Below, in pieces: positions 1 through 64,000 of a DNA stretch of 64,000 nt. Source of the DNA: Rhodococcus koreensis (GTDB lineage: Bacteria; Actinomycetota; Actinomycetes; Mycobacteriales; Mycobacteriaceae); assembly GCF_900105905.1 (NCBI RefSeq), contig NZ_FNSV01000005.1, positions 1,426,001 through 1,490,000 on the forward strand, in the 5' to 3' direction. The position numbers and the translations under genes are program-made. The notes below the pieces were generated by a model. It ran no database searches. It was not told the origin of the DNA and saw only the letters and a list, made by a program, of their open reading frames with translations. Positions within the stretch are counted from its first letter, which is position 1; every line of letters begins with the position of its first letter.

Positions 1-1223
1 TCCGACACCCCGGCGATGGCGCACAGCGGGAGCGGGACCACGGCGAGTCCGACGCCGAACCCGATGCCGATGACCGGTACGAACAGGTTGGCCAGATAGG
101 TGGCGGAACTGTCGAGGGTCGACCCGTAGAGCAGCCCGACCACCATGATCGTGGCGCCGGCGACCACGAGCCACCGCGGCTGGATCCGCACGGCGAGCTT
201 GGACGCCACCGCGGCCGCGCTGCCGAGGCCGAACGCGAACGGGATGAACGCGAGGCCCGCCTCCAGCGGGCTGTAGCCGAGGATGTCCTGGACGAACAAC
301 GCCACGAACGCGGCGACCGTGAACATGACGGCACCGGCGAAGAAGATCGCGACGAGCGTCGCCACCCGGTTCTTGTCGTGGAACAGCGAGAACGGCAGCA
401 GCGGGTTGTCGGCGGTCCGTTCGACGTACAGGAACGCGCCGAACAGCAGCAGCCCGGCGACGAGCGCACCGATCACGTACGGACTCCCCCAGCCGAGTTC
501 CGGGCCCTCGGTGAGCGCGAACACCACGCCCGTCGCCGCGACCGTCGCGAGGACCGCGCCGGGAACGTCGAGGGCCAGGCGCTCGCCCGCCGTCTCCTTC
601 AGCGCCACGAACGCGCACCCCACGATGACGACGCCGATGGGCACGTTGATGAGGAAGATCAGGCGCCACGACACCTCGGTGAGCGCGCCGCCGATGATCA
701 GGCCCGCGATCGACCCGATGCCCGTCATGGCCGCGAAGATCGCGATGGCCTGGTTGCGCGCGGGTCCGGCCGCGAACGTCGTCGCGACCAGGGCCAGTGC
801 CGTCGGCGAGGCCACCGCGGCGCCGACGCCCTGCAGGAACCGGGCCGCGATCAGCATGAACTCGCCCACCGCCAGACCGCACAGCAGCGAGGCGATCGTG
901 AACAGGGCGACACCGCCGACGAACATCTTCTTCCGGCCGAACGCGTCACCGAGCCGTCCGCCCAGCAGCATGAGGCCACCGAACGCAAGCGCGTACGACG
1001 TCAGCACCCAGTTGCGGCCGCTGTCGCTCAGACCCAGGTCGGCCTGCAGCGGCGCGAGCGCCAGATTCGCGACGGTGCCGTCGAGGACCACCATCATCTG
1101 CAGCCCGCTCAGCACGACGATCGCCAGCCCCATCACGCGGGTGGCGGCGGGCGGATTCACCGTGGCTCTCGCCGCAGACTGGTTCGACGCCGGCGCGCCT
1201 TCGGGTACTCGGGATTCAGACAC
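1..1223 (-). CDS. efpA: EfpA-like MFS drug exporter (DHA2 family), 3' end outside window
   Basis: This gene reads leftward off the window edge, so its C-terminus is missing. The visible translation is a 14-TM-type major facilitator. A short polar N-terminus is followed by a first membrane segment with LDGTVANLAL, then the motif-A loop GGRLGDAFGRKK, and later RFLQGVGAAVASP and an INVPIG segment typical of EmrB/QacA (DHA2) exporters. Wording and position next to cysG match mycobacterial efpA as I recall it. The GTG start at 1223 lies 11 bp after the cysG stop, so the gene is probably the last member of the riboswitch-led cobalamin operon. The substrate is unknown; export of drugs or a tetrapyrrole by-product would be inference. 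Confidence 0.85.
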   Translation of the reverse strand, partial: MSESRVPEGAPASNQSAARATVNPPAATRVMGLAIVVLSGLQMMVVLDGTVANLALAPLQADLGLSDSGRNWVLTSYALAFGGLMLLGGRLGDAFGRKKMFVGGVALFTIASLLCGLAVGEFMLIAARFLQGVGAAVASPTALALVATTFAAGPARNQAIAIFAAMTGIGSIAGLIIGGALTEVSWRLIFLINVPIGVVIVGCAFVALKETAGERLALDVPGAVLATVAATGVVFALTEGPELGWGSPYVIGALVAGLLLFGAFLYVERTADNPLLPFSLFHDKNRVATLVAIFFAGAVMFTVAAFVALFVQDILGYSPLEAGLAFIPFAFGLGSAAAVASKLAVRIQPRWLVVAGATIMVVGLLYGSTLDSSATYLANLFVPVIGIGFGVGLAVVPLPLCAIAGVS

Positions 1224-1234
1224 GGGGGTTCACG

Positions 1235-2461
1235 TTACCCAGCGTCCACAGAAAACCCGGCCACGGGCCCGATGACCACGATGGCGGGGGGACGGATCTG
1301 CTCTTCCTTGACCCGCGCGGCCACGGTCTGGAGATCGGCCCGCAGGGTGCGCTGCGTCCGCAGCGTGCCCTCCTGGATCACCGTGACCGGGGTGTCCACG
1401 GGACGCCCGCCGTCCATCAGGACGGTCGCGAACGCCTCGATGCGTTCGACGGCCATCAGCAACACGATCGTGCCCTTCAACCGGGCCAGCGCCGACCAGT
1501 CGACGAGGGAATCCGGGTGGTCGGGGGCGACGTGACCGCTGACGACGACGAACTCGTGGGTGACGCCCCGGTGGGTGACCGGGATGCCGGCGGCCGACGG
1601 CACCGAGATGGCGCTGGTGATCCCGGGGACGACCGTGACGGGCACACCCGCCGCGGCGCACGCCTCCAGTTCCTCGTAGCCGCGCCCGAACACGTACGGG
1701 TCGCCGCCCTTGAGCCGCACCACGAACTTGCCGGCCTTCGCGCCGTCGATGAGGGCGGCGTTGATCGCCTCCTGCGCCATCGCGCGGCCGTACGGAATCT
1801 TCGCGGCGTCGATGACCTCGACGTCCGAGCCCAGTTCGGCGAGCAGTTCGGGCGGGGCGAGGCGGTCGGCGACCACCACGTCGGCCCGGGCCAGCAGTCG
1901 ACGGCCGCGCACGGTGATGAGGTCGGGGTCGCCCGGACCGCCGCCCACCAGCGCGACACCGGCTGCCGGATGGTCGGCGGTGTCGGCGACCGCACCCGAT
2001 TGCAGGCCCTCGACGAGGGCAGTGCGCACGGCGGCGGACCGACGGTGGTCGCCGCCGGCCAGCACGCCGATGCTCATCCCGTCGTAGCTCGCGCTCGCCG
2101 GAGTGACGGCGGTGCCGTAGCGGGCGTTGTCGGCGCGGACGCAGAAGACACGGTTCCGCTCGGCCTCCGCGACGATCGCCGCGTTGGTGTCCGGTTCGTC
2201 CGTGCACGCGATGGCGTACCAGGCGTCGGCGAGGTCGCCGTCCCGGTACTCGCGAAGTTCCACTGTGATCTGTCCCGCAGTGGCCATTCCCTCGACGGCC
2301 GGCGTGACCGCGCGGCTGATCAGGTGGACCCGTGCACCCGATGCGATCAGGAGCCCGAGCCTGCGCTGTGCGACTGTTCCGCCACCGACCACGACCACAC
2401 GACGATCGGCCAAATTGAGTCCGACCAGGTAGTTGGTCTCGTCTCCGGTGGCAGCAGTCAC
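1235..2461 (-). CDS. cysG: CysG-type siroheme synthase: precorrin-2 dehydrogenase plus uroporphyrinogen-III C-methyltransferase
   Basis: A two-domain enzyme of about 408 residues. The N-terminal part has a Rossmann NAD site (VVVVGGGTVAQRR, about 22-34) for precorrin-2 dehydrogenase/ferrochelatase. The C-terminal half is an SAM-dependent uroporphyrinogen-III methyltransferase with VGGGPGDPDLIT and VRLKGGDPYVFGRG. It makes precorrin-2 for cobalamin and siroheme for sulfite/nitrite reductases. I chose the GTG at 2461 because GGGGAG stands about 7 nt upstream and the protein then begins close to NYLVGL, as in mycobacteria; an open frame extends 11 codons further upstream. Its place downstream of cobO-cobB-cobE ties it to B12 supply. 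Ferrochelatase activity of the first domain is not provable here. Confidence 0.92.
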   Translation of the reverse strand: MTAATGDETNYLVGLNLADRRVVVVGGGTVAQRRLGLLIASGARVHLISRAVTPAVEGMATAGQITVELREYRDGDLADAWYAIACTDEPDTNAAIVAEAERNRVFCVRADNARYGTAVTPASASYDGMSIGVLAGGDHRRSAAVRTALVEGLQSGAVADTADHPAAGVALVGGGPGDPDLITVRGRRLLARADVVVADRLAPPELLAELGSDVEVIDAAKIPYGRAMAQEAINAALIDGAKAGKFVVRLKGGDPYVFGRGYEELEACAAAGVPVTVVPGITSAISVPSAAGIPVTHRGVTHEFVVVSGHVAPDHPDSLVDWSALARLKGTIVLLMAVERIEAFATVLMDGGRPVDTPVTVIQEGTLRTQRTLRADLQTVAARVKEEQIRPPAIVVIGPVAGFSVDAG

Positions 2462-2508
2462 GCGCTCTCCCCGTTTCTCCAGAAAATCCTGCACGTCTTG
2501 TCTCGAAC

Positions 2509-2889
2509 CTACGAAACTTTACGGGCTGCCGCGACGACGACGCCATTCGCGGACCACTTGGTCACGATCAGGGGCCCGCCGCCCGCGCCGAGCACGGCCG
2601 CCGCTTCCGCGACGCTCGGCGATCCCGTCGCCGAGTGAACCCGGTCCGACGGGTTCGCCACCTCGACGGCGGCGAGTTCCGCCGCCGCGAATCCGCGGAC
2701 GGGGACACCCAACGCCGCCGCCGCATCCCGGACAGCCGGGTCCACGGACTTACGGTCGAGGGTGCACAGGCAGTCCAGAGTCCCGTCCGAATCCGGGCCC
2801 GCGGACGTCAGCACGTGCCGGACGGCGGCGAGGATGTCCGCGCTGCCCGCGGCCGCGCGGAACCCGACGCCGACGCAGAGATCACCCAT
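2509..2889 (-). CDS. cobE: CobE / CbiG C-terminal-domain cobalamin biosynthesis protein
   Basis: A small protein of about 126 residues that starts MGDLCVGVGFR and overlaps the end of cobB by 8 bp, so it is translationally coupled. The pattern GVGFR-A-A, followed by a DxxxL-CTLDRKS stretch, a PVRGFAAAEL segment and SVAEAAAVLGAGG, matches the C-terminal domain of CbiG, which is the free-standing CobE of the aerobic pathway. That family acts around precorrin ring contraction, in an accessory or hydrolase-linked role that is not fully settled. The longer open frame upstream is an antisense-like extension inside cobB and is not used. Confidence 0.8.
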   Translation of the reverse strand: MGDLCVGVGFRAAAGSADILAAVRHVLTSAGPDSDGTLDCLCTLDRKSVDPAVRDAAAALGVPVRGFAAAELAAVEVANPSDRVHSATGSPSVAEAAAVLGAGGGPLIVTKWSANGVVVAAARKVS

Positions 2890-4279
2890 GCGCGGCGAAG
2901 GTGCGGGCCGCGGCCACGAAACGGGTGATCGCCGCCGGGTGGCCCGCGGGGTGGGTGTGCAGGTACGAGGCGTGCACGCCGTCGCGCACGAAACCCTCGC
3001 GCGCAGGGTCACCGTCCCAGGGCCGCCAGCCCCAGGCCGGCGCGAAGCCGTCCGCCTCCGCCGCGGTGAGCGACGTGCGATGGAACTCGTGGCCGACCAC
3101 CCGCTCACCGGCCGCGAAGAGCGTGGAGTCCGTGACCGCCACCGCCTCGCGGTACCCGAGCGTGAGACGAGACCCGAACGAGGCGTCGACCCCGACCACG
3201 GAGGCCATCGCGTGCCCGTCGAGGCTGCGGGCGAGGTAGAGCAGACCGGCGCACTCCGCATGGATCGGTGCCCCCGATGTGGCGAGTGCGCGTATCTGAG
3301 ACAGGAGCGCAGAGTTTTCCGCGAGCGCGACGGCGTGCTCCTCGGGGAAACCACCGGGCAGCACCACGCCGCTCGTGCCGGTCGGCAACGCGTCGTGCAG
3401 GGGGTCGAACGTGATCACGTCCGCACCGGCGGCGTCCAGGAGTTCGCGGTGCTCGGCGTACCCGAACGTGAACGCGCGGCCCCCGGCGATCGCCACGGTC
3501 GGGCGCGGGCCGGGCGGAATCGGTCCGACCTCGTCGGCGGGGTCCCACGCCGGCCCGTCGACCGCCGAGGACGCGAGTGCGCGGATGGCGGGGAGGTCGA
3601 GGTGGCGGGCTGCCAATCGGGTCATGGCGTCGACGGCGTCCACCGCGTCGGCTCCGTGCTCCGCGGCCGGGATCAGCCCGAGATGGCGGGACGGGACCTC
3701 CAGTTCGGCCATCCGCGGCACGGCGCCGAGCACGGGGAGCCCGACGCGCTCGCACGCCTGCCGCAGCACCTGTTCGTGCCGCGGGCTGCCCACCCGGTTG
3801 AGGATCACCCCGCCGATGCGAACCCCGGAGTCGTACGTCGAGAAGCCGTGCAGGACGGCGGCCAGGCTCTGACTGTGGCCGCGAGCGTCCACCACGAGCA
3901 CCACGGGGGCGCCGAGCAGCGCTGCCACCTGGGCCGTCGATCCCTCCGCCGACGGCTCGTGGGACGCGGCGTCGATCTTGCCGTCGAACAGGCCCATGAC
4001 ACCCTCGACGACCGCGACGTCGCACCCCGAACTCCCGTGCCGGTACAGCGGGGCGATCCGCTCCGCGCCGACCATGACCGGGTCGAGATTGCGTCCCGGA
4101 CGTCCGGCCGCGAGCCCGTGGTACCCGGGGTCGATGTAGTCGGGGCCGACTTTGAACGGTGCCACCGCGTAGCCGGACTCACGCAGCGCCCCCACCAAAC
4201 CGGTTGCGACGGTGGTCTTTCCACTACCCGATGCGGGGGCGGCGATGACCACCGCGGGCACAGCGGCGAGGGTGGTCAC
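2882..4279 (-). CDS. cobB: Cobyrinate a,c-diamide synthase
   Basis: About 465 residues. An N-terminal P-loop of the CobB/CobQ/MinD class (APASGSGKTT near residue 15) is followed by KVGPDYIDPGYH, a hallmark of CobB. The C-terminal class-I glutamine amidotransferase domain carries a nucleophilic Cys in HAECAGLLYL and a GHEFHRT segment. The enzyme amidates the a and c side chains of (hydrogeno)byrinic acid using glutamine and ATP. The GTG start at 4279 shares GTGA with the cobO stop; the longer frame upstream lies inside cobO and is rejected. The operon order chelatase-cobO-cobB-cobE-cysG is that of mycobacteria. Confidence 0.95.
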   Translation of the reverse strand: MTTLAAVPAVVIAAPASGSGKTTVATGLVGALRESGYAVAPFKVGPDYIDPGYHGLAAGRPGRNLDPVMVGAERIAPLYRHGSSGCDVAVVEGVMGLFDGKIDAASHEPSAEGSTAQVAALLGAPVVLVVDARGHSQSLAAVLHGFSTYDSGVRIGGVILNRVGSPRHEQVLRQACERVGLPVLGAVPRMAELEVPSRHLGLIPAAEHGADAVDAVDAMTRLAARHLDLPAIRALASSAVDGPAWDPADEVGPIPPGPRPTVAIAGGRAFTFGYAEHRELLDAAGADVITFDPLHDALPTGTSGVVLPGGFPEEHAVALAENSALLSQIRALATSGAPIHAECAGLLYLARSLDGHAMASVVGVDASFGSRLTLGYREAVAVTDSTLFAAGERVVGHEFHRTSLTAAEADGFAPAWGWRPWDGDPAREGFVRDGVHASYLHTHPAGHPAAITRFVAAARTFAAHG

Positions 4280-4890
4280 CACTCGATTCCCCGCTGGCCC
4301 TTCCGGCCCGCGTCCATCGGATGCTTGATCTTGGTCATCTCCGTCACCAGATCCGCGGCGTCGATCAGCGCCTGCGGGGCGTCGCGGCCCGTGATCACCA
4401 CGTGCTGGTTGCCCGGCCGGTTCCGCAGGACCTCGACCACCTCGTCGACGTCGACCCATCCCCACTTCAGGGGGTATGTGAATTCGTCGAGCACGTAGAA
4501 GCGGTGCTCCTCGGCGCCCAGCCGGCGCGCGATCTCAGCCCACCCCTCAGCGGCCGCGGCGGCGTGGTCCTCCTCGCTGCCGTGCTTACGCGTCCACGAC
4601 CAGCCCTCGCCCATCTTGTGCCACTGCACCGCCCCGCCGACACCGGTGTCGTCGTGCAGTTGGCCGAGGGCACGGAAGGCGGCTTCCTCCCCCACCTTCC
4701 ACTTGGCGCTCTTGACGAACTGGAACACTCCGACGTCGAATCCCTGATTCCAGGCGCGCAGCGCCATGCCGAACGCGGCCGTCGACTTCCCCTTGCCCGG
4801 TCCGGTGTGGACCGCGAGCACGGGAGCGTTGCGCCGTTGACGCGTGGTGAGGCCGTCGTTCGGAACGTTCTCGGGAACACCCTTGGGCAT
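4276..4890 (-). CDS. cobO: Cob(I)yrinic acid a,c-diamide adenosyltransferase
   Basis: 204 residues, the usual CobO/BtuR length. The P-loop TGPGKGKSTAAFG lies near residues 29-41, followed by VGVFQFVKSAKW, the basic/aromatic WHKMGEGWSW block, and LDEFTYPLKWGW with the Mg-binding acid. It transfers the 5'-deoxyadenosyl group from ATP to Co(I) corrinoids, the step after cobalt insertion and a,c-amidation. It lies between the chelatase gene upstream and cobB downstream, with a 4-bp overlap with cobB. Start ATG at 4890; the N-terminal arm before the P-loop is normal for actinobacterial members. Confidence 0.95.
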   Translation of the reverse strand: MPKGVPENVPNDGLTTRQRRNAPVLAVHTGPGKGKSTAAFGMALRAWNQGFDVGVFQFVKSAKWKVGEEAAFRALGQLHDDTGVGGAVQWHKMGEGWSWTRKHGSEEDHAAAAAEGWAEIARRLGAEEHRFYVLDEFTYPLKWGWVDVDEVVEVLRNRPGNQHVVITGRDAPQALIDAADLVTEMTKIKHPMDAGRKGQRGIEW

Positions 4891-4925
4891 GTGCCTTCTC
4901 TCTCCCTACCGAATCCGCGTCCGGG

Positions 4926-6857
4926 TCACGCCGCGGCGCGGACGACGCCCGCAACCTGCTGCGCGGACAATTCGCCGAGCCGGACGTAACCACCCCGCAG
5001 CCGGCGGGACAGCTCCGCGGCAAGCCCGAGCCGGACCATCCCGGTCTCGCAGTCGACGACCACCGACGCGACCGCGCTGTCCGCGAGCAGGCCCGCGGCC
5101 ACCTTCGCCCGGTGCAGTGCGTCCTTGCCGCCGGTCGCCCGTCCGTCGGTCAGCGCGACGACGAGAGCGCGGCGCTGCGGGTCGCGGAGCCGTTCCCGCA
5201 GCACGACCTCGCGCGCACGCAGAAATCCTTCTGCCAGTGGCGATTTGCCACCCGTCTTCATTCCCTGCAGACGACGGACGGCGATGTCGACCGACGAGGT
5301 GGGCGGCAGGACGAGTTCCGCGGCCCGACCGCGGACCGTGATCACCGCCACCTTGTCGCGGCGCTGGTAGGCGTCGCGGAGCAGCGAGACGACGGCGCCG
5401 GTCACGGCCGACAACCGGTCACGGGCCGCCATCGACCCGGATGCGTCGACGACGAACACCACGAGATTGCCCTCGCGGCCTTCGCGGATCGCTCCGCGCA
5501 GATCGACGGAATCGAGGATCATCCGTCCGGCGGTCCGGCCGCGGGCAACCTGCTGCCCGGCTGCGGCGAAGAGCGTGCCGACCAGGTGGAGTCCGTGCCC
5601 CGACTCGGCGGTGGAGCGCACCGCGCGACCGCGCGACGAACGGGAACGGGAACGCCGCCCCGGCGCGCCCTCGCCGACCCCGGGTACCTCGAGAAGGTTG
5701 GTGGTGAACTGGGTGCCGGTCGGTCCGGCCGGGCGCTCCGGCGGCGCCGGTGCGCCGCCTCCGGGCCCGTCGGGATCGTCGGGTCCCTCCGGGTCGGTAT
5801 CCGTGCCGTCCGCCGCGGGCGGTGCGCCGGGCGAAGATCCGGGTTCCTGCTCCGGCGGTTCCCCGGCACCGGACCGCGCATCCTCGTCGGCCTGCCGGAG
5901 CGCGTCGTCGAGTTGCTGTTCGTCGAGACCGGGTTCGTCGAACGGATCCCGGCGGCGACGGTGCGGCAGGGTCAGTTCAGCGGCCACCCGCACGTCCTCC
6001 GCCTCGACGGCCCCGGCGCCCCGCCATGCGGCGTGCGCGGTCGCGGTGCGGGCGAGGACGAGATCGGCGCGCATGCCGTCCACGTCGAACGACGCACAGA
6101 GAGAAGCGATTCGGCGCAACTCGACGTCGTCGAGCACGACGGAGTCGAGCCGGTCGCGGGCCTCGAGGATGGCGGCGGCGAGGGCGGCGTCCTGCGCGGC
6201 GTAGCGCTCGACGAACCCTGCGGGATCACGCTCGAAGTCCAGCCGCCGCCGGACCACCTCCATGCGCACGTCCACCTCCCGCGACGCCGCGACGTCGACG
6301 GCCAGCCCGAACCGGTCGAGAAGCTGCGGCCGGAGCTCGCCCTCCTCCGGATTCATCGTGCCGACCATGACGAACCGGGCGGCGTGCGAATGCGAGATGC
6401 CGTCCCGTTCGACGTGGACGCGGCCCATCGCCGCGGCGTCGAGGAGCACGTCGACCAGATGGTCGTGCAGGAGGTTGACCTCGTCGACGTAGAGCACACC
6501 CTGATGAGCAGCCGACAGCAGTCCGGGTTGGAACGCGCGCTCACCGTCGCGCAGCACCTTCTCGAGATCGAGGGAACCGACGACGCGGTCTTCCGTGGCT
6601 CCGACCGGCAGTTCGATCAGCCGCGCCGGGCGGGTGCCGTTCTCGTCCTGTACCGCAGGCAGCAGGGCGGTGAGAGCGCGAACGACCGTCGACTTGGCCG
6701 TACCCTTCTCACCGCGGACGAGGACGCCGCCGATACCGGGATGGACCGCGCAGAGGACGAGGGCCAGCCGCAACCGGTCCTGACCGACCACCGCACTGAA
6801 CGGAAATCCCCACGAAAAGTCGGGTCGAACCTGATCCACTTCACGATCCGTACGCAC
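4926..6857 (-). CDS. ChlI/ChlD-type metal chelatase (AAA+ plus VWA), probable cobalt chelatase subunit
   Basis: About 643 residues combining both motor subunits of a magnesium-chelatase-type enzyme. An N-terminal AAA+ ATPase has Walker [10 protein letters not shown] and Walker [10 protein letters not shown]. Next comes an acidic, proline-rich linker (about 300-390), then a C-terminal von Willebrand A domain with the MIDAS DASGSM. Such fusions work with a large catalytic subunit (CobN/ChlH) to insert a divalent metal in a tetrapyrrole. The cobalamin riboswitch just upstream and cobO/cobB downstream argue for cobalt. No CobN gene lies in the window. The start is a choice between GTG 6872 and GTG 6857; I favour 6857 because AAGGGA lies 6 nt upstream. 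Confidence 0.85.
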
Positions 6858-6904
6858 GCTGCATCCCTTCACGTCCCGGTTTCCTCGCCGAGAGCTTTGG
6901 CCGG

Positions 6905-7035
6905 TACGAACGCCGCGGCAATCTGGCTGGGAGACCGGATCGGCAACCAGGGTGGTGGCAGCCGGTCAGAGATCCGTCACAGTGGCGGGACCGCGCCTGA
7001 TTCGAACAGGACTTCCCCGCGGACATTCACCTGAC
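6905..7035 (-). promoter_or_regulatory. Cobalamin (adenosylcobalamin) riboswitch
   Basis: Read on the minus strand, this leader has the conserved core GGTGAA, then GGGAAG, then GGTCCCGCCACTGTGA (CACTGTGA at 6977-6984), and the B12 box AGCCAGA at 6922-6928 followed by a short stem. It ends about 50-65 nt before the chelatase start, so it should control the chelatase-cobO-cobB-cobE-cysG-efpA transcript. In the class as known, ligand binding lowers expression. I see no strong intrinsic terminator between the box and the gene, so translational control is more likely. Confidence 0.88.
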
Positions 7036-7050
7036 GACCCTAGTCGGCGC

Positions 7051-7626
7051 TCACTGCCCGGCGCTCGACGGGGCCGCCTCCGCCACCTCCGACGCCGCGG
7101 CACCGCCGCCGGCATCATGGGCGGCACCGCCGCCGGCATCATGGGCGGCACCGCCGCCGGCATCATGGGCGGCACCGCCGCCGCGCCGCATCGGGACGTG
7201 CGGGATGCCGTCCTCGACGAACTCTTCGCCGTCCGGCCGGAAACCGTGCTTGGCGTACATGTCCACCAGGTACGTCTGCGCGTTGATCCGGCACGGCGCG
7301 TCACCGACCTCGGCGAGCGCGGCGCGCAGCAGACGCGTCGTGTGCCCCTGACCGCGCGCCGGCCGCGCCGTGCACAGCCGGCCGATGCGGAACGACTTGT
7401 TGCCGTCGGCGTGCTCCTCGAGGAGGCGGAGCGTGCAGACCACCTGCCCGTCCTGCTCCAACCAGAAGTGGCGCGTCTCGGCCAGCAGGTCCCGGCCGTC
7501 GAGTTCCGGGTACGGGCACGCCTGCTCGACGACGAAGACCTCTACGCGGAGCTGGAGCAACTCGTAGAGCGTCTTGTTGTCGAGATCGAGTGCCCACGAA
7601 CGCTTGAGTGCTGCAGTTGCCGTCAT
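7051..7626 (-). CDS. ElaA-like GNAT N-acetyltransferase with repetitive C-terminal tail
   Basis: About 191 residues. The body resembles ElaA: LYELLQLRVEVFVVEQ at the N-terminus, FWLEQDGQVVCTLRLL, then RIGRLCTARPARGQGHTTRLL, in which the acetyl-CoA pyrophosphate loop is recognisable, and MYAKHGFR. The acceptor is unknown. After about residue 145 the family fold ends. A tail of Gly-Ala-His-Asp repeats (HDAGGGAA three times) follows, encoded by a perfect 24-bp tandem repeat. I used ATG 7626; a TTG three codons earlier is possible. It is transcribed in the same direction as mqo, 64 bp after the mqo stop. Confidence 0.8.
   Translation of the reverse strand: MTATAALKRSWALDLDNKTLYELLQLRVEVFVVEQACPYPELDGRDLLAETRHFWLEQDGQVVCTLRLLEEHADGNKSFRIGRLCTARPARGQGHTTRLLRAALAEVGDAPCRINAQTYLVDMYAKHGFRPDGEEFVEDGIPHVPMRRGGGAAHDAGGGAAHDAGGGAAHDAGGGAAASEVAEAAPSSAGQ
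7099..7182 (-). repeat. 24-bp tandem repeat, 3.5 copies, inside the GNAT gene
   Basis: The unit beginning ggcaccgccgccggcatc repeats perfectly at 7099, 7123 and 7147, with a half unit at 7171. Because 24 is a multiple of three, copy changes keep the frame and only add or remove HDAGGGAA in the acetyltransferase tail. Perfect identity between copies suggests recent slippage. Confidence 0.97.
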
Positions 7627-7690
7627 GACAGGCAACTATCGCACAGCACCCGTGAGTGCGCGCGCCCGTGGACCCGGGCCGAGCGGTCCG

Positions 7691-9235
7691 TCAGACCGCG
7701 ACCGACGCGTCCTCGACCTTGCTGGTGTCGAGCTGGAGCACCTTCGACGTCCAGTCCCACACCTGCGAGAACAGGCCGGTGTCGTCGGAGAGCTTGACGC
7801 CGAGCGAGGGCACCATTTCCTGGAGCTTCGGCTTCCACGACTCGTACTGCGTCGGGAAGCAGCGCTGCAGCACGTCGAGCATGGCGGGCACCGCGGTGGA
7901 CGCACCCGGCGACGCGCCGAGGAGGCCTGCGATGCTGCCGTCGCCGGCGTTGACGACGGCGGTGCCGAATTCGAGGACGCCGCCCTTGCCCTTGGCGCGG
8001 CGGATGACCTGGACGCGCTGGCCCGCGGTGATCAGCTCCCAGTCCTTGCCGAGCGCCTTCGGGACGAACTCCCGGAGGGTGTCGATGCGGCCGGCCTCGG
8101 ACATCGCGAGCTCACTGATCAGGTACTTGACGAGACCCAGTTCGCTGACGCCGACGCCGAGCATCGACAGCAGGTTGTTCGGCTTGACCGAGCTGGGCAG
8201 GTCGGTGACCCGGCCCTGCTTGAGGAACTTGGGCGACCAGCCGGCGTACGGACCGAACAGCAGTCCGGGCTTGCTGCCGATCACGCGGGTGTCGAGGTGC
8301 GGCACCGACATGGGGGGCGCGCCGACAGCGGCCTTGCCGTAGACCTTGGCGCGGTGCTGGTCGATGAGCTCCGGGTTCGTGCAGCGCAGGAACGCGCCGC
8401 TGACGGGGAACCCGCCGAATCCCTTGGCCTCCGCGATCCCGGACTTCTGCAGCAGGTGCAGTGCACCGCCGCCGGCGCCGACGAACACGAACTTGGCGCG
8501 CACGACCTTCTTGGCACCGTTGCGGCGGTTGGTGACCTTGACCACCCAGCTGCCGTCGGACTGCTTGGTGAGGTCGGTGACCTCGTGCCCGAAGTGGACG
8601 ACGCCGCCGGACGCGCCGACGTAGCCGAGGAGCTGCTTGGTGAGGGCGCCGAAGTCGACGTCGGTGCCGTCCTGGGTCCAGTTGAGGGCGATCGGATCGC
8701 TGAAGTCGCGGCCCTTCGCCATCAACGGCAGCCGGCGGGTGAACTCGTCGGGGGCGTCGATGTACTCCATGCCCGCGAACAGGGGGTGACCGGCGAGGGC
8801 GTCGTAGCGGGCCCGCAGGTACTTCGCGTTGGCCTCGCCGTGCACGAAGCTCACGTGCGGGATGGGGTTGATGAACTCCTTGGGCTGCGTCAGCACACCG
8901 CTCTCGACGCCGTGCGCCCAGAACTGCCGCGACACCTGGAACTGTTCGTTCACGTTGACGGCCTTCGTGATGTCCACGGTGCCGTCGGCGTTCTGCGGGG
9001 TGTAATTGAGCTCACACAGTGCGGAGTGGCCGGTGCCCGCGTTGTTCCACGGGTCGCTGCTCTCGGCGGCTACTGCGTCGAGCCGCTCGAATGTGGTGAT
9101 CGACCAATCGGGCTGCACCTGACGCAGGATCGCTCCCAGCGTCGCGCTCATGATGCCCGCGCCAACCAGCACTACATCCGTTTTCGTCTCTACCGCATTC
9201 TGATCTGACACTGGAGTATCGACTTCCTTGTCCAT
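7691..9235 (-). CDS. mqo: Malate:quinone oxidoreductase
   Basis: 514 residues, typical Mqo length. The FAD-binding glycine motif [13 protein letters not shown] follows a short polar leader, and [20 protein letters not shown] and the [10 protein letters not shown] and LLFGPYAG blocks are diagnostic of the family. The peripheral membrane flavoenzyme oxidises malate to oxaloacetate and passes electrons to menaquinone. ATG 9235 was kept; a GTG nine codons in (VSDQN) is an alternative. The gene stands alone, divergent from the hydrolase-mtr operon, and the 121-bp gap between holds both promoters. Confidence 0.97.
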
Positions 9236-9356
9236 AGCCGTACGCGCATACGCCTGCCGTGTTCGCCGGATAGGTTACCCGCGCGTATGAGCGAAAATCA
9301 CCTGCCCCAATTGTGCGCCTCCCCGCACCCCCGAAACGCACATTAGATTGTGATCT

Positions 9357-10367
9357 GTGACTACTTGGGTTCCCGACGTTCTCGGCGACGGTTATCAACA
9401 GCTGACCATCCCTCTCGGCACCGACCCCGACGGCGAGGGCGAGGTGAAGGCGACGCTGATCCGCTACCAGCCCCCGCAGGAGACGAAGAAGACCGGCCGC
9501 GCCGTGCTCTACGTCCACGGATTCACCGATTACTTCTTCCAGAAACACCTGGCCGAGCACTTCGCCGAACAGGGTTACGCGTTCTTCGCACTCGATCTGC
9601 GCAAGTGCGGGCGCTCGCTCGAACCGGGGCAGACGCCGCACTTCGTCTCCGACCTGAGCCTGTACGACGCCGAACTGGACGAGGCGTTGCGCCAGGTCCG
9701 GGAACAGACCGCCGACGGCGAGGTCCTGCTCGTCGCGCATTCGACGGGCGGCCTGGTGCTGCCGCTGTGGCTGCACCGCCTGCAGCGCAAGACGGGCGGC
9801 ACCGCAGCCCTCGGCATCAGCGGAGTCATCCTCAACAGCCCGTGGTTCGACCTGCAGGGTCCGTCGTACCTGCGGAACGTCGGGACGGTGGCTGTCGACG
9901 CGGTCGGGCGGGTCAAGCGCAAGTCGATCATCCCGAAGACCGGGCTCGACACGTACGGCGTGAGCCTGCATGTCGAGGGCAACGGCATCTGGAACTACAA
10001 CCTCGACTGGAAGCCGCTGAGCGGTTTCCCCGTGACATTCGGGTGGCTGCGCGCGGTGCGCCGCGGGCACGCGCAGTTGCACCGGGGACTCGACATCGGG
10101 GTTCCCGCCCTGGTCTTGCGTTCCAAGGCGTCGTACTTCGCGCCGCGGTACGACCCCCGGGTCGACACCGCGGACGCCGTCCTCGACGTCCGGCAGATCG
10201 CACGCTGGGCGGGGTGTCTCGGCGACCGCACCACGATCGTGCCGATCGCGGGCGCCCGGCACGACGTGTTCCTGTCCGCCGACCAGCCCCGCGCCGAGGC
10301 GTTCGCCGAGGTGGACCTGTGGCTCGAGTGGCTGCACGGCCACAACGCGGCGGAGGCGAACCGGTGA
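9357..10367 (+). CDS. Alpha/beta hydrolase (monoacylglycerol-lipase-like)
   Basis: 336 residues, GTG start. A serine hydrolase fold is visible: [12 protein letters not shown] (oxyanion strand and HG), then [11 protein letters not shown] with the nucleophile elbow H-S-T-G-G, and GARHDVFLS near the end with the catalytic His. [10 protein letters not shown] block resembles lysophospholipase/monoglyceride lipases. The substrate cannot be told. Its stop overlaps the mtr start (GTGA), as for its recalled mycobacterial neighbour, so it is co-transcribed with mycothione reductase and the YnfA-like gene. The link to mycothiol chemistry is only positional. Confidence 0.88.
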
Positions 10368-11749
10368 CACATTTCGATCTGGCGATCATCGGTTCGGGGT
10401 CCGGCAACTCGCTGCCCGACGAACGGTTCGCGGACAGGAAGATCGCGATCCTGGAGGAGGGCACATACGGCGGGACGTGCCTGAACGTGGGCTGCATCCC
10501 GACGAAGATGTTCGTGTACGCCGCGGAGGTGGCCCGCACGGTCACCGGTTCCGCCAAGTACGGCGTCGACGCCCAACTCGAGGGTGTGCGCTGGCCCGAC
10601 ATCGTCAAACGGGTCTTCGGCCGCATCGACCCGATCTCGGCCGGCGGGGAACGCTACCGCGCCGAGGACAGCCCGAACACGACGCTGTTCCGCGGGCACG
10701 CGACGTTCACAGGCCCGCGAACCCTCGACACCGGGACCGGGGAGGTGATCACGGCCGACCAGGTGGTCGTCGCCGCGGGATCGCGGCCGATCATTCCCGA
10801 CGTCGTCCGGGAGTCGGGCGTGCCGTTCTACACGAACAACGACATCATGCGGCTGCCGGAACTGCCCCAGCGGATGGTGATCATCGGCGCGGGATTCATC
10901 GCCGCCGAGTTCGCGCACGTGTTCTCCGCGCTGGGCACCCGGGTGTCGCTGATCGCGCGCAGCACACGCTTGCTGCGCCACCTCGACGAGGACATATCCC
11001 GCCGATTCACGGATCTCGCCGAGCAGAAGTGGGACGTGCACCGCGGGCACGCCGTGACGGCCGTGCGCCGGGACGGTGACGGCGTCGCCGTCGAACTCGC
11101 GGACGGCACCGTCGTCTCGGGCGACGTTCTCCTGGTGGCCACCGGACGGCAGTCGAACGGCGACGCCGTCGGGGCCGCCGCCGGCGGCATCGATCTCGAC
11201 GACGAGGGACGCGTCGTGGTCGACGACTTCCAACGGACCAGTGCCGAAGGCGTTTACGCGCTCGGCGACGTCTCCTCGCCGTACCAGCTCAAGCACGTCG
11301 CCAACCACGAGGCCCGGGTCGTTCAGCACAATCTGCTGCAGGACGCGTGGAAGGACACGTCGGGGCTGCGCGCCTCGGACCACCGGTTCGTTCCCGCCGC
11401 CGTGTTCACCGACCCGCAGATCGCGCACGTCGGGCTGACCGAGGCCGAGGCCCGGGAGGCCGGCTGGGACGTCACGGTGAAGGTACAGGCGTACGGCGAC
11501 GTCGCGTACGGGTGGGCGATGGAGGACGACGAGGGTCTCTGCAAGGTCGTCACGGAACGGGGCACCGGGCGTCTGCTGGGGGCACACGTGATCGGCGCCC
11601 AGGCGCCGACGGTGATCCAGCCGCTGATCCAGGCGATGAGCTTCGGGTTGACGGCGCAGCAGATGGCGCGGGGACAGTACTGGATCCACCCGGCGATGCC
11701 CGAGGTGGTCGAGAACGCTCTCCTCGGCCTCGACCTGCCGTTCGAGTGA
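10364..11749 (+). CDS. mtr: Mycothione reductase (NADPH)
   Basis: About 461 residues of the class-I pyridine nucleotide disulfide oxidoreductase family. The FAD motif is the unusual [13 protein letters not shown] that marks mycothione reductase, followed by the redox pair GGTCLNVGC (Cys39 and Cys44), an NADPH motif [13 protein letters not shown], and [15 protein letters not shown]. The C-terminal dimer domain contains [15 protein letters not shown] with the His-Glu base pair. It reduces oxidised mycothiol (mycothione), the main low-molecular-weight thiol of actinobacteria. GTG start at 10364, overlapping the hydrolase by 4 bp. Confidence 0.96.
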
Positions 11750-12075
11750 CGATCGCCAAATCCGTCGCGCTGTTCGCCGTCGCGGCGCTGTTCGAGATCG
11801 GCGGCGCGTGGCTGGTGTGGCAGGGCGTCCGCGAACACCGGGGCTGGATCTGGATCGGCGCCGGTGTCGCGGCGCTCGGAGCGTACGGGTTCGTCGCGAC
11901 GATGCAGCCGGACGCCAACTTCGGCCGCATCCTCGCCGCCTACGGCGGGGTATTCGTCGCGGGCTCGCTGATCTGGGGCATGGTGGCCGACGGTTTCCGC
12001 CCGGACCGCTGGGATGTCTCGGGCGCCCTCATCTGCCTGCTGGGCATGGCCGTCATCATGTACGCCCCACGCTGA
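11746..12075 (+). CDS. YnfA/UPF0060 family small membrane protein
   Basis: 109 residues, four predicted membrane helices: [60 protein letters not shown] and [15 protein letters not shown]. The FEIGG-W start, the QP block after helix 2 and the AYGG-FV-GSL-WG-V-DG-RPDRWD pattern define UPF0060. Distantly SMR-like, its transport role is unproven. GTG start overlapping the mtr stop; the stop lies within a strong terminator hairpin. Confidence 0.92.
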
Positions 12076-12099
12076 GCCCGGCCGGGCTCGGCGTGGGGC
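12064..12099. terminator. Bidirectional hairpin terminator
   Basis: A near-perfect palindrome: GCCCCACGC and GAGCCCGG pair with CCGGGCTC and GCGTGGGGC around one T-G mismatch. It overlaps the last codon and stop of the YnfA-like gene and ends 8 bp before the stop of the convergent alpha/beta-fold gene, so it can end both transcripts. Confidence 0.8.
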
Positions 12100-12106
12100 C
12101 GCAGGT

Positions 12107-12673
12107 CTACCAGGGGCTGGTGCGGAGCACGATCTCGGTGGCCAGCTCCGCGGCCGCGGCCGCGGGGACGTTGCTGACGCCGTCGAGTTGGACGACGCGG
12201 AAGTCGGAGTAGACGAAGCGTCCGCTGGCATCCGCCTCGGGGCGCCGGTCGGGGTCCCCGACCATCACGGTCGTGGGGAGTTCGACCGCCGGACAGTCGG
12301 ATCCGCGCACCGCACCCGCAGCGTCGGGCGCCGCCGGATGCCCCCGGTCGGCGACGACGAGGCTCGCGAAGCGCCCAAACTGGCGCGCCGCCAGCGACCA
12401 GGCCAGTTCGGCCCCTTCCCGGCTGCCGACGAGGTTGACCCATCCGACCTTCAGCTCGTCGAGCAGGCCCATGACCGCCGCTTCGTCGAGACCGGCGATG
12501 TCCTCGGGCACGATCGTGCGCAGGTCCGAATTGTGCAGGCGCTCGCAGACGCCGTCGTAGACATCCGGCCCGTCGCCGGCCCCCGGTAGCAGCAGAACGG
12601 TGTGTTTGCTCTCCGGTCCGTCGATCCGGACCGTGCAATTTCCATTTCCCACCGCCACGTGCGTCAGTTCCAT
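12107..12673 (-). CDS. Alpha/beta-hydrolase-fold protein with degenerate nucleophile elbow
   Basis: 188 residues. TVLLLPGAGDGPDVYDGVCERL resembles the first strand and oxyanion region of an alpha/beta hydrolase, and VNLVGSREGAELAWSLA sits where the nucleophile elbow should be. The elbow reads G-S-R-E-G instead of G-x-S-x-G, so Arg stands in the nucleophile position. PTTVMVGDPDRR and a short C-terminus follow; a catalytic His is not evident. I think it is a non-catalytic or cofactor-free relative; the function is unknown. It stands alone, divergent from the decayed GntR/ABC locus. Confidence 0.7.
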   Translation of the reverse strand: MELTHVAVGNGNCTVRIDGPESKHTVLLLPGAGDGPDVYDGVCERLHNSDLRTIVPEDIAGLDEAAVMGLLDELKVGWVNLVGSREGAELAWSLAARQFGRFASLVVADRGHPAAPDAAGAVRGSDCPAVELPTTVMVGDPDRRPEADASGRFVYSDFRVVQLDGVSNVPAAAAAELATEIVLRTSPW

Positions 12674-12728
12674 GGGCTAAAAACTACGCGATCGGGGACC
12701 TCTTGCGCTCGAACCGCCCTAGTTCTCT

Positions 12729-12752
12729 GGTTCCTTACATGAGTAATGAACC
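12729..12752. promoter_or_regulatory. Palindromic operator of a GntR (YtrA-type) regulator
   Basis: GGTTCCTTAC, a 4-nt spacer, then GTAATGAACC: ten-base arms with nine pairs. It overlaps the ATG of the gntR remnant at 12746, the position of autoregulatory operators of YtrA-type GntR proteins. The site is intact although the genes behind it are broken. Confidence 0.65.
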
Positions 12753-13136
12753 GATCAACCGACGAGGCGGGCGTCGATGATCGACTCGGCAGACCGCTGT
12801 TCCGGCAAATCGCGGAACTCATCGAGAACTCGATCATCGACGGAACCCTTCCCGAGGAAGGCCAGGTGCCGTCCATCAACGAACTCGCCGCATTCCACCG
12901 GATCAACCGGCGACCGCAGCCAGGGCCTGAATCAGCTCGCCGCCGACGGGATCCTCTACAAAAAGCGGGGAATCGGGATGTTCGTCACCTCCGGCGCCCG
13001 GAACGCGCTGCGCTTCAGGCGACGCGAGCGGTTCGCGCAACAGTTCATCGATCCGCTCGTCACCGAGGCGGACAAACTCGGCGTCAGCATCGCCGAACTC
13101 GAGACCATGCTCGACCAACGGGAGGGAGCACGATGA
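12746..13136 (+). pseudogene. Frameshifted GntR (YtrA-subfamily) regulator
   Basis: The first 55 codons read as a winged-helix GntR start (RPLFRQIAELIENSIIDGTLPEEGQVPS-INELAAFHRIN). The frame is then lost near 12912, and a second frame resumes as SQGLNQLAADGILYKKRGIGMFV to the stop. Restoring one C in each of two C-runs between 12910 and 12930 would give the usual INPATAAQGLNQL helix, so two single-base losses fit best. About 118-130 residues is the normal length of this subfamily. Its stop overlaps the ABC ATPase start (ATGA), an intact operon junction. A sequencing error alone could explain the frameshifts, but not the deletions in the next two genes. Confidence 0.8.
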
Positions 13137-13790
13137 TCGGCACGGTATCCGACACGACGACCATCGCCTCGGCGCGGGGCCTCGGCAAGCGATTCGGCGA
13201 CGTCACCGCACTCGACGATATCGATTTCTCGTTGCAGGAGAACAAGATCTACGGCCTCCTCGGCCGCAGCGGCGCAGGCAAGACCACGCTCATGCAGATC
13301 CTCACCGGCCAGGAGTTCCCGACCTCGGGCGCGGTCGAGGTCTTCGGACAGGCGCCGCACGAGAATGCTCGGGTGCTCACCGACGTCTGCTACGTCAAGG
13401 AGAGCCAGAAGTACCCGGACGACTTCAAAGTCCGGCACGCCCTCGCGAGCGCACGGCACCTCTTCTACGACAGGTTGCTCGCCGACTACGCCCAACACCC
13501 GCGCACGGTGGTGCTGTCCACGCATCTCATCGACGAGGTCAGCGACCTGATCGAACACGTGATCCTGATCGACAAGGGGCGGATCGTCCTCGACGAGGAC
13601 GCCGGCGCACTCCGCGAGGGCGCCGTCGTCGTCTCCGGTCTGGCGCCACTGGTGGCCGCCTTCACCTCGAACAAGACCGTGCTGCACCGGGAATCGCTCG
13701 GCAGTCACGAACGGGCGACGGTGCAGACCACGCTGTCGGACGCCGAACGGGACCGGGCGGTGGACGAGGGCCTGTGCTCGTCGGATCGTT
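13133..13790 (+). pseudogene. ABC transporter ATP-binding protein with the catalytic middle deleted
   Basis: The N-terminus is normal: ARGLGKRFGDVTALDDIDFSL, Walker A GRSGAGKTT, and a truncated helical start (HALASARHLFYDR). The text then jumps directly to LLADYAQHPRTVVLSTHLIDEVSDLIEHV, the H-loop region. The Q-loop-to-Walker-B stretch, with the LSGG-like signature and the Walker B Asp-Glu, is missing, roughly 70-80 residues by comparison with YtrB-type ATPases. The C-terminus also runs out of homology after ERDRAVDEGL and joins the permease remnant. It cannot hydrolyse ATP normally. Confidence 0.8.
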
Positions 13791-14286
13791 CACGATCGGT
13801 GCGGCCATCTTCGCGATGGTCGGCGACACCGGCAGCGACATCAATTTCAGCGGCGGCGTCTTCTCCCTGTTCGGGTTCGCCCTCGCGTTCTACCTGCAGG
13901 CCATGACGCAGACGTTCCCGTTCGCACTGGGGACGAGCGTCACCCGGCGCGACTACTTCGCGGCCACCCTGCTGGTCGCCGCCGTCCAGGTTCTCGTGTT
14001 CGGGATACTGCTCTACGGCCTGTCGCTGACCGCGGCGTCGGGACTGTTCCTGGGCGCACTGCATCACCGGTGGCGGGTGGTGGGCCTGTTCACGCTCGGC
14101 GTCGGCACTCTCCTCGCCGCAGGCGGCGCCGCATTCGTGATCACGTGGCAGAAGTGGTGGCCGGACATCGGCCACTGGTTCGCCGATGCGCCCCGATCGG
14201 TGCCGATGGTGTGGCTGCCCGCGCTGGCCGCCGCGGCGGGGCATCCTCGCCGCGGGTGGACGGTCGTCCGCCGCGCGACGGCCTAG
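13774..14286 (+). pseudogene. Truncated ABC-2 permease remnant
   Basis: Starts abruptly in a membrane segment (VLVGSFTIGAAIFAMVG), so the usual N-terminal helix is gone. It continues as FSLFGFALAFYLQAMTQTFPFALGTSVTRRDYF, typical of the permease partners of YtrB ATPases. Another junction occurs after LTAASGL, where the ERATGG-type middle is absent. The tail reads GHPRRGWTVV where compensating one-base changes near 14240-14260 would give GILAAGWTVV. The remnant ends 4 bp inside the convergent cobQ stop. Confidence 0.75.
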
Positions 14287-15821
14287 CGCAGCAGGGTCGA
14301 CGCGATGGCAGGCAGCCCGGTAGGGGCGCCCGCCCCGAGCAGCGCCTCGAGGGCGTGCAGATCGAGATTCTGCTCCACCAGGTCCGCCAGCAGATCGAGT
14401 TGAGCGGTCCGGATCGAAGCGACGTCCGTGTCCGGGGCGGTGACGAAGCCGGTTCTCCCCGCGTGCTCGGCCACGTCGTCCAGCAGAAGCCGGCGGAACC
14501 GGTCGGTCTCGAGCAGACCGTGCCAGTGCGTGCCGTACACGGCGCCGCGGATACTGCCCTCCGCGGCGCCGCTGCTCGCGTGGAGCAGCGGCGGATCGCC
14601 GTTGCGGCTCACCCGCCCATGATGGATCTCGTACCCGGACACCGGAACTCCGTGGGCGTCGCCGCGGACCTGCGCGAGCACCTTGTCCGGGGCGAACTCC
14701 ACCTCGAGGTCGAGCAGTCCCAGCCCGGGTACCGCACCCCGGCCGGATTCGACGTCGTCGACGATGACGGACCCGAGCATCTGGTAGCCGCCGCACACGC
14801 CGAGAACCGGGCCGCCGCGTTTCGCATGCACGGCGATCGCGTCCGCGATGCCGGTGCGGCGCAACCACTCCAGATCCGACACGGTCGACTTGCTGCCGGG
14901 CAGCACGATCAGGTCGGCGTCCTCGAGCCGCGACGGATCGCCGACCCAGCGCACCGACACGCCCGGTTCGCACGCGAGCGCCTCGACGTCCGTCGAATTG
15001 GAGATGCGGGGCAGGCGGATCGCGGCCACGCGTAGCCAGTCGTCGCCGACCGGTGGTGCCGGACGTCCGACCGGGGCGTCCCCCACCACACCCAGCGAAT
15101 CCTCCGCGTCGAGCCACAGGTCCTCGGCGAAGGGAATCACCCCGAGCGTCGGGCGACCCGTCATCGCCGTCAACTGCTCCAGACCCGGCGCCAGCAACGA
15201 CACGTCGCCGCGGAACTTGTTGATCACGAAACCCGCGATCAACGCCTGGTCCTCCGGCGCGAGGACCGCCACCGTGCCGAACAGGTGAGCCAGCACCCCC
15301 CCGCGGTCGATGTCGCCGACGACGAGCACCGGGAGGTCCGCCGCGCGGGCGAGCCCCATGTTCGCGAGGTCCGTGGCCCGCAGGTTGATCTCGGCGGGAG
15401 ACCCCGCGCCCTCACACAGCACGACGTCGTATTCGGCGCGCAGCGATTCCAGTTCCTCGGCCACGACCGCGCGCAGGTGCTGCCGGTGCTCGATGTAGTC
15501 GCGGGCCCCGACGGACGTGACGGCGCGCCCCCGTACCACCAGTTGTGACGTGCGGTCGCTGCCCGGTTTCAGCAGCACCGGGTTGAAGCGGACGCTCGGC
15601 TCGAGTCCGCAGGCCGCGGCCTGCAGGGCCTGCGCCCGGCCGATCTCGCCGCCGTCCAGCGTGACGACGGAGTTGTTCGACATGTTCTGCGCCTTGAACG
15701 GCGCCACCCGGACACCCCGCCGCGCCAGCATCCGGCACAGTCCGGCCACGAGCACACTCTTGCCCGCGTCGGACGTGGTGCCGGCAACGAGCAGGGCGCC
15801 CCTCCACCGGCTCTCGATCAA
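14283..15821 (-). CDS. cobQ: Cobyric acid synthase (glutamine-hydrolysing)
   Basis: About 512 residues. The N-terminal P-loop ([21 protein letters not shown]) and [14 protein letters not shown] are CobQ hallmarks, followed by [15 protein letters not shown] and [14 protein letters not shown]. The C-terminal triad glutamine amidotransferase has the nucleophile in [12 protein letters not shown] and a catalytic His in GTHWHGLLE. It amidates the b, d, e and g side chains of adenosylcobyrinate diamide. The start must be TTG 15821, overlapping the map stop (TTGA), because no other start fits before the P-loop. It is not next to the main cob operon; map-cobQ coupling is unusual but in frame. Confidence 0.95.
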
Positions 15822-16675
15822 GGCAGGGTGAGGATCTCGTTGCCGGTCTCGGTGACCACGATGGTGTGCTCGAACTGGGCCGTCCACTTGCGATCCTTGG
15901 TGACCACGGTCCAGTCGTCGTCCCACATGTCCCAGCCGATGTCACCGAGGTTGATCATCGGTTCGATCGTGAACACCATGCCGGGTTCGATGACCGTGTC
16001 CACGGAAGGCTCGTCGTAGTGGAGGATGACGAGGCCGTTGTGGAACGTGGTGCCGATGCCGTGTCCGGTGAAGTCGCGGACCACGCCGTATCCGAAGCGG
16101 TGCGCGTACGACTCGATGACACGGCCGACCACGTTGAGCGCCCGGCCCGGCTTGACGGCCTTGATGGCGCGCATCGTCGCCTCGTGGGTCCGCTCCACCA
16201 GCAACCGGTTCTCCTCGGCGACGTCGCCCGCGAGGAACGTGGCGTTGGTGTCTCCGTGCACGCCGCCGATGTAGGCGGTGACGTCGATGTTGACGATGTC
16301 ACCGTCCTGGATCACCGTCGAGTCGGGGATGCCGTGGCAGATCACCTCGTTCAGCGAGGTGCAGCACGACTTGGGGAATCCCTTGTAGCCGAGCGTCGAC
16401 GGATAGGCGCCGTGATCGATCATGTACTCGTGCGCAATGCGGTCGAGTTCGTCGGTGGTGACGCCCGGCGCCACCGCCTTACCGGCCTCCTGCAGGGCCT
16501 GCGCGGCGATCTTGCTCGCCACCCGCATGGCCTCGATGGTCTCCGGGGTCTGGACCCACGGCTCGTTGCCTTCCTTGGCCGTGGGCTTCCACGCGTACTC
16601 GGGACGCTCGATTCCCGCCGGTACGGCGAGGACGGGAGACACGGTTCCGGGGCTCAGTGCTGTGCGGACAGACAT
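15818..16675 (-). CDS. map: Methionine aminopeptidase, type I
   Basis: 285 residues, with the N-terminal extension of the actinobacterial MapB form ([21 protein letters not shown]) before the pita-bread domain. Metal ligands are visible in [19 protein letters not shown] (two Asp), GHGIGTTFH (His), TIEPMINLG (Glu) and the final Glu in [10 protein letters not shown]. It removes initiator Met from nascent proteins. ATG 16675 is chosen; upstream sequence in the open frame is not family-like. It is likely translationally coupled to cobQ. Confidence 0.96.
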
Positions 16676-16733
16676 GGGTACCAGGTTAGACCCGCACCTG
16701 GCCGGGGCGCCTCGGGACCCGCCGCGCGGGTTC

Positions 16734-17441
16734 TCAGTCCCGCAGGGTCGTGAGGAATGCGATCCGGTCGCCGCGGTAGAGAGAACGCACCCGTTCGATC
16801 GGAACACCCGCAGTGTCGAGCGAGAGCCGGTGGAGCAGCAGCATCGGCATGGCGGTGGTCGAGTCGAGCAGCGCGGCCTCCCGCGGGGAGGCCAGCACGG
16901 TCTCGATCCGCTCGGTGGCGGACGCGAACACCACTCCCGTCTCGCGGATCGCCGCGTACAGCGAGGTGCCCGGGTCGAATGCGCGCGCCATCTCCCCGAA
17001 GCGGCCTGCGGGCAGATGGGTGCTCTCGAGCCCGATCTTCTCGTTGTCCGCGAGCAGGACCCGTTCGAGGTGGATCACCGGCGCGCCGATCGCGAGACCG
17101 AGCGCCTCGGCGAGGTCGGCGTCGGCGCCGAGTTCCTCGAACGTGACCAGTTCACGCCCGGGCACCCGCCCCTGGCTGACGGCACCCTCGGTGTAGGACC
17201 GCAGCGACAGCGGCTGCACGAGCTTGGGGCTGGCGACGACGGTGCCGCGGCCTCGACGCTCGACGCGTCCCTCGACCAGCAACTCGTGGATGGCCTGCCG
17301 CACCGTCTCGCGGGACACCGTGAACCGCAGGGCCAGTTCCCGCTCCGCGGGCACCGCGTCCCCCACCTCGAGTTCGGCGAGGATGGACTCGAGTTCGGTG
17401 CGGACGCGGTAGTACTTGGGGACGTTCGGCGTCCGGGTCAT
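16734..17441 (-). CDS. phnF: PhnF-type GntR/HutC regulator of phosphonate uptake
   Basis: 235 residues. N-terminal winged helix ([54 protein letters not shown] split over the usual GntR positions 15-70) and a C-terminal UTRA ligand domain ([18 protein letters not shown] and [15 protein letters not shown]). It is divergent from the PhnSTUV-type operon, and two copies of TGGTCTAKACCA-like palindromes lie between. The mycobacterial PhnF operator I recall, TGGTATAGACCA, is nearly identical. I infer a repressor of the importer, relieved under phosphate starvation or by phosphonate. ATG 17441. Confidence 0.85.
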
Positions 17442-17519
17442 CGCGTGACGGTGCCGATCGGCACGGACTCACCGGACGCGTCGCCGTCGTCGTTCATGCG
17501 GCCGAGCGTACCCGAAAAA

Positions 17520-17578
17520 TGGTCTATACCAATTGTTCACCTGGCGTTCCCCCAACGGTGGCCCAATGGTCTAGACCA
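17520..17578. promoter_or_regulatory. Two PhnF-type operators in the divergent phn promoter
   Basis: TGGTCTATACCA at 17520-17531 and the perfect palindrome TGGTCTAGACCA at 17567-17578 stand with centres 47 bp apart, between the regulator start (17441) and the binding-protein start (17626). The second copy is 48 bp before the binding-protein ATG. The arrangement of two 12-bp inverted repeats matches the known M. smegmatis PhnF sites. Confidence 0.85.
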
Positions 17579-17625
17579 AACGGCAGGCTCCTCGGCACCG
17601 ACCCCCTCATCGTTAGGAATTCGCC

Positions 17626-18663
17626 ATGCGTCTTCGCCCACGGATCGCCGCCGCCGCCCTGGCCGCGACCGTCCTCACCCTCGGAACCGCTTGCGGCGGA
17701 ACCGGTACCGCCGCGAACTCGGGCACCGACACCGTCACCGTGTACAGCGCCGACGGACTCTCCGGGTGGTACCAGTCGCGTTTCGACGCCTTCACCGAAC
17801 GGACCGGGATCGCGGTGAACCTCGTCGAAGCCGGATCCGGCGAAGTCGTCTCCCGCCTCGACAAGGAACAGTCGAACCCGCAGGCCGACGTCGTCGTCAC
17901 GCTCCCGCCGTTCATCCAGAAGGCGGACGCCCAGGGACTGCTCGTCCCCAGCGGCGTCGACACCTCCGCCGTCCCCGCTGCCGAGACCGACCCGGCCGGC
18001 CGCTTCGTTCCCGTCGTCGGGAACTACCTGTCCTTCATCGCCAACCCTGCGGCGTCGCCCGCTCCCCGCACCTGGGACGACCTGCTGTCCGACCGGCTCG
18101 AGGGCAGGATCCAGTACTCCACCCCCGGTCAGGCCGGCGACGGCACCGCGGTGCTGCTGCTCCTGCAGCACCTGATAGGCAAGGACGGCGCGCTCGACTA
18201 CCTCGCGAAGCTCCAGGCCAACAACGTGGGACCGTCGTCCTCGACGGGCAAGCTGCAGTCGAAGGTCAGCAACGGCGAACTGCTCGTGGCCAACGGCGAC
18301 GTCCAGATGAACCTCACCTCCATCGCCGACGACGGCTCGACATTCGACCTCTTCTTCCCCGCCGCCGCCGACGGCACCCGCACCACCGTCGCCCTGCCGT
18401 ACGTGATGGGCCTGGCGAAGGGCGCGCCGCGCAGCGAGCAGGGCAGGCAGTTGATGGAGTTCCTGCTGTCCGAGGAGTCACAGAAGACGGTCGCCGACGA
18501 GGCGCGCGGCGTGTCGGTCCGCGAGGACGTGCGCGCCGCCGCGAGCGACAGCGCCCCGGCGCGCGCCCTGCAGGGCGTCCAGGTGTGGTCGCCGAACTGG
18601 AACGACGTACTCACCGAACTCGATTCGGACGTCGCCGCGTACCAGAAGGCCACCGGGAGCTGA
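17626..18663 (+). CDS. phnS: 2-Aminoethylphosphonate-type ABC transporter substrate-binding lipoprotein
   Basis: 345 residues. A lipoprotein signal (RIAAAALAATVLTLGTACGG, lipobox Cys about 23) is followed by VTVYSADGLSGWYQSRFDAFTERTGIAVNLVEAGSGEVVSRL, the start of a family-1/6 (iron/phosphonate-type) solute-binding protein. NPQADVVVTLPPF and FVPVVGNYLSFIANP are typical of PhnS. The TAGGAA ribosome site is 6 nt from ATG. The protein should capture 2-aminoethylphosphonate or a related phosphonate outside the membrane. Specificity rests on the PhnF sites and gene order; a ferric or polyamine ligand is the alternative. Confidence 0.85.
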   Translation: MRLRPRIAAAALAATVLTLGTACGGTGTAANSGTDTVTVYSADGLSGWYQSRFDAFTERTGIAVNLVEAGSGEVVSRLDKEQSNPQADVVVTLPPFIQKADAQGLLVPSGVDTSAVPAAETDPAGRFVPVVGNYLSFIANPAASPAPRTWDDLLSDRLEGRIQYSTPGQAGDGTAVLLLLQHLIGKDGALDYLAKLQANNVGPSSSTGKLQSKVSNGELLVANGDVQMNLTSIADDGSTFDLFFPAAADGTRTTVALPYVMGLAKGAPRSEQGRQLMEFLLSEESQKTVADEARGVSVREDVRAAASDSAPARALQGVQVWSPNWNDVLTELDSDVAAYQKATGS

Positions 18664-18665
18664 TC

Positions 18666-19835
18666 GTGTCGGGAATTCCCACCGGGCGGACGCACCCGTC
18701 CCACACCCCCGCGGTCCGCGGGGCCACCGAGTACTCCGCACCCGTCATTACGTTCGACCGGGTCACCGTCGCCTACGGACGCGGCAGGGGTGTCACCCAC
18801 GCCCTCGTCGACTTCACCCTCCGCGTCGCCCGCGGTGAAACCGTGGCCCTCCTCGGACCGAGCGGTTCCGGAAAGTCGACCGCGCTGAAGGCCCTCGCCG
18901 GATTCGTCCGTCCCACTTCGGGTTCGGTGCGGCTCGGATCACGCGACGTCACCGGGCTTCCGCCTGCGAAACGGGGAATCGGTGTCGTCGTGCAGTCCTA
19001 CGCGCTGTTCCCGCACATGAAGGTCGCCGACAACGTCGCGTTCGGGCTCCGCGCCCGGCGGGTACCGCGCGCGGAGATCGGCGCGCGAGTGACCGAGGCC
19101 CTCGAGATGGTCGGCATGGCCGCCTACGGCAAGCGCCTGCCCCGCGAACTGTCCGGCGGACAGCAGCAGCGGATCGCGATCGCCCGGGCTCTGGCGATCC
19201 GGCCCGCGGTCCTGCTGCTCGACGAACCACTCGCCGCCCTCGACGCGCAGTTGCGCGAGACCATGCTCGGCGAGCTCACCCGGTTGCGGGCGGCCCTGCC
19301 CGACACGGCGATGCTCTACGTCACCCACGACCAGGGCGAGGCGCTGGCGCTGGCCGACCGGATCGCCGTCATGCGCAACTCCCGGCTCGCGGACGTCGAC
19401 ACCGCCGAGAACCTGTGGAAGCGGCCGCCCAGCAGTTTCACCGCGGAATTCCTCGGCGGCGCCAACCTGTTGCCGTGCACCGTCACCCGGGTGATCGGAA
19501 CGTCGGCGCGCGTGTCCATCGGCGGCGTCCCCGTCACCGCGACGGCCCCGCAACCCGACATCGGGCACGTCGCGTGGGAGTCGGACCTGCCCGCATTCTT
19601 GTGCGTCCGCCCGCACGCGGTCACGCTGACGGCGCCCGGCGCGAAGGGATCGTTCGCGGCGCGGATCGTCTCGACGGTGTGGCGCGGGTCGACCACACGG
19701 ATCACCCTCACCGTCGACGAACTCGAGGGCGTGCAGGTGGACGCGGACGTCGCCGGTCACGACCAGCGCACACCGGGCGCCGTCGTCGGCGTCCAGTTCC
19801 CCTCCGACGGCAGCGTCCTGGTGCCGGCGGCATGA
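18666..19835 (+). CDS. phnT: Phosphonate ABC transporter ATP-binding protein
   Basis: About 389 residues, GTG two bases after the phnS stop. Walker A GPSGSGKST (about 64-72), Q-loop VVQSYALFPHM, signature LSGGQQQR, Walker B LLLDEPLAALD and the H-loop VTHDQ are all intact. The C-terminal TOBE-like regulatory domain (FLGGANLLPC, VRPHAVTL) places it in the PotA/FbpC/PhnT group. It powers the two permeases that follow, and its stop overlaps the phnU start (ATGA). Confidence 0.9.
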   Translation: MSGIPTGRTHPSHTPAVRGATEYSAPVITFDRVTVAYGRGRGVTHALVDFTLRVARGETVALLGPSGSGKSTALKALAGFVRPTSGSVRLGSRDVTGLPPAKRGIGVVVQSYALFPHMKVADNVAFGLRARRVPRAEIGARVTEALEMVGMAAYGKRLPRELSGGQQQRIAIARALAIRPAVLLLDEPLAALDAQLRETMLGELTRLRAALPDTAMLYVTHDQGEALALADRIAVMRNSRLADVDTAENLWKRPPSSFTAEFLGGANLLPCTVTRVIGTSARVSIGGVPVTATAPQPDIGHVAWESDLPAFLCVRPHAVTLTAPGAKGSFAARIVSTVWRGSTTRITLTVDELEGVQVDADVAGHDQRTPGAVVGVQFPSDGSVLVPAA

Positions 19836-20737
19836 CCGCGACACTCGAACGTCCGCCCACCGAGGCGGCCCCGCCCCGTCCCGAACCGGTCCGGTGGCGC
19901 GCCATCGCCTGGACACTCCCACCCCTGCTGCTCGTCCTCGGATTCGCCGTCTACCCGATGGCGCGGGTGCTCACCGAATCCCTCGACTCCGGCACCGGTT
20001 CCGGTCTGGACACCTGGTCCGGCGTCCTCGGCTCGGAACTGTTCCGCACGGCGCTGTGGCGGACGGTGCAGATCGCCGCCCTCTCGACGCTCGGCTGCCT
20101 GGTCCTGGGTACATTCCTCGCGCTGGTCCTGGCGTTCGTCCCGTTCGCGGGATCGACCGTCGTGGGCCGGCTGATCGACGCGGTGCTGTCGCTGCCGTCG
20201 TTCCTGATCACCCTCGCGTTCACCTTCCTCTACGGCACCGCCGGGGCGGTCAACGCACTGATCACGCGGATCACCGGCGACGCCGACGGGCCGCTGAACT
20301 TCGTCGGCACCCCACTCGGGGTGATCGCCGCCGAGATCACGTTCTTCACCCCGTTCGTCGTCCGCCCCCTGCTCGCCGCGTTCACCCAGATCCCCCGCGA
20401 ACAACTCGACGTCGCCGCCAGTCTCGGGGCGTCGCCGCTGCGGGTGCTGCGGACCGTCGTGATGCCGGAGGCCTGGCCCGCGCTGCTGGCCGGTGGCTCG
20501 CTGGTGCTGCTGCTCACCCTCAACGAGTTCGGCATCGTCCTGTTCACGGGCGCCAAGGACGTGGTGACACTGCCCGTCCTGATCTACACACGCGGCATCG
20601 TCACATTCGACCTGCCCGGCGCGGCCGTGATCGCCACGGTCCAGGTGGCGTTGTCGCTGGCCCTGTACTGCACGTACCGAATTCTGTTCGCGACACTGAC
20701 GGGAGGCAGCCGTGCTGCTGTGGACGACAAGAGCTAG
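19832..20737 (+). CDS. phnU: Phosphonate ABC transporter permease 1
   Basis: 301 residues, about six membrane helices starting WTLPPLLLVLGFAVYPM. The cytoplasmic EAA loop is clear: EQLDVAASLGASPLRVLRTVVMPEAWP. Starts with ATG overlapping phnT by 4 bp and overlaps phnV by 26 bp, so the cluster is translated as one unit. Permease of the CysTW/PotB type, paired with phnV. Confidence 0.88.
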   Translation: MTATLERPPTEAAPPRPEPVRWRAIAWTLPPLLLVLGFAVYPMARVLTESLDSGTGSGLDTWSGVLGSELFRTALWRTVQIAALSTLGCLVLGTFLALVLAFVPFAGSTVVGRLIDAVLSLPSFLITLAFTFLYGTAGAVNALITRITGDADGPLNFVGTPLGVIAAEITFFTPFVVRPLLAAFTQIPREQLDVAASLGASPLRVLRTVVMPEAWPALLAGGSLVLLLTLNEFGIVLFTGAKDVVTLPVLIYTRGIVTFDLPGAAVIATVQVALSLALYCTYRILFATLTGGSRAAVDDKS

Positions 20738-21497
20738 GGCGCTGGCCCTGAGCCTGTTCGGCCTCGTGGTGACCGTCGTCTTCGCAGCACCGATCGCCAC
20801 CGTGGTCGCCGCGGGCCTCGCCGGATCCTGGACGGGTCCACTGCCCTCGGACCTCGGTGGCCGGAACTTGGCGGTGGCACTGTCCGACGAGAATCTCGCC
20901 GGCCTCACCGTCAGCCTGCAGACGGCGTTCATCGCGGGTGCACTGGCACTCGCGGTCGGGACGTGGGCGGCACTGGCGGCGCGGGAGGCGCCGGCGTGGT
21001 TGCGCCGCGTCACCGACGCCGTCTTCCACCTGCCGATCGCGATCCCGTCCGTCGCGATCGGTCTCGGTCTGCTGATCGCGTTCAACTCGCGGCCGCTGCT
21101 GCTCGGCGGAACCAAGTGGATCGTGATCCTGGCGCACACCATCCTCGTGCTGGCGTTCACGTTCAGCGCCGTCTCGGCGGCACTGGACCGGCTCGATCCC
21201 GCGTACCGGCAGGCCGCCGAATCCCTCGGCGCCGGCCCCGCCCGCGTCCTGCTGCGGATCACTCTGCCGCTGCTGCTCCCGGCCCTCGGTGCCGCGGCCG
21301 GCCTGTCGATCGCACTGTCGATGGGCGAACTGGGCGCGACCGTGATGGTGTACCCGGCGACCTGGAAGACGTTGCCGGTGAGCATCTTCGGTCTCACCGA
21401 CCGCGGCCGGGTGTTCCTCGCCGCGGCCGACACCACCCTGCTCCTGACGGTCACCCTGCTCGCCCTGCTGGTCGTCGGCCGCCTCCGCAGGCGCTGA
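20712..21497 (+). CDS. phnV: Phosphonate ABC transporter permease 2
   Basis: 261 residues, GTG start inside the end of phnU. Six membrane helices with the EAA loop AYRQAAESLGAGPARVLLRITLPLLLP. It would form the channel with phnU. The last gene of the operon; a hairpin terminator begins 5 bp after its stop. No phosphonatase (phnX/phnW) or C-P lyase genes are visible in the window, so breakdown of the imported compound must be encoded elsewhere. Confidence 0.87.
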   Translation: MLLWTTRARALALSLFGLVVTVVFAAPIATVVAAGLAGSWTGPLPSDLGGRNLAVALSDENLAGLTVSLQTAFIAGALALAVGTWAALAAREAPAWLRRVTDAVFHLPIAIPSVAIGLGLLIAFNSRPLLLGGTKWIVILAHTILVLAFTFSAVSAALDRLDPAYRQAAESLGAGPARVLLRITLPLLLPALGAAAGLSIALSMGELGATVMVYPATWKTLPVSIFGLTDRGRVFLAAADTTLLLTVTLLALLVVGRLRRR

Positions 21498-21501
21498 CGC
21501 A

Positions 21502-21547
21502 CCCGTGCGTGGTTAACGAGTCCTGACACTCCTCAACCGCGCACGGG
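21502..21547. terminator. Terminator between phnV and the acyl-CoA synthetase
   Basis: CCCGTGCG-T-GGTT pairs with AACC-G-CGCACGGG around a roughly 20-nt loop. It lies between two convergent genes and is symmetric, so it can serve both strands. Confidence 0.7.
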
Positions 21548-21559
21548 CGGCGGAGCCGC

Positions 21560-23179
21560 CTACTTCTGGCGGAGCAGGTACCGCTGCACCTTGCCGCTGG
21601 GGGTCTTCGGCAGGCTCGGGACGAAGTGCACGGTGCGCGGGTAGGCGTGCGCGGCGAACTTCTTCTTCACCAGCGTCTGCAGTTCGACCTCCAGTTCGCC
21701 GGTCCCGTCGATGCCGTCGCGCAGGACGACGAACGCCTCGAGCACCTCACCGCGCAGTTCGTCGGGCATCCCGACGACCGCGGCCTCGACGACGTGGTCG
21801 TGCATGACGAGCACGCTCTCGACGTCGAACGGCCCGATCCGGTAGCCGGCCATGATGATCACGTCGTCGTCGCGGGCGGAGAAGAAGTAGAAGCCGTCCT
21901 CGTCGGTCTGGCCGGCGTCGCCGGTGAGGTACCAGCGCCCGTCGGCGGTGAACCGCTGCGCGGTCTTCTCCGGTGCGTCTACGTAGCCGGTGAACCACAT
22001 CAGCGGGCTGCCCAGGGTGTCGATGGCGACCCGCCCCGGGGTGCGCGGCGGGGCGACGGCGTCGGAATCGTCCTCGAGGACGGCACACGCCCACCCCGGC
22101 AAGGGTTTGCCCATGGAGCCCTCGCGCACCTCGTCCCGCAGCCCGTCGGCCCAGGCGTTGGCGATGAACATGCCGTGTTCGGTCTGGCCGTAGTGGTCGC
22201 GGACGAACACGTTCAGGTTGGCCTCGGCCCACGAGATCACGTCGGGGGTGAGGGGTTCACCCGCCGACGACGCGCGCCGCAGTTTCACCGTCTCGGGGAT
22301 CGGAGTGGGATCGGCCCGCAAGCTGCGGTAGACCGTGGGCGCGGCAGCGAAGTTGGTGACGCCGAACCGCTCCATCACCTGCCAGGTGAGGGGTGCGGAG
22401 AACCCGGCGTGCAGCAGGATGCTGCGTGTGCCCGCGGCAAGGGGCCCGAGCAGCGCGTAGTACAGGCCGTACGCCCAGCCGGGGTCGGCGGCGTTCCAGA
22501 ACACATCGTCCTTGCGGACGTCGAGGCCGAACTCCTGGTAGGCGTGGAACGACGCGAGTGCGCGCAGGGGCACCGGAACGCCCTTCGGGGTCCCGGTCGT
22601 GCCACTGGTGAACAACTGGACGAGGGGTCCCGCGCCGCCGACCGTGACAGCCGCGCCCTTCACATCCGCCGCGTCGCGCGACTCCACGAGCGTCGCGAAA
22701 TCGAGAGCGCCGGAGCCGCCGCCCACGACGACGACCTGCCACGGCGCATCCGCGGGAATGTCTTCCCCGGGCGCCAGCTTCTCGACCTGATTGGCGTCGG
22801 AGACGACGACCTTCGCGCCGCTGGCACCGAGCCGGAACGCGATCGCCGGCGGCGCGAACGCGGTGAACAGGGGGACGTGGACGGCGCCCCGGCGCCAGAT
22901 CCCGAGCAGTGCGACCACCAGTTCCGCCGACTTGCCCATCAGCGTCGCGACGTGGTCACCCGGCTCCACCCCGAGGTCCGCCAGTGCGGCGGCGAAGCGT
23001 GACGACTGCTCGCGCAGGTAGCCGTAGGTGAGGTCCGTCGACGACAGGTCGGCTTCGACGACGGTGAACGCCACGTCGTCGGCGGGGTGTCGATCACACA
23101 GCAGTTCCGCGGCGGACGCCGTCGGCGTGTCGTACTGGTCCAGCAGTTCACGCACGCGTGCGGCGGGATCGGTGGTCAT
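21560..23179 (-). CDS. AMP-dependent acyl-CoA synthetase (acetyl/medium-chain type)
   Basis: 539 residues of the ANL adenylating superfamily. The P-loop-like motif TSGTTGTPKG is near residue 190, followed by WNAADPGWAYGLYYALLGPL, DHYGQTEHGMF and WYLTGDAGQTDEDGFYFF with the hinge Asp. The C-terminal acyl-transfer Lys lies in SLPKTPSGKVQRYLL. The enzyme should activate an acid through an acyl-AMP to its CoA ester. The AACS/short-chain style without a long N-terminal extension suggests acetate, propionate or a medium-chain acid; the substrate is not decidable. ATG 23179, divergent from the GAF-LuxR regulator, with a TCACAG-CTGTGA palindrome between. Confidence 0.88.
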   Translation of the reverse strand: MTTDPAARVRELLDQYDTPTASAAELLCDRHPADDVAFTVVEADLSSTDLTYGYLREQSSRFAAALADLGVEPGDHVATLMGKSAELVVALLGIWRRGAVHVPLFTAFAPPAIAFRLGASGAKVVVSDANQVEKLAPGEDIPADAPWQVVVVGGGSGALDFATLVESRDAADVKGAAVTVGGAGPLVQLFTSGTTGTPKGVPVPLRALASFHAYQEFGLDVRKDDVFWNAADPGWAYGLYYALLGPLAAGTRSILLHAGFSAPLTWQVMERFGVTNFAAAPTVYRSLRADPTPIPETVKLRRASSAGEPLTPDVISWAEANLNVFVRDHYGQTEHGMFIANAWADGLRDEVREGSMGKPLPGWACAVLEDDSDAVAPPRTPGRVAIDTLGSPLMWFTGYVDAPEKTAQRFTADGRWYLTGDAGQTDEDGFYFFSARDDDVIIMAGYRIGPFDVESVLVMHDHVVEAAVVGMPDELRGEVLEAFVVLRDGIDGTGELEVELQTLVKKKFAAHAYPRTVHFVPSLPKTPSGKVQRYLLRQK

Positions 23180-23255
23180 GCGGTACTCCTCGTGTTCTCA
23201 TGGCCAGGTAAAGAGGTCGGGCCGTCGCCCGAACCCACTACGGTTATGATCTAGC

Positions 23256-23271
23256 TCACAGACCGCTGTGA
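23256..23271. promoter_or_regulatory. Inverted repeat TCACAG-N4-CTGTGA in a divergent promoter
   Basis: Perfect six-base arms with spacer ACCG, 25 bp upstream of the LuxR-type gene and 77 bp upstream of the acyl-CoA synthetase. Candidate operator for the adjacent regulator. The arms are in the order opposite to a Crp site (TGTGA-N6-TCACA), so Crp is not implied. Confidence 0.5.
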
Positions 23272-23295
23272 CTACCCCCGGAAAGGGGTGACGAC

Positions 23296-24162
23296 TTGGT
23301 TGCTCGTGCACCGTCGCTGCTGCGCCCTCGGGACGGGGACGCACTACGTGGTGAGCTGCGCGCCATCGCAGCTCACGGCGTTGCGCCGGTCCTGTTCGCC
23401 GGCGAGGTCCAGGACGACACACTCCACCTCAGCGAGTTCGTCGGCACCCGCACCAACAACCTCAAGGGGCTCGCCATCCCGGCGCGGTCCGGACTGGGCG
23501 GGCGCGTGGTCGCCCAGCGCACACCCGCGTCGGTCAACGACTACGGCAGAGCCTCGACCATCACGCACCACTACGACCGGCCCGTCCTCAGTGAGGGACT
23601 CCGGTCCATCCTGGCAGTGCCCGTCATGGTGCACGGCAGTTCGCGCGCGGTGCTGTACGCCGCCATCCGTGATTGCGCGCCGATCGGCGACCGCACCGCG
23701 GACATCGTCGTCGCGGCGTCGCGACGCCTCGGTACCGAGATCGCCATCCGGGACGAGGTCGATCGCCGCCTCGAGATGATGAAGACGCTCGAGGGCAACG
23801 GCGCAGGTGGCGCCACCACCGAGGAACTCCGGGACATCCACGCGGAACTGCGGAGTGTCGCGCAGACCGTCACCGACACCTCGCTGCAGGCCCGACTCCG
23901 CGGGCTGTCGCAGAGGCTGGCCGGGATCCTGCGGCCGGACGCCGGTGGCGCCGACGAGGACCCCGGCGTCCACCTCACTCCACGTGAGATCGACGTCCTG
24001 TCCCACGTCGCCCTGGGGTGCACCAACAGTGAAGCGGCCCAGCGACTCTCGGTCGGGCCCGAGACGGTGAAGAGTTATCTGCGCAGCGCCATGAGCAAGC
24101 TCGACGCACGGTCGCGGCACGAGGCGGTGGTGACCGCGCGCAGGCTCGGGCTGCTCCCCTAG
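23296..24162 (+). CDS. GAF-domain LuxR-family transcriptional regulator
   Basis: 288 residues. The N-terminal two thirds look like a GAF sensor (LKGLAIPARSGLGGRVVAQR, SVNDYGRA, LRSILAVPVMV), linked by a helical stretch to a C-terminal LuxR helix-turn-helix (LTPREIDVLSHVALGCTNSEAAQRLSVGPETVKSYLRSAMSKL). TTG start at 23296 is preceded by GGAAAGGGG about 7 nt away. Likely regulator of the acyl-CoA synthetase (divergent) or of the permease downstream, 51 bp on. The GAF ligand is unknown. Confidence 0.85.
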   Translation: MVARAPSLLRPRDGDALRGELRAIAAHGVAPVLFAGEVQDDTLHLSEFVGTRTNNLKGLAIPARSGLGGRVVAQRTPASVNDYGRASTITHHYDRPVLSEGLRSILAVPVMVHGSSRAVLYAAIRDCAPIGDRTADIVVAASRRLGTEIAIRDEVDRRLEMMKTLEGNGAGGATTEELRDIHAELRSVAQTVTDTSLQARLRGLSQRLAGILRPDAGGADEDPGVHLTPREIDVLSHVALGCTNSEAAQRLSVGPETVKSYLRSAMSKLDARSRHEAVVTARRLGLLP

Positions 24163-24212
24163 CGAACGCGTCTCCTCGAACGAGGGACGCAGGCGGTAGC
24201 GAAAGGCGGTGG

Positions 24213-25637
24213 GTGATGGGATCGACAACGGACGCCACGAATTCGAACACCCCGGGTTCGAACTCGCCCGAACAACCGAGCCTCAAGCGGGTCATGGGCC
24301 CGGGTCTGCTCCTGTTGTTCATCGTCGGCGACATCCTCGGCACCGGCATCTACGCGCTCACCGGCAAGGTGGCCAATCAGGTCGGGGGCGCGGTGTGGCT
24401 GCCGTTCCTGGTGGCGTTCGTCGTCGCGATCATCACCGCGTTCAGTTACCTGGAGTTGGTCACGAAGTACCCGAAGGCCGCCGGCGCCGCGCTGTACACG
24501 CACAAGGCGTTCGGGGTGCACTTCCTCACGTACATGGTCGCGTTCGCCGTGATGTGCTCGGGAATCACGTCCGCGTCGACGGCGTCGCGGGCGTTCGCAG
24601 CCAATTTCGTCGAGGCGTTCCACCTCGACTTCTCCACCGGGATCGGCATCACCCTGCTCGGTCTCGGATTCATGACGCTGGTGGGTCTCGTCAACTTCCG
24701 CGGGGTCAGCGAGAGCGTCAAGACCAACGTCGTGCTCACCTGCGTCGAACTGTCCGGACTCCTGATCATCATCATGATCGGGTTGTGGGCCCTCGGCGTC
24801 GGCGACGGCGACTTCTCGCGGGTCACCACGTTCGACACGGGCGACCGATCCGCGCTCGGCGCGGTCGTCGCAGGGACCGCCCTCGCGTTCTTCGCGATGG
24901 TCGGGTTCGAGGACTCGGTCAACATGGCCGAGGAATGCAAGGAACCGAGCCGCATCTTCCCGAAGGTCCTGCTGACCGGTCTCATCATCACCGGCTGCAT
25001 CTACGTGTTCGTGTCGGTCACCGCGATCGCGCTGGTGCCGGTGAGCGAACTCGGCGAGGGCGACACTCCGCTGCTGAAGGTCGTTCAGGCCGGGGCGCCC
25101 GCCTTCCCGATCGGGATCTTCGCGTTCATCACCATGTTCGCCGTCGCCAACACGGCGCTGATCAACATGCTGATGGCGAGCCGGCTGCTGTACGGCATGA
25201 GCCGGGAGGGCGTCCTGCCACCCCCGCTCGGCCGCGTGCACTCCACGAGGCGCACCCCGTACGTGGCGATCGTCTTCACGACGCTCCTCGCGTTCGGCCT
25301 CATCACGTTCGTCGGTGAGGTCCCCGAACTGGGCGGCACGACGGCGCTGCTGCTGCTGGGCGTGTTCACCATCGTCAATATCACCGTGCTCGTCCTGCGC
25401 AGGCAACCGGTGGAGCACAAGCATTTCCGGGTACCGACCATCCTGCCGATCATCGGCGCCCTCACGTGCGGCTTCCTCGTCACACCTTTCGCCGACCGCC
25501 CCGCGGTGCAGTACCAGATCGCGGGCATCCTCCTCGGAATCGGTGTCGTGCTGTGGGCCGGGACCGTCGTCGTGAACAAGAGGCTCGGCAAGGGCGGGCC
25601 CGAGATCGACCCCGAGAAACTCGCCGAGCACGAGTGA
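24213..25637 (+). CDS. APC-superfamily amino acid/polyamine permease
   Basis: 474 residues, about 12 membrane helices. LLLFIVGDILGTGIYALTGKVANQVGG is the GxG-type substrate loop of helix 1, and FEDSVNMAEECKEPSRIFPK is the conserved E-x-x-x-P motif after helix 6. The closest group is the cationic amino acid transporter/YfnA type. GTG 24213 and ATG 24216 are both possible; AAAGGCGG stands 6 nt before the ATG. Lies behind the GAF-LuxR gene in the same direction, so probably under its control. Substrate unknown. Confidence 0.87.
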   Translation: MMGSTTDATNSNTPGSNSPEQPSLKRVMGPGLLLLFIVGDILGTGIYALTGKVANQVGGAVWLPFLVAFVVAIITAFSYLELVTKYPKAAGAALYTHKAFGVHFLTYMVAFAVMCSGITSASTASRAFAANFVEAFHLDFSTGIGITLLGLGFMTLVGLVNFRGVSESVKTNVVLTCVELSGLLIIIMIGLWALGVGDGDFSRVTTFDTGDRSALGAVVAGTALAFFAMVGFEDSVNMAEECKEPSRIFPKVLLTGLIITGCIYVFVSVTAIALVPVSELGEGDTPLLKVVQAGAPAFPIGIFAFITMFAVANTALINMLMASRLLYGMSREGVLPPPLGRVHSTRRTPYVAIVFTTLLAFGLITFVGEVPELGGTTALLLLGVFTIVNITVLVLRRQPVEHKHFRVPTILPIIGALTCGFLVTPFADRPAVQYQIAGILLGIGVVLWAGTVVVNKRLGKGGPEIDPEKLAEHE

Positions 25638-25680
25638 CACGGCAGTACTGGTTTCGCTTCCGCGACCGGCCGTTCGCCGC

Positions 25681-26112
25681 TCAGCACAGCGAGAGGAACA
25701 GTTCGACCGACCCGTCCGGATGATGCACCTCCAGATCCTCGGTGAACGCGCGTTCGATCCGGCCGCGCGCCGCCGCGTAGTCCGCGACGCTCCACGTCTC
25801 GGCGAGCGCGTCCGGTTCCGATTCGTCCTCGCACCGGAATCGGGCGAAATAGCCGGAACGAACGCCGACCAGGACGTCGCCGGGCTCCATCTTGTCGGTC
25901 GAATCGCACGGGTACCCGACGACGACCGTGAACGTGCGCGGCGGCGGGGATGCCGCGTAGACGACGAAGATCTCGGAGATCCCCCGATCCCTGATCCGCT
26001 CCACGGTGAAGTCGACGAGTTCCCGGCCCTGCCCGGGACGTCCGGGTTTTCCTTCGGGGATGGTCAGGCCCACGAACGATTCGGCCTGCCTCTTGACGAT
26101 CTCGATCATCAC
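25681..26112 (-). CDS. GyrI-like effector-binding-domain protein (a)
   Basis: 143 residues, no DNA-binding part. The text VKRQAESFVGLTIPEGKPGR, then VVVGYPCDSTDKMEPGDVLVGVRSGYFARFRCE and a C-terminal acidic strand resembles the AraC-effector/GyrI (YdeE-type) fold, which binds small amphipathic ligands. The start overlaps the stop of its upstream paralog-like neighbour (GTGATG at 26112). Function unknown; a ligand sink or sensor is inference. Confidence 0.6.
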   Translation of the reverse strand: MMIEIVKRQAESFVGLTIPEGKPGRPGQGRELVDFTVERIRDRGISEIFVVYAASPPPRTFTVVVGYPCDSTDKMEPGDVLVGVRSGYFARFRCEDESEPDALAETWSVADYAAARGRIERAFTEDLEVHHPDGSVELFLSLC

Positions 26113-26588
26113 TTCTCACCTGTTGCATTCGACGGTCCGGCGGACTCGTCCACGCGGATAGGGATGTACAGGTCGACGGCGTAGGCGTGCGGATACGCCT
26201 CGAGGTCGCCGGTGTACGTCCGCTCGATGTCGCCGTGCGCCTCCGCCTCGCTGACCTGCGCCCACAGCCGCAACATGACGTCCGGGAACATGCCCCGCGA
26301 GGAGAACTTCGCGTACGTGCCGGGCGGGATCCGCGAAATGACGTGGCCCCGCGTGGCGTCGTCGACCGTCGCGCACTCGTACCCGACGATCTGGGTGTAA
26401 TACGACTCGACGTCGGGCGCGAAGTCGATGTAGGTGGACGCGAGCGGCCCGCCGACCTCGTGGTGGAGCACCCTCGTCCAGGCGCGGTCGAGACGAGGGT
26501 CGCTCAGCTGTCCCAACGCCCGCCGGGGGCTGCGCACGGGGAGCCCGGCCACGAGGGTTTCGCCGCGCTCGATGATCTCGAATGACAT
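26109..26588 (-). CDS. GyrI-like effector-binding-domain protein (b)
   Basis: 159 residues. Starts MSFEIIERGETLVAGLPVRSP, contains YTQIVGYECATVDDATRGHVISRIPPGTYAKFSSRG and ends TGDLEAYPHAYAVDLYIPI, the E-x-Y strand pattern of SOUL/GyrI-like domains. It is related to the next gene (same ERGETL/VKRQAE start and YAKF/YFARF strand), so the two look like a diverged tandem duplication. It ends by overlapping the start of (a), and starts one base after the stop of the BRCT-like gene, so the three form one operon. The open frame before 26588 overlaps that gene and is not used. Confidence 0.65.
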   Translation of the reverse strand: MSFEIIERGETLVAGLPVRSPRRALGQLSDPRLDRAWTRVLHHEVGGPLASTYIDFAPDVESYYTQIVGYECATVDDATRGHVISRIPPGTYAKFSSRGMFPDVMLRLWAQVSEAEAHGDIERTYTGDLEAYPHAYAVDLYIPIRVDESAGPSNATGEK

Positions 26589-26589
26589 G

Positions 26590-26895
26590 TCAGATCGCGT
26601 CCTCGAGCACGTGTGCGTCGCGAACGCCGACGCAGGGCACCCCTCGAGCCCGCGCCAGCTGCATCGCCATCGCATCGGATGGCGAACAGAGTCCGTCCAG
26701 AACGTCCTCGGTCGCGATCGCGCAGACGACGTCACCCTCACATTCGGTGATCGATTCGACTCCACGGTCGGAAGCCCACTGCCGCAACGCAACCCACCGC
26801 GTCAGCTCGGTGCCGGCGCCCGGGCGCCCGACGAACAACACCCGCCGGGTGCGGTTCGCTGTCTCCACGCAATTCACTTCTGCACTGATGGTCAT
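26590..26895 (-). CDS. Small BRCT-like protein
   Basis: 101 residues with an AGGAAG ribosome site 6 nt before ATG. RRVLFVGRPGAGTELTRWVALRQWASDRGVES, then CAIATEDVLDGLCSPSDAMAMQLARARGVPCVG, fits the BRCT fold (F-x-G strand, helix, the S-x-K/A-x-x-A-x-x-x-G-V-P helix-strand). BRCT domains bind phosphopeptides or DNA ends and occur in ligases and exonuclease subunits; a free-standing one of this size has no obvious partner here. First gene of the three-gene set with the effector-binding proteins. Assignment is by pattern only. Confidence 0.5.
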   Translation of the reverse strand: MTISAEVNCVETANRTRRVLFVGRPGAGTELTRWVALRQWASDRGVESITECEGDVVCAIATEDVLDGLCSPSDAMAMQLARARGVPCVGVRDAHVLEDAI

Positions 26896-27052
26896 GGTCC
26901 GACTTCCTGTCCACGTTGGCTTTTCGATCCCGGCTGTGCGGGTTCTTCATTCTGCAACCAACTATGGACGGCGCCGACGGTGACGTCTGTCCACCGATCA
27001 GCCCCCGAACAGGATGAAATCCGCGTCCCCCGATCGGTGGACAGCTGCCGGG

Positions 27053-28867
27053 TCAGTACCCCTCGGGCAGGGCGGCGAACATGTCGCGGGTGACGGCGAC
27101 GGCGTTGTCGGAACTGCCGCCGCGCACCACCAGTGTCGCGAACGCCAGGTCGCCGCGGTATCCGACGAACCAGGCGTGCGAGCCGCCCTCGACCTCGGCC
27201 TCACCGGTCTTGCCGTACACCTCGCCCTGATCTTCGATCCGCTCGGCGGTACCGCTCGTCACCACGAGGCGCATCATTCCGCGCAGCCCGTCGACCATCT
27301 CCGGGCTGATCGGCGGATGCTCCCCGTCGATCTTGGTTTCCCGACCCGCGATCAACCGCGGCACCGGCGTCGTACCGTGCGCGATGGTCGCCGCGGCCAA
27401 CGCCATCCCGAACGGACTGACCACCACCTTGCCCTGACCGAACCCGTCTTCGGTCCGCTGCACCAGGTCGTCGGCGGGCGGCACCGAACCCGAGTCGGTG
27501 GGCAGGCCGACCACGTCGTAGTCGGGCCCGATTCCGTACTGCGATGCCGCGACCGTCAGTGCGTCGGGCCGCATCTCGCTGGCAAGTTTCGCGAACGACG
27601 TGTTGCACGAACGGGCGAACGCCGTTGCCATGGGCACGGTGCCGAGCGCGAATTCGTTGTAGTTCGGGACGCTGCGTTCACCGATCTCGATGCGTCCGGG
27701 ACACGGCACCATCGTGTCGGGTGTCGCGATGCCCGAGGAGATCGCGGCGCCGGCGGTGATGATCTTGAACGTCGAACCGGGCGGATAGAGGCCGGTGAGC
27801 GCAACCGGTCCGTCCTTGTCCGCCGCCTTGTTCTGCGCGACGGCCAGCACGTCGCCGGTCGACGGCTGGATGACGACCATCATGGTCTGGTCGGTGCGGG
27901 CATTGACGGCGTTCTGCGCGGCGATCTGGATGGGACGGTCCAGGCTGATCGAGAACGACGGGGAGGTCTGCGGCGCCGTCTCGGTGAGCACGTCCGTGTC
28001 CACCCCGTTCTGGTTGACGGTGACCACGCTCCAGCCGGCCTTGCCGTCGACTTCGTCGATCACGGTCTTCTTGACCTGGCCGACCAGATCCGGTGCGAAG
28101 TTCCGGTCGGTGGCGACGAGGTCCGCCTCGTCGGACACGCTCACCCCGGGAATGGCGCCGAGCACACCGGCGACCTGTTCGTAATCGTCCGACCGCAACC
28201 GGGTGACGAGGTAGTCGCCCTTGACCGCCGTCGCCGATTCGGCGATCGACTGCGCGGTGAGCGTGTTGTCGAACGTGACGAGCGTCGACGCGAGGGACTG
28301 GGCGCTGCCGATTACGTTGCCCGACTGCGCCGCATCGAACTTCACGCGGTACACCACGCCCGGGACGAGGACATCCGAACCGGAATGCTCGTTGACCCGC
28401 GCCCGGGGGGCTGCGGTGGACCGCAGCGACATCGTCTGCCGGTCCCCCAGCCGGGGATGGACGTTCGTGGAACTCCACCGCACGGCCCAGTCGCCGCCGC
28501 GCCGCCCCATCTGCAGTTCACCCGAATACGTCCAGACCCGGTTCTTCGGCAGATGCCATTCGTACGTGTACCCGACGGTGGCCGTGTCACCGCTGACGTC
28601 GACGTCCGTCGTCCGGGCGTCGAGCGACTCGGCCTGCAGCGACGTCCACGCGGACTCGAGGGCCTGGCGGGCCACGTCCGGGCGATCCGACAGGTCGGCG
28701 GCCTGCTCCGAATCCTGCTCGGCGAACGCCGTCAGAAAGGCCTGCGCCGCCGGTTCCGGACCGTCCGGTCTCGGCGTGCACGCGGCGAGACCCGCCGTCA
28801 GCACAGCGGCGCCGCAGAGGGCGATCGACTGGACGACGCGGGAGCGAGAGTGTGGCCGCAGATTCAT
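27053..28867 (-). CDS. Lipoprotein penicillin-binding protein (class B transpeptidase with NTF2-like domain)
   Basis: 604 residues. Lipobox Cys at about residue 30 (LTAGLAAC). An NTF2-like MecA N-terminal domain (FLTAFAEQDSEQAADLS) and a dimer domain (EHSGSDVLVPGVVYRVKFD) come before the transpeptidase. Its active-site motifs are complete: PPGSTFK (S-x-x-K), SCN (S-x-N) and YGKTGEAE (K-T-G). It should cross-link peptidoglycan on the outer face of the membrane. The order next to a GNAT gene, ispG and rip1 matches the mycobacterial PBP-lipoprotein locus. ATG 28867 places the signal peptide correctly. Confidence 0.92.
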   Translation of the reverse strand: MNLRPHSRSRVVQSIALCGAAVLTAGLAACTPRPDGPEPAAQAFLTAFAEQDSEQAADLSDRPDVARQALESAWTSLQAESLDARTTDVDVSGDTATVGYTYEWHLPKNRVWTYSGELQMGRRGGDWAVRWSSTNVHPRLGDRQTMSLRSTAAPRARVNEHSGSDVLVPGVVYRVKFDAAQSGNVIGSAQSLASTLVTFDNTLTAQSIAESATAVKGDYLVTRLRSDDYEQVAGVLGAIPGVSVSDEADLVATDRNFAPDLVGQVKKTVIDEVDGKAGWSVVTVNQNGVDTDVLTETAPQTSPSFSISLDRPIQIAAQNAVNARTDQTMMVVIQPSTGDVLAVAQNKAADKDGPVALTGLYPPGSTFKIITAGAAISSGIATPDTMVPCPGRIEIGERSVPNYNEFALGTVPMATAFARSCNTSFAKLASEMRPDALTVAASQYGIGPDYDVVGLPTDSGSVPPADDLVQRTEDGFGQGKVVVSPFGMALAAATIAHGTTPVPRLIAGRETKIDGEHPPISPEMVDGLRGMMRLVVTSGTAERIEDQGEVYGKTGEAEVEGGSHAWFVGYRGDLAFATLVVRGGSSDNAVAVTRDMFAALPEGY

Positions 28868-28921
28868 CGCCGCCCATGCTATGTCGGCGGACACCGCCGA
28901 CACGGTAGGCGGGCCAGCGCG

Positions 28922-29758
28922 TCAGTCCAGGAGAATTGTGGCGAACGTCGCGACCTGCCTGAAGCCGATGCGTGCGTACGCGCTGCGGGCCACCGTGTTG
29001 AAACTGTTGACATAGAGACTGGCGATGCGGCCCTCCGCGATGACGGCCTCCGCGACCGTCGCGGTGCCCGCCGCGCCGAACCCGTGCCCGCGGTACATCG
29101 GGTGCACCCAGACGCCCTGGATCTGCCCGACCCGCGCGGACACCGAACCGACCTCGGCCTTGAACACCACCTGATCGTCCTCGAATCTCGCCCACGCCCG
29201 GCCTGCGGCGATGAGATTGGCGACGCGGCGCCGGTACCCTCGACCGCCGTCGTTGGCGCGGGGGTCGATGCCGACCTCCTCGATGAACATCGCGACCGCG
29301 GCAGGCAGGTACTGCTCGAGTTCGTGCATCCGCACCTGCCGGACCAACGGATCCGGGCGGCATTGCGGCGTACTCGCCAGCGCCAGCAGCGGCTGATCGG
29401 GCCGGACCTCGCGGGCGGGCCCCCAATCCAGCTCGAGCATCTCCCACAACGGCAACGTCAACTCGGCCCGCCCGACCAGCGACGAGCACATGCGCGGCGT
29501 GCGACAGGCGCGGTCGGCGAACGCCCGCATGTCGTCGATGCTGCCCCGCAACGGCACGAAATTCGCGCCGGAGAAGCACAACGATTCGAGCGGCCCGCCC
29601 CGACTCCACAACTCTCCGTGGATCATCCGGGGATCGATACCGCCCTCTTCCACGCGAGCGGCAACCATGCAGGCGGCGACAGGATCGGCGTCGAGAACGC
29701 GGAGCACGTGTGCTGCGTCCCGACTGCTCAACTGTTTGGCACCGAGGAGCTTGAGCAT
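28922..29758 (-). CDS. GNAT-family N-acetyltransferase, DUF4081-like N-terminus
   Basis: 278 residues. The first half (SSRDAAHVLRVLDADPVAACMVAARVEE, then GELWSRGGPLESLCFSGANFVPL) is the actinobacterial DUF4081 domain. The second half is a GNAT fold with VWVHPMYRGHGFGAAGTATVAEAV (acetyl-CoA loop R-G-H-G-F-G) and LYVNSFNTVARSAYARIGFR. The acceptor is unknown. Conserved between the PBP and ispG genes in related genomes as I recall. Confidence 0.85.
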   Translation of the reverse strand: MLKLLGAKQLSSRDAAHVLRVLDADPVAACMVAARVEEGGIDPRMIHGELWSRGGPLESLCFSGANFVPLRGSIDDMRAFADRACRTPRMCSSLVGRAELTLPLWEMLELDWGPAREVRPDQPLLALASTPQCRPDPLVRQVRMHELEQYLPAAVAMFIEEVGIDPRANDGGRGYRRRVANLIAAGRAWARFEDDQVVFKAEVGSVSARVGQIQGVWVHPMYRGHGFGAAGTATVAEAVIAEGRIASLYVNSFNTVARSAYARIGFRQVATFATILLD

Positions 29759-29852
29759 CTACCCAACCTTGTCAGCTAGTGGACCTGCCCACCAGATTGC
29801 CACGAACTCGCCGGAAACGGGAGACGTTTCGTCGCCCGCTGCGGGCGCCGGG

Positions 29853-31010
29853 TCAGCTGACCGTCACGACGGGAGATCCGGACGTCGCGTCGCCCTCCAT
29901 CTCCTCGGCGATCCGCATCGCTTCCTCGATCAACGTTTCGACGATCTGCGCCTCCGGCACCGTCTTGATGACCTTGCCCTTGACGAAGATCTGGCCCTTG
30001 CCGTTGCCGGAGGCGACGCCCAGATCGGCCTCGCGGGCCTCACCGGGACCGTTGACGACGCACCCCATGACGGCCACGCGCAGCGGGATCTCCATGCCCT
30101 CCAGTCCGGCGGTCACCTCGTCGGCCAACGTGTACACGTCGACCTGGGCGCGCCCGCACGACGGGCAGGACACGATCTCGAGCTTCCTGGGCCGCAGGTT
30201 CAGCGACTGCAGGATCTGCGTGCCGACCTTGATCTCCTCGGCGGGCGGGGCGGACAGCGACACCCGGATGGTGTCGCCGATGCCGTCGGCCAGCAGCGCG
30301 CCGAACGCCACCGCCGACTTGATCGTGCCCTGGAACGCGGGACCGGCCTCGGTCACACCCAGGTGCAGCGGGTAGTCGCACTGCGCCGCCAGCTGCCGGT
30401 AGGCCTCGACCATGATCACCGGGTCGTTGTGCTTCACCGAGATCTTGATGTCGCCGAACCCGTGTTCCTCGAACAGTCCCGCCTCCCACAGCGCGGACTC
30501 GACGAGCGCCTCCGGCGTGGCCTTGCCGTACTTCTGCATCAGCCGCGGGTCGAGGGATCCGGCGTTGACGCCGATCCGGATCGGGATGCCGGCGTCGCCT
30601 GCCGCCTTCGCGACCTCCTTGACTCGTCCGTCGAACTCCTTGATGTTGCCGGGGTTCACGCGGACGGCCGCACAGCCGGCCTCGATCGCGGCGAAGATGT
30701 ACCGCGGCTGGAAGTGGATGTCGGCGATGACCGGGATCTGGCTCTTCTTCGCGATGGTCGCGAGCGCGTCGGCGTCCTCCTGCCGCGGGCAGGCGACGCG
30801 CACGATGTCGCAACCGGATGCCGTGAGTTCGGCGATCTGCTGCAGCGTGGCGTTGACGTCGTGCGTCTTGGTGGTGCACATCGACTGCACGGATACCGGG
30901 AAGTCGCTGCCGACACCGACAGATCCGACCTGGAGCTGGCGAGTCTTGCGGCGAGGTGCGAGAACGGCGGCCGGGCCTTCGGGCATACCCAATCCGACAG
31001 GGCTGGTCAC
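29853..31010 (-). CDS. ispG: 4-hydroxy-3-methylbut-2-enyl diphosphate synthase (IspG/GcpE)
   Basis: 385 residues. [21 protein letters not shown] opens the TIM-barrel. The C-terminal 4Fe-4S ligands are in [14 protein letters not shown] and the Glu/Cys in [13 protein letters not shown]. It reduces MEcPP to HMBPP in the MEP pathway, the same pathway as dxr about 2.6 kb upstream. Start GTG 31010; ATG eight codons in (MPEGPAA) is an alternative. In relatives dxr, rip1 and ispG are adjacent; here a TnpB element separates ispG from the other two. Confidence 0.96.
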
Positions 31011-31050
31011 GTGGGTGCCTTCTTTCGTAGCTTCAAGTCCGAGTTTAGCG

Positions 31051-31152
31051 TTGACGTCCTCTCGGCCGTGAACGACCGAGATTCTCCTCGGGACTCGCGT
31101 CCCGAGGTTCCTGTTTCACCGACAGTCGCCTCCCCACACCTTAGGTGCGGGG
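31051..31152 (-). ncRNA. Candidate omega RNA / right end of the TnpB element
   Basis: Read on the tnpB strand, three stem-loops follow each other. A hairpin with the tnpB stop codon TAA in its loop lies at 31132-31152 (CCCC-CACC pairs with GGTG-GGGG). A perfect 9-bp stem with a 4-nt loop lies at 31086-31107 (CCTCGGGAC/GTCCCGAGG). A third stem lies at 31061-31080 (CTCGG-CGT/ACG-CCGAG). The block ends in GTCAA at 31051. Known TnpB guide RNAs are made from the 3' end of the gene and the right end of the element, with the guide just outside. Boundaries are inferred. Confidence 0.5.
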
Positions 31153-32283
31153 TGGTCTCACACCGTCTCCGCAGGCTGCCACCGCCAGTCCGACGGCCAA
31201 AATGTTCCTTGCCGCGTTCACATCCCGATCGTGGACGGCGCCGCATCGGCATGTCCACTCCCGCACGTTCAGCGGCATCGCCCCGGCGATCTCCCCGCAC
31301 ACCGAGCAGGTCTTCGACGACGGACAGAACCGGTCGATCGCCACCACCCGCCGCCCGTACCAGTCGGCCTTGTACTCGAGCATCGACCGGAACTCCGACC
31401 ACCCCGCATCCGAGATCGCCCGAGACAACGACCGATTCTTGACCATGTTCCGCACACTCAGATCCTCGATGGCGATCACTTGGTTTTCGCGCACCAGCCG
31501 AGTGGAGAGTGTGTGCAGATAATCGCGCCGCCGATCGGCGATCCGACCATGAATCTTCGCGACCTTCAGTCGGGCCTTGGCCCGGTTCCGGGACCCTTTC
31601 TGCTTCTTGGCCAGCACCCGTTGCGCCTTCGCCAACCGCGCACGGTCCGTGCGCTCGTGGCGCGGGTTGGTGATCTTCTCCCCCGTCGAGAGCGTGTAGA
31701 GGCTGGTGATCCCGGCGTCGAGCCCGACCACCCGATCGGCCGGCTCGAGTTCGGCGATCGTGTCCTCGACGAGGATCGAAATGTGGTACTGACCGCGAGC
31801 GTTGCGCGACACCGTCACCTGCGACGGCACGGCCCCCTCCGGTAGCGGCCTCGACCACCGAATGTCCAGGGGTTCGGTCTGCTTGGCCAACCGGATCTGC
31901 CCGCCGCGGCAGGTGAAGCAGTTCGAGTAGTAGGTCGCCGAATCCTTCGACCGCCCCTTCCTCTTGAACTGCGGGTAGCCGGTCTGCGTGCGCCAGAACC
32001 TCTCGAACGCGCCCTGCAACTGCCGCAGCGATTCCTGCAACGGCCCCTTCGACGGCTCCGCCAACCACTCCGTCTCGGGGTCCCGCTTCCATCCCGTGAG
32101 CATCTTCGAGGTATCCGCATAGGTCACCCGACGCTGCTCCTGCGACCACGCCCGCGACCGCTCGGCCAACGCCCGGTTGTAGACATACCGGGTGCACCCG
32201 AACGTCCGGGCGAGTTGTTCCGCCTGCACCGCAGTCGGATAGAAACGGTACTTGAACGCCCGCTTCACCACCCTCCCCGCCAT
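31141..32283 (-). CDS. tnpB: TnpB, RNA-guided nuclease of IS605-type elements
   Basis: About 380 residues from ATG 32283. The N-terminal OrfB helix-turn-helix (AFKYRFYPTAVQAEQLARTFGCTRYVYN) is followed by the RuvC core. Catalytic acids are present: Asp189 in VGLDAG, Glu273 in IAIEDLS, and the DRD at 352-354 before VNAARN. The zinc finger uses Cys326 and 329 (TCSVC) and Cys345 and 347 (TCRC). With no truncation or lost acid, the nuclease should be active. The open frame runs 19 codons further upstream, but those codons are not family-like. Unusual for this stretch, it is an inserted gene in otherwise core sequence. Confidence 0.93.
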   Translation of the reverse strand: MAGRVVKRAFKYRFYPTAVQAEQLARTFGCTRYVYNRALAERSRAWSQEQRRVTYADTSKMLTGWKRDPETEWLAEPSKGPLQESLRQLQGAFERFWRTQTGYPQFKRKGRSKDSATYYSNCFTCRGGQIRLAKQTEPLDIRWSRPLPEGAVPSQVTVSRNARGQYHISILVEDTIAELEPADRVVGLDAGITSLYTLSTGEKITNPRHERTDRARLAKAQRVLAKKQKGSRNRAKARLKVAKIHGRIADRRRDYLHTLSTRLVRENQVIAIEDLSVRNMVKNRSLSRAISDAGWSEFRSMLEYKADWYGRRVVAIDRFCPSSKTCSVCGEIAGAMPLNVREWTCRCGAVHDRDVNAARNILAVGLAVAACGDGVRPPRT

Positions 32284-32370
32284 GCCCCAGACACTAGCCC
32301 CACGGTCCGACAAAACCAGATCGGCCATCCCGGACCACAAGGACCGGGATAGCGCCGAAAGGCCCAGCGA

Positions 32371-33591
32371 TCACTGGAAGAGCTTGATCGGGTTGACGAT
32401 GTCGGCGGTCAGCGTGAGGAGCATGTATGCGCCGCCTATGACGATCACCACATAGGTGACGGGCAGGAGCTTCATGTAGTCGACGGGTCCGCCGCGCGGA
32501 AGCCCGCGCCTGATGCGGAACCAGTCCCGGACCCGTTCGTAGACGGTGACCGCCATGTGCCCGCCGTCGAGCGGCAGCAGCGGAAGCAGGTTGAACATTC
32601 CGAGGAAGAAGTTCAGGCTCGCCAGCAGCAGCACGAATGCTTCCCAGATGCCCTGTTCGGCGATCTGACCGCCGATGACGCTCGCGCCGTACACCGAGAT
32701 CGGGGTCTCCGGGTCGCGTTCGCCGCCGGTGACCGCGTGCCACAGGTCGACGGCCTTGCTCGGCATCTGCACCATCCGCTCGGCGGTCATCACGAACATG
32801 TCGCCGGTGAACTCGAACGAGGCAGGAACCGCGGAGAGGGCCGAGTGCTCGACGACGCTCGGGGTCGCGCCGATGCCGATCGCACCGACCGTCGCCTCGT
32901 GCGGTTCGGTCTCGCCCTTCTCCTGGACCCAGCGCTGCACCTGCTGGACCGGGACGACGATCGTCTGTTCCTCGCCGTCCCGCTCGACCGTGAAGTCGAC
33001 CGGACCGGACAGCGAACGGGTCGCGGCGGCCACGTCGGCGAACGTCGGCGTGTCCTTGCCGTCGACCGCGGTGATGACGTCGCCGGTCCTGATGCCCGCC
33101 TGCTCGGCGGGGCCCGGGCCGGTGCACTCGGACAGGGCGAAGTCGGGGCCGGGCCCCTGGGTCGGCGCCGCACACCCGACCGACCCGACGACCGCGTCGG
33201 TGGACCGGTTCAGATCGGGCAGGCCCCAGCCGACGGCGAGGACGTACACCAGCACGAGGCCGAGGACGAAGTTCATGCCGATGCCGCCGGACATCACCGC
33301 GAGGCGCTTCCAGGTGGGCTTCTTGTACATGGCCCGGTCTTCTTCGTCCGGTTCGAGTTCGTCCAGCGCCGTCATCCCGGCGATGTCGCAGAACCCGCCG
33401 AGCGGGAGCGCCTTGAGCCCGTACTCGGTCTCACCGCGGCGGAAGGAGAAGACCTTGGGTCCGAAGCCGATGAAGTACCGGCGGACCTTCATGCCGGTGG
33501 CCTGCGCCACCCACATGTGCCCCGCTTCGTGAAGTGCGATCGACAACGCGATCCCGAGGGCGAAGAGAACAACGCCCACTGCGAACACCAT
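32371..33591 (-). CDS. rip1: Site-2 membrane protease Rip1 (RseP-like)
   Basis: 406 residues. The zinc motif HEAGH lies at 21-25 in the first membrane helix, and the second motif LLPLLPLDGGHM near 345 in the third. A PDZ domain (GPAEQAGIRTGDVITAVDGKDTP) lies between. The family cleaves anti-sigma factors and other proteins within the membrane and in mycobacteria controls envelope and virulence functions. It begins 7 bp after the dxr stop and is co-transcribed with it. Confidence 0.93.
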   Translation of the reverse strand: MVFAVGVVLFALGIALSIALHEAGHMWVAQATGMKVRRYFIGFGPKVFSFRRGETEYGLKALPLGGFCDIAGMTALDELEPDEEDRAMYKKPTWKRLAVMSGGIGMNFVLGLVLVYVLAVGWGLPDLNRSTDAVVGSVGCAAPTQGPGPDFALSECTGPGPAEQAGIRTGDVITAVDGKDTPTFADVAAATRSLSGPVDFTVERDGEEQTIVVPVQQVQRWVQEKGETEPHEATVGAIGIGATPSVVEHSALSAVPASFEFTGDMFVMTAERMVQMPSKAVDLWHAVTGGERDPETPISVYGASVIGGQIAEQGIWEAFVLLLASLNFFLGMFNLLPLLPLDGGHMAVTVYERVRDWFRIRRGLPRGGPVDYMKLLPVTYVVIVIGGAYMLLTLTADIVNPIKLFQ

Positions 33592-33597
33592 GCAGTT

Positions 33598-34755
33598 CTA
33601 GCCTTCCTGCTTCACGAGCTGACGTGCTCGCTCACGTGCCCAGCCGTCGGCGGCCAGTACGTCTTCCACGGTAGCCGGTGGCGCCGACCACTCGTCCGCC
33701 TCGGACAGCACGGAGGCGACGGTGCGGACGATGCGCGGGAACCGGATGATCCCGTCCAAGAATGCCTGAGCGGCGACCTCGTTCGCAGCGTTGTAGACGG
33801 CGGTGAGGCATCCCCCACCCTTGCCCGCCTCGCGGGCGAGGTCGACGGCGGGGAAAACCTGCGAGTCGAGTGGCTCGAACTCCCAGGTGGACGCGGTGCT
33901 GAAGTCGCAGGCCGCGGCGGCGCCCGCCACCCGGTGCGGCCAGCCGAGGGCCAGCGCGATCGGGAGCTTCATGTCCGGTGGGCTGGCCTGCGCGAGCGTC
34001 GAGCCGTCGGTGAACGTGACCATCGAGTGCACGATGGACTGCGGGTGCACGGTGACGTCGATCCGGTCGTAGTCGACGCCGAACAGCAGGTGGGTCTCGA
34101 TCAGTTCGAGCCCCTTGTTGACGAGGGTCGCCGAGTTCAGCGTGTTCATCGGCCCCATCGACCACGTGGGGTGGGCGCCGGCCTGCTCGGGTGTCACCGA
34201 TTCCAGCCGGTCGGCCGTCCAGCCGCGGAACGGTCCGCCGGAGGCGGTGAGGACCAGGCGGTCCACCTCGTCCGCGCTGCCGCCGCGCAGGCACTGGGCC
34301 AGCGCCGAATGCTCGGAGTCGACCGGCACGATCTGTCCCGGCGCCGCGGCCGCCGTCACGAGTGGCCCGCCTGCGACGAGCGACTCCTTGTTGGCCAGGG
34401 CGAGCCGCGCACCGGACTCGAGCGCGGCCAGTGTCGGCTCCAGGCCCAGCGAACCGACCAGTGCGTTGAGCACGACGTCCGCTTCCGTGGTGCGCACGAG
34501 TTCGGTGACGGCGCCGGATCCGCTCAGCACCCCGGGCAGATCCAGCGCTGCGGCCGCGCCCGGATCCGCGACTGCGACGGACGACACACCCGTCTCGCGA
34601 ATCTGCCGGGCCAGCAGTTCGACGTTTCCGCCACCGGCTGCGAGCCCCACCACCGTGAACTTGTCCGGGTTGGCGGCCACCACCTCCAACGCCTGGGTGC
34701 CGATCGAACCTGTGCTGCCGAGCAGCAGGACGCGAGTGGGCCTGTTTTCATCCAC
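33598..34755 (-). CDS. dxr: 1-deoxy-D-xylulose 5-phosphate reductoisomerase
   Basis: About 385 residues. The NADPH site [15 protein letters not shown] is at residues 11-25, [11 protein letters not shown] and [13 protein letters not shown] hold the metal and substrate loops, and [18 protein letters not shown] is the flexible region. It converts DXP to MEP, the first committed step of the MEP pathway. GTG 34755 (VDENRPT) was preferred over ATG 34794; a further upstream frame covers the DUF2631 gene on the other strand. A perfect palindrome lies about 53-75 bp upstream. Confidence 0.95.
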
Positions 34756-34807
34756 CTGCCCATTGTTCCTGATCGAATGCGGACCGCCCGCCATGGATGG
34801 CCCCACT

Positions 34808-34830
34808 ACATACGACGGGCAGTCGTATGT
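34808..34830. promoter_or_regulatory. Perfect inverted repeat ACATACGAC-N5-GTCGTATGT
   Basis: Nine-base arms with spacer GGGCA, in the divergent gap between dxr (start 34755) and the DUF2631 gene (start 34876). It has no U-run, and its form fits a TetR- or MerR-sized dimeric operator. No regulator gene is adjacent. Confidence 0.6.
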
Positions 34831-34875
34831 CACGATATGTCGAGTAGCGCAACCGAATCTGCAGGAGGATCGATC

Positions 34876-35145
34876 GTGGCCGGTACCCAGTTGGAGCCCT
34901 CGTCCAGCGACCCCATCGTGGCCGCACACATCGACACCGCGGAGGTCCCGTCGGCGGCATGGGGCTGGAGCGGTGAGGCGCCGAAGACGTTCCGGTTCTT
35001 CGGATGGTTCTTCGCCGTGTTCCTGCTGCTCATGATCATCGGAAACCACAGGGGTTTCGTCGAGGACCTGTGGCTGATCGGCTGCGCGGCCGTGATGTTC
35101 TTCATCCTCATTCGTGACATCGTCCTGCGGCGCAAACCCCGGTAA
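34876..35145 (+). CDS. DUF2631 small membrane protein
   Basis: 89 residues. A strong AGGAGG lies 7 nt before GTG 34876, which decides the start over the ATG 13 codons upstream. The soluble N-terminus has [25 protein letters not shown] and two membrane helices follow ([20 protein letters not shown] and [19 protein letters not shown]), ending in a basic tail. This is an actinobacterial family of unknown function recalled from the same neighbourhood in mycobacteria. A strong terminator follows. Confidence 0.88.
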
Positions 35146-35158
35146 TACCGAACCACGA

Positions 35159-35201
35159 ACGAAACCCCTCGCCCCGATCACTCGGGGACGAGGGGTTTCG
35201 T
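35159..35201. terminator. Strong bidirectional terminator
   Basis: A 19-bp stem (ACGAAACCCCTCG-CCCCGA with TCGGGG-CGAGGGGTTTCGT), one bulged A and a 4-nt loop. It lies between the convergent DUF2631 and rlmN genes. The A3/T3 pairs at the base give a short U-run on either strand. Confidence 0.9.
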
Positions 35202-35226
35202 CGTATGGGCCTGCGTGACGAAATAC

Positions 35227-36336
35227 TCAGTTCTCGGCGGCGAGCTGGCCGCAGGCGGCGGCGATCTCCTGGCCGCGGGTGTCCCGCACCGTGCAGGACA
35301 CACCCTGTGCCAGCACGCGCCGGACGAATTCCTTCTCCACCGGCTTCGGGCTCGCGTCCCACTCACTGCCCGGTGTGGGGTTCAGCGGGATCAGATTCAC
35401 GTGCACCAGCGGTCCGAGCGCCTTGCGCAGTTTCTTGCCCAGCAGGTCGGCGCGCCACGGCTGATCGTTCACGTCCCGGATCAGCGCGTACTCGATGGAG
35501 ACCCGGCGACCGGACTTGTCCGCGTAGTAGCGGGCGGCGTCGAGGACCTCCGCCACCGACCAGCGGTTGTTCACGGGGACCAGGGTGTCGCGCAGTTCGT
35601 CGTCCGGGGTGTGCAGGGACACGGCGAGCGTCACGCTGAGGTCCTCGTCCGCGAGCTTGCGGATCGCGGGCGCCAACCCCACCGTCGACACCGTCACCGA
35701 GCGTTGCGACAACCCGAGGCCGTCGGGGGCGGGCGAGGTGATGCGGCGGACGGCGGCGACCACGCGCTTGTAGTTGGCGAGCGGCTCCCCCATGCCCATG
35801 AACACGACGTTCGACAACCGGCCCGGACCGCCGTGGACGTCACCGTCGCGCAGGGCGGCCGCGGCGGCACGCACCTGGTCGACGATCTCGGCGGTCGACA
35901 GGTTGCGTTGCAGCCCGCCCTGACCGGTCGCGCAGAACGGGCACGCCATTCCGCACCCGGCCTGACTGGAGATGCACAGCGTCGCGCGGTCGGGGTAGCG
36001 CATGAGGACGCTTTCCAGCAGCGTCCCGTCGTTCGCCTTCCAGAGCGTCTTGCGGGTGTCGCCCCCGTCGCAGGCCAGGTGCTTGACGGGGGTGAGCAGC
36101 GTCGGGAACAGCGCCGCGCCCACCTGTTCGCGCACGGCGGCCGGGAGGTCGGTCATCTTCTCCGGATCCGCCTCGAGCCGCGCGTAGTACTGCCGGGCCA
36201 GCTGGTCGGCCCGGAACCCGGGCAGTCCCAGCTCCTTGACGGCCTCCCGCCGCTCGGTGGAGTCGAGGTCCGCGAGATGCTTGGGGGGCATCCCACGCCG
36301 GGGCGCGGTGAAAACGAGGGGAAGCGAGACAGCCAT
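35227..36336 (-). CDS. rlmN: Dual-specificity 23S rRNA/tRNA adenine-C2 methyltransferase
   Basis: 369 residues. The radical-SAM cluster CGMACPFC has Cys128, 132 and 135. [15 protein letters not shown] is the SAM-binding stretch, and the resolving Cys lies near the end ([21 protein letters not shown]). It methylates A2503 of 23S rRNA and A37 of some tRNAs. GGAG lies 6 nt before ATG 36336. Stands alone between cdsA-side genes and dxr in conserved order. Confidence 0.95.
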
Positions 36337-36450
36337 AGTTTCTCCATTGTCCCATTGATTCGGGGGTCGTTGTCGTGCGGATGCCTGATCGACGTTGTTT
36401 CGCCGCCCGATGCGCATGCGGAACCCGCCCAGGTGGGTGAAGATCAACTC

Positions 36451-36864
36451 ATGTCGACAACACCGGACGACCCTTCGAACTTCCCACCGGACGTCCCGGC
36501 CGGTCGTGGTCCCGGTACCGGAGCGGCGCCCACGGACCCGACACAGCCCGACACGTCACCGGCAGGCACCGAGCATCCCGACGTCGCCCGCCGCAAGGGC
36601 ATCAAGCACACGCGGGTGGGTGCCACCTGGACCGGCCTGGTGATCGGAATCGTCGTTCTGGTACTGCTTCTCGTGTTCATTCTGCAGAACCTCGACAGCG
36701 TGACCCTCGAACTGTTCGGCTGGGATTTCACGCTCCCGCTGGGCGTCACTCTGCTGTTCGCGGCGATTGCGGGCGCGGTGATCATGGCCCTCGCGGGCGG
36801 TGTCCGCATCATCCAGATCCGGCGGGCGGCGAACCGGCAGCGGCGCCTGAACAGTAATTTCTAA
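36451..36864 (+). CDS. LapA-domain (DUF1049) membrane protein
   Basis: 137 residues. A 45-residue Pro/Thr-rich cytosolic leader comes first. Helix 1 is [22 protein letters not shown], then the short [18 protein letters not shown] hairpin that marks LapA domains, then helix 2 and a basic RAANRQRR tail. Related LapA proteins help assemble LPS in Gram-negatives; in actinobacteria the role is unknown. GTGAAGATC upstream gives a weak ribosome site. Confidence 0.85.
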
Positions 36865-36947
36865 CTGAACAATAGTTACGCAAGTGGATTGCGCCGCCGC
36901 CTTGCGAGCAGAATTACTGTCGTGGATATCACCGGAACGGCACGACT

Positions 36948-37799
36948 GTGAAGGCCGACATGGAGACGACTGTGGCACCGCGCATCGCGGCTGAACAAGC
37001 ACGATCCTGGCTGCTGGTTCCCGCCGGCAAACCCGAGGGTTTCGAGGCGGCACACACCAGCGCCGCCGACGCGGTGATCCTCGACCTCGAGGACGCCGTC
37101 ACTCCCGACCGCAAACCCCGGGCCCGGGCCGACGTGGTCGCCTGGCTCGGCGAGAACCGCCGCGCGTGGGTGCGGATCAACGACGCCACCACGCCCTACT
37201 GGGCGGACGACCTGGCAGCCTTGCACGGTGTGCCCGGACTCGAGGGCGTCATGCTCGCCAAGACCGAGAGCGGGATGCAGGTCGACGCGACCGCCGAGCG
37301 ACTCCCCGAGGGCACGAAGGTGCTCGCTCTCGTCGAATCCGCGATGGGGCTCGAGGCCGCACCCGAGATCGCCCGGACGGAGGCCACCTTCCGCCTGGCG
37401 TTCGGCAGCGGCGACTTCCGTCGCGACACCGGCATGGACGACTCACCGCTGGCGATGGCGTATCCCCGCTCCCGGCTGACGGTCGCCAGCCGGGCCGCCC
37501 GGATCGCACCGCCGATCGACGGCCCCACCCTCGGCACCGACATCGACGCGCTGATCCGCGCGTCGGCGCTCACCCTGTCGATGGGGATGACCGGGAAGCT
37601 GTGCATGACCATCGCGCAGACGGCTCCGGTCAACGACGCACTGAGTCCGTCCCCGGCCGAGGCCGAATGGGCACGCGACGTGATCGCGGACCTCGGCGAG
37701 GACGGTTCCCGGGTGCGGGACGGCAGCGACCTCCCCAGGCTGGCGAAGGCCAAGAAGATCAACGCGCTCGCCAAGCTCTTCCACATCGCACCGCGGTAA
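36948..37799 (+). CDS. CitE-like HpcH/HpaI-family CoA-ester lyase or aldolase
   Basis: 283 residues. RSWLLVPAGKPEGFEAAHTSAADAVILDLEDAVTP carries the substrate Arg-less CitE start and the D-L-E-D-A metal site. WVRINDATTPYW, GVMLAKTES and ALVESAMGLEAAPEIA hold the other conserved acids. FGSGDFRRDTG is the metal-binding Asp strand. The family cleaves citryl-, malyl- or citramalyl-CoA, or acts as a thioesterase. No CitF/CitD genes are nearby, so classical citrate lyase is unlikely. Start GTG 36948 or ATG 36960. Confidence 0.82.
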   Translation: MKADMETTVAPRIAAEQARSWLLVPAGKPEGFEAAHTSAADAVILDLEDAVTPDRKPRARADVVAWLGENRRAWVRINDATTPYWADDLAALHGVPGLEGVMLAKTESGMQVDATAERLPEGTKVLALVESAMGLEAAPEIARTEATFRLAFGSGDFRRDTGMDDSPLAMAYPRSRLTVASRAARIAPPIDGPTLGTDIDALIRASALTLSMGMTGKLCMTIAQTAPVNDALSPSPAEAEWARDVIADLGEDGSRVRDGSDLPRLAKAKKINALAKLFHIAPR

Positions 37800-37808
37800 C
37801 GACACCGG

Positions 37809-38510
37809 TCAGAGCAATTCCAGCCCGGCGGGCTTTCGGCGGACGTGCACGCGGTAGCGCACGTCGAGAGCCACGCCGGGGGTCTGCGCGAATGCCGTGG
37901 ACGCCGTCTTCTTGGTGAACTCGATGCCGAGGACTGCGCGCAGCGCTTCCCGGTTCGGGAAGCGCCATCGTGTCTCCACTCGGGCCAGGTCGAACCCCTG
38001 CGCTGCGAAGAAGGCCTCCACGGCCGCCGGGTGGTAGTGCGGCAGGTCGGCTCGCATCCATTCCCCGTAGGGATGGGCCGTCGCGTCGAGATCGACGACG
38101 ACCAGTGCGCCGCCCGGGCGCAGCACCCGCATCGCCTCACGAATTCCACGGCCGCAGCCCGGTCCGAAGAAATACGCGGTCCGCGCGTGCACGACGTCGA
38201 CGGACGCATCGCACAGGGGTATGCCCTCCGCGGAGCCGTCGAGCACGCGGACGTTCGGCAGGTGCCCCACGCGGGCGCGGGCCCGTTCCAGCAGCGGCGG
38301 ATGGGGTTCGATGCCGTAGACCGTGGCCGCGGACTCCGCGAAGACCGGGAGATGGAAACCGGAGCCGCAGCCCACGTCGGCGACGACGCCGCCCGTCCAG
38401 TCCACGGCCCCGCGCAGGTGCCGGAAGATCGCACCGTCCACGTCCTGGGCACGGTTCTCCACCTCGTACCACTCCGGCCAGTGCCAGATGTTCGGGCTGG
38501 GAATGGTCAC
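37809..38510 (-). CDS. Class I SAM-dependent methyltransferase
   Basis: 233 residues. Motif I is VADVGCGSGFHLPVF, motif II carries the ribose acid (VYGIEPHPPLL), followed by VLDGSAEGIPLCDASVDVVHARTAYFFGPG, and EAMRVLRPGGALVVVDLD is the Methyltransf_11 post-motif. The substrate cannot be assigned. Convergent with the CitE-like gene (9-bp gap) and 10 bp downstream of cdsA, so perhaps in the cdsA-frr-pyrH transcript. Confidence 0.85.
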   Translation of the reverse strand: MTIPSPNIWHWPEWYEVENRAQDVDGAIFRHLRGAVDWTGGVVADVGCGSGFHLPVFAESAATVYGIEPHPPLLERARARVGHLPNVRVLDGSAEGIPLCDASVDVVHARTAYFFGPGCGRGIREAMRVLRPGGALVVVDLDATAHPYGEWMRADLPHYHPAAVEAFFAAQGFDLARVETRWRFPNREALRAVLGIEFTKKTASTAFAQTPGVALDVRYRVHVRRKPAGLELL

Positions 38511-38520
38511 GACAGCGCGG

Positions 38521-39447
38521 TCACACGAGGACCGTGAGCACCAGCCACGTCACGAACGCCGACGGCAGCAGGGAATCGAGACGGTCCATGATCCCACCGT
38601 GCCCGGGAAGCAGAGTGCCCATGTCCTTGATCTGCAGCTCGCGCTTGACCTGGGATTCGATGAGATCGCCGAGCGTGGCGGTGACCACCAGCACGACACC
38701 GAGGAGCACACCGATCATCGAGTTCTCGTCGAGGATCAGCGTGACCGTCAGCAGGCTTCCGATCACGCAGAACAGCAGCGAGCCGAAGAACCCTTCCCAC
38801 GACTTCTTGGGGCTGATCGCCGGCACCATCGGATGCTTGCCGAACAGCACACCCGCCGCATAACCACCGACGTCGGAGCAGACCACGCCGATCATCAGGC
38901 ACAACACTCGCCCGGCGCCGTCGTCCTGCAGCACCATCAGCACGGCGAACGACGCCAGCAACGGAATCCAGGACGCCACGAACACGGTGATCGCGGTGTC
39001 CCGGAGGAAGTTCTGCGGTGTCGCCTTCAACCCGTGGTCGAACAGGCGCCAGACCATGCAGACCAGCACCGTGCCCGCGAAGGCGCTGAGCACTCCGACC
39101 GGGCCGAACGGCCACCCGAGCCACAGGATCGCCTGCCCTCCGGCGATCAGCGGGATCCGGGGGGCGCTGATGCCGGCCTCGCGGAGCCGCTTCGTGACCT
39201 CCCACGTGGCGACGGCCATCGCGACCGCGACCACCCCGATCCACACGAGGGGCACGTAGACGAGGATCAGGATGAGCGCGACGCCGAGCCCGACGCCGAC
39301 GCCGATCGCCGCGGGGAGGTTACGCCCGGCCTTGGACTTCGCGGCCGTGGCCGGTTCCGGCGCGGGCTTCCCCTCGGAGACCGGTCCCGAGGGGTCGCCC
39401 TCGGAGATGGGTCCCCCTGGGGTCCCGTGTTCTGCTGGCACGGTCAC
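38521..39447 (-). CDS. cdsA: Phosphatidate cytidylyltransferase
   Basis: 308 residues. A Pro/Gly-rich soluble head (about 40 residues) precedes about eight membrane helices. The C-terminal signature reads S-Q-V-K-R-E-L-Q-I-K-D-M-G-T-L-L-P-G-H-G-G-I-M-D-R-L-D-S, the CdsA family motif with its metal Asp. GKHPMVPAISPKKSWEGFFGS is the other conserved loop. Makes CDP-diacylglycerol for phosphatidylinositol, cardiolipin and phosphatidylethanolamine. GTG 39447; downstream of frr by 28 bp. Confidence 0.95.
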   Translation of the reverse strand: MTVPAEHGTPGGPISEGDPSGPVSEGKPAPEPATAAKSKAGRNLPAAIGVGVGLGVALILILVYVPLVWIGVVAVAMAVATWEVTKRLREAGISAPRIPLIAGGQAILWLGWPFGPVGVLSAFAGTVLVCMVWRLFDHGLKATPQNFLRDTAITVFVASWIPLLASFAVLMVLQDDGAGRVLCLMIGVVCSDVGGYAAGVLFGKHPMVPAISPKKSWEGFFGSLLFCVIGSLLTVTLILDENSMIGVLLGVVLVVTATLGDLIESQVKRELQIKDMGTLLPGHGGIMDRLDSLLPSAFVTWLVLTVLV

Positions 39448-39475
39448 TGTCCCCGATCCACTCCTCGTCTCGTGA

Positions 39476-40033
39476 CTAAACTTCCAGTAACTCGGCTTCC
39501 TTGTGCTTCACCAGTTCGTCCACCTGCGCGACGTACCGGGCGGTCGTCTTGTCGAGTTCCTTCTCGGCCCGCCCCACCTCGTCCTCGCCGGCCTCGCCGT
39601 CCTTCTGGATCCGGGACAGCTCGTCCATCGCCTTGCGGCGCACGTTGCGCACGGACACCTTCGCGTCCTCGCCCTTGGACTTGGCCTGCTTCACCAGTTC
39701 GCGGCGGCGTTCCTCGGTGAGCTGGGGAACGGAGATGCGGATCAGGTTTCCGTCGTTGGACGGGTTCACGCCCAGGTCGGAGTTCCGGATCGCCGTCTCG
39801 ATGGCATTCAGCTGCGAGGCCTCGTACGGCTTGACGACGACGAGACGCGCTTCCGGCACGTTGATGCTGGCGAGCTGCGTGATCGGGGTGAACGCGCCGT
39901 AGTAGTCGATTCCGATGCGGTTGAACATGCCAGGATTCGCGCGGCCCGTACGGATCGATCCGAGATCGTCCTTGGCCACCGTGACAGCCTTCTCCATCTT
40001 CTCCTCGGCTTCGAAGAGAGCTTCATCAATCAC
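39476..40033 (-). CDS. frr: Ribosome recycling factor
   Basis: 185 residues, standard length. [26 protein letters not shown] begins the three-helix bundle, [29 protein letters not shown] is the beta domain, and [14 protein letters not shown] and [19 protein letters not shown] complete it. Splits post-termination ribosomes with EF-G. Start GTG 40033 ([12 protein letters not shown]). Middle of pyrH-frr-cdsA. Confidence 0.97.
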
Positions 40034-40114
40034 GGCTGTTCCTCCATGTCGTTCTGCATCGATTCGTCACTGCCTCTGTTTCGAGAAAACCCTGTGTCGA
40101 GCGTGGCACGCGCG

Positions 40115-40843
40115 TCATGACTTGACGAGCGTTCCGATCTTCTCACCGGACACCGCCCGAGCGATATTCCCCTCGGTCAGCAGATTGAACACCATGATCG
40201 GCATCTGGTTGTCCATACACAGGCTGAAGGCCGTCGCGTCGGCCACCTTCAGCTCCTGTTCGATGACCTCACGGTGCGTGATCTGCGTGTACATCGTGGC
40301 GTTCGGGTCGAGGTTCGGGTCCGCGGTGAACACACCGTCGACGGCCTTGGCCATCAGCACCACCTCGGCGCCGATCTCGAGGGCCCGCTGCGCCGCGGTC
40401 GTGTCGGTCGAGAAGTACGGCATGCCCATGCCGGCACCGAAGATCACGACGCGTCCCTTCTCGAGGTGACGCTGGGCGCGCAGCGGAATGTACGGTTCCG
40501 CCACCTGACCCATGGTGATCGCCGTCTGCACGCGGCTGTCGATGCCCTCTTTCTCCAGGAAGTCTTGCAGAGCAAGGCAATTCATGACGGTGCCGAGCAT
40601 GCCCATGTAGTCGGAACGCGCGCGGTCCAAACCTCGCTGCTGCAGTTCCGCACCACGGAAGAAGTTGCCGCCGCCGATGACCACCGCCACCTGCACCCCG
40701 GATCGCACGACCTCGGCGATCTGCTCCGCGACCTTGGTCACCACGTCGGGGTCGAGACCGACCTTGCCACCACCGAACATTTCTCCGCCGAGTTTGAGAA
40801 GGACTCGATGGAATCCCGTACGTTCGTTGGCTGGTTCGGACAT
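40115..40843 (-). CDS. pyrH: UMP kinase
   Basis: 242 residues of the amino-acid-kinase fold: [14 protein letters not shown] phosphate loop, [13 protein letters not shown] and [18 protein letters not shown] for UMP, and [23 protein letters not shown] for the nucleotide. Phosphorylates UMP to UDP. GAGGAG is 4-5 nt before ATG 40843, which settles the start. Operon with frr and cdsA. Confidence 0.97.
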
Positions 40844-40966
40844 TGCTCTCCTCAGTTCCACAGCACTCGTCGATTTCGACAGCGGCCGAGCGCACCCACG
40901 CGGCTACCCGGCCCATTCAGACGGCCATCCTCATCCTGCCTCATCAGGACGGTGGCGGTATACGTA

Positions 40967-41002
40967 GGCCCCGCCGGGCGAGCGCACTCGTCCGACGGGG
41001 CC
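40967..41002 (-). terminator. Terminator after tsf
   Basis: GGCCCCG-GGGCGA pairs with TCGTCC-CGGGGCC around a short loop, 20 bp downstream of the tsf stop and upstream of the pyrH promoter. It separates the rpsB-tsf unit from pyrH-frr-cdsA. Confidence 0.75.
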
Positions 41003-41021
41003 ATACGACTCACACGAGCAG

Positions 41022-41846
41022 TTACGAAGCACCGACCTCGAAGCGGACGAAGCGCTTGATGGTCACACCGGCCTCGTCGAGGATCGCCTTGACGGACTTC
41101 TTGGAGTCCTGGACCGAGGACTGCTCGGTCAGCACGACGTCCTTGAAGTAGCCGTTGACGCGGCCTTCGATGATCTTCGGCAGAGCCTGCTCCGGCTTGC
41201 CCTCGGCGCGCGCGGTCTCCTCGGCGATGTGACGCTCGTTGGCGACGATGTCCTCGGGGACCTCGTCGCGCGTGACGTACTTGGCCTTGAGCGCCGCGAC
41301 CTGCATCGCGGCGCCGCGAGCGGCCTCCGCAGCAGCGTCGCCCTCACCGGTGTACTCGACGAGGACGCCGACGGCGGGCGGCAGGTCGGCACTGCGCTTG
41401 TGCAGGTAGACCGCGACCGGTCCGTCGAAGGAGGCGATCTTGCTCAGGACGAGCTTCTCGCCGATCTTCGCGGACTGCTCCTGGATGACGGTGTCGACCG
41501 TCTTGCCGTCGAGTTCGAGTGCCTTGAGGGCGTCGACGTCGGCGGGCTTCGCTGCTGCGGCGACCGTGACGATCGACTCCGCGAGCTTCAGGAAGTCCTC
41601 GTTCTTCGCGACGAAGTCCGTCTCGCAGTCGAGCTCGAGCAGGACGCCGTCCTTGGAAACGACCAGGCCCTCGGCCGTGGTGCGCTCGGCACGCTTGCCC
41701 ACGTCCTTGGCGCCCTTGATGCGCAGCTGCTCGACAGCCTTGTCGAAGTCGCCCTCGGCCTCAGCGAGAGCGTTCTTGCAGGCCATCATTCCGGAGCCGG
41801 TGAGCTCGCGGAGCCGCTTGACGTCAGCGGCGGTGTAGTTCGCCAT
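41022..41846 (-). CDS. tsf: Elongation factor Ts
   Basis: 274 residues. The N-terminal UBA-like domain [21 protein letters not shown], the conserved [12 protein letters not shown]-type block (here [15 protein letters not shown]), and the ends [32 protein letters not shown] and [11 protein letters not shown] are all present. Recharges EF-Tu with GTP. ATG 41846. A hairpin lies between rpsB and tsf. Confidence 0.97.
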
Positions 41847-41913
41847 GGTGAGCGAGCCTCCTCATATGTCTGTTGGGACGTAAGTCAGGGTAGTACTCGG
41901 GGCAGACCGTGAA

Positions 41914-41948
41914 ACGGCCCTGACCAAAGATCTCTTGGTCAGGGCCGT
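41914..41948 (-). terminator. Hairpin between rpsB and tsf (attenuator-like)
   Basis: A perfect 14-bp stem (ACGGCCCTGACCAA with TTGGTCAGGGCCGT) and a 7-nt loop begins 11 bp after the rpsB stop. It is weak in U residues downstream, so it may reduce rather than stop read-through into tsf. Confidence 0.7.
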
Positions 41949-41958
41949 GTGCATCGGA

Positions 41959-42843
41959 TCAGGCCTCGGTGGAGGGAGCCTCTGCTGCGGGGGCCTCGGC
42001 AGCCGGAGCCGCCTGTGCCTCAGCTGCGGGAGCGGCCTCCGCTGCGGGAGCGGCCTCTGCTGCGGGCGCTGCCTGCGAGAGCAGTTCCTGCTCCCACTCG
42101 GCGAGGGGTTCGCCGGCGCCGGCCTCGGGCTTCGCGTCCTTGTCGGCGCTCAGTCCGGCACGGGCCTGCACGCCCTCGGCCACTGCGGAAGCGACGACCT
42201 TGGTGAGCAGGGCGGCGCTGCGGATGGCGTCGTCGTTGCCCGGGATCGGGTAGTCGACGAGGTCGGGGTCGCAGTTGGTGTCCAGGATCGCGATGACCGG
42301 GATGTTCAGCTTGCGCGCCTCGGCAACGGCCAGGTGCTCCTTGTTGGTGTCGACGACCCACACCGCGGAGGGGACCTTGGCCATGTCGCGGATACCACCG
42401 AGAGTGCGGTCCAGCTTGGTCATCTCACGCGTGAGCATGAGGATTTCCTTCTTGGTGCGACCCTCGAAGCCACCGGTCTGCTCCATGGCCTCGAGCTCCT
42501 TGAGGCGGAGAAGACGCTTGTGGACGGTGGTGAAGTTGGTGAGCATGCCGCCGAGCCAACGCTGGTTGACGTAGGGCATCCCGACGCGAGTGGCCTCGGC
42601 CGCGATGGACTCCTGGGCCTGCTTCTTGGTGCCGACGAAGAGGACGGTGCCGCCGTGGGCAACGGTCTCCTTGACGAATTCGTACGCCTTGTCGATGTAC
42701 GTCAGCGTCTGCTGCAAGTCGATGATGTAGATGCCGTTGCGGTCGGTGAAGATGAATCGCTTCATCTTCGGGTTCCAGCGACGGGTCTGGTGACCGAAGT
42801 GCGTGCCGCTGTCCAGCAGCTGCTTCATTGTTACGACAGCCAT
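41959..42843 (-). CDS. rpsB: 30S ribosomal protein S2
   Basis: 294 residues. [32 protein letters not shown] is the canonical start, with [16 protein letters not shown] and [19 protein letters not shown] later. After about residue 250 the tail is an Ala/Glu/Pro low-complexity run (repeated AAPAAE), longer than in E. coli and common in actinobacteria. ATG 42843 follows a GAAAGAGAG-type ribosome site. Confidence 0.97.
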
Positions 42844-43160
42844 GGCTGTGTATCTCTCTTTCATTGCCGGTTGATGCCGAACGTCGGTGACGTTCCGCCC
42901 TGGCGCCCGTGAACCGTCGGACTCACATCGAAATGCGAGACCAGCCGACGATCCGTATACTGCGCGGACGCGCGAAGTCGGACTGTGCGAACACAGACCG
43001 CTCGATCAGTGTACGGCCTCCACGTTCCACGCCCTAACCGCCCCTGCCACACCCGGTCCACGCGTGCAAGGGTTCTGCGGAATCTGTGGACGGATCGGGA
43101 TCCATCCACAATGTCACCCGCCGCCCGATATTTGCCCCGGACGTGCGGGATCGTCGAGCC
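42844..43160. promoter_or_regulatory. Divergent promoter region of rpsB and the M23-type gene, with a 12-bp palindrome
   Basis: No gene is visible in these 317 bp. The half near 42844 is the rpsB leader. Next to the M23 gene, 43085-43110 is a palindrome, TGTGGACGGATC-GG-GATCCATCCACA, with 11 of 12 pairs, 51 bp before the ATG. It has no U-tract, so an operator is more likely than a terminator. Confidence 0.55.
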
Positions 43161-43703
43161 ATGACGAAGTTCGGGGCGATCCTGCGGGTCCTGACCGCGA
43201 CGGTCACGGCGACGACCCTCCTGAGCGCCGCGGTACTCCTCTCCCCGGCCGCCGAAGCCGCGCCGACCGGCGACTTCGACTGGCCGCTGCACCCGCGGCC
43301 TCGGGTGGTGCGGGCCTTCGACAATCCCGAGCACGACTGGCTTCCCGGCCATCGCGGCGTGGATCTGGGTGGCGTGCCCGACGAGGCGGTGCTGTCCGCG
43401 GGCGCGGGCGTGGTGGTGTTCGCAGGCACGGTCGCGGGTAAACCCGTCGTCTCCGTCGACCACCCGGGAGGTCTGCGCACCACGTACGAACCGGTGACCG
43501 CCCGGGTCACCGCCGGGCTGCGCGTCGGCCGCGGCACCGTCCTCGGCACACTCGAACCCGGGCACCCGGGCTGCATCGCCCCCGTCGCCGCGTGCCTGCA
43601 CTGGGGTCTGCGCCGCGACCGCGAATACCTCGGCCCACTCGGACTCGTCCGGGTGGCGCCGGTCCGGCTCCTCCCCGTCGTGCCCCGTGATCGCGGCGGC
43701 TAG
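43161..43703 (+). CDS. Secreted LytM/M23-domain protein, probably non-catalytic
   Basis: 180 residues. A Sec signal peptide (ILRVLTATVTATTLLSAAVLLSPAAEA, cut near 34) comes before a lone LytM domain. The first zinc motif is intact (His64 and Asp68 in HRGVDLG). The last motif, normally H-x-H, reads Cys145-Leu-His147, so the general-base His is replaced by Cys. That pattern suggests a scaffold or activator of cell-wall hydrolases rather than an endopeptidase. It neighbours rpsB as in mycobacteria. The stop codon lies inside a 29-bp tandem repeat. Confidence 0.87.
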   Translation: MTKFGAILRVLTATVTATTLLSAAVLLSPAAEAAPTGDFDWPLHPRPRVVRAFDNPEHDWLPGHRGVDLGGVPDEAVLSAGAGVVVFAGTVAGKPVVSVDHPGGLRTTYEPVTARVTAGLRVGRGTVLGTLEPGHPGCIAPVAACLHWGLRRDREYLGPLGLVRVAPVRLLPVVPRDRGG

Positions 43704-43773
43704 CGCCACTCAGCGCAAATCGTCGCGGCTAGCGCCACTCAGCGCAGATCGTCGCGGCTAGCGCCACTCAGCG
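43696..43773. repeat. 29-bp tandem repeat, 2.7 copies, joining two convergent genes
   Basis: The unit beginning gcggctagcgccactcag occurs at 43696, 43725 and 43754 (last copy partial), with one A/G difference between copies 1 and 2. The palindromic CTAG in the unit supplies the TAG stop of the M23-type gene (copy 1, plus strand) and of the ParA-like gene (copy 3, minus strand). Confidence 0.95.
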
Positions 43774-44810
43774 ACGGCGTGTCTGCCCGCCGACTCCGGG
43801 AAGTCGTCCGCGACCATCGCGGCGAGTTCGACGAACGCCTTGCGCGTATCGGGACGCAGCAGATCCAGATCCACGATCGAGCCCTCGGCGAGGTGCTCGT
43901 CGAACGGCACCACCTTCACCGCACGGCACCGGAGCAGGAAATGGTTGGTCAGTTCCGTCATGTCGATCATGCTCGAGCCGGGCCGGGCGGCACTGATCAC
44001 GACGACGGTGCGGGACACGAGGTGCCCGTAACCGTGGTGCTGCAGCCAGTCCAGCGTGGCGGCGGCACTGCGGGCGCCGTCGATCGCGGGCGAACTCACC
44101 AGCACCAGGGAATTGGCGAGTTGCAGAACGCCGTTCATCGCCGAATGCATGATCCCGGTGCCGCAGTCGGTGAGGATGATGTTGTAGTACACCTGCAGGA
44201 TGTCGATGGCCCGCCGGTAGTCGTCCTCGCTGAACGCCTCGGAGATCGCCGGGTCCTGCTCGCTCGCGAGCACCTCGAGGCGGCTCGGCGCCTGCGACGT
44301 GTGAGCCCGCACGTCCGAATAGCGCCGGATGTCCGCCTCGGCCGCGATGAGGTCGCGGACGGTCGAATGTGTCTGCACTGGAACCCGTTGCGCGAGCGTC
44401 CCGAAGTCGGGGTTGGCGTCGACAGCGATCACGCAGTCGCCGCGCAGCGACGCGAACGTCGATCCGAGCCCGATCGTGGTCGTCGTCTTCCCGACGCCGC
44501 CCTTCAAGGACAGGAACGCAATTCGATAGTCCCCCTGGATCGGCTGCCGGATCCGGTCGAGGAGTGCGGCGTCACGAGCCTCCCCGGCCGACTCACCCAG
44601 GTTCACCGTTCCCCCGGTGAGCCGGTGCAGCCCGCGCCGCCATCCCCGGCTCGGCGCCTTGCGCGCTCGCTCGAGGAGCGCATCCGCAACCAGATCCTGA
44701 TTGGTCACCTGATGCTGACTCGGCGCAGGAGCGGTGGCATCGCCCACCGGGGTGCCGCCACCGTCGTTCAGCCAGGACGGTTGCGATCGAGTCAAGTCTT
44801 CGCGGTCCAC
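43758..44810 (-). CDS. ParA/MinD-like P-loop ATPase
   Basis: About 350 residues. A Pro/Ser-rich leader of about 90 residues is followed by the deviant Walker [12 protein letters not shown] (about 103-113), [13 protein letters not shown] (Walker A') and [17 protein letters not shown] (Walker B region), like the MinD-type proteins of ESX loci (EspI-like) and large-plasmid partitioning. GGGGGA lies 6 nt before GTG 44810, against a TTG 9 codons upstream. No ParB gene or ESX gene is next to it. The C-terminus (AVAEWR) is encoded by the tandem repeat. Role unknown. Confidence 0.8.
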
Positions 44811-44871
44811 TGTTCCCCCGGGATAGTGCAGAAACAACTGCAGATTCGTGGGGCGACGCTACCAAACCGGA

Positions 44872-45553
44872 TCAGGCCGGGGGATGCGCCTGATCGTGCA
44901 CCGCACCGCAGCCTCGCCACGGACACGTGCGAGTAGAGCTGGGTGGTGGCGAGGCCGGCGTGCCCGAGCAGTTCCTGCACCACGCGCAGGTCGGCGCTGC
45001 CCCTCGAGTCGGTGCGTCGCCGCCGTGTGACGCGGCCCGTGCGGGCTCAAGGTTCGGCGCACCGGGGACACTATGAGGCGGTCCCGCAGCGTGATCGGAT
45101 CGTTCTGCTGCGCGCCCGATTCGGCGGCGTCCATCACGTCGGCCGCCTGCGACTGCCGCAGCACCGGGGGCAGTGCCCGATGGGCCTTCGCGGCGCCCAG
45201 CCGGGCGCCGGGATCGGTGGCGATGCGCCGGGTCCGCAGCAGCCAGACTGTGAAGTTGCGCACCGACGACGTCCGCCGGGCGAGTGTGGTCCGGCGATGC
45301 CGGCCGCGGACCGGCTCGCCGGCCACGACCGCAGCACCTGGATGTCGAGCTCTCCGAGGTATTCGTCCGGTGCCGTCGACAACCATTGCTGCAGCAGCGA
45401 CTTCGCGTCCGGGGCGTATGCCTTCACGGTGTGCGGCGATCGACCCCGTTCGAGCCCGAGATGCCGGGTGTACGCCTCGAGTACCAGCTCCAACGGTGCC
45501 GGCAGGTCGCTGCTCACAGAGGCAGCAGTCGACTCGGGCGGGACATGAATCAA
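44872..45553 (-). pseudogene. xerC: Disrupted xerC tyrosine recombinase
   Basis: Pieces of XerC are spread over three minus-strand frames. The N-terminal core-binding domain ([23 protein letters not shown]) loses frame near 45292, where one C is missing. [18 protein letters not shown] to TLRDRLIV continues in a second frame. About 45068 the text jumps straight to [12 protein letters not shown], so the stretch with the catalytic Arg and Lys is gone and the HxLR box reads HGPR. A lost G near 45002 and an extra T near 44905 shift the last part, where [19 protein letters not shown] still has the Tyr. Position beside viuB/dprA is that of xerC in mycobacteria. Confidence 0.9.
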
Positions 45554-45578
45554 GCAGCCGCGCCGCTAGAGTTCTTTT

Positions 45579-46772
45579 GTGCAGCGAACGATCTCCATCC
45601 CGATGTTGTGTGTTCTGGCGTTAGTGTCCGCGATCGCTCCACTCGCCACCGACATGTATCTCCCCGGTCTCCCCCTGATGACGGAGAGCCTGAACACGTC
45701 GGCGCCGAGCGTGCAGCTGACGTTGACCACATTCATGGCCGGGCTCGGGATCGGCCAGCTCGTGGTCGGACCGTTGTCGGACGGCCTCGGTCGCCGTCGC
45801 CTGCTGATCGGCGCCACCGTCGTGACGACGCTCGCCGCGATGGCCTGCGCTCTCGCCCCGACCGTCGAAACCCTCATCGCCGCACGACTTTTCCAGGGAC
45901 TGAGCGGCGGCGCGGCGATCGTGCTCGCCCGCGCCTGCATCGCCGACCGGGCCCGCGGCGACAGCGCCGCCCGGCTCTTCAGCATCATGATGATCATCGG
46001 CGGCGTCGCACCGGTGGTCGCGCCGCTGCTGGGCGGGGCCCTGCTCGGGCCGGTCGGCTGGCGAGGGATCTTCTGGGTCCTCACCGCCGCCGGGGTGGCG
46101 ATGTTCGCGGGCGTGCTGATCCTCGTCCCGGAGACGCTTCCCGAGGAGAACCGGCACGGCGGCGGGCTCACGGCACTCGTCCGGAACCTGCACTACGTCG
46201 TCGGCAACCGCGTGTACCTGGGTTACGCGTTCACGTTCATGTTCGGGTTCGTCGCGCTCTTCTCGTACATCTCCGCGTCCCCGTTCGTCGTGCAGAACGT
46301 CCTCGGCCTCAGTCCGGGGCAGTTCTCGATGGTGTTCGCCGTGAACGCGGCGGGCATGGTGAGCGCCGCGATCGTGAACACACGGCTCGTCGGCACGTTC
46401 CATGCCCGGCAGTTGCTCGGTTTCGGGGTCACGCTGCTCCTGGCGGCGGGCGCCGTACTGCTGCTCGCCGCGACAACGATCGATTCGCCGCCCTGGTGGG
46501 CGATCCTGATCCCGCTGTTCGTCTCGGTGTCGAGCATCGGTTTCGTGATGGGCAACGCGACGGCGCTGGCTCAGGGCGAGGTGACCAAGGCGTCCGGCAC
46601 CGGGTCCGCGCTCCTCGGGGCAGGTCAGTTCGGTCTCGCCGCGGTGGTCTCGCCGCTGGTCGGGATCGCCGGACCCGACAGTGCCGTCCCGATGGCTGTC
46701 GCGATCCCGTCGGCGGGCGCCGTGGCCATGCTGTCGCTGCTGGTGCTGACGCGGCGGACGCGCACGTCGTAG
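45579..46772 (+). CDS. Bcr/CflA-family drug-resistance MFS transporter
   Basis: 397 residues, 12 membrane helices. [21 protein letters not shown] in helix 1 is the Bcr/CflA signature, followed by [14 protein letters not shown] (motif A) and [22 protein letters not shown]. Expels drugs such as bicyclomycin or chloramphenicol in relatives; the substrate here is unknown. GTG 45579, 25 bp from the start of the divergent xerC remnant, with little room for a leader. Its last codons form one arm of the terminator. Confidence 0.88.
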
Positions 46773-46783
46773 CGCGTCCGCCG
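46752..46783. terminator. Perfect 12-bp hairpin between convergent genes
   Basis: CGGCGGACGCGC and GCGCGTCCGCCG with an 8-nt loop, spanning the stop of the Bcr/CflA gene and ending 10 bp before the stop of viuB. Symmetric, so it may serve both. Confidence 0.75.
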
Positions 46784-46793
46784 GGTCAGCGTG

Positions 46794-47579
46794 TCAGCGG
46801 GAGGCACCCTCGCTCGCGGCGAGCTCGGACTTCCACACCCGGAAGCCTTCCTCGGTGCGACCGCGGCGCCAGTATCCGGAGATCGACGCGGAACGAGCGG
46901 GGACGCCCCGCTCGTTGCGCACGTAGGAGCGGAGGTTGTGCATCACGGCCTGCGCCTCACCGTGAATGAACACCTGCGCGTCTCCGGGCAGCCATTCGGT
47001 GTCGCGGACCGCGGCGACGAGGGGGGCGTTGTCTCCCGACGCCTTGTCCCCGATCCGGTCCGCCGTGTCGCCGCGGTGGATCCACGTGACGTCGACACCC
47101 GCGGGCGCGTCGAAGGCGATCTCGTCGTCCGAGCCTGCGACCTCGATGATCACCCTCCCCACCGCCGACGCGTCGAGTTTCTCGACGGATGCCGAGATGG
47201 CGGGAATCGCGGTCTCGTCGCCCGCGAACAGGTACCAGTCGGCCGCCGGGTCCGGTGCGAACGCCCCTCCGGGGCCGCGCAGCGTCAGGATGTCACCGGC
47301 CGCCGCGGCCGCAGCCCACGGTCCGGCGACGCCGGCGTCGCCGTGGACCACGAAGTCGATCGCGATCTCCCGCGCCGACGGGTCCACCGACCGGATCGTG
47401 TAGGTGCGCAGGACCGGCGCTTCGGGGCTTCCGAATTCGAGTTTCGCGTACGCGTCGGTGCAGGCGTTGGGAACGAAGCTGTCGAATCCCGGGTCGCCGA
47501 GGATGACCCGCACCATGTGCGGGGTCAGCCATTCGGTCCGGAGCACGGTCAGTGTTGCGGTCGGCTTTGCCACAGGCAT
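46794..47579 (-). CDS. viuB: Siderophore-interacting protein (ViuB/SIP family, ferric-siderophore reductase)
   Basis: 261 residues. FAD-binding RTYTIRSVDPSAREIAIDFVVHG with G-P-W-A follows HMVRVILGD; then WYLFAGDETAIPAI and the C-terminal GYWRRGRTEEGFR are SIP family marks. Such flavoproteins reduce Fe(III)-siderophores in the cytosol, releasing iron. An IdeR-type box 18-36 bp upstream of ATG 47579 predicts iron repression. Located next to xerC as in mycobacteria. Confidence 0.92.
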   Translation of the reverse strand: MPVAKPTATLTVLRTEWLTPHMVRVILGDPGFDSFVPNACTDAYAKLEFGSPEAPVLRTYTIRSVDPSAREIAIDFVVHGDAGVAGPWAAAAAAGDILTLRGPGGAFAPDPAADWYLFAGDETAIPAISASVEKLDASAVGRVIIEVAGSDDEIAFDAPAGVDVTWIHRGDTADRIGDKASGDNAPLVAAVRDTEWLPGDAQVFIHGEAQAVMHNLRSYVRNERGVPARSASISGYWRRGRTEEGFRVWKSELAASEGASR

Positions 47580-47596
47580 CTCTCCAATGAACTCAA

Positions 47597-47615
47597 GTTG
47601 GTTAGTGTTACCTAA
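47597..47615 (-). promoter_or_regulatory. IdeR/DtxR iron box
   Basis: On the viuB strand the sequence TTAGGTAACACTAACCAAC matches the 19-bp consensus TTAGGTTAGGCTAACCTAA at 14 positions. It stands just before viuB and after the small ORF. High iron with IdeR should shut viuB off. Confidence 0.85.
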
Positions 47616-47655
47616 CTACGGTACAGGAGAGACTGCCGGCAACGGCCGGAGTCGT

Positions 47656-47730
47656 TTACGAGCCGGAAGCGAACAACAAGCTCAACACGTGCGCGACGAA
47701 GTTCCGCCACAAATCCTCGGCTGACCCCAT
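47656..47730 (-). CDS. 24-residue small ORF with strong ribosome site
   Basis: AGGAG stands 6 nt before ATG 47730. The peptide reads MGSAEDLWRNFVAHVLSLLF and ends ASGS, amphipathic with a Leu/Phe-rich half, and may sit at the membrane. It ends 41 bp before the IdeR box of viuB and points the same way. I do not recognise it. It could be a leader peptide, a small membrane protein or chance; the clear ribosome site and lack of Arg-rich shadow composition support translation. Confidence 0.5.
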   Translation of the reverse strand: MGSAEDLWRNFVAHVLSLLFASGS

Positions 47731-47830
47731 ATCTCACTCCTGACGTGACGCTGATCCACCTGTGGGTATCGCATGCGGTTTGCGAGGTGCGTTCCAGAGA
47801 CGTTTCTACTCCACCTCGTCGCCGATCGGT

Positions 47831-47881
47831 CGGTTCGACTCACCCTTTGCGCAGGCCGGAGCGTGACGAAGAGTCGAACCG
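47831..47881. repeat. Long-spaced inverted repeat CGGTTCGACTC / GAGTCGAACCG
   Basis: Perfect 11-base arms separated by 29 nt, in the gap between the small ORF and the arsR-type gene. Possible operator pair or transcript stem; nothing else is visible between 47731 and 47902. Confidence 0.6.
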
Positions 47882-47902
47882 CGCCACACTTCGGTCCTTG
47901 CC

Positions 47903-47924
47903 TATATTGGCGACAACCGATATA
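47903..47924. promoter_or_regulatory. ArsR-type operator candidate
   Basis: TATATTGG-N6-CCGATATA, seven of eight pairs, ending 8 bp before the arsR-type start. AT-rich imperfect palindromes at this position are typical autoregulatory sites of ArsR/SmtB proteins. Confidence 0.6.
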
Positions 47925-47932
47925 AAGGGTGT

Positions 47933-48310
47933 GTGCATGCGTTCGACGTACTCGGCGACCCCGTTCGGCGGCGGATCATGGAACTCCTGTCCGAGGGCGA
48001 ACTCTCGGCCGGTCAGGTGACCGAAGTCGCAGCCGCCGAGTTCGGGATCTCACAGCCGACGGTGTCCGGACACCTGCGGGTGCTTCGGGAGAACGGGTTC
48101 GCTACGGTCCGGCGCGAAGGCACCAGACGTCTCTACGCGGTCGAGCCTGCACCGCTGCAGGAAGTGGATCGATGGCTCGACGGGTTCCGCCGGTTCTGGA
48201 GCCAGCCGCTCGACGCCCTGGCCACCGAACTCGCCCGCGGGAGTCGTCAGGATCCCCGGCCGAGCCGAGCCGCACACCCCGAATCATCGACAGAAGGAGA
48301 CCGACAGTGA
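47933..48310 (+). CDS. ArsR-family transcriptional regulator
   Basis: 125 residues. VLGDPVRRRIMELLSEGELSAGQV, then ISQPTVSGHLRVLRENGFATVRREGTRRLYAVEP, is a classical winged helix without the metal-binding CVC motif. This subgroup is usually paired with an SRPBCC (AHSA1) gene, as here, where the stop overlaps the next start (GTGA). GTG start at 47933. The signal is unknown. Confidence 0.9.
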   Translation: MHAFDVLGDPVRRRIMELLSEGELSAGQVTEVAAAEFGISQPTVSGHLRVLRENGFATVRREGTRRLYAVEPAPLQEVDRWLDGFRRFWSQPLDALATELARGSRQDPRPSRAAHPESSTEGDRQ

Positions 48311-48915
48311 ACGAGATCGCCGGTCAGGACACCAGCCTGACGACAGTGCAGCGGAGGATGGGCAACCGGGACATCGCCGAGGGTGCAGCGCGAACGGCGG
48401 TGCTCAGGCGACGCTACGACGCGCCGATCGACGACGTCTGGAATGCCATCACGACCCCGGACCGCGTCGACCGCTTCTTCCTCCCGCTCAGCGGCGATCT
48501 GCGCGCGGGCGGTTCCTTCGCCCTGCAGGGCCAGGCCAGTGGAGAGATCCTGGCCTGCGACGCCCCACATCTGCTGCGGCTGCAGTGGACTCCGCCCGGC
48601 GACCCTGGTTACAGCGACCAGGTCGAGGTCCGGCTGACCGCCGACGGTCCGGACGCGACGTGGTTGGAGTTGGAACACGCCTCCGTCGCCGACGTCTTCC
48701 GCAACGACCCGGACACGGGCTGCTACGGCGTCGGAACGGGCTGGGAAGGTCCCCTGCACTATCTCGGCGAGTACCTGCGCGGCGTCCTGCCGGACCGCCC
48801 CAGCACCGAGTGGTACACCTTCGACGAAGCCGAGGAACTGCGCCTCGCCAATTACCGCGGCACGGAATGGGCGAAAGTCGAGGCACAGCACGCGCGGAAC
48901 ACCGGCCACGCCTGA
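48307..48915 (+). CDS. SRPBCC (AHSA1-like) domain protein
   Basis: 202 residues. LRRRYDAPIDDVWNAITTPDRVDRFFLPLSGDLRAGGSFALQGQASGEILACDAPHLLRLQW is the START/SRPBCC fold that forms a hydrophobic ligand cavity. GWEGPLHYLGEYL forms the last long helix. In ArsR-SRPBCC pairs the ligand and enzyme role are unknown. Translation is coupled to the regulator. Confidence 0.88.
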   Translation: MNEIAGQDTSLTTVQRRMGNRDIAEGAARTAVLRRRYDAPIDDVWNAITTPDRVDRFFLPLSGDLRAGGSFALQGQASGEILACDAPHLLRLQWTPPGDPGYSDQVEVRLTADGPDATWLELEHASVADVFRNDPDTGCYGVGTGWEGPLHYLGEYLRGVLPDRPSTEWYTFDEAEELRLANYRGTEWAKVEAQHARNTGHA

Positions 48916-48954
48916 GAATGCATTCAGGTCGCCTGCCCCCGAGCCGGCCCCGTC

Positions 48955-50109
48955 TCACCGCTGCCGCGACCATCCGGTGTCGTCGGAGCCGACGAAGCCC
49001 TCCATCTCCAGCAGCGGGAGCACGGCGCGGACCTGCTCCACCGCGACTCCGGACAGTTCGGACAGTTCCCGGACCCCGCGCGGTCCGGCGGCCGGCAACG
49101 CCTCGTACACCAGCAGGGCGTCGCCCGACAGCGCGTCGAGATCGCGGACCACCTCGGGGCCGTCCCGCAGCCCGATCGGCCCGGCCTCCTCCACCACGTC
49201 ACCGGCGTTCGCGACCAACCTCGCCTCACCCTCCCGAATCATCCGATTGCACCCGGTCGACGACGCCGACGTCACCGGACCGGGCACCGCCATCACCGGA
49301 CGCCCCAGTTTGCGCGCCCAGCTCACGGTGTTCCGGGCGCCGCTGCGCCAGCCGGCCTCCACCACGACCACCCCGTCGGACAGGCTCGCCACCAACCGGT
49401 TCCGCGCCAGGAACCGATGTTTCGCCGGAGTCGTGCCCGGCGCGTACTCGCTGATCACCGCACCGTTCTGCGCGATCTGCCGCAGCAAGCGCGCATGCCC
49501 CGCCGGGTACGCGCGATCCACACCACACGCCAGCACCGCCACCGTCAGGCCCCCGACACTCAGCGCCGCACGATGCGCGGCGCCGTCGACCCCGAATGCT
49601 GCGCCCGACACGATCGTCCACCCGTCGACGGCGAGATCACCCGCAATCTCCGCTGTCACGTGCTCGCCGTACCCGCTCGCCGCCCGTGTCCCCACAATCG
49701 AGATTGCCCGATCGGTGAGTTCGGCCACCGGGCGCGAACCGAGCACCCACAGAGCGAGCGGCGGACCCTCGTCCCGCGACCGCGACAGATTCCCGAAACC
49801 GAGGAGCCGCCACTGAGGCCACTCGTCGTCGTCCGGCGTCACGATCCGGCCACCCATTCCCGCCACCAGTTCGAGATCGTCCGCGGCCGTGTCCACATGG
49901 GCACGGGCCACCGTCCGCTCCCCCAGCATGTCCGACAGATCCCTTTCCCGCACGGCCCGCGCAGCCTCCTCCGGCCCCACCTCCTCCACGAGACGGGACA
50001 GCGCCGGACACGGCCCCTGCACCACCTTCGACAGATACGCCCACGCCAACCGGCGCGGATCGTGAACTCCACTCGGATCCGTTGCGTCACTTCGAATTTC
50101 CACCGTCAT
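48955..50109 (-). CDS. dprA: DNA-processing protein DprA
   Basis: 384 residues. An N-terminal helical region is followed by the Rossmann-like DprA core: VGTRAASGYGEHVTAEIAGDLAVDGWTIVSGAAFGVDGAAHRAAL and VLACGVDRAYPAGHARLLRQIAQNGAVISEYAPGT, with VVVEAGWRSGARNTV. A short C-terminal winged helix (ELSGVAVEQVRAVLPLLEMEGFV) follows. Loads RecA on incoming ssDNA in competent species; in actinobacteria the role is unclear. Starts inside the comM stop (ATGA). Confidence 0.93.
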   Translation of the reverse strand: MTVEIRSDATDPSGVHDPRRLAWAYLSKVVQGPCPALSRLVEEVGPEEAARAVRERDLSDMLGERTVARAHVDTAADDLELVAGMGGRIVTPDDDEWPQWRLLGFGNLSRSRDEGPPLALWVLGSRPVAELTDRAISIVGTRAASGYGEHVTAEIAGDLAVDGWTIVSGAAFGVDGAAHRAALSVGGLTVAVLACGVDRAYPAGHARLLRQIAQNGAVISEYAPGTTPAKHRFLARNRLVASLSDGVVVVEAGWRSGARNTVSWARKLGRPVMAVPGPVTSASSTGCNRMIREGEARLVANAGDVVEEAGPIGLRDGPEVVRDLDALSGDALLVYEALPAAGPRGVRELSELSGVAVEQVRAVLPLLEMEGFVGSDDTGWSRQR

Positions 50110-51614
50110 TGAAAGCTCCGATCACGAAAACCCAACGCGGTGACCACCTGCTCCGGGCCCGGCATGCCCAGCCCGGCCAGATCGCTCACCGTCCACGCCA
50201 CTCGTAATGCGCGATCGGCCCCCCGGGCCGTGATCAGCCCCTTGCGCAGCGCTCGCTCCACCGGCGCCAGCGCCGGGCGCGCCAACCGGAACTTCTGCCG
50301 CAGGGCCGGGCCCGGCACCTCCGCGTTGGTGCGCCACCCGTAGTCGCTCCACCGCTCGCCGGCGGCGGCGCGCGCCTCGGTCACCCGCTGCCGGACGTCC
50401 TCGGTGCTCTCGCCGACGTCGTCGATGAACGCTCCGGTCGCGACGGCCTGCATTCGCACACGCAGGTCAACGCGGTCCATCAGTGGTCCCGACAACTTTC
50501 CGAGATAGCGTCGCCGGGCGGTCGGCGCGCACACGCAGTCCGCCTCCCGCGGCGGCGCGCACGGGCACGGATTGGCCGCGAGGATCAGCTGGAAACGCGC
50601 CGGGTAGCGGGCGACCCCATCCCGTCGCGCGATCCGCACCTCCCCGTCCTCGAGTGGGGTCCGCAGAGCCTCGAGCACCTTGGTTCCGATCTCGGCGCAC
50701 TCGTCGAGGAACAGCACCCCGCGGTGGGCGCGACTGACCGCACCGGGTTTCGCGACACCGCTGCCGCCGCCGACGAGTGCACTCACCGACGCGGTGTGGT
50801 GTGGTGCGATGAACGGCGGCACGTCGATGAGGGGGCGCTCGGGCGGCAGAAGCCCCGCCACCGAGTGGATTGCCGTCACCTCGAGCGATTCACTCTCGGT
50901 GAGCGGCGGCAGAACTCCCGGAAGACGTTGCGCGAGCATCGTCTTCCCGACGCCGGGTGGGCCGGTGAGCATGAGGTGGTGCGCTCCGGCCGCCGCGACC
51001 TCGATGGCCCAGCGCGCCTCCGTCTGACCCACCACCTCGCTCAGATCGGCACGCACCGGTTGCGCGACCCACTGCGCCGGCTCTGGGTACTCGAGTTCAC
51101 GCTCCTCTCGCAGCCACGCGATCGCCGCCCTCAGATCGTGCGCGCCGAGCACCTCGACACCACCGACCAGCCCCGCCTCGGGCAGGGACTGCACCGGGAC
51201 CACCACCGTCGCCCATCCCGCGTTCTTCGCTGCCAGCACCGCGGGCAGGATCCCGCGCACCGACCGGAGCCGCCCGTCCAGCGCCAGTTCGCCGAGCAGA
51301 ACGGTCTCGCGCAGCCGCTGCCGCTTCACCTGCTTGGCCGCATCGAGCACGGCGGCGACGAGCGCGAGATCGTAGACCGACCCGACCTTCGGCAGGGTCG
51401 CCGGCGACAACGCGAGAATCACCTTCGAATCCGGCCACTCCTCACCCGAATTCGCGACCGCGGCCCTGATCCGGTCACGCGCCTCCGACAGCGCGGTGTC
51501 CGGCAGCCCGACCAGATGCACTGCGGGAAGCCCACGGCCGATGTCGGCCTCGATCTCGACGAGCTGACCGTCCACCCCGGTCACCGCCACCGAATGCGCG
51601 CGCCCCAATGCCAT
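50106..51614 (-). CDS. comM: ComM/YifB-type AAA+ Mg-chelatase-like helicase
   Basis: 502 residues. An N-terminal Lon-protease-like fold (EIEADIGRGLPAVHLVGLPDTALSEARDRIRAA) is followed by the AAA+ domain: Walker A TGPPGVGKT, Walker B GVLFLDECAE, and ANPCPC with the zinc-type cysteines (CPCAPPREADCVC). ComM promotes branch migration during integration of DNA. The ATG at 51614 shares a base with the yraN stop. Operon yraN-comM-dprA. Confidence 0.92.
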   Translation of the reverse strand: MALGRAHSVAVTGVDGQLVEIEADIGRGLPAVHLVGLPDTALSEARDRIRAAVANSGEEWPDSKVILALSPATLPKVGSVYDLALVAAVLDAAKQVKRQRLRETVLLGELALDGRLRSVRGILPAVLAAKNAGWATVVVPVQSLPEAGLVGGVEVLGAHDLRAAIAWLREERELEYPEPAQWVAQPVRADLSEVVGQTEARWAIEVAAAGAHHLMLTGPPGVGKTMLAQRLPGVLPPLTESESLEVTAIHSVAGLLPPERPLIDVPPFIAPHHTASVSALVGGGSGVAKPGAVSRAHRGVLFLDECAEIGTKVLEALRTPLEDGEVRIARRDGVARYPARFQLILAANPCPCAPPREADCVCAPTARRRYLGKLSGPLMDRVDLRVRMQAVATGAFIDDVGESTEDVRQRVTEARAAAGERWSDYGWRTNAEVPGPALRQKFRLARPALAPVERALRKGLITARGADRALRVAWTVSDLAGLGMPGPEQVVTALGFRDRSFQ

Positions 51615-51982
51615 CAGAACGCGTCCCGGACGTGCTCGATCTGGGGTTGCGGACCGTGCCCGATCATGATCGCGACGACGTCGAACCGCACCCGCGACCA
51701 GTGCCGGCTCGACTCCCGCAACCATTCCACCGCCAGCAAACGGATGCGTCGCTGCTTGGAGAACGTCACCGCCTCGGCCGGAGTGCCGTATCCCAGACCG
51801 CGCCGTGTCTTCACTTCGACGAAGACGAGCCAGTCCCCCTCCGTCGCAATGAGATCGACCTCACCGTACCGGGATCGCCAGTTGCGCTCGACGATCTCCA
51901 TGCCCGCCTCGGTGAGGTACCGGGCGGCCAGATCCTCCCCATGTGCACCAAGCGCGAGATTGTGCGCCACAGCAGCCTCCAC
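51614..51982 (-). CDS. yraN: UPF0102 (YraN) nuclease-fold protein
   Basis: 122 residues. LGAHGEDLAARYLTEAGMEIVERNWRSRYGEVDLIATEGDWLVFVEVKTR is the restriction-endonuclease-like core with G-E-(x)n-D and E-V-K acids. Function unproven; predicted Holliday-junction-resolvase-related. First gene of the yraN-comM-dprA operon. Start ATG 51982 or a GTG four codons in. Confidence 0.9.
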   Translation of the reverse strand: MEAAVAHNLALGAHGEDLAARYLTEAGMEIVERNWRSRYGEVDLIATEGDWLVFVEVKTRRGLGYGTPAEAVTFSKQRRIRLLAVEWLRESSRHWSRVRFDVVAIMIGHGPQPQIEHVRDAF

Positions 51983-52168
51983 CCCGTCCCGCGGCGGCCC
52001 ACCGATGCGAACCGCGCCTCTCGCACCACCGTGGCCGACCCGGATTCCGGAAGAAGTGCTCGAACTGGGCGAACACTTTGGGCTGTGGATGGATCACACG
52101 TTGTGGACAACTCGGCATTCCGCGACGGCCGTGCGCGAGGAAACGCCAGGCCAGGGCTGTCAAGACGG

Positions 52169-53041
52169 TCAGCCGACGGCCGGCATCCAGCGGCGTGCGA
52201 GACCGGCCACCCACTCGGCGGCCTCACCCGGATCCTCGGGTGGTGATTCGACCAGGACGAGTTCGTCGACTCCCGCACCGGCCAGGGCGCCGACGTCGGA
52301 CGGGTCCACTTCGCGCAGGGCAACGGCCAGGCGCAAGCCGGCGGGATCGCGCCCCGCGTCGCGGCACAGTGCGTGGATCGTGCGGATCCGTTCGGCGACG
52401 GCGTCGACGCCGTCCAGGTTGAAGCCGTACCAGCCGTCGCCCCACGCCGCGACCCGACGAAGAGCGGCATCGGTGTTGCCGCCGAGCACGACCGGAATCC
52501 GGCGCTCGCGGACGGGTTTCGGGTTGACCCGAATCGAGTCGAAGTGGACGAACTCGCCGTCGAACGTCGCAACGTCGTCACTCCACAGGGTGCGCATCGC
52601 CGCGACGTATTCGGCGGCGCGCTCGCCGCGGCGCTCGAACGGAATGCCGAGCGCAGCGAATTCTTCCCTGGACCAGCCGATGCCGACGCCGAGCGTCAGC
52701 CTGCCACCGCTCATCAGATCCAGCGTCGCCGCCTGCTTGGCCATGAGCACGGGATTGTGTTCGGGCAGCAGCACTATCCCGGTGGCGACGCCGATCGTCC
52801 GGGTGGCTGCCGCGGCGAAGCTCAGCCCGATCATCGGGTCGAGCCAGTCCGCGACAGCGGGGACGGCGATCTTTCCGTCGTCCGCGTACGGGTACCGCGA
52901 CGCCGATCGGTCCACCATCACGACGTGTTCGCCGGCCCACAGCGTGGCGAATCCGCTGTTCTCGGCGGCTACCGCGACCGCGTCGATCACGGCGCGGCGA
53001 GCGCCGGTGCCGATTCCGAGGGCGTGCAACCCGAGGCGCAT
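52169..53041 (-). CDS. LLM-class F420-dependent oxidoreductase
   Basis: 290 residues of the luciferase-like monooxygenase fold. GFATLWAGEHVVMVD, IGVATGIVLLPEHNPVLMAKQAATLDLMSGGRLTLGVGIGWSREEF and VVLGGNTDAALRRVAAWGDGWYGF are the F420-binding hallmarks. Substrate unknown; mycobacteria and rhodococci have many. The 186 bp between it and yraN hold no gene. Confidence 0.9.
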   Translation of the reverse strand: MRLGLHALGIGTGARRAVIDAVAVAAENSGFATLWAGEHVVMVDRSASRYPYADDGKIAVPAVADWLDPMIGLSFAAAATRTIGVATGIVLLPEHNPVLMAKQAATLDLMSGGRLTLGVGIGWSREEFAALGIPFERRGERAAEYVAAMRTLWSDDVATFDGEFVHFDSIRVNPKPVRERRIPVVLGGNTDAALRRVAAWGDGWYGFNLDGVDAVAERIRTIHALCRDAGRDPAGLRLAVALREVDPSDVGALAGAGVDELVLVESPPEDPGEAAEWVAGLARRWMPAVG

Positions 53042-53093
53042 CGGCCGATCGTCTCACAGTTGCCCGGCCGACGTGCCCGGTTCCGGGACGCAC

Positions 53094-53350
53094 CTATCCG
53101 CGCACGTCGAGGCTCCTGGCGTAGTGCTCCTTGAACACCTCGAGGTGCGTCCAGGTCTCCAGCGCCACCACCCGTCGATCGTCCGGATTTGCTCGGCGAG
53201 GGAGTAGAGATCGCCCGACGAATCGGCGGCGACGGTGCCGATCAGGTCGAATCTGCCGAGCGATCGCATCAGGAATTCGATACCCGGCAGGGCCTCGATC
53301 TGCGCGCACGCTTCCCGGTCCCGCGATCCGGGGTTCACACCGATGCAAAT
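53094..53350 (-). pseudogene. Lrp/AsnC-family regulator, C-terminal fragment
   Basis: The ligand-binding RAM domain is readable: TICIGVNPGSRDREACAQIEAL, then EFLMRSLGRFDLIGTV and DLYSLAEQIRTIDG. One base appears lost near 53172, after which VVALETWTHLEVFKEHYARSL runs in a second frame to the stop. The helix-turn-helix half is absent; the sequence changes at about 53345-53355 to an MFS gene on the other strand. Confidence 0.75.
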
Positions 53351-53560
53351 GGTGCCGGCGCGCTCTTCGGTGGACTGTCGCCGTTGGTCTCGACACTCAT
53401 GTACCAGGCCACCGGCAGCGTGTGGCCGGTGATCGGACTCCTGATCGGCATGTGCGCCGTCAGCATCCTCTGCCTGCTCGTGGCTCCGCAGCACGTCGAT
53501 CACGCCGACGACGAATCCGTGGGTGACCTCGGCGCCGCGCGGGCGCGGGCCACCAGCTGA
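53345..53560 (+). pseudogene. C-terminal fragment of an MFS (MHS-type) transporter
   Basis: The last two membrane helices of a metabolite:H+ symporter: GALFGGLSPLVSTLMYQATGSVWP, then VIGLLIGMCAVSILCLLVAP and a polar tail. The first ten helices are missing, and the frame upstream is the antisense of the AsnC fragment. A good terminator follows the stop, so this is the true gene end. Confidence 0.75.
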
Positions 53561-53573
53561 CACCCCCGTGACG

Positions 53574-53607
53574 GGAAGGGTCGGTGCTGCGAAGCACCGG
53601 CCCTTCC
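53574..53607. terminator. Terminator after the MFS remnant
   Basis: GGAAGGG-CGGTGCT pairs with AGCACCG-CCCTTCC around GCGA, one mismatched pair. Lies between convergent genes (the MFS remnant and the patatin). Confidence 0.85.
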
Positions 53608-53611
53608 GCCG

Positions 53612-54655
53612 TCAGCCGGGCTCGCCGTCCGAATCGGCCGGAGACGCGGCGACCGTCGTCGAGGTGAGTCCGGCGTCGTCGAGCGCGCGCCCGGTGAGCA
53701 CCCGGCCCAGTTCGATCATCTCGGCGGCCCGATGGAAGTCGAGGCTGCGGCACGCGTTCCGGGGAACCCGGACCTGCACGTCCGGTGGGTACGCGGCGAG
53801 CTGGTACCGGGCCAACGTCGCCTGCATCACGTCGAGCGAGCGGTTCATCACCGCGAACCGGCTGAACTTCGGGACGGCCACCGCGTCGCCCTCGACCACG
53901 GGCTGATCACCGATCAGGGGGCCGTCCGGCTCCTCCGACGGATCCGGGTCGGTGTGCGCGGCGCCGAACCGTCCGACCACCGACCGCACGATGTCCAGGT
54001 CACGCAGCTGCGCGGCGCTGCGACGGAAGCGGGCCATCCACTCGTCCACCGGCCGCGAGTCCGCGCTGACGTTCTCCGGGGCCAGCGAACGACCGTCCCG
54101 ATCCTCCGCGCCCAGGCTGATCCCGACGGTCAGGTCGGCGCTCACCGAGACCAGCGGCGCCATCGGCAGCGGGTCGAGCACCCCACCGTCCGCGAGGACC
54201 CTGCCGTTGAGCACATACGGCGTGATGACGCCGGGGATGGCGATCGACGCGCGGATCGCCGCGTCGACGGGGCCGCGCTGGAACCACACCGACCGGCCCG
54301 CAGCGAGATCGGTGGCCACGGCGGTATACGGAATGGGAAGGTCTTCGATACGGATCTCGCCGAGGATCTCCCGAACCCGGTGCAGGATCTTCTCGGCGTG
54401 GATGGCGCCAGGTGCCGACACCGACAGGTCGAGAAGCCGCACGACGTCCAGCTGGGTCAGACCGATCGCCCACCGGGTGAAGTCGTCGAGCTTCCCCGCG
54501 GCGTGGAGGCCACCCACGAGGGCGCCCATCGACGATCCTGCGACTCCGACGATCTCGAATCCGCGCTCCTCGAGTACCTGAATCGCGCCGATGTGGGCGT
54601 ATCCCCTGGCGCCGCCACTCCCCAGAGCCAGCGCGACGCGCCTCGGTCCGGTCAT
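53612..54655 (-). CDS. Patatin-like phospholipase (RssA/NTE type)
   Basis: 347 residues. The oxyanion motif LGSGGARGYAHIG is at 11-23, nucleophile G-S-S-M-G in VGVAGSSMGALVGG, and the Asp of the dyad in LADGGVLDPLP. The C-terminal portion (FSRFAVMNRSLDVMQATLARYQLAAYPPDVQVRVP) fits the bacterial NTE/RssA patatins. Acyl hydrolase of membrane or stored lipids; substrate not known. ATG 54655. Confidence 0.9.
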   Translation of the reverse strand: MTGPRRVALALGSGGARGYAHIGAIQVLEERGFEIVGVAGSSMGALVGGLHAAGKLDDFTRWAIGLTQLDVVRLLDLSVSAPGAIHAEKILHRVREILGEIRIEDLPIPYTAVATDLAAGRSVWFQRGPVDAAIRASIAIPGVITPYVLNGRVLADGGVLDPLPMAPLVSVSADLTVGISLGAEDRDGRSLAPENVSADSRPVDEWMARFRRSAAQLRDLDIVRSVVGRFGAAHTDPDPSEEPDGPLIGDQPVVEGDAVAVPKFSRFAVMNRSLDVMQATLARYQLAAYPPDVQVRVPRNACRSLDFHRAAEMIELGRVLTGRALDDAGLTSTTVAASPADSDGEPG

Positions 54656-54689
54656 CGGATGATCGTACGCGGCCGGGAACTTCGGATCG

Positions 54690-55007
54690 TCAGGACAGAC
54701 CGTTGTCCGGGAGCCGCAGGTCCGGCTTGTCGAGTTCCTCGATGTTCACGTCCTTGAACGTGATGACGCGGACATACTTCACGAACCGCGCGGGACGGTA
54801 CATGTCCCACACCCAGGCATCGGACATGCGCAGCTCGAAGTAGATCTCGCCGTCTGCGTTGTGCGGCAGCAACTCCACCGAGTTGGCCAGATAGAACCGG
54901 CGCTCGGTCTCCACGACATAGGAGAACTGACCGACGATGTCCCGATACTCGCGGTAGAGCGACAGCTCCATCTCGGTTTCGTACTTCTCGAGATCCTCGG
55001 CACTCAT
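54690..55007 (-). CDS. DUF2469 family protein
   Basis: 105 residues, MSAEDLEKYETEMELSLYREYRDIVGQFSYVVETERRFYLAN at the start and WVWDMYRPARFVKYVRVITFKDVNIEEL at the end. A short, strongly conserved actinobacterial family of unknown function, always close to rnhB-lepB-rplS, which I also see here. ATG 55007 is preferred to the upstream frame. Confidence 0.9.
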   Translation of the reverse strand: MSAEDLEKYETEMELSLYREYRDIVGQFSYVVETERRFYLANSVELLPHNADGEIYFELRMSDAWVWDMYRPARFVKYVRVITFKDVNIEELDKPDLRLPDNGLS

Positions 55008-55044
55008 CGGTCTCGGAGTCCTCCTGCTCTGGTGTGAATTGTCA

Positions 55045-55725
55045 TCATCTCGCACTTCCGGAACTGTTATCCACTCGGTGTAGCAGCGCCGCGACATTCG
55101 ACCACGAGCGGCGGTGCTCCGGGCACGGGCCCAGCTCCTCGAGCGCCGCCAGGTGGGCGGGCGTGTTGTACCCCTTGTGGATCGCGAAACCGTAACCCGG
55201 GTGCGTCTCGTCCATCGCGACCATCACCCGGTCCCGCGACACCTTGGCCAGGACGCTCGCCGCCGCGATGCATGCCGCCGCGGCGTCGCCGCCGATCACC
55301 GGCAGCGACGGGGCCGGGAGCCCCGGGACACGGAAACCGTCGGTGAGAACGTAACCGGGGGTCATCGAGAGCCCGGCGACCGCACGCCGCATGCCCTCGA
55401 TGTTGGCGACGTGGACGCCCATGCGGTCGACTTCCTCCGCCGGGAAGGACACGACGCTCCACGCCACTGCCAGCCGGGTGATGGCCGGGAACAGCTCCTC
55501 GCGCGTGCGTTCGGTGAGCTTCTTCGAATCGTCGAGCCGCGCCAGCGCCGGATACGGCTTCGGTGCGAGCACACACGCCGCCACGACGAGCGGGCCCGCG
55601 CACGCACCCCGCCCGGCCTCGTCGACACCGGCCACCGGCCCGAGTCCGCTGCGGACCAGGGCCGACTCCATCGTCCGCAGACCGGACGACCTGCGAATGA
55701 CGATGCGTGGAGGCCAGGAAGTCAC
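55045..55725 (-). CDS. rnhB: Ribonuclease HII
   Basis: 226 residues. [23 protein letters not shown] contains the first D-E pair, [16 protein letters not shown] follows, and the other acids lie in [11 protein letters not shown] and [11 protein letters not shown]. Removes ribonucleotides and RNA primers from DNA. GTG start shares GTGA with the lepB stop, so it is coupled to lepB. N-terminal 30 residues ([13 protein letters not shown]) are an actinobacterial extension. Confidence 0.95.
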
Positions 55726-56531
55726 TTGCCCTGGATATCGGGTGAACTGATCGTGCCCATCCGCGACGGCGGCAACGCGATGAAGACCGCTTTTCCGATC
55801 ACGTTGTCGAGCGGGATGGTGCCTTGCATGTCGTCGCCCACGTGGTACCGCGAGTCCGCGGAGTTGCTGCGGTTGTCGCCCATCATCCACAGGTGCCCCT
55901 CGGGGACGGTGACGGGACCGAAGCAGCGCGCCGACTTCAGCGCGGTGTCGCAGGTCTGGGAGCCGGGGACGAACGGGAAGTCCATGACGACGTAGGGCTC
56001 GTCGAGTGGCTGACCGTCCACCAGGATGCGACCCTGGTCGTCGCAGCATTCGACGGTCTGACCGCCGGTGGCGATCACACGCTTGACGAGGTCGTTCTCG
56101 TCCGGCGGGACGAGTCCGACGAGGGAACCGACTTCCTGCGCACCGCGGATCACCACGTTGGAGGAGCGGGTGGAGACGAAATCCTGTGACCACGAATCGG
56201 GGCCGCGGAACACGATCACGTCACCCGGTTTCGGATCACCGAAGCGGTAACCGATCTTCTCGACCACGATGCGGTCGCCGGTGCAGCCTGCGCAGCCGTG
56301 CAGCGTCGGTTCCATCGATTCCGACGGAATGAGATAGACCCGCGCGACGAACGTCTGCAGCAGAAAACTCAGGACGAGCGCGACCAGAATCAGGATCGGC
56401 AACTCGCGGAGGAAGGAGCGGGGCTTCTTCTCGGGCTCCGCCGCACCGCCGTTCGCTGCGGAGGTGGCGGCCGAATCGCCGGTGGTCTCGGATTCCGACG
56501 ACAATGCCCGCTCCTTCGAAGAATCTGTCAC
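55722..56531 (-). CDS. lepB: Signal peptidase I
   Basis: 269 residues. A 40-residue acidic Ser/Ala-rich cytosolic head, one membrane anchor ([20 protein letters not shown]), then the catalytic Ser72 in PSESMEPTL and the Lys in [28 protein letters not shown] is the D-N-R-x-x-S-x-D-S-R box. Cleaves Sec/Tat signal peptides outside. GTG 56531. Confidence 0.96.
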
Positions 56532-56542
56532 GAAATCAGATT

Positions 56543-56574
56543 AGCCCGGCACTGCGCGTACGCAGTGCCGGGCT
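56543..56574 (-). terminator. Perfect 14-bp hairpin after rplS
   Basis: AGCCCGGCACTGCG and CGCAGTGCCGGGCT with loop CGTA, starting 11 bp after the rplS stop and just before lepB. It should end most rplS transcripts and isolate lepB-rnhB. Confidence 0.88.
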
Positions 56575-56585
56575 CATCGGAAAGG

Positions 56586-56927
56586 TCAGCGCTTTTCCTT
56601 GATCTTGGCGGCCTTGCCACGCAGATCGCGGAGGTAGTACAGCTTGGCGCGACGGACGTCACCGCGGGTGACGACCTCGATCTGCGCCAGGTTGGGGCTG
56701 TGAACCGGGAAGGTGCGCTCGACGCCGACACCGAAGGAGACCTTGCGGACGGTGAAGGTCTCGCGGACGCCGCCGCCCTGACGGCGGATCACGACGCCCT
56801 TGAAGACCTGCACGCGCTCCTTGGAGCCTTCGATGACCTTGACGTGCACGTTGAGGGTGTCGCCGGGACGGAACTCGGGAATGTCGTCGCGGAGGGACTT
56901 CTTGTCCAGGAAATCGAGAGTGTTCAT
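56586..56927 (-). CDS. rplS: 50S ribosomal protein L19
   Basis: 113 residues. [47 protein letters not shown] and the C-terminal [21 protein letters not shown] are canonical L19. Sits at the 30S-50S interface. ATG 56927; upstream frame extension is not conserved. Confidence 0.97.
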
Positions 56928-57021
56928 CGGTGTTCCATCCTTGCGTTTTCGCAGGAGCAGAGGAACCGAGCGGCACCCGGACGTTCGGAGAACACCGGTG
57001 CTCGTCTGGTTCGTGCCCAGA

Positions 57022-57933
57022 TCAAGTACTGCTGCCTGGTCCAGGCAACCCGTCCATTGTGCCAGACGCCACGGGGTGAAGCGAAATCGGCGGTGGCGCC
57101 GCATGCACCACGTGGTCGAGTTCCACCTCGGCCGCCACCTTGGCATGCTCCGCGGCTTCCTTCACGTGCACCGCGCTGGGAGTGCCGGCGATGAAGTCCT
57201 GCACGAAGATCTTGGCCCTGATGACCGGACGCCGCCACTTGCGCTCCCGTTCGAGCGCCCGCAGCATCCGCTTCGGCTTGGACGTGTAGCGCCACCGTGC
57301 CCACGGCGCGCTCGGCCTGCTCAGCCGGAGCGCCCCGATCAGCAGGATCGGGAAGACGAACAATCCGAGCAGTCCGGTCCAGATCTTCCCCTTCAGCAGC
57401 ACCACCGCCGCGATGAGCAGGTTGATCACCGAAGACAGCGCGATCGCTACCCGTACCCAGGGATCCGGGGAGTCCCGGAAGTCGGTGACGTTGATCAGTT
57501 CGAGCGGACGGAGCCCGAGGAGCAGCAGACCGGTGACGGCGATCGCGACGAACACGGCATCGACGGACGTCCGGCCCTCGTCCGCCCAGTACACGTCCTG
57601 CAGGTAGAAGATCAGCGCGAACTCGTCCAGCACCAGCGCGGCGCCGATCCCGAAGAACGTGGCGAGGACGGCGCCGGTGGTCTGGGTGCCGTCCTCGTAC
57701 ACGGCGATGAGGGCGACACCGGACATGAGCATCGTCACGACGCCGAACACCACGTGGTGGACGTGGTGCCCGCCGGGTTTCACGTTGCCCGGCCACCACG
57801 AGACCTCGGCGCGGATCATCCGCACGCTCAGCCGGATGAACAGGAATGCCGCGAGAAACCCGAGCAGGAAAAAGAGCAGAGGCAGGCGCCCGTGCCCGAC
57901 GATTTCCCTATCCAGCCATTCGTACATCGGCAT
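57022..57933 (-). CDS. Polytopic membrane protein of unknown function with a histidine cluster
   Basis: 303 residues, about seven membrane helices in the first 200 residues, then a 100-residue basic cytosolic tail. [14 protein letters not shown] after helix 1 is a striking H-H-x-H-H cluster, and [14 protein letters not shown] with acidic residues inside a helix follows. I recall similar actinobacterial proteins annotated only as integral membrane proteins. The His and acid residues might bind a metal; that is inference. ATG 57933 or 57927. Confidence 0.75.
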
Positions 57934-58000
57934 CCACTATCCCAGTAAAGAACTGGTCACTCCACGGGAAAGTGGTCGCTCGTGTCGGGATGGTGACCTC

Positions 58001-60340
58001 CTACTTGCCGAACCCCGCCTTTCGCAGCGCGTCGGCCATCGACCCGCCGGGCGCCGGGCGATTGTCCCGCCCGCGGTCGCGTCCACCCTGCTGCTGCGGC
58101 TTGCCTCCGCCGCGCCGGTCCTGCGGCTGCCCGCCTCCCCGCCGGTCCTGCCGCTGCCCGCCACCGCGGGGCCCGTCGTTCTTGCGGCCGCCCGCCCCGA
58201 CCTCGTCGTCGAGTCGCAGCGTCAACCCGATGCGCTGACGCGCCTCGTCGACCTCGAGGACCTTCACCGTCACCACGTCACCGGACTTCACGACGTCCCG
58301 CGGGTCTTTGACGAAGTTGTGGGACATCGCCGACACGTGGACGAGGCCGTCCTGGTGGACACCGATGTCGACGAACGCGCCGAACGCCGCCACGTTGGTG
58401 ACGACGCCCTCGAGGGTCATTCCGGGCTTCAGGTGCGACACCTTCTCGATGCCTGCCGCGAATGTGGCCGTCTTGAATTCCGGGCGGGGGTCACGGCCGG
58501 GCTTCTCGAGTTCACCGATGATGTCGGTGACGGTCGGGAGTCCGAACCGGTCGTCGACGTAGTCGGCAGGGTTCAGACTGCGCAGCGCGGACGTGTTGCC
58601 GATGATCTCGCGCACGCCGGTGCCGCTGGATTCGACGATCTTGCGCACCACCGGGTAGGCCTCGGGGTGGACGCTGGACGCGTCGAGTGGGTCGTCGCCG
58701 TTGGGGATGCGCAGGAAGCCGGCGCACTGCTCGAACGCCTTCGGCCCGAGTCGCGCGACGTCCTTGAGACCCTTGCGGCTGCGGAACGGGCCGTTCTGGT
58801 CGCGGTGCGCGACGATGCTCTCGGCCAGGGACCCGGCGATGCCGGACACGCGGGACAGCAGCGGCACGGACGCGGTGTTGACGTCGACGCCGACCGCATT
58901 CACCGCGTCCTCGACGACGGCGCCGAGCGAACGTGCGAGCAGTGTCTCCGACACGTCGTGCTGGTACTGGCCGACGCCGATCGACTTCGGGTCGATCTTC
59001 ACGAGTTCGGCGAGGGGATCCTGCAGACGCCGGGCGATGGAGACGGCGCCGCGGATCGACACGTCGAGGTTCGGCAGTTCCGCCGAGGCGTACGCGGACG
59101 CCGAATACACGGATGCGCCGGCCTCGGACACGACGATCTTCGTCAGGTTGGTGGCGCCGGACTTGGCGATCAGCTCGCTCGCGAGCGCGTCCGTCTCCCG
59201 GGAGGCGGTGCCGTTCCCGATGGCGATCAGCTCCACGCCGTGCTTGGCGACGAGGCCGGCGAGTGTGGCCAGGGAGGCGTCCCACTTGTTCTGCGGCTGA
59301 TGCGGGTAGATCGTCTCGTGGGCCACCACCTTGCCGGTGGCGTCCACGACCGCGACCTTGGTGCCGGTCCGGAAACCGGGGTCCAGGCCCATCGTGGCGC
59401 GGGTGCCTGCCGGCGCCGCCAGAAGCAGGTCGCGCAGGTTGGTGGCGAACACGTCGACGGCGTCCTTCTCCGCCGACTGCCGCAGCCGCATCCGGGTGTC
59501 GATGCCCAGGGTGACGATCATCTTGGTGCGCCACGCCCACCGCACGGTGTCGAGGAGCCACCGGTCGGCCGGTCGGCCGCGGTCGGCGATGCCGAACCGT
59601 CCGGCGATCCGGCCCTCGTAGACGGTGGGCTCGCCCGGGACGGCTTCTTCCGTGTCGGGTGCCAGGGTGAGCGAGAGCACCTCTTCCTTCTCGCCGCGCA
59701 GAACCGCGAGGATCCGGTGTGAGGGGAGCTTGCCGAACGGTTCGGAGAACTCGAAGTAGTCGGCGAACTTCGCGCCCTCGGTTTCCTTGCCCTTACGGAC
59801 TGCGGACACCAGTTGCCCGCGGGTCCACATCAGCTCACGGAGCTCGCCCACCAGGTCGGCGTCCTCGGCGAAGCGTTCGACGAGGATCGCGCGCGCACCC
59901 TCGAGCTGTTCCGCCGTGTAGGACGCCGGATCGGCCCTGGGATCGGTGATCAGCGCGTCGGCGACGGGCTCGTGACCGGCTTCGCGTGCGATCTGCGCCT
60001 TGGTGCGCCGCTTCGGCTTGAACGGCAGGTAGATGTCCTCGAGGCGCGCCTTCGTGTCGGCGGTCATGATCTGCCCGCGGAGCTGATCGTCGAGCTTGCC
60101 CTGCGAGTCGATCGACTCGAGCACGGCGTCCCGGCGCTCGTCCAGTTCCCGCAGGTACCGCAGTCGTTCCTCGAGCTGGCGGAGCTGAGCGTCGTCGAGC
60201 GTTCCGGTGACTTCCTTGCGGTACCGGGCGATGAAGGGCACGGTCGCTCCGCCGTCGAGGAGGTCCACGGCGGCCGCGACCTGTCCCTCCCGGACGTCGA
60301 GCTCCTCGGCAATGCGCTGGTTCACGGTCTTGAGAGTCAC
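58001..60340 (-). CDS. tex: Tex-family S1 RNA-binding protein
   Basis: 779 residues. The N-terminal helical domain (VPFIARYRKEVTGTLDDAQLRQLEERL), a YqgF-like RNase-H fold (MGLDPGFRTGTKVAVVD), tandem helix-hairpin-helix (LSRVSGIAGSLAESIVAHR) and a C-terminal S1 domain (GMTLEGVVTNVAAFGAFVDIGVHQDGLVHVS) are in order. The last 60 residues are RGG/Q-rich repeats (DRRGGGQPQ) that may bind RNA. Tex acts at stalled transcription. GTG 60340. Confidence 0.94.
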   Translation of the reverse strand: MTLKTVNQRIAEELDVREGQVAAAVDLLDGGATVPFIARYRKEVTGTLDDAQLRQLEERLRYLRELDERRDAVLESIDSQGKLDDQLRGQIMTADTKARLEDIYLPFKPKRRTKAQIAREAGHEPVADALITDPRADPASYTAEQLEGARAILVERFAEDADLVGELRELMWTRGQLVSAVRKGKETEGAKFADYFEFSEPFGKLPSHRILAVLRGEKEEVLSLTLAPDTEEAVPGEPTVYEGRIAGRFGIADRGRPADRWLLDTVRWAWRTKMIVTLGIDTRMRLRQSAEKDAVDVFATNLRDLLLAAPAGTRATMGLDPGFRTGTKVAVVDATGKVVAHETIYPHQPQNKWDASLATLAGLVAKHGVELIAIGNGTASRETDALASELIAKSGATNLTKIVVSEAGASVYSASAYASAELPNLDVSIRGAVSIARRLQDPLAELVKIDPKSIGVGQYQHDVSETLLARSLGAVVEDAVNAVGVDVNTASVPLLSRVSGIAGSLAESIVAHRDQNGPFRSRKGLKDVARLGPKAFEQCAGFLRIPNGDDPLDASSVHPEAYPVVRKIVESSGTGVREIIGNTSALRSLNPADYVDDRFGLPTVTDIIGELEKPGRDPRPEFKTATFAAGIEKVSHLKPGMTLEGVVTNVAAFGAFVDIGVHQDGLVHVSAMSHNFVKDPRDVVKSGDVVTVKVLEVDEARQRIGLTLRLDDEVGAGGRKNDGPRGGGQRQDRRGGGQPQDRRGGGKPQQQGGRDRGRDNRPAPGGSMADALRKAGFGK

Positions 60341-60415
60341 GGAAATGGACCCTACCGCTACTCTGGGACAATATCGTCGGCGGTGAGGCCGTCACGGAAA
60401 TCTCGGGAGAATTTC

Positions 60416-61450
60416 ATGTCCAGGCTGATCCGCTGCCTGACGGTCATGGTCCTCCTGCTGGGTGCGACGCAGGCCTGCACCATCCCGACCGAGACGAACT
60501 CCGTGGTCGACATCCCGGTGACCTCACCGGCGGTCGCCACCCCCGACGTTCTCCCCGCCGAGGAACCCGCCGGTGACGGCGTGACCGTGAGCCCCGAGCC
60601 GTTCCCCTCCGCGCGGGTTCCCGTCTCCGCACCCCTCGCCGAACGCATCTCGGCGGCAGTCGCGACGGCGGCCGCCGAGCGCGGCGCCGACGTGTCGATT
60701 GCCGTCCTGGACCGTGCCACCGGCAGCTATCTGGAGGACGCCGCCACCGAACCGGTCGAAACGGCGTCGCTGGCCAAGCTCTTCGTCGCCGCCCAGATGT
60801 ATCACCTCGACGCGCTCGGTGAGCGGCCGTTGTCCGACTTCGACCGTCTCCTCCTGAAGCGGATGCTCGAATCCTCCGACGACGACGCTGCCAACACCCT
60901 CTGGGACGATCTCGGCGGCTCGGACCTGGTCGTCGACATCGCGCGGCGATACGGACTCGCCGCCACCGCACCGCCCGGGGACGGGTTGTGGTGGAACACC
61001 GAGACGACGGCCGCTGACCTCGTTACGTTCTACACCGGGCTCCTCGACGACCGTGACGGCCTCGGCCCCGGGCGCATCGCCGAGTTCGTGGGCTACCTGC
61101 GCGCGTCGACACCCGAGGGCATCGACGGCTACGACCAGCGGTTCGGCATCCCCGACGGGTTGCCGGGCGAGAACGTCGTCGGGGTGAAGCAGGGCTGGAT
61201 GTGCTGTGTGGGTGACCGGTGGATCCACGCGTCGACCGGGGTGATCGGGGAGGACAACCGCTACATCGTGACGGTCGCGTCGCGGGAGGACATCCGGTAC
61301 GAGGACGACGAGGAGTCGTATCCGGACACCGCGATCACCGATGTCACCGAGGATTCGAGTGCGCAGCACGCACGGGACACGATGACCGGGATCGTGAAGT
61401 CCCTGTTCCCCACCGGAGTCGTCGACGACTGGACGCAGCCCCAGGGTTAG
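60416..61450 (+). CDS. lppW: LppW-like lipoprotein, beta-lactamase-fold serine hydrolase
   Basis: 344 residues. Lipobox Cys21 (LLGATQAC), a Pro/Val linker to about 70, then a class A beta-lactamase-like fold: S-L-A-K at 118-121 (Ser118, Lys121), SSDDDAANTLW in the S-D-N position (here Ser-Asp-Asp), and GVKQGWM where K-T-G is expected. The missing SDN/KTG residues make a true beta-lactamase unlikely. Order beside trmD and rplS is that of mycobacterial lppW. GGGAGA ribosome site. Confidence 0.83.
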   Translation: MSRLIRCLTVMVLLLGATQACTIPTETNSVVDIPVTSPAVATPDVLPAEEPAGDGVTVSPEPFPSARVPVSAPLAERISAAVATAAAERGADVSIAVLDRATGSYLEDAATEPVETASLAKLFVAAQMYHLDALGERPLSDFDRLLLKRMLESSDDDAANTLWDDLGGSDLVVDIARRYGLAATAPPGDGLWWNTETTAADLVTFYTGLLDDRDGLGPGRIAEFVGYLRASTPEGIDGYDQRFGIPDGLPGENVVGVKQGWMCCVGDRWIHASTGVIGEDNRYIVTVASREDIRYEDDEESYPDTAITDVTEDSSAQHARDTMTGIVKSLFPTGVVDDWTQPQG

Positions 61451-61471
61451 CCCCCGGGCCCGGAAAACGTT

Positions 61472-62164
61472 TCAGGGCAACAGGTCCGGACGACGCTCGG
61501 CGGTGCGGTGCAGCGACTGCTCGCGTCGCCACGCCGCCACCTTCGCATGATCGCCCGACAGGAGGACGGGCGGGACGTCGAGTCCGCGCCACGTGGCGGG
61601 CCGGGTGTAGCTGGGACCTTCGAGGAGGCCGTCGGAAAACGAATCCTCTTGGTGCGATTGCTGATTGCCGAGGACTCCGGGAATCAGGCGCACGAACGCC
61701 TCCGTCATCACCAGCACGGCCGCCTCCCCGCCGATGAGGACGTAGTCGCCGATGCTCACTTCTTCGACGCGCACCCGGCGGGCGGCGTCGTCGAACACCC
61801 GCTGATCGATGCCTTCGTAACGCCCGCAGGCGAAGACGATGTGCTTCTCCCCCGCCCAGCGCTCGGCGGTGGCCTGCGTGAAGGGGACACCGGCGGGTGT
61901 GGGGACGACGAGCAGCGTGTCGGTGTTCTCGCCGCCGGCGGTGAGGACATCGTCCAGCGCGGGCCCCCACACGGTGGGTTTCATGACCATCCCCGGCCCG
62001 CCGCCGTACGGCGAATCGTCGACCGCCTTGTGGACGTCGTGCGTCCAATCCCGCAGATCGTGCACCTCGACCGAGATGAGGCCCTTGTCGATGGCCTTGC
62101 CGAGCAACGCCGCGCGAAGCGGTTCGAGGTATTCGGGAAAGATGGTGACCACGTCGAGGCGCAT
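61472..62164 (-). CDS. trmD: tRNA (guanine37-N1)-methyltransferase
   Basis: 230 residues of the SPOUT class: [16 protein letters not shown] at the start, [27 protein letters not shown] and the trefoil-knot [31 protein letters not shown]. Methylates G37 to prevent frameshifting. ATG 62164, 10 bp after rimM, in the rpsP-khpA-rimM-trmD operon. Confidence 0.97.
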
Positions 62165-62174
62165 GCCTACCGAC

Positions 62175-62726
62175 TCACTTCCCGTCGGCGGATTCACCGA
62201 AGTCGGGATCGAGCAGCCCTTCCGGCGGATCGATCAGGACGACGCCGTCGGCCACGGACACCGACGTGACGATCGCGGCCACGAACGGGACCAGAAGTTC
62301 GCCGGACTGTTCACCGGATCGACGGATCGAGAGCAATTCGCCTGCTGCGGAATGCAATACCTCGATGACGGTACCCACCTCGGTGCCGTCCGCGAGGCGC
62401 ACCGACAGTCCCTCGAGTTCGTGATCGTAGAACTCGTCGGGGTCGTCGGAGGGCACGAGTTCGGCGCTGTCGATGACGAACAACGTGCCCCGCAGGGCAT
62501 CCGCGGCGGTGCGATCCGGGACGCCCTCGAGGCGCAGCAGAAGCCGCCCGGAATGCTCCCGGGCGGCTTCCACCGTGTACGTGTTCACAGTCTGCTCGCG
62601 CGGCTTGTGTCCCCGCAGCACGGCACCCACGGCGAATCGATCCTCGGGTTCGTCGGTGCGAACCTCGACCACGATCTCACCCTTGATGCCGTGCGACTTG
62701 GCGACACGGCCGATCACGAGCTCCAC
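62175..62726 (-). CDS. rimM: 16S rRNA processing protein RimM
   Basis: 183 residues. [30 protein letters not shown] starts the N-terminal RimM barrel, and [12 protein letters not shown] and [30 protein letters not shown] the PRC-barrel. Assists 30S head maturation with S19. GTG 62726. Confidence 0.95.
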
Positions 62727-62739
62727 TGTTGTAAGGCCT

Positions 62740-62982
62740 CTACTGGTCGGTGTCGACGACGTCGACACGGATCCCGCGGCCACCGATACCGGAGACCAGC
62801 GTGCGCAGAGCGGTCGCGGTGCGACCACCGCGGCCGATGACCTTGCCGAGATCGTCAGGGTTGACGTGCACCTCGACAGTGCGCCCCCGACGCCCGGTGA
62901 TCAGCTCGACACGAACGTCGTCGGGGTTGGCGACGATGCCACGAACGAGGTGCTCCACGGCATCGGCGACGACGGCACTCAC
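62740..62982 (-). CDS. khpA: KH-domain RNA-binding protein (KhpA, UPF0109)
   Basis: 80 residues. [28 protein letters not shown] is a type-II KH motif with the G-x-x-G loop (GRGG). In firmicutes KhpA pairs with KhpB on sRNAs and mRNAs. GTG 62982 overlaps the rpsP stop; always between rpsP and rimM in actinobacteria. Confidence 0.95.
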
Positions 62983-63428
62983 TTGTCAGCAGCCTCGGAC
63001 TCTGCAGCTGCCTCGGCGGGAGCGTCGGCGTCCTCGGCCTTCGCCTTCTTCTTCTTGGGCGTGATGGCCTCGCCGACGGGCTCGTTCTCGGCCTGCGCGA
63101 GCGCAGCCTGGAACAGCTCCAGCTTGGACGGCTTGGCTTCCTTGACGCGGAGGGTGCCCTCGGCGCCCGGCAGGCCCTTGAACTTCTGCCAGTCACCGGT
63201 GATCTTGAGGATGGCCTCGACGGGCTCGGTGGGCTGGGCGCCGACGCCGAGCCAGTACTGCGCGCGCTCGGAATCGACCTCGATCAGCGAGGGCTCTTCC
63301 TTGGGGTGGTACTTGCCGATGGTCTCGATTGCACGGCCGTTGCGGCGGGTGCGGGAGTCGGCGACGACGATGCGGTACTGCGGGTTCCGGATCTTGCCGA
63401 GCCGGGTGAGCTTGATCTTGACAGCCAC
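62979..63428 (-). CDS. rpsP: 30S ribosomal protein S16
   Basis: 149 residues, longer than the roughly 80 of E. coli S16. [40 protein letters not shown] is the core. After about residue 100 there is an Ala/Glu/Lys tail ([10 protein letters not shown]) common in actinobacteria. GTG 63428 heads the operon. Confidence 0.96.
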
Positions 63429-63607
63429 TGCTGTACTTCTCCTTCAGTGCGCACACGAATGTGCCCACGTGTCACGTGCAATTCGGCGACGCGCAGGAAT
63501 AGCGCGCCCGGTTTTGCCTCTAATCTGTGACCGCCGCGCGGTGCGTAACCGGATGCGACGAACAGCGGTTCATTCTGCCAGACGAACCCCGTCCGGGGGA
63601 AACCAGG

Positions 63608-64000
63608 TCACCGGGTCTTGACGACGACGCCCCGCAACACCACGACGTCGGGCGCGGCGAGGGTGTCGCTGCTCGCGCGCGGGTCGTTCCGGAAGACCAG
63701 CAGATCCGCGGGCGCACCCGCTTCGACACCCGGATGCCCCAACCACGCGCGCGCATCCCAGCACGCGGCGCCGAGTGCTTCGGACGGGGTCAGCCCGACC
63801 GCCTTCAGTTCCTCGACTTCGTCGGCGATGCGTCCGTGGACGATGGATCCGCCCGCGTCGGTGCCTGCGTAGATCGGGATCCCCGCATCGTGCGCGGCGC
63901 CGATCGTGTCCTTCACCCGTGAGTGCAGGTCGCGCATGTGCGCGGCGTAGACCGGGAACCGCGAGGCGGACTCGGCGATATCCGGGAACGTCGCGATGTT
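63608..64000 (-). CDS. Amidohydrolase, C-terminal part (5' end outside window)
   Basis: About 130 residues of the amidohydrolase superfamily. GAAHDAGIPIYAGTDAGGSIVHGRIADEVEELKAVGLTPSEALGAACWDARAWLG holds the metal-binding Asp of the last strand (YAGTDAG), and ADLLVFRNDP is the composite beta domain. Likely the homolog of the hydrolase near ffh in mycobacteria. The frame is open to the window edge, so the start is not visible. The 180 bp from here to rpsP hold the rpsP promoter and no gene. Confidence 0.85.
   Translation of the reverse strand, partial: NIATFPDIAESASRFPVYAAHMRDLHSRVKDTIGAAHDAGIPIYAGTDAGGSIVHGRIADEVEELKAVGLTPSEALGAACWDARAWLGHPGVEAGAPADLLVFRNDPRASSDTLAAPDVVVLRGVVVKTR

Follow-up and report, generated by a model that had tools for sequence, protein, structure and literature searches.

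The xerC gene of Rhodococcus koreensis is a pseudogene. It is very probably a dead part of a dismantled Xer/dif dimer-resolution system that was lost after the chromosome became linear at its terminus. This genome has no intact xerC, no intact xerD and no dif. XerC and XerD resolve chromosome dimers, and such dimers form only on circular chromosomes. The window, the whole stretch of 64,000 nucleotides that we analyzed, is C3:1426001-1490000 of the genome (referred to as G000; 10.31 Mb, 9 contigs, 8% estimated contamination). A first-pass annotation of the window had read the decay of xerC as a footprint of linearisation. Beyond that reading, we found that xerD was also lost, that the losses were parallel, and that chromosomes were opened close to dif.

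The pseudogene lies at 44872..45517 on the minus strand and reads in several frames. It was delimited with tblastn and HMM pieces and by alignment with the xerC of R. opacus ATCC 51881 (G004); the span first given to it, 44872-45553, takes in 36 nt upstream of the start. Its downstream neighbor is an intact ParA/MinD-like ATPase gene (43758..44837, minus strand), and its upstream neighbor is an intact Bcr/CflA-type MFS efflux gene (45579..46772, plus strand). Beyond the MFS gene come viuB and then an intact dprA (48955..50109, minus strand; TIGR00732, 228.6 bits, above the cut-off). Two further syntenic markers are genes that we take, from synteny, to encode an M23-type peptidase (43086..43703, plus strand) and to be rpsB (41959..42864, minus strand). 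The locus comparison indicated that viuB, dprA, rpsB and tsf surround xerC as in most compared relatives. The placing of xerC beside viuB and dprA in the first-pass annotation was thus correct, although NCBIfam gave viuB no name and the name is that annotation's own. The neighbors match those of intact xerC in relatives and the aligned part is 90.5% identical at the DNA level, indicating that the pseudogene descends from xerC.

Lesions were determined against the intact xerC of G004 (927 nt including the stop codon), with 643 aligned bases. The R. koreensis gene has lost 283 nt in a single deletion and also carries four single-base indels, of which three are insertions and one is a deletion; the first count had given three such indels. 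The joint of the large deletion is at 45069..45070. About codons 150-244 are missing, and with them the motifs GIRVGELCG (Arg, from residue 157) and GKGDKERSVP (Lys, from residue 182). HGLRHT of the G004 gene is HGPRHT in R. koreensis, the LLGHA and QLY motifs near the C-terminus are kept, and the start codon is GTG instead of ATG. The catalytic residues of tyrosine recombinases are R, K, HxxR, H and Y. In the remnant, the first R and the K are deleted, HGLR has become HGPR, and the later H and Y remain. The TIGR02224 model (295 positions) matched the remnant in three fragments only (22, 53 and 30 bits) with no full-length frame, and scored 311 bits on the intact G004 XerC. The catalytic-core deletion and the change of HxLR to HGPR, both read earlier from the window, therefore hold against an intact gene.

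The four single-base indels, and the contig number and estimated contamination of the assembly, could raise the suspicion that an intact xerC was misassembled or misread. An artefact is unlikely because the neighboring genes are open, xerD is separately deleted and dif is missing. With the 283-nt deletion, and with xerC broken or missing in six other genomes, error can practically be dismissed.

All contigs of R. koreensis were searched with the NF001399 profile for intact XerC or XerD, and no match rose above the cut-off; the best scored 126 bits, on the 41.6-kb contig C7. In relatives, XerD scored 351-376 bits in most genomes and XerC mostly 250-294 bits, with a few partial matches lower. 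The intact G004 XerC falls just below the curated cut-offs itself (271 vs 279 for NF001399, 311 vs 335 for TIGR02224), so it is the score gap, not the cut-offs, that argues for the absence of XerC and XerD. At the syntenic site between a NUDIX gene and parA, xerD survives as fragments, about residues 85-113 of a 336-residue reading plus the last 49 residues. For dif, we used as query the actinobacterial core, which we took to be GATAATNNACATTATGTCAA. This core agrees with the Frankia alni dif as presented by Kono et al. 2011 (PMC3025954). The genome search with it found no dif within one mismatch in R. koreensis, the closest dif-like site having two mismatches (C3:332133). A second intact XerC with a dif site had been named as evidence against the linearisation reading; neither a second intact XerC or XerD nor a dif within one mismatch was found.

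We then surveyed 28 Rhodococcus genomes. Full-length XerC was present in 21 of them. The seven without it were R. koreensis, R. jostii RHA1 (G018), R. pseudokoreensis R79 (G024), G005 (which we take to be R. opacus B4), G019, G023 and G041. All 21 genomes with full-length XerC had dif (19 exact, and G008 and G011 with one mismatch), and none of the seven others had it at up to one mismatch (Fisher p = 8e-7, a value that ignores kinship). After removal of G008 and G041, which are 74-75% complete, the counts were 20/20 vs 0/6 (p = 4e-6, again ignoring kinship). The distance between dif and dnaA was 0.49-0.51 of the circle in six of the seven chromosome contigs checked and 0.38 in G017; a mid-circle position is as should be expected of a terminus site. 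The FtsK gamma domain was found in 26 of the 28 genomes, the two misses being the 74-75% complete ones. G001 has intact xerC and dif and an xerD in two frames (L079:5353-6274), which is either a sequencing error or a fresh lesion.

Among 45 loci around dprA, 39 contained a full-length XerC (a single match of 296-308 residues) and six did not (L081, L082, L099, L127, L128 and L157). L081 is from a MAG and has a long insert, L082 (R. marinonascens) has an intact xerC farther away on the same contig, L099 and L127 are short contigs, and L128 and L157 are partial DprA matches. Circular actinobacteria such as R. erythropolis carry the genes at the same loci, xerC between the MFS and rpsB sides and xerD between pyrG/NUDIX and parA, with a dif core like that of F. 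alni (PMC3025954, in the part on dif), whereas in R. koreensis both genes are broken and dif is absent. R. erythropolis NBRC 15567 (G009) has XerC, XerD and dif; the account of rhodococcal chromosomes in PMC2947987 gives those of R. erythropolis PR4 and R. equi 103S as circular. A search of titles and abstract openings, covering few subscription journals, returned no earlier report of Xer/dif loss in rhodococci.

A matrix was built from the 21 dif sites and used to score dif-like sites in the Xer-less genomes. In the stretches scanned, these sites scored 19-45 bits vs 48-59 for the 21 dif sites. Xer-less and intact genomes alike hold dif-like sites with two or three mismatches. The 28-mers of 27-45 bits lie at G018:C1:3423720, G000:C3:332129, G019:C2:159352, 2851658 and 4005689, G041:C911:17034 and G005:C5:4188. 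Some are in sequence common to arms or contigs of different strains, as mobile elements would be, and they may serve plasmids or mobile elements as Xer sites. Two were considered as relict dif and rejected. The G005 site (27 bits) is 4.2 kb from the left end, and synteny puts the place of dif near 156-165 kb. The G019 site at 159 kb (38 bits) is surrounded by sequence without similarity to dif flanks.

Another tyrosine recombinase and its site could have taken over the Xer function in R. koreensis, and the loss would then be unrelated to topology. The genome has 31 Phage_integrase matches, the xerC remnant included, and the dif-like site with two mismatches. However, its five best stand-in recombinases, each scanned alone with NF001399, scored 96-125 bits vs 271 for the G004 XerC and 373 for the RHA1 XerD. 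One recombinase occurs at equal score on four contigs, like a mobile element, and the terminus-flank stretches scanned in RHA1, R79 and R. koreensis held no dif-like site above 8 bits. A takeover is therefore very improbable. The repeated recombinase genes, with identical scores, stand side by side in a transposon-like manner (C1:1747-3296, C3:953192-955224, C7:3588-5137 and C8:326111-328143).

Three of the Xer-less relatives have linear chromosomes. Inverted terminal repeats were found in RHA1 (1-15287 and 16667-21649 vs the other end, 98-99%), R79 (16,026 bp, 99.95%) and G005 (1.3 kb, 87%). The chromosome of R79 is reported as linear (PMC8210697), and the account in PMC2947987 lists those of RHA1 and R. 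opacus B4 as linear, the latter at 7.25 Mb; the G005 chromosome contig is 7.91 Mb. XerC and dif are missing in all three, and XerD in two. They are near kin of R. koreensis and share its loss of XerC and dif. Unlike R. koreensis, RHA1 keeps an intact xerD, and the xerC of R79 and G005 is almost wholly deleted, not merely broken. These three genomes, together with dif in 21/21 vs 0/7, support the earlier proposal that xerC decay marks linearisation.

The dif region was compared using contig C12 of G004, in which dif is at position 100,620 with 100 kb on either side. In R. wratislaviensis NCTC 13229 (G015), a 1.39-Mb contig carries dif with both flanks, 38 kb from one of its ends. The region is contiguous in these two strains and divided between both chromosome ends in RHA1, R79 and G005. 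The right end of RHA1 (to 7,784,592) corresponds to C12 12134-89939 and its left end (from 26,573) to C12 101031-199992. For R79, the left end corresponds to C12 70482-90291 and the right end to C12 113680-200000. The right arm of G005 carries C12 13706-89939 and its left arm C12 113680-200000. Three short matches depart from this division in G005: C12 39285-41066 recurs on the left arm (79%), C12 113680-114769 recurs in inverted orientation on the right arm (80%), and C12 99395-99975, a segment to the left of dif in C12, is found on the left arm (87%). In G019, the dif flanks are 203-230 kb from one contig end and about 540 kb from the other.

The breaks were placed more finely on a reference stretch, L258, with dif at 9928. 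The 20-kb terminal repeat of RHA1 starts where chromosomal similarity ends, at L258 9117 on the right and 9125 on the left, 0.8 kb from the dif position. In R79, similarity stops at L258 9449 on one arm and restarts at 10098 on the other (a 200-base match, 74.5%), and the interval spans dif. The breakpoints of RHA1 and R79 are thus not the same. These results support the conclusion that chromosome opening maps to the terminus, within about 1 kb of dif. We also looked for tRNA genes as integration sites near dif, and the five loci scanned had none. Among the 53 ORFs listed in the first 20 kb of RHA1, five were searched with Pfam and NCBIfam, and none matched a terminal-protein family. The RHA1 terminal repeat includes a wax ester/triacylglycerol synthase gene (L273:6935-8449), which is probably present in two copies because it is inside the repeat.

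For R. koreensis, no telomere was found at the ends of C3, its main contig, and closure of C3 was likewise not shown. The left dif flank ends at C3:960,127, and pieces of the right flank are on C1 (66,753-110,086) and C8 (133,742-141,615). The right end of C3 is mostly syntenic with R79 8.54-8.60 Mb; therefore C8 and C1 probably belong to the right arm and were left unjoined in the assembly, the alternative being that they are plasmids. From the relatives and the split markers, the R. koreensis chromosome is probably linear. GC skew in twenty 20-kb samples of C3 was mostly negative left of dnaA and mostly positive right of it, a pattern that does not separate linear from circular. By eye, the right end of C3 resembles frame-broken peptide-synthetase sequence.

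A tree of 13 genomes was built from eight genes (8,673 columns, with some genes missing for some taxa). It grouped R. koreensis with R79 and G005 (100), RHA1 with G004 and G015 (100), and G019 with G023 and G041 (100); the order among the three clades was weakly supported (47). Because G004 and G015 are intact, the losses must have occurred separately three times or more, provided that no loss was reversed. Most lesions in xerC and xerD are found in one genome only. The xerC gene survives as pieces in R. koreensis and G019 and has almost vanished from RHA1; in G023 it is truncated at the 3' end, and in the MAG G041 one frameshift splits it. It is nearly wholly deleted in R79 and G005, in which the 5' remnants differ in length and the 3' resumption point is about the same, so this deletion may be partly shared. 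Deletions of xerD have four different outlines in R. koreensis, R79, G005 and G019.

The clade could instead have been linearised once in its ancestor, with G004 and G015 later re-circularised and Xer/dif kept. Every break is at the same place, the terminus, the node order between clades is weakly supported (47), and the right arms of RHA1 and G005 lose similarity just past the same stop codon. That shared junction is ambiguous as proof of a single event, as the sequences beyond the stop codon differ between RHA1 and G005. The intact XerC, XerD and dif and contiguous flanks of G004 and G015 would be hard to keep through a linear phase, the breakpoints differ (RHA1 at L258 9117/9125 vs R79 between 9449 and 10098), and most lesions are private. 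A single ancestral linearisation is thus unlikely, and separate losses remain our preferred reading.

XerC tends to be lost before XerD, with G001 as a possible exception. Intact xerD was found in RHA1 (L029/L253) and G023 (L043/L254), both without intact xerC and dif; it was not found in G041, an incomplete genome. The omega of RHA1 xerD was 0.063 vs G004 and also vs G015, and that of G004 vs G015 was 0.057. In both RHA1 and G023 the gene is under purifying selection with no relaxation (omega about 0.06), although RHA1 xerC is nearly erased. Either the Xer loss of RHA1 is young or XerD has another use.

Other genes of the xerC locus also vary. The ParA/MinD-like gene next to xerC (43758-44837 in the window; compared at L246:291-1248 and L066) is decaying in RHA1 and nearly wholly deleted in G023, and the xerC-locus stretches of G001, G006 and G011 had no match to it. 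In RHA1, dprA is broken (L245:2147-13596): the reading frame shifts near residue 90, and roughly 10 kb of DNA is inserted near residue 220. In G019 (L247/L248) and G041 (L249), viuB and dprA are separated by about 14 kb of additional DNA.

We propose that linear, telomere-ended DNA joined the chromosome of a circular ancestor near dif, at the replication terminus. Circular dimers do not arise from a linear chromosome, and XerCD and dif would therefore have been free of selection. Decay would have followed independently in several lineages, usually with XerC preceding XerD. FtsK was retained together with its gamma domain, presumably because it also helps to move DNA at division.

Xer itself may have opened the chromosome. 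Recombination between dif and a dif-like site on a linear plasmid would have added telomeres at dif and removed the need for Xer, separately in at least two Rhodococcus lineages. The breaks are close to dif, and the G005 chromosome end matches the end of that genome's own 245-kb contig C4 at 93.5% over 1.3 kb. Against this, the RHA1 junction is 0.8 kb off dif, and the first 8 kb of G005 C4 and of RHA1 C4 had no dif-like site. We regard Xer-mediated opening as improbable.

As for the order of events, we infer that linearisation came before Xer decay. In the reverse order, XerC or dif would have been lost first in a circle, dimers would have been costly, and opening of the terminus would have been selected as a rescue. 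The break within about 1 kb of dif fits this order too, as does the relief that linearisation brings to xer/dif defects in Escherichia coli, described in PMC1974809. In addition, xerC is broken in G023 and G041, neither of which is among the genomes of established topology. However, no genome among the 28 is known to combine a circular chromosome with the lack of Xer, topology being known for few of them. Rescue of an Xer-less circle is accordingly improbable, and linearisation followed by Xer decay is the order that we prefer.

Known systems agree in part with a loss of Xer/dif on linear chromosomes. Cui et al. 2007, as told in PMC1974809, found that linearised E. coli tolerates XerCD/dif loss better. 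E. coli with phage N15 telomeres, in the descriptions of PMC1974809 and PMC10331603, is alike in that XerCD/dif defects cost less when the chromosome is linear, but that system is engineered and has hairpin ends, whereas the rhodococci are natural and their genes have decayed. The linear chromosome of Agrobacterium tumefaciens is also alike, no dif having been found on it according to the relevant part of PMC2731167. The same part describes XerC and XerD as kept and a circular chromosome with dif as also present, in which A. tumefaciens differs. The genome account of Kineococcus radiotolerans (PMC2587704) gives a linear chromosome and lists XerC and XerD; therefore linearity does not force their loss.

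The effect of linearity on dimer resolution was previously tested, in the sources on E. coli cited above, in engineered strains, and the rhodococci offer a natural comparison. Close relatives with intact Xer/dif and a contiguous terminus stand beside linear ones at several stages of decay. RHA1, which has xerD without xerC, makes one ask which function XerD has by itself. The loss of xerC and dif is a simple marker with which to predict chromosome topology in draft genomes.
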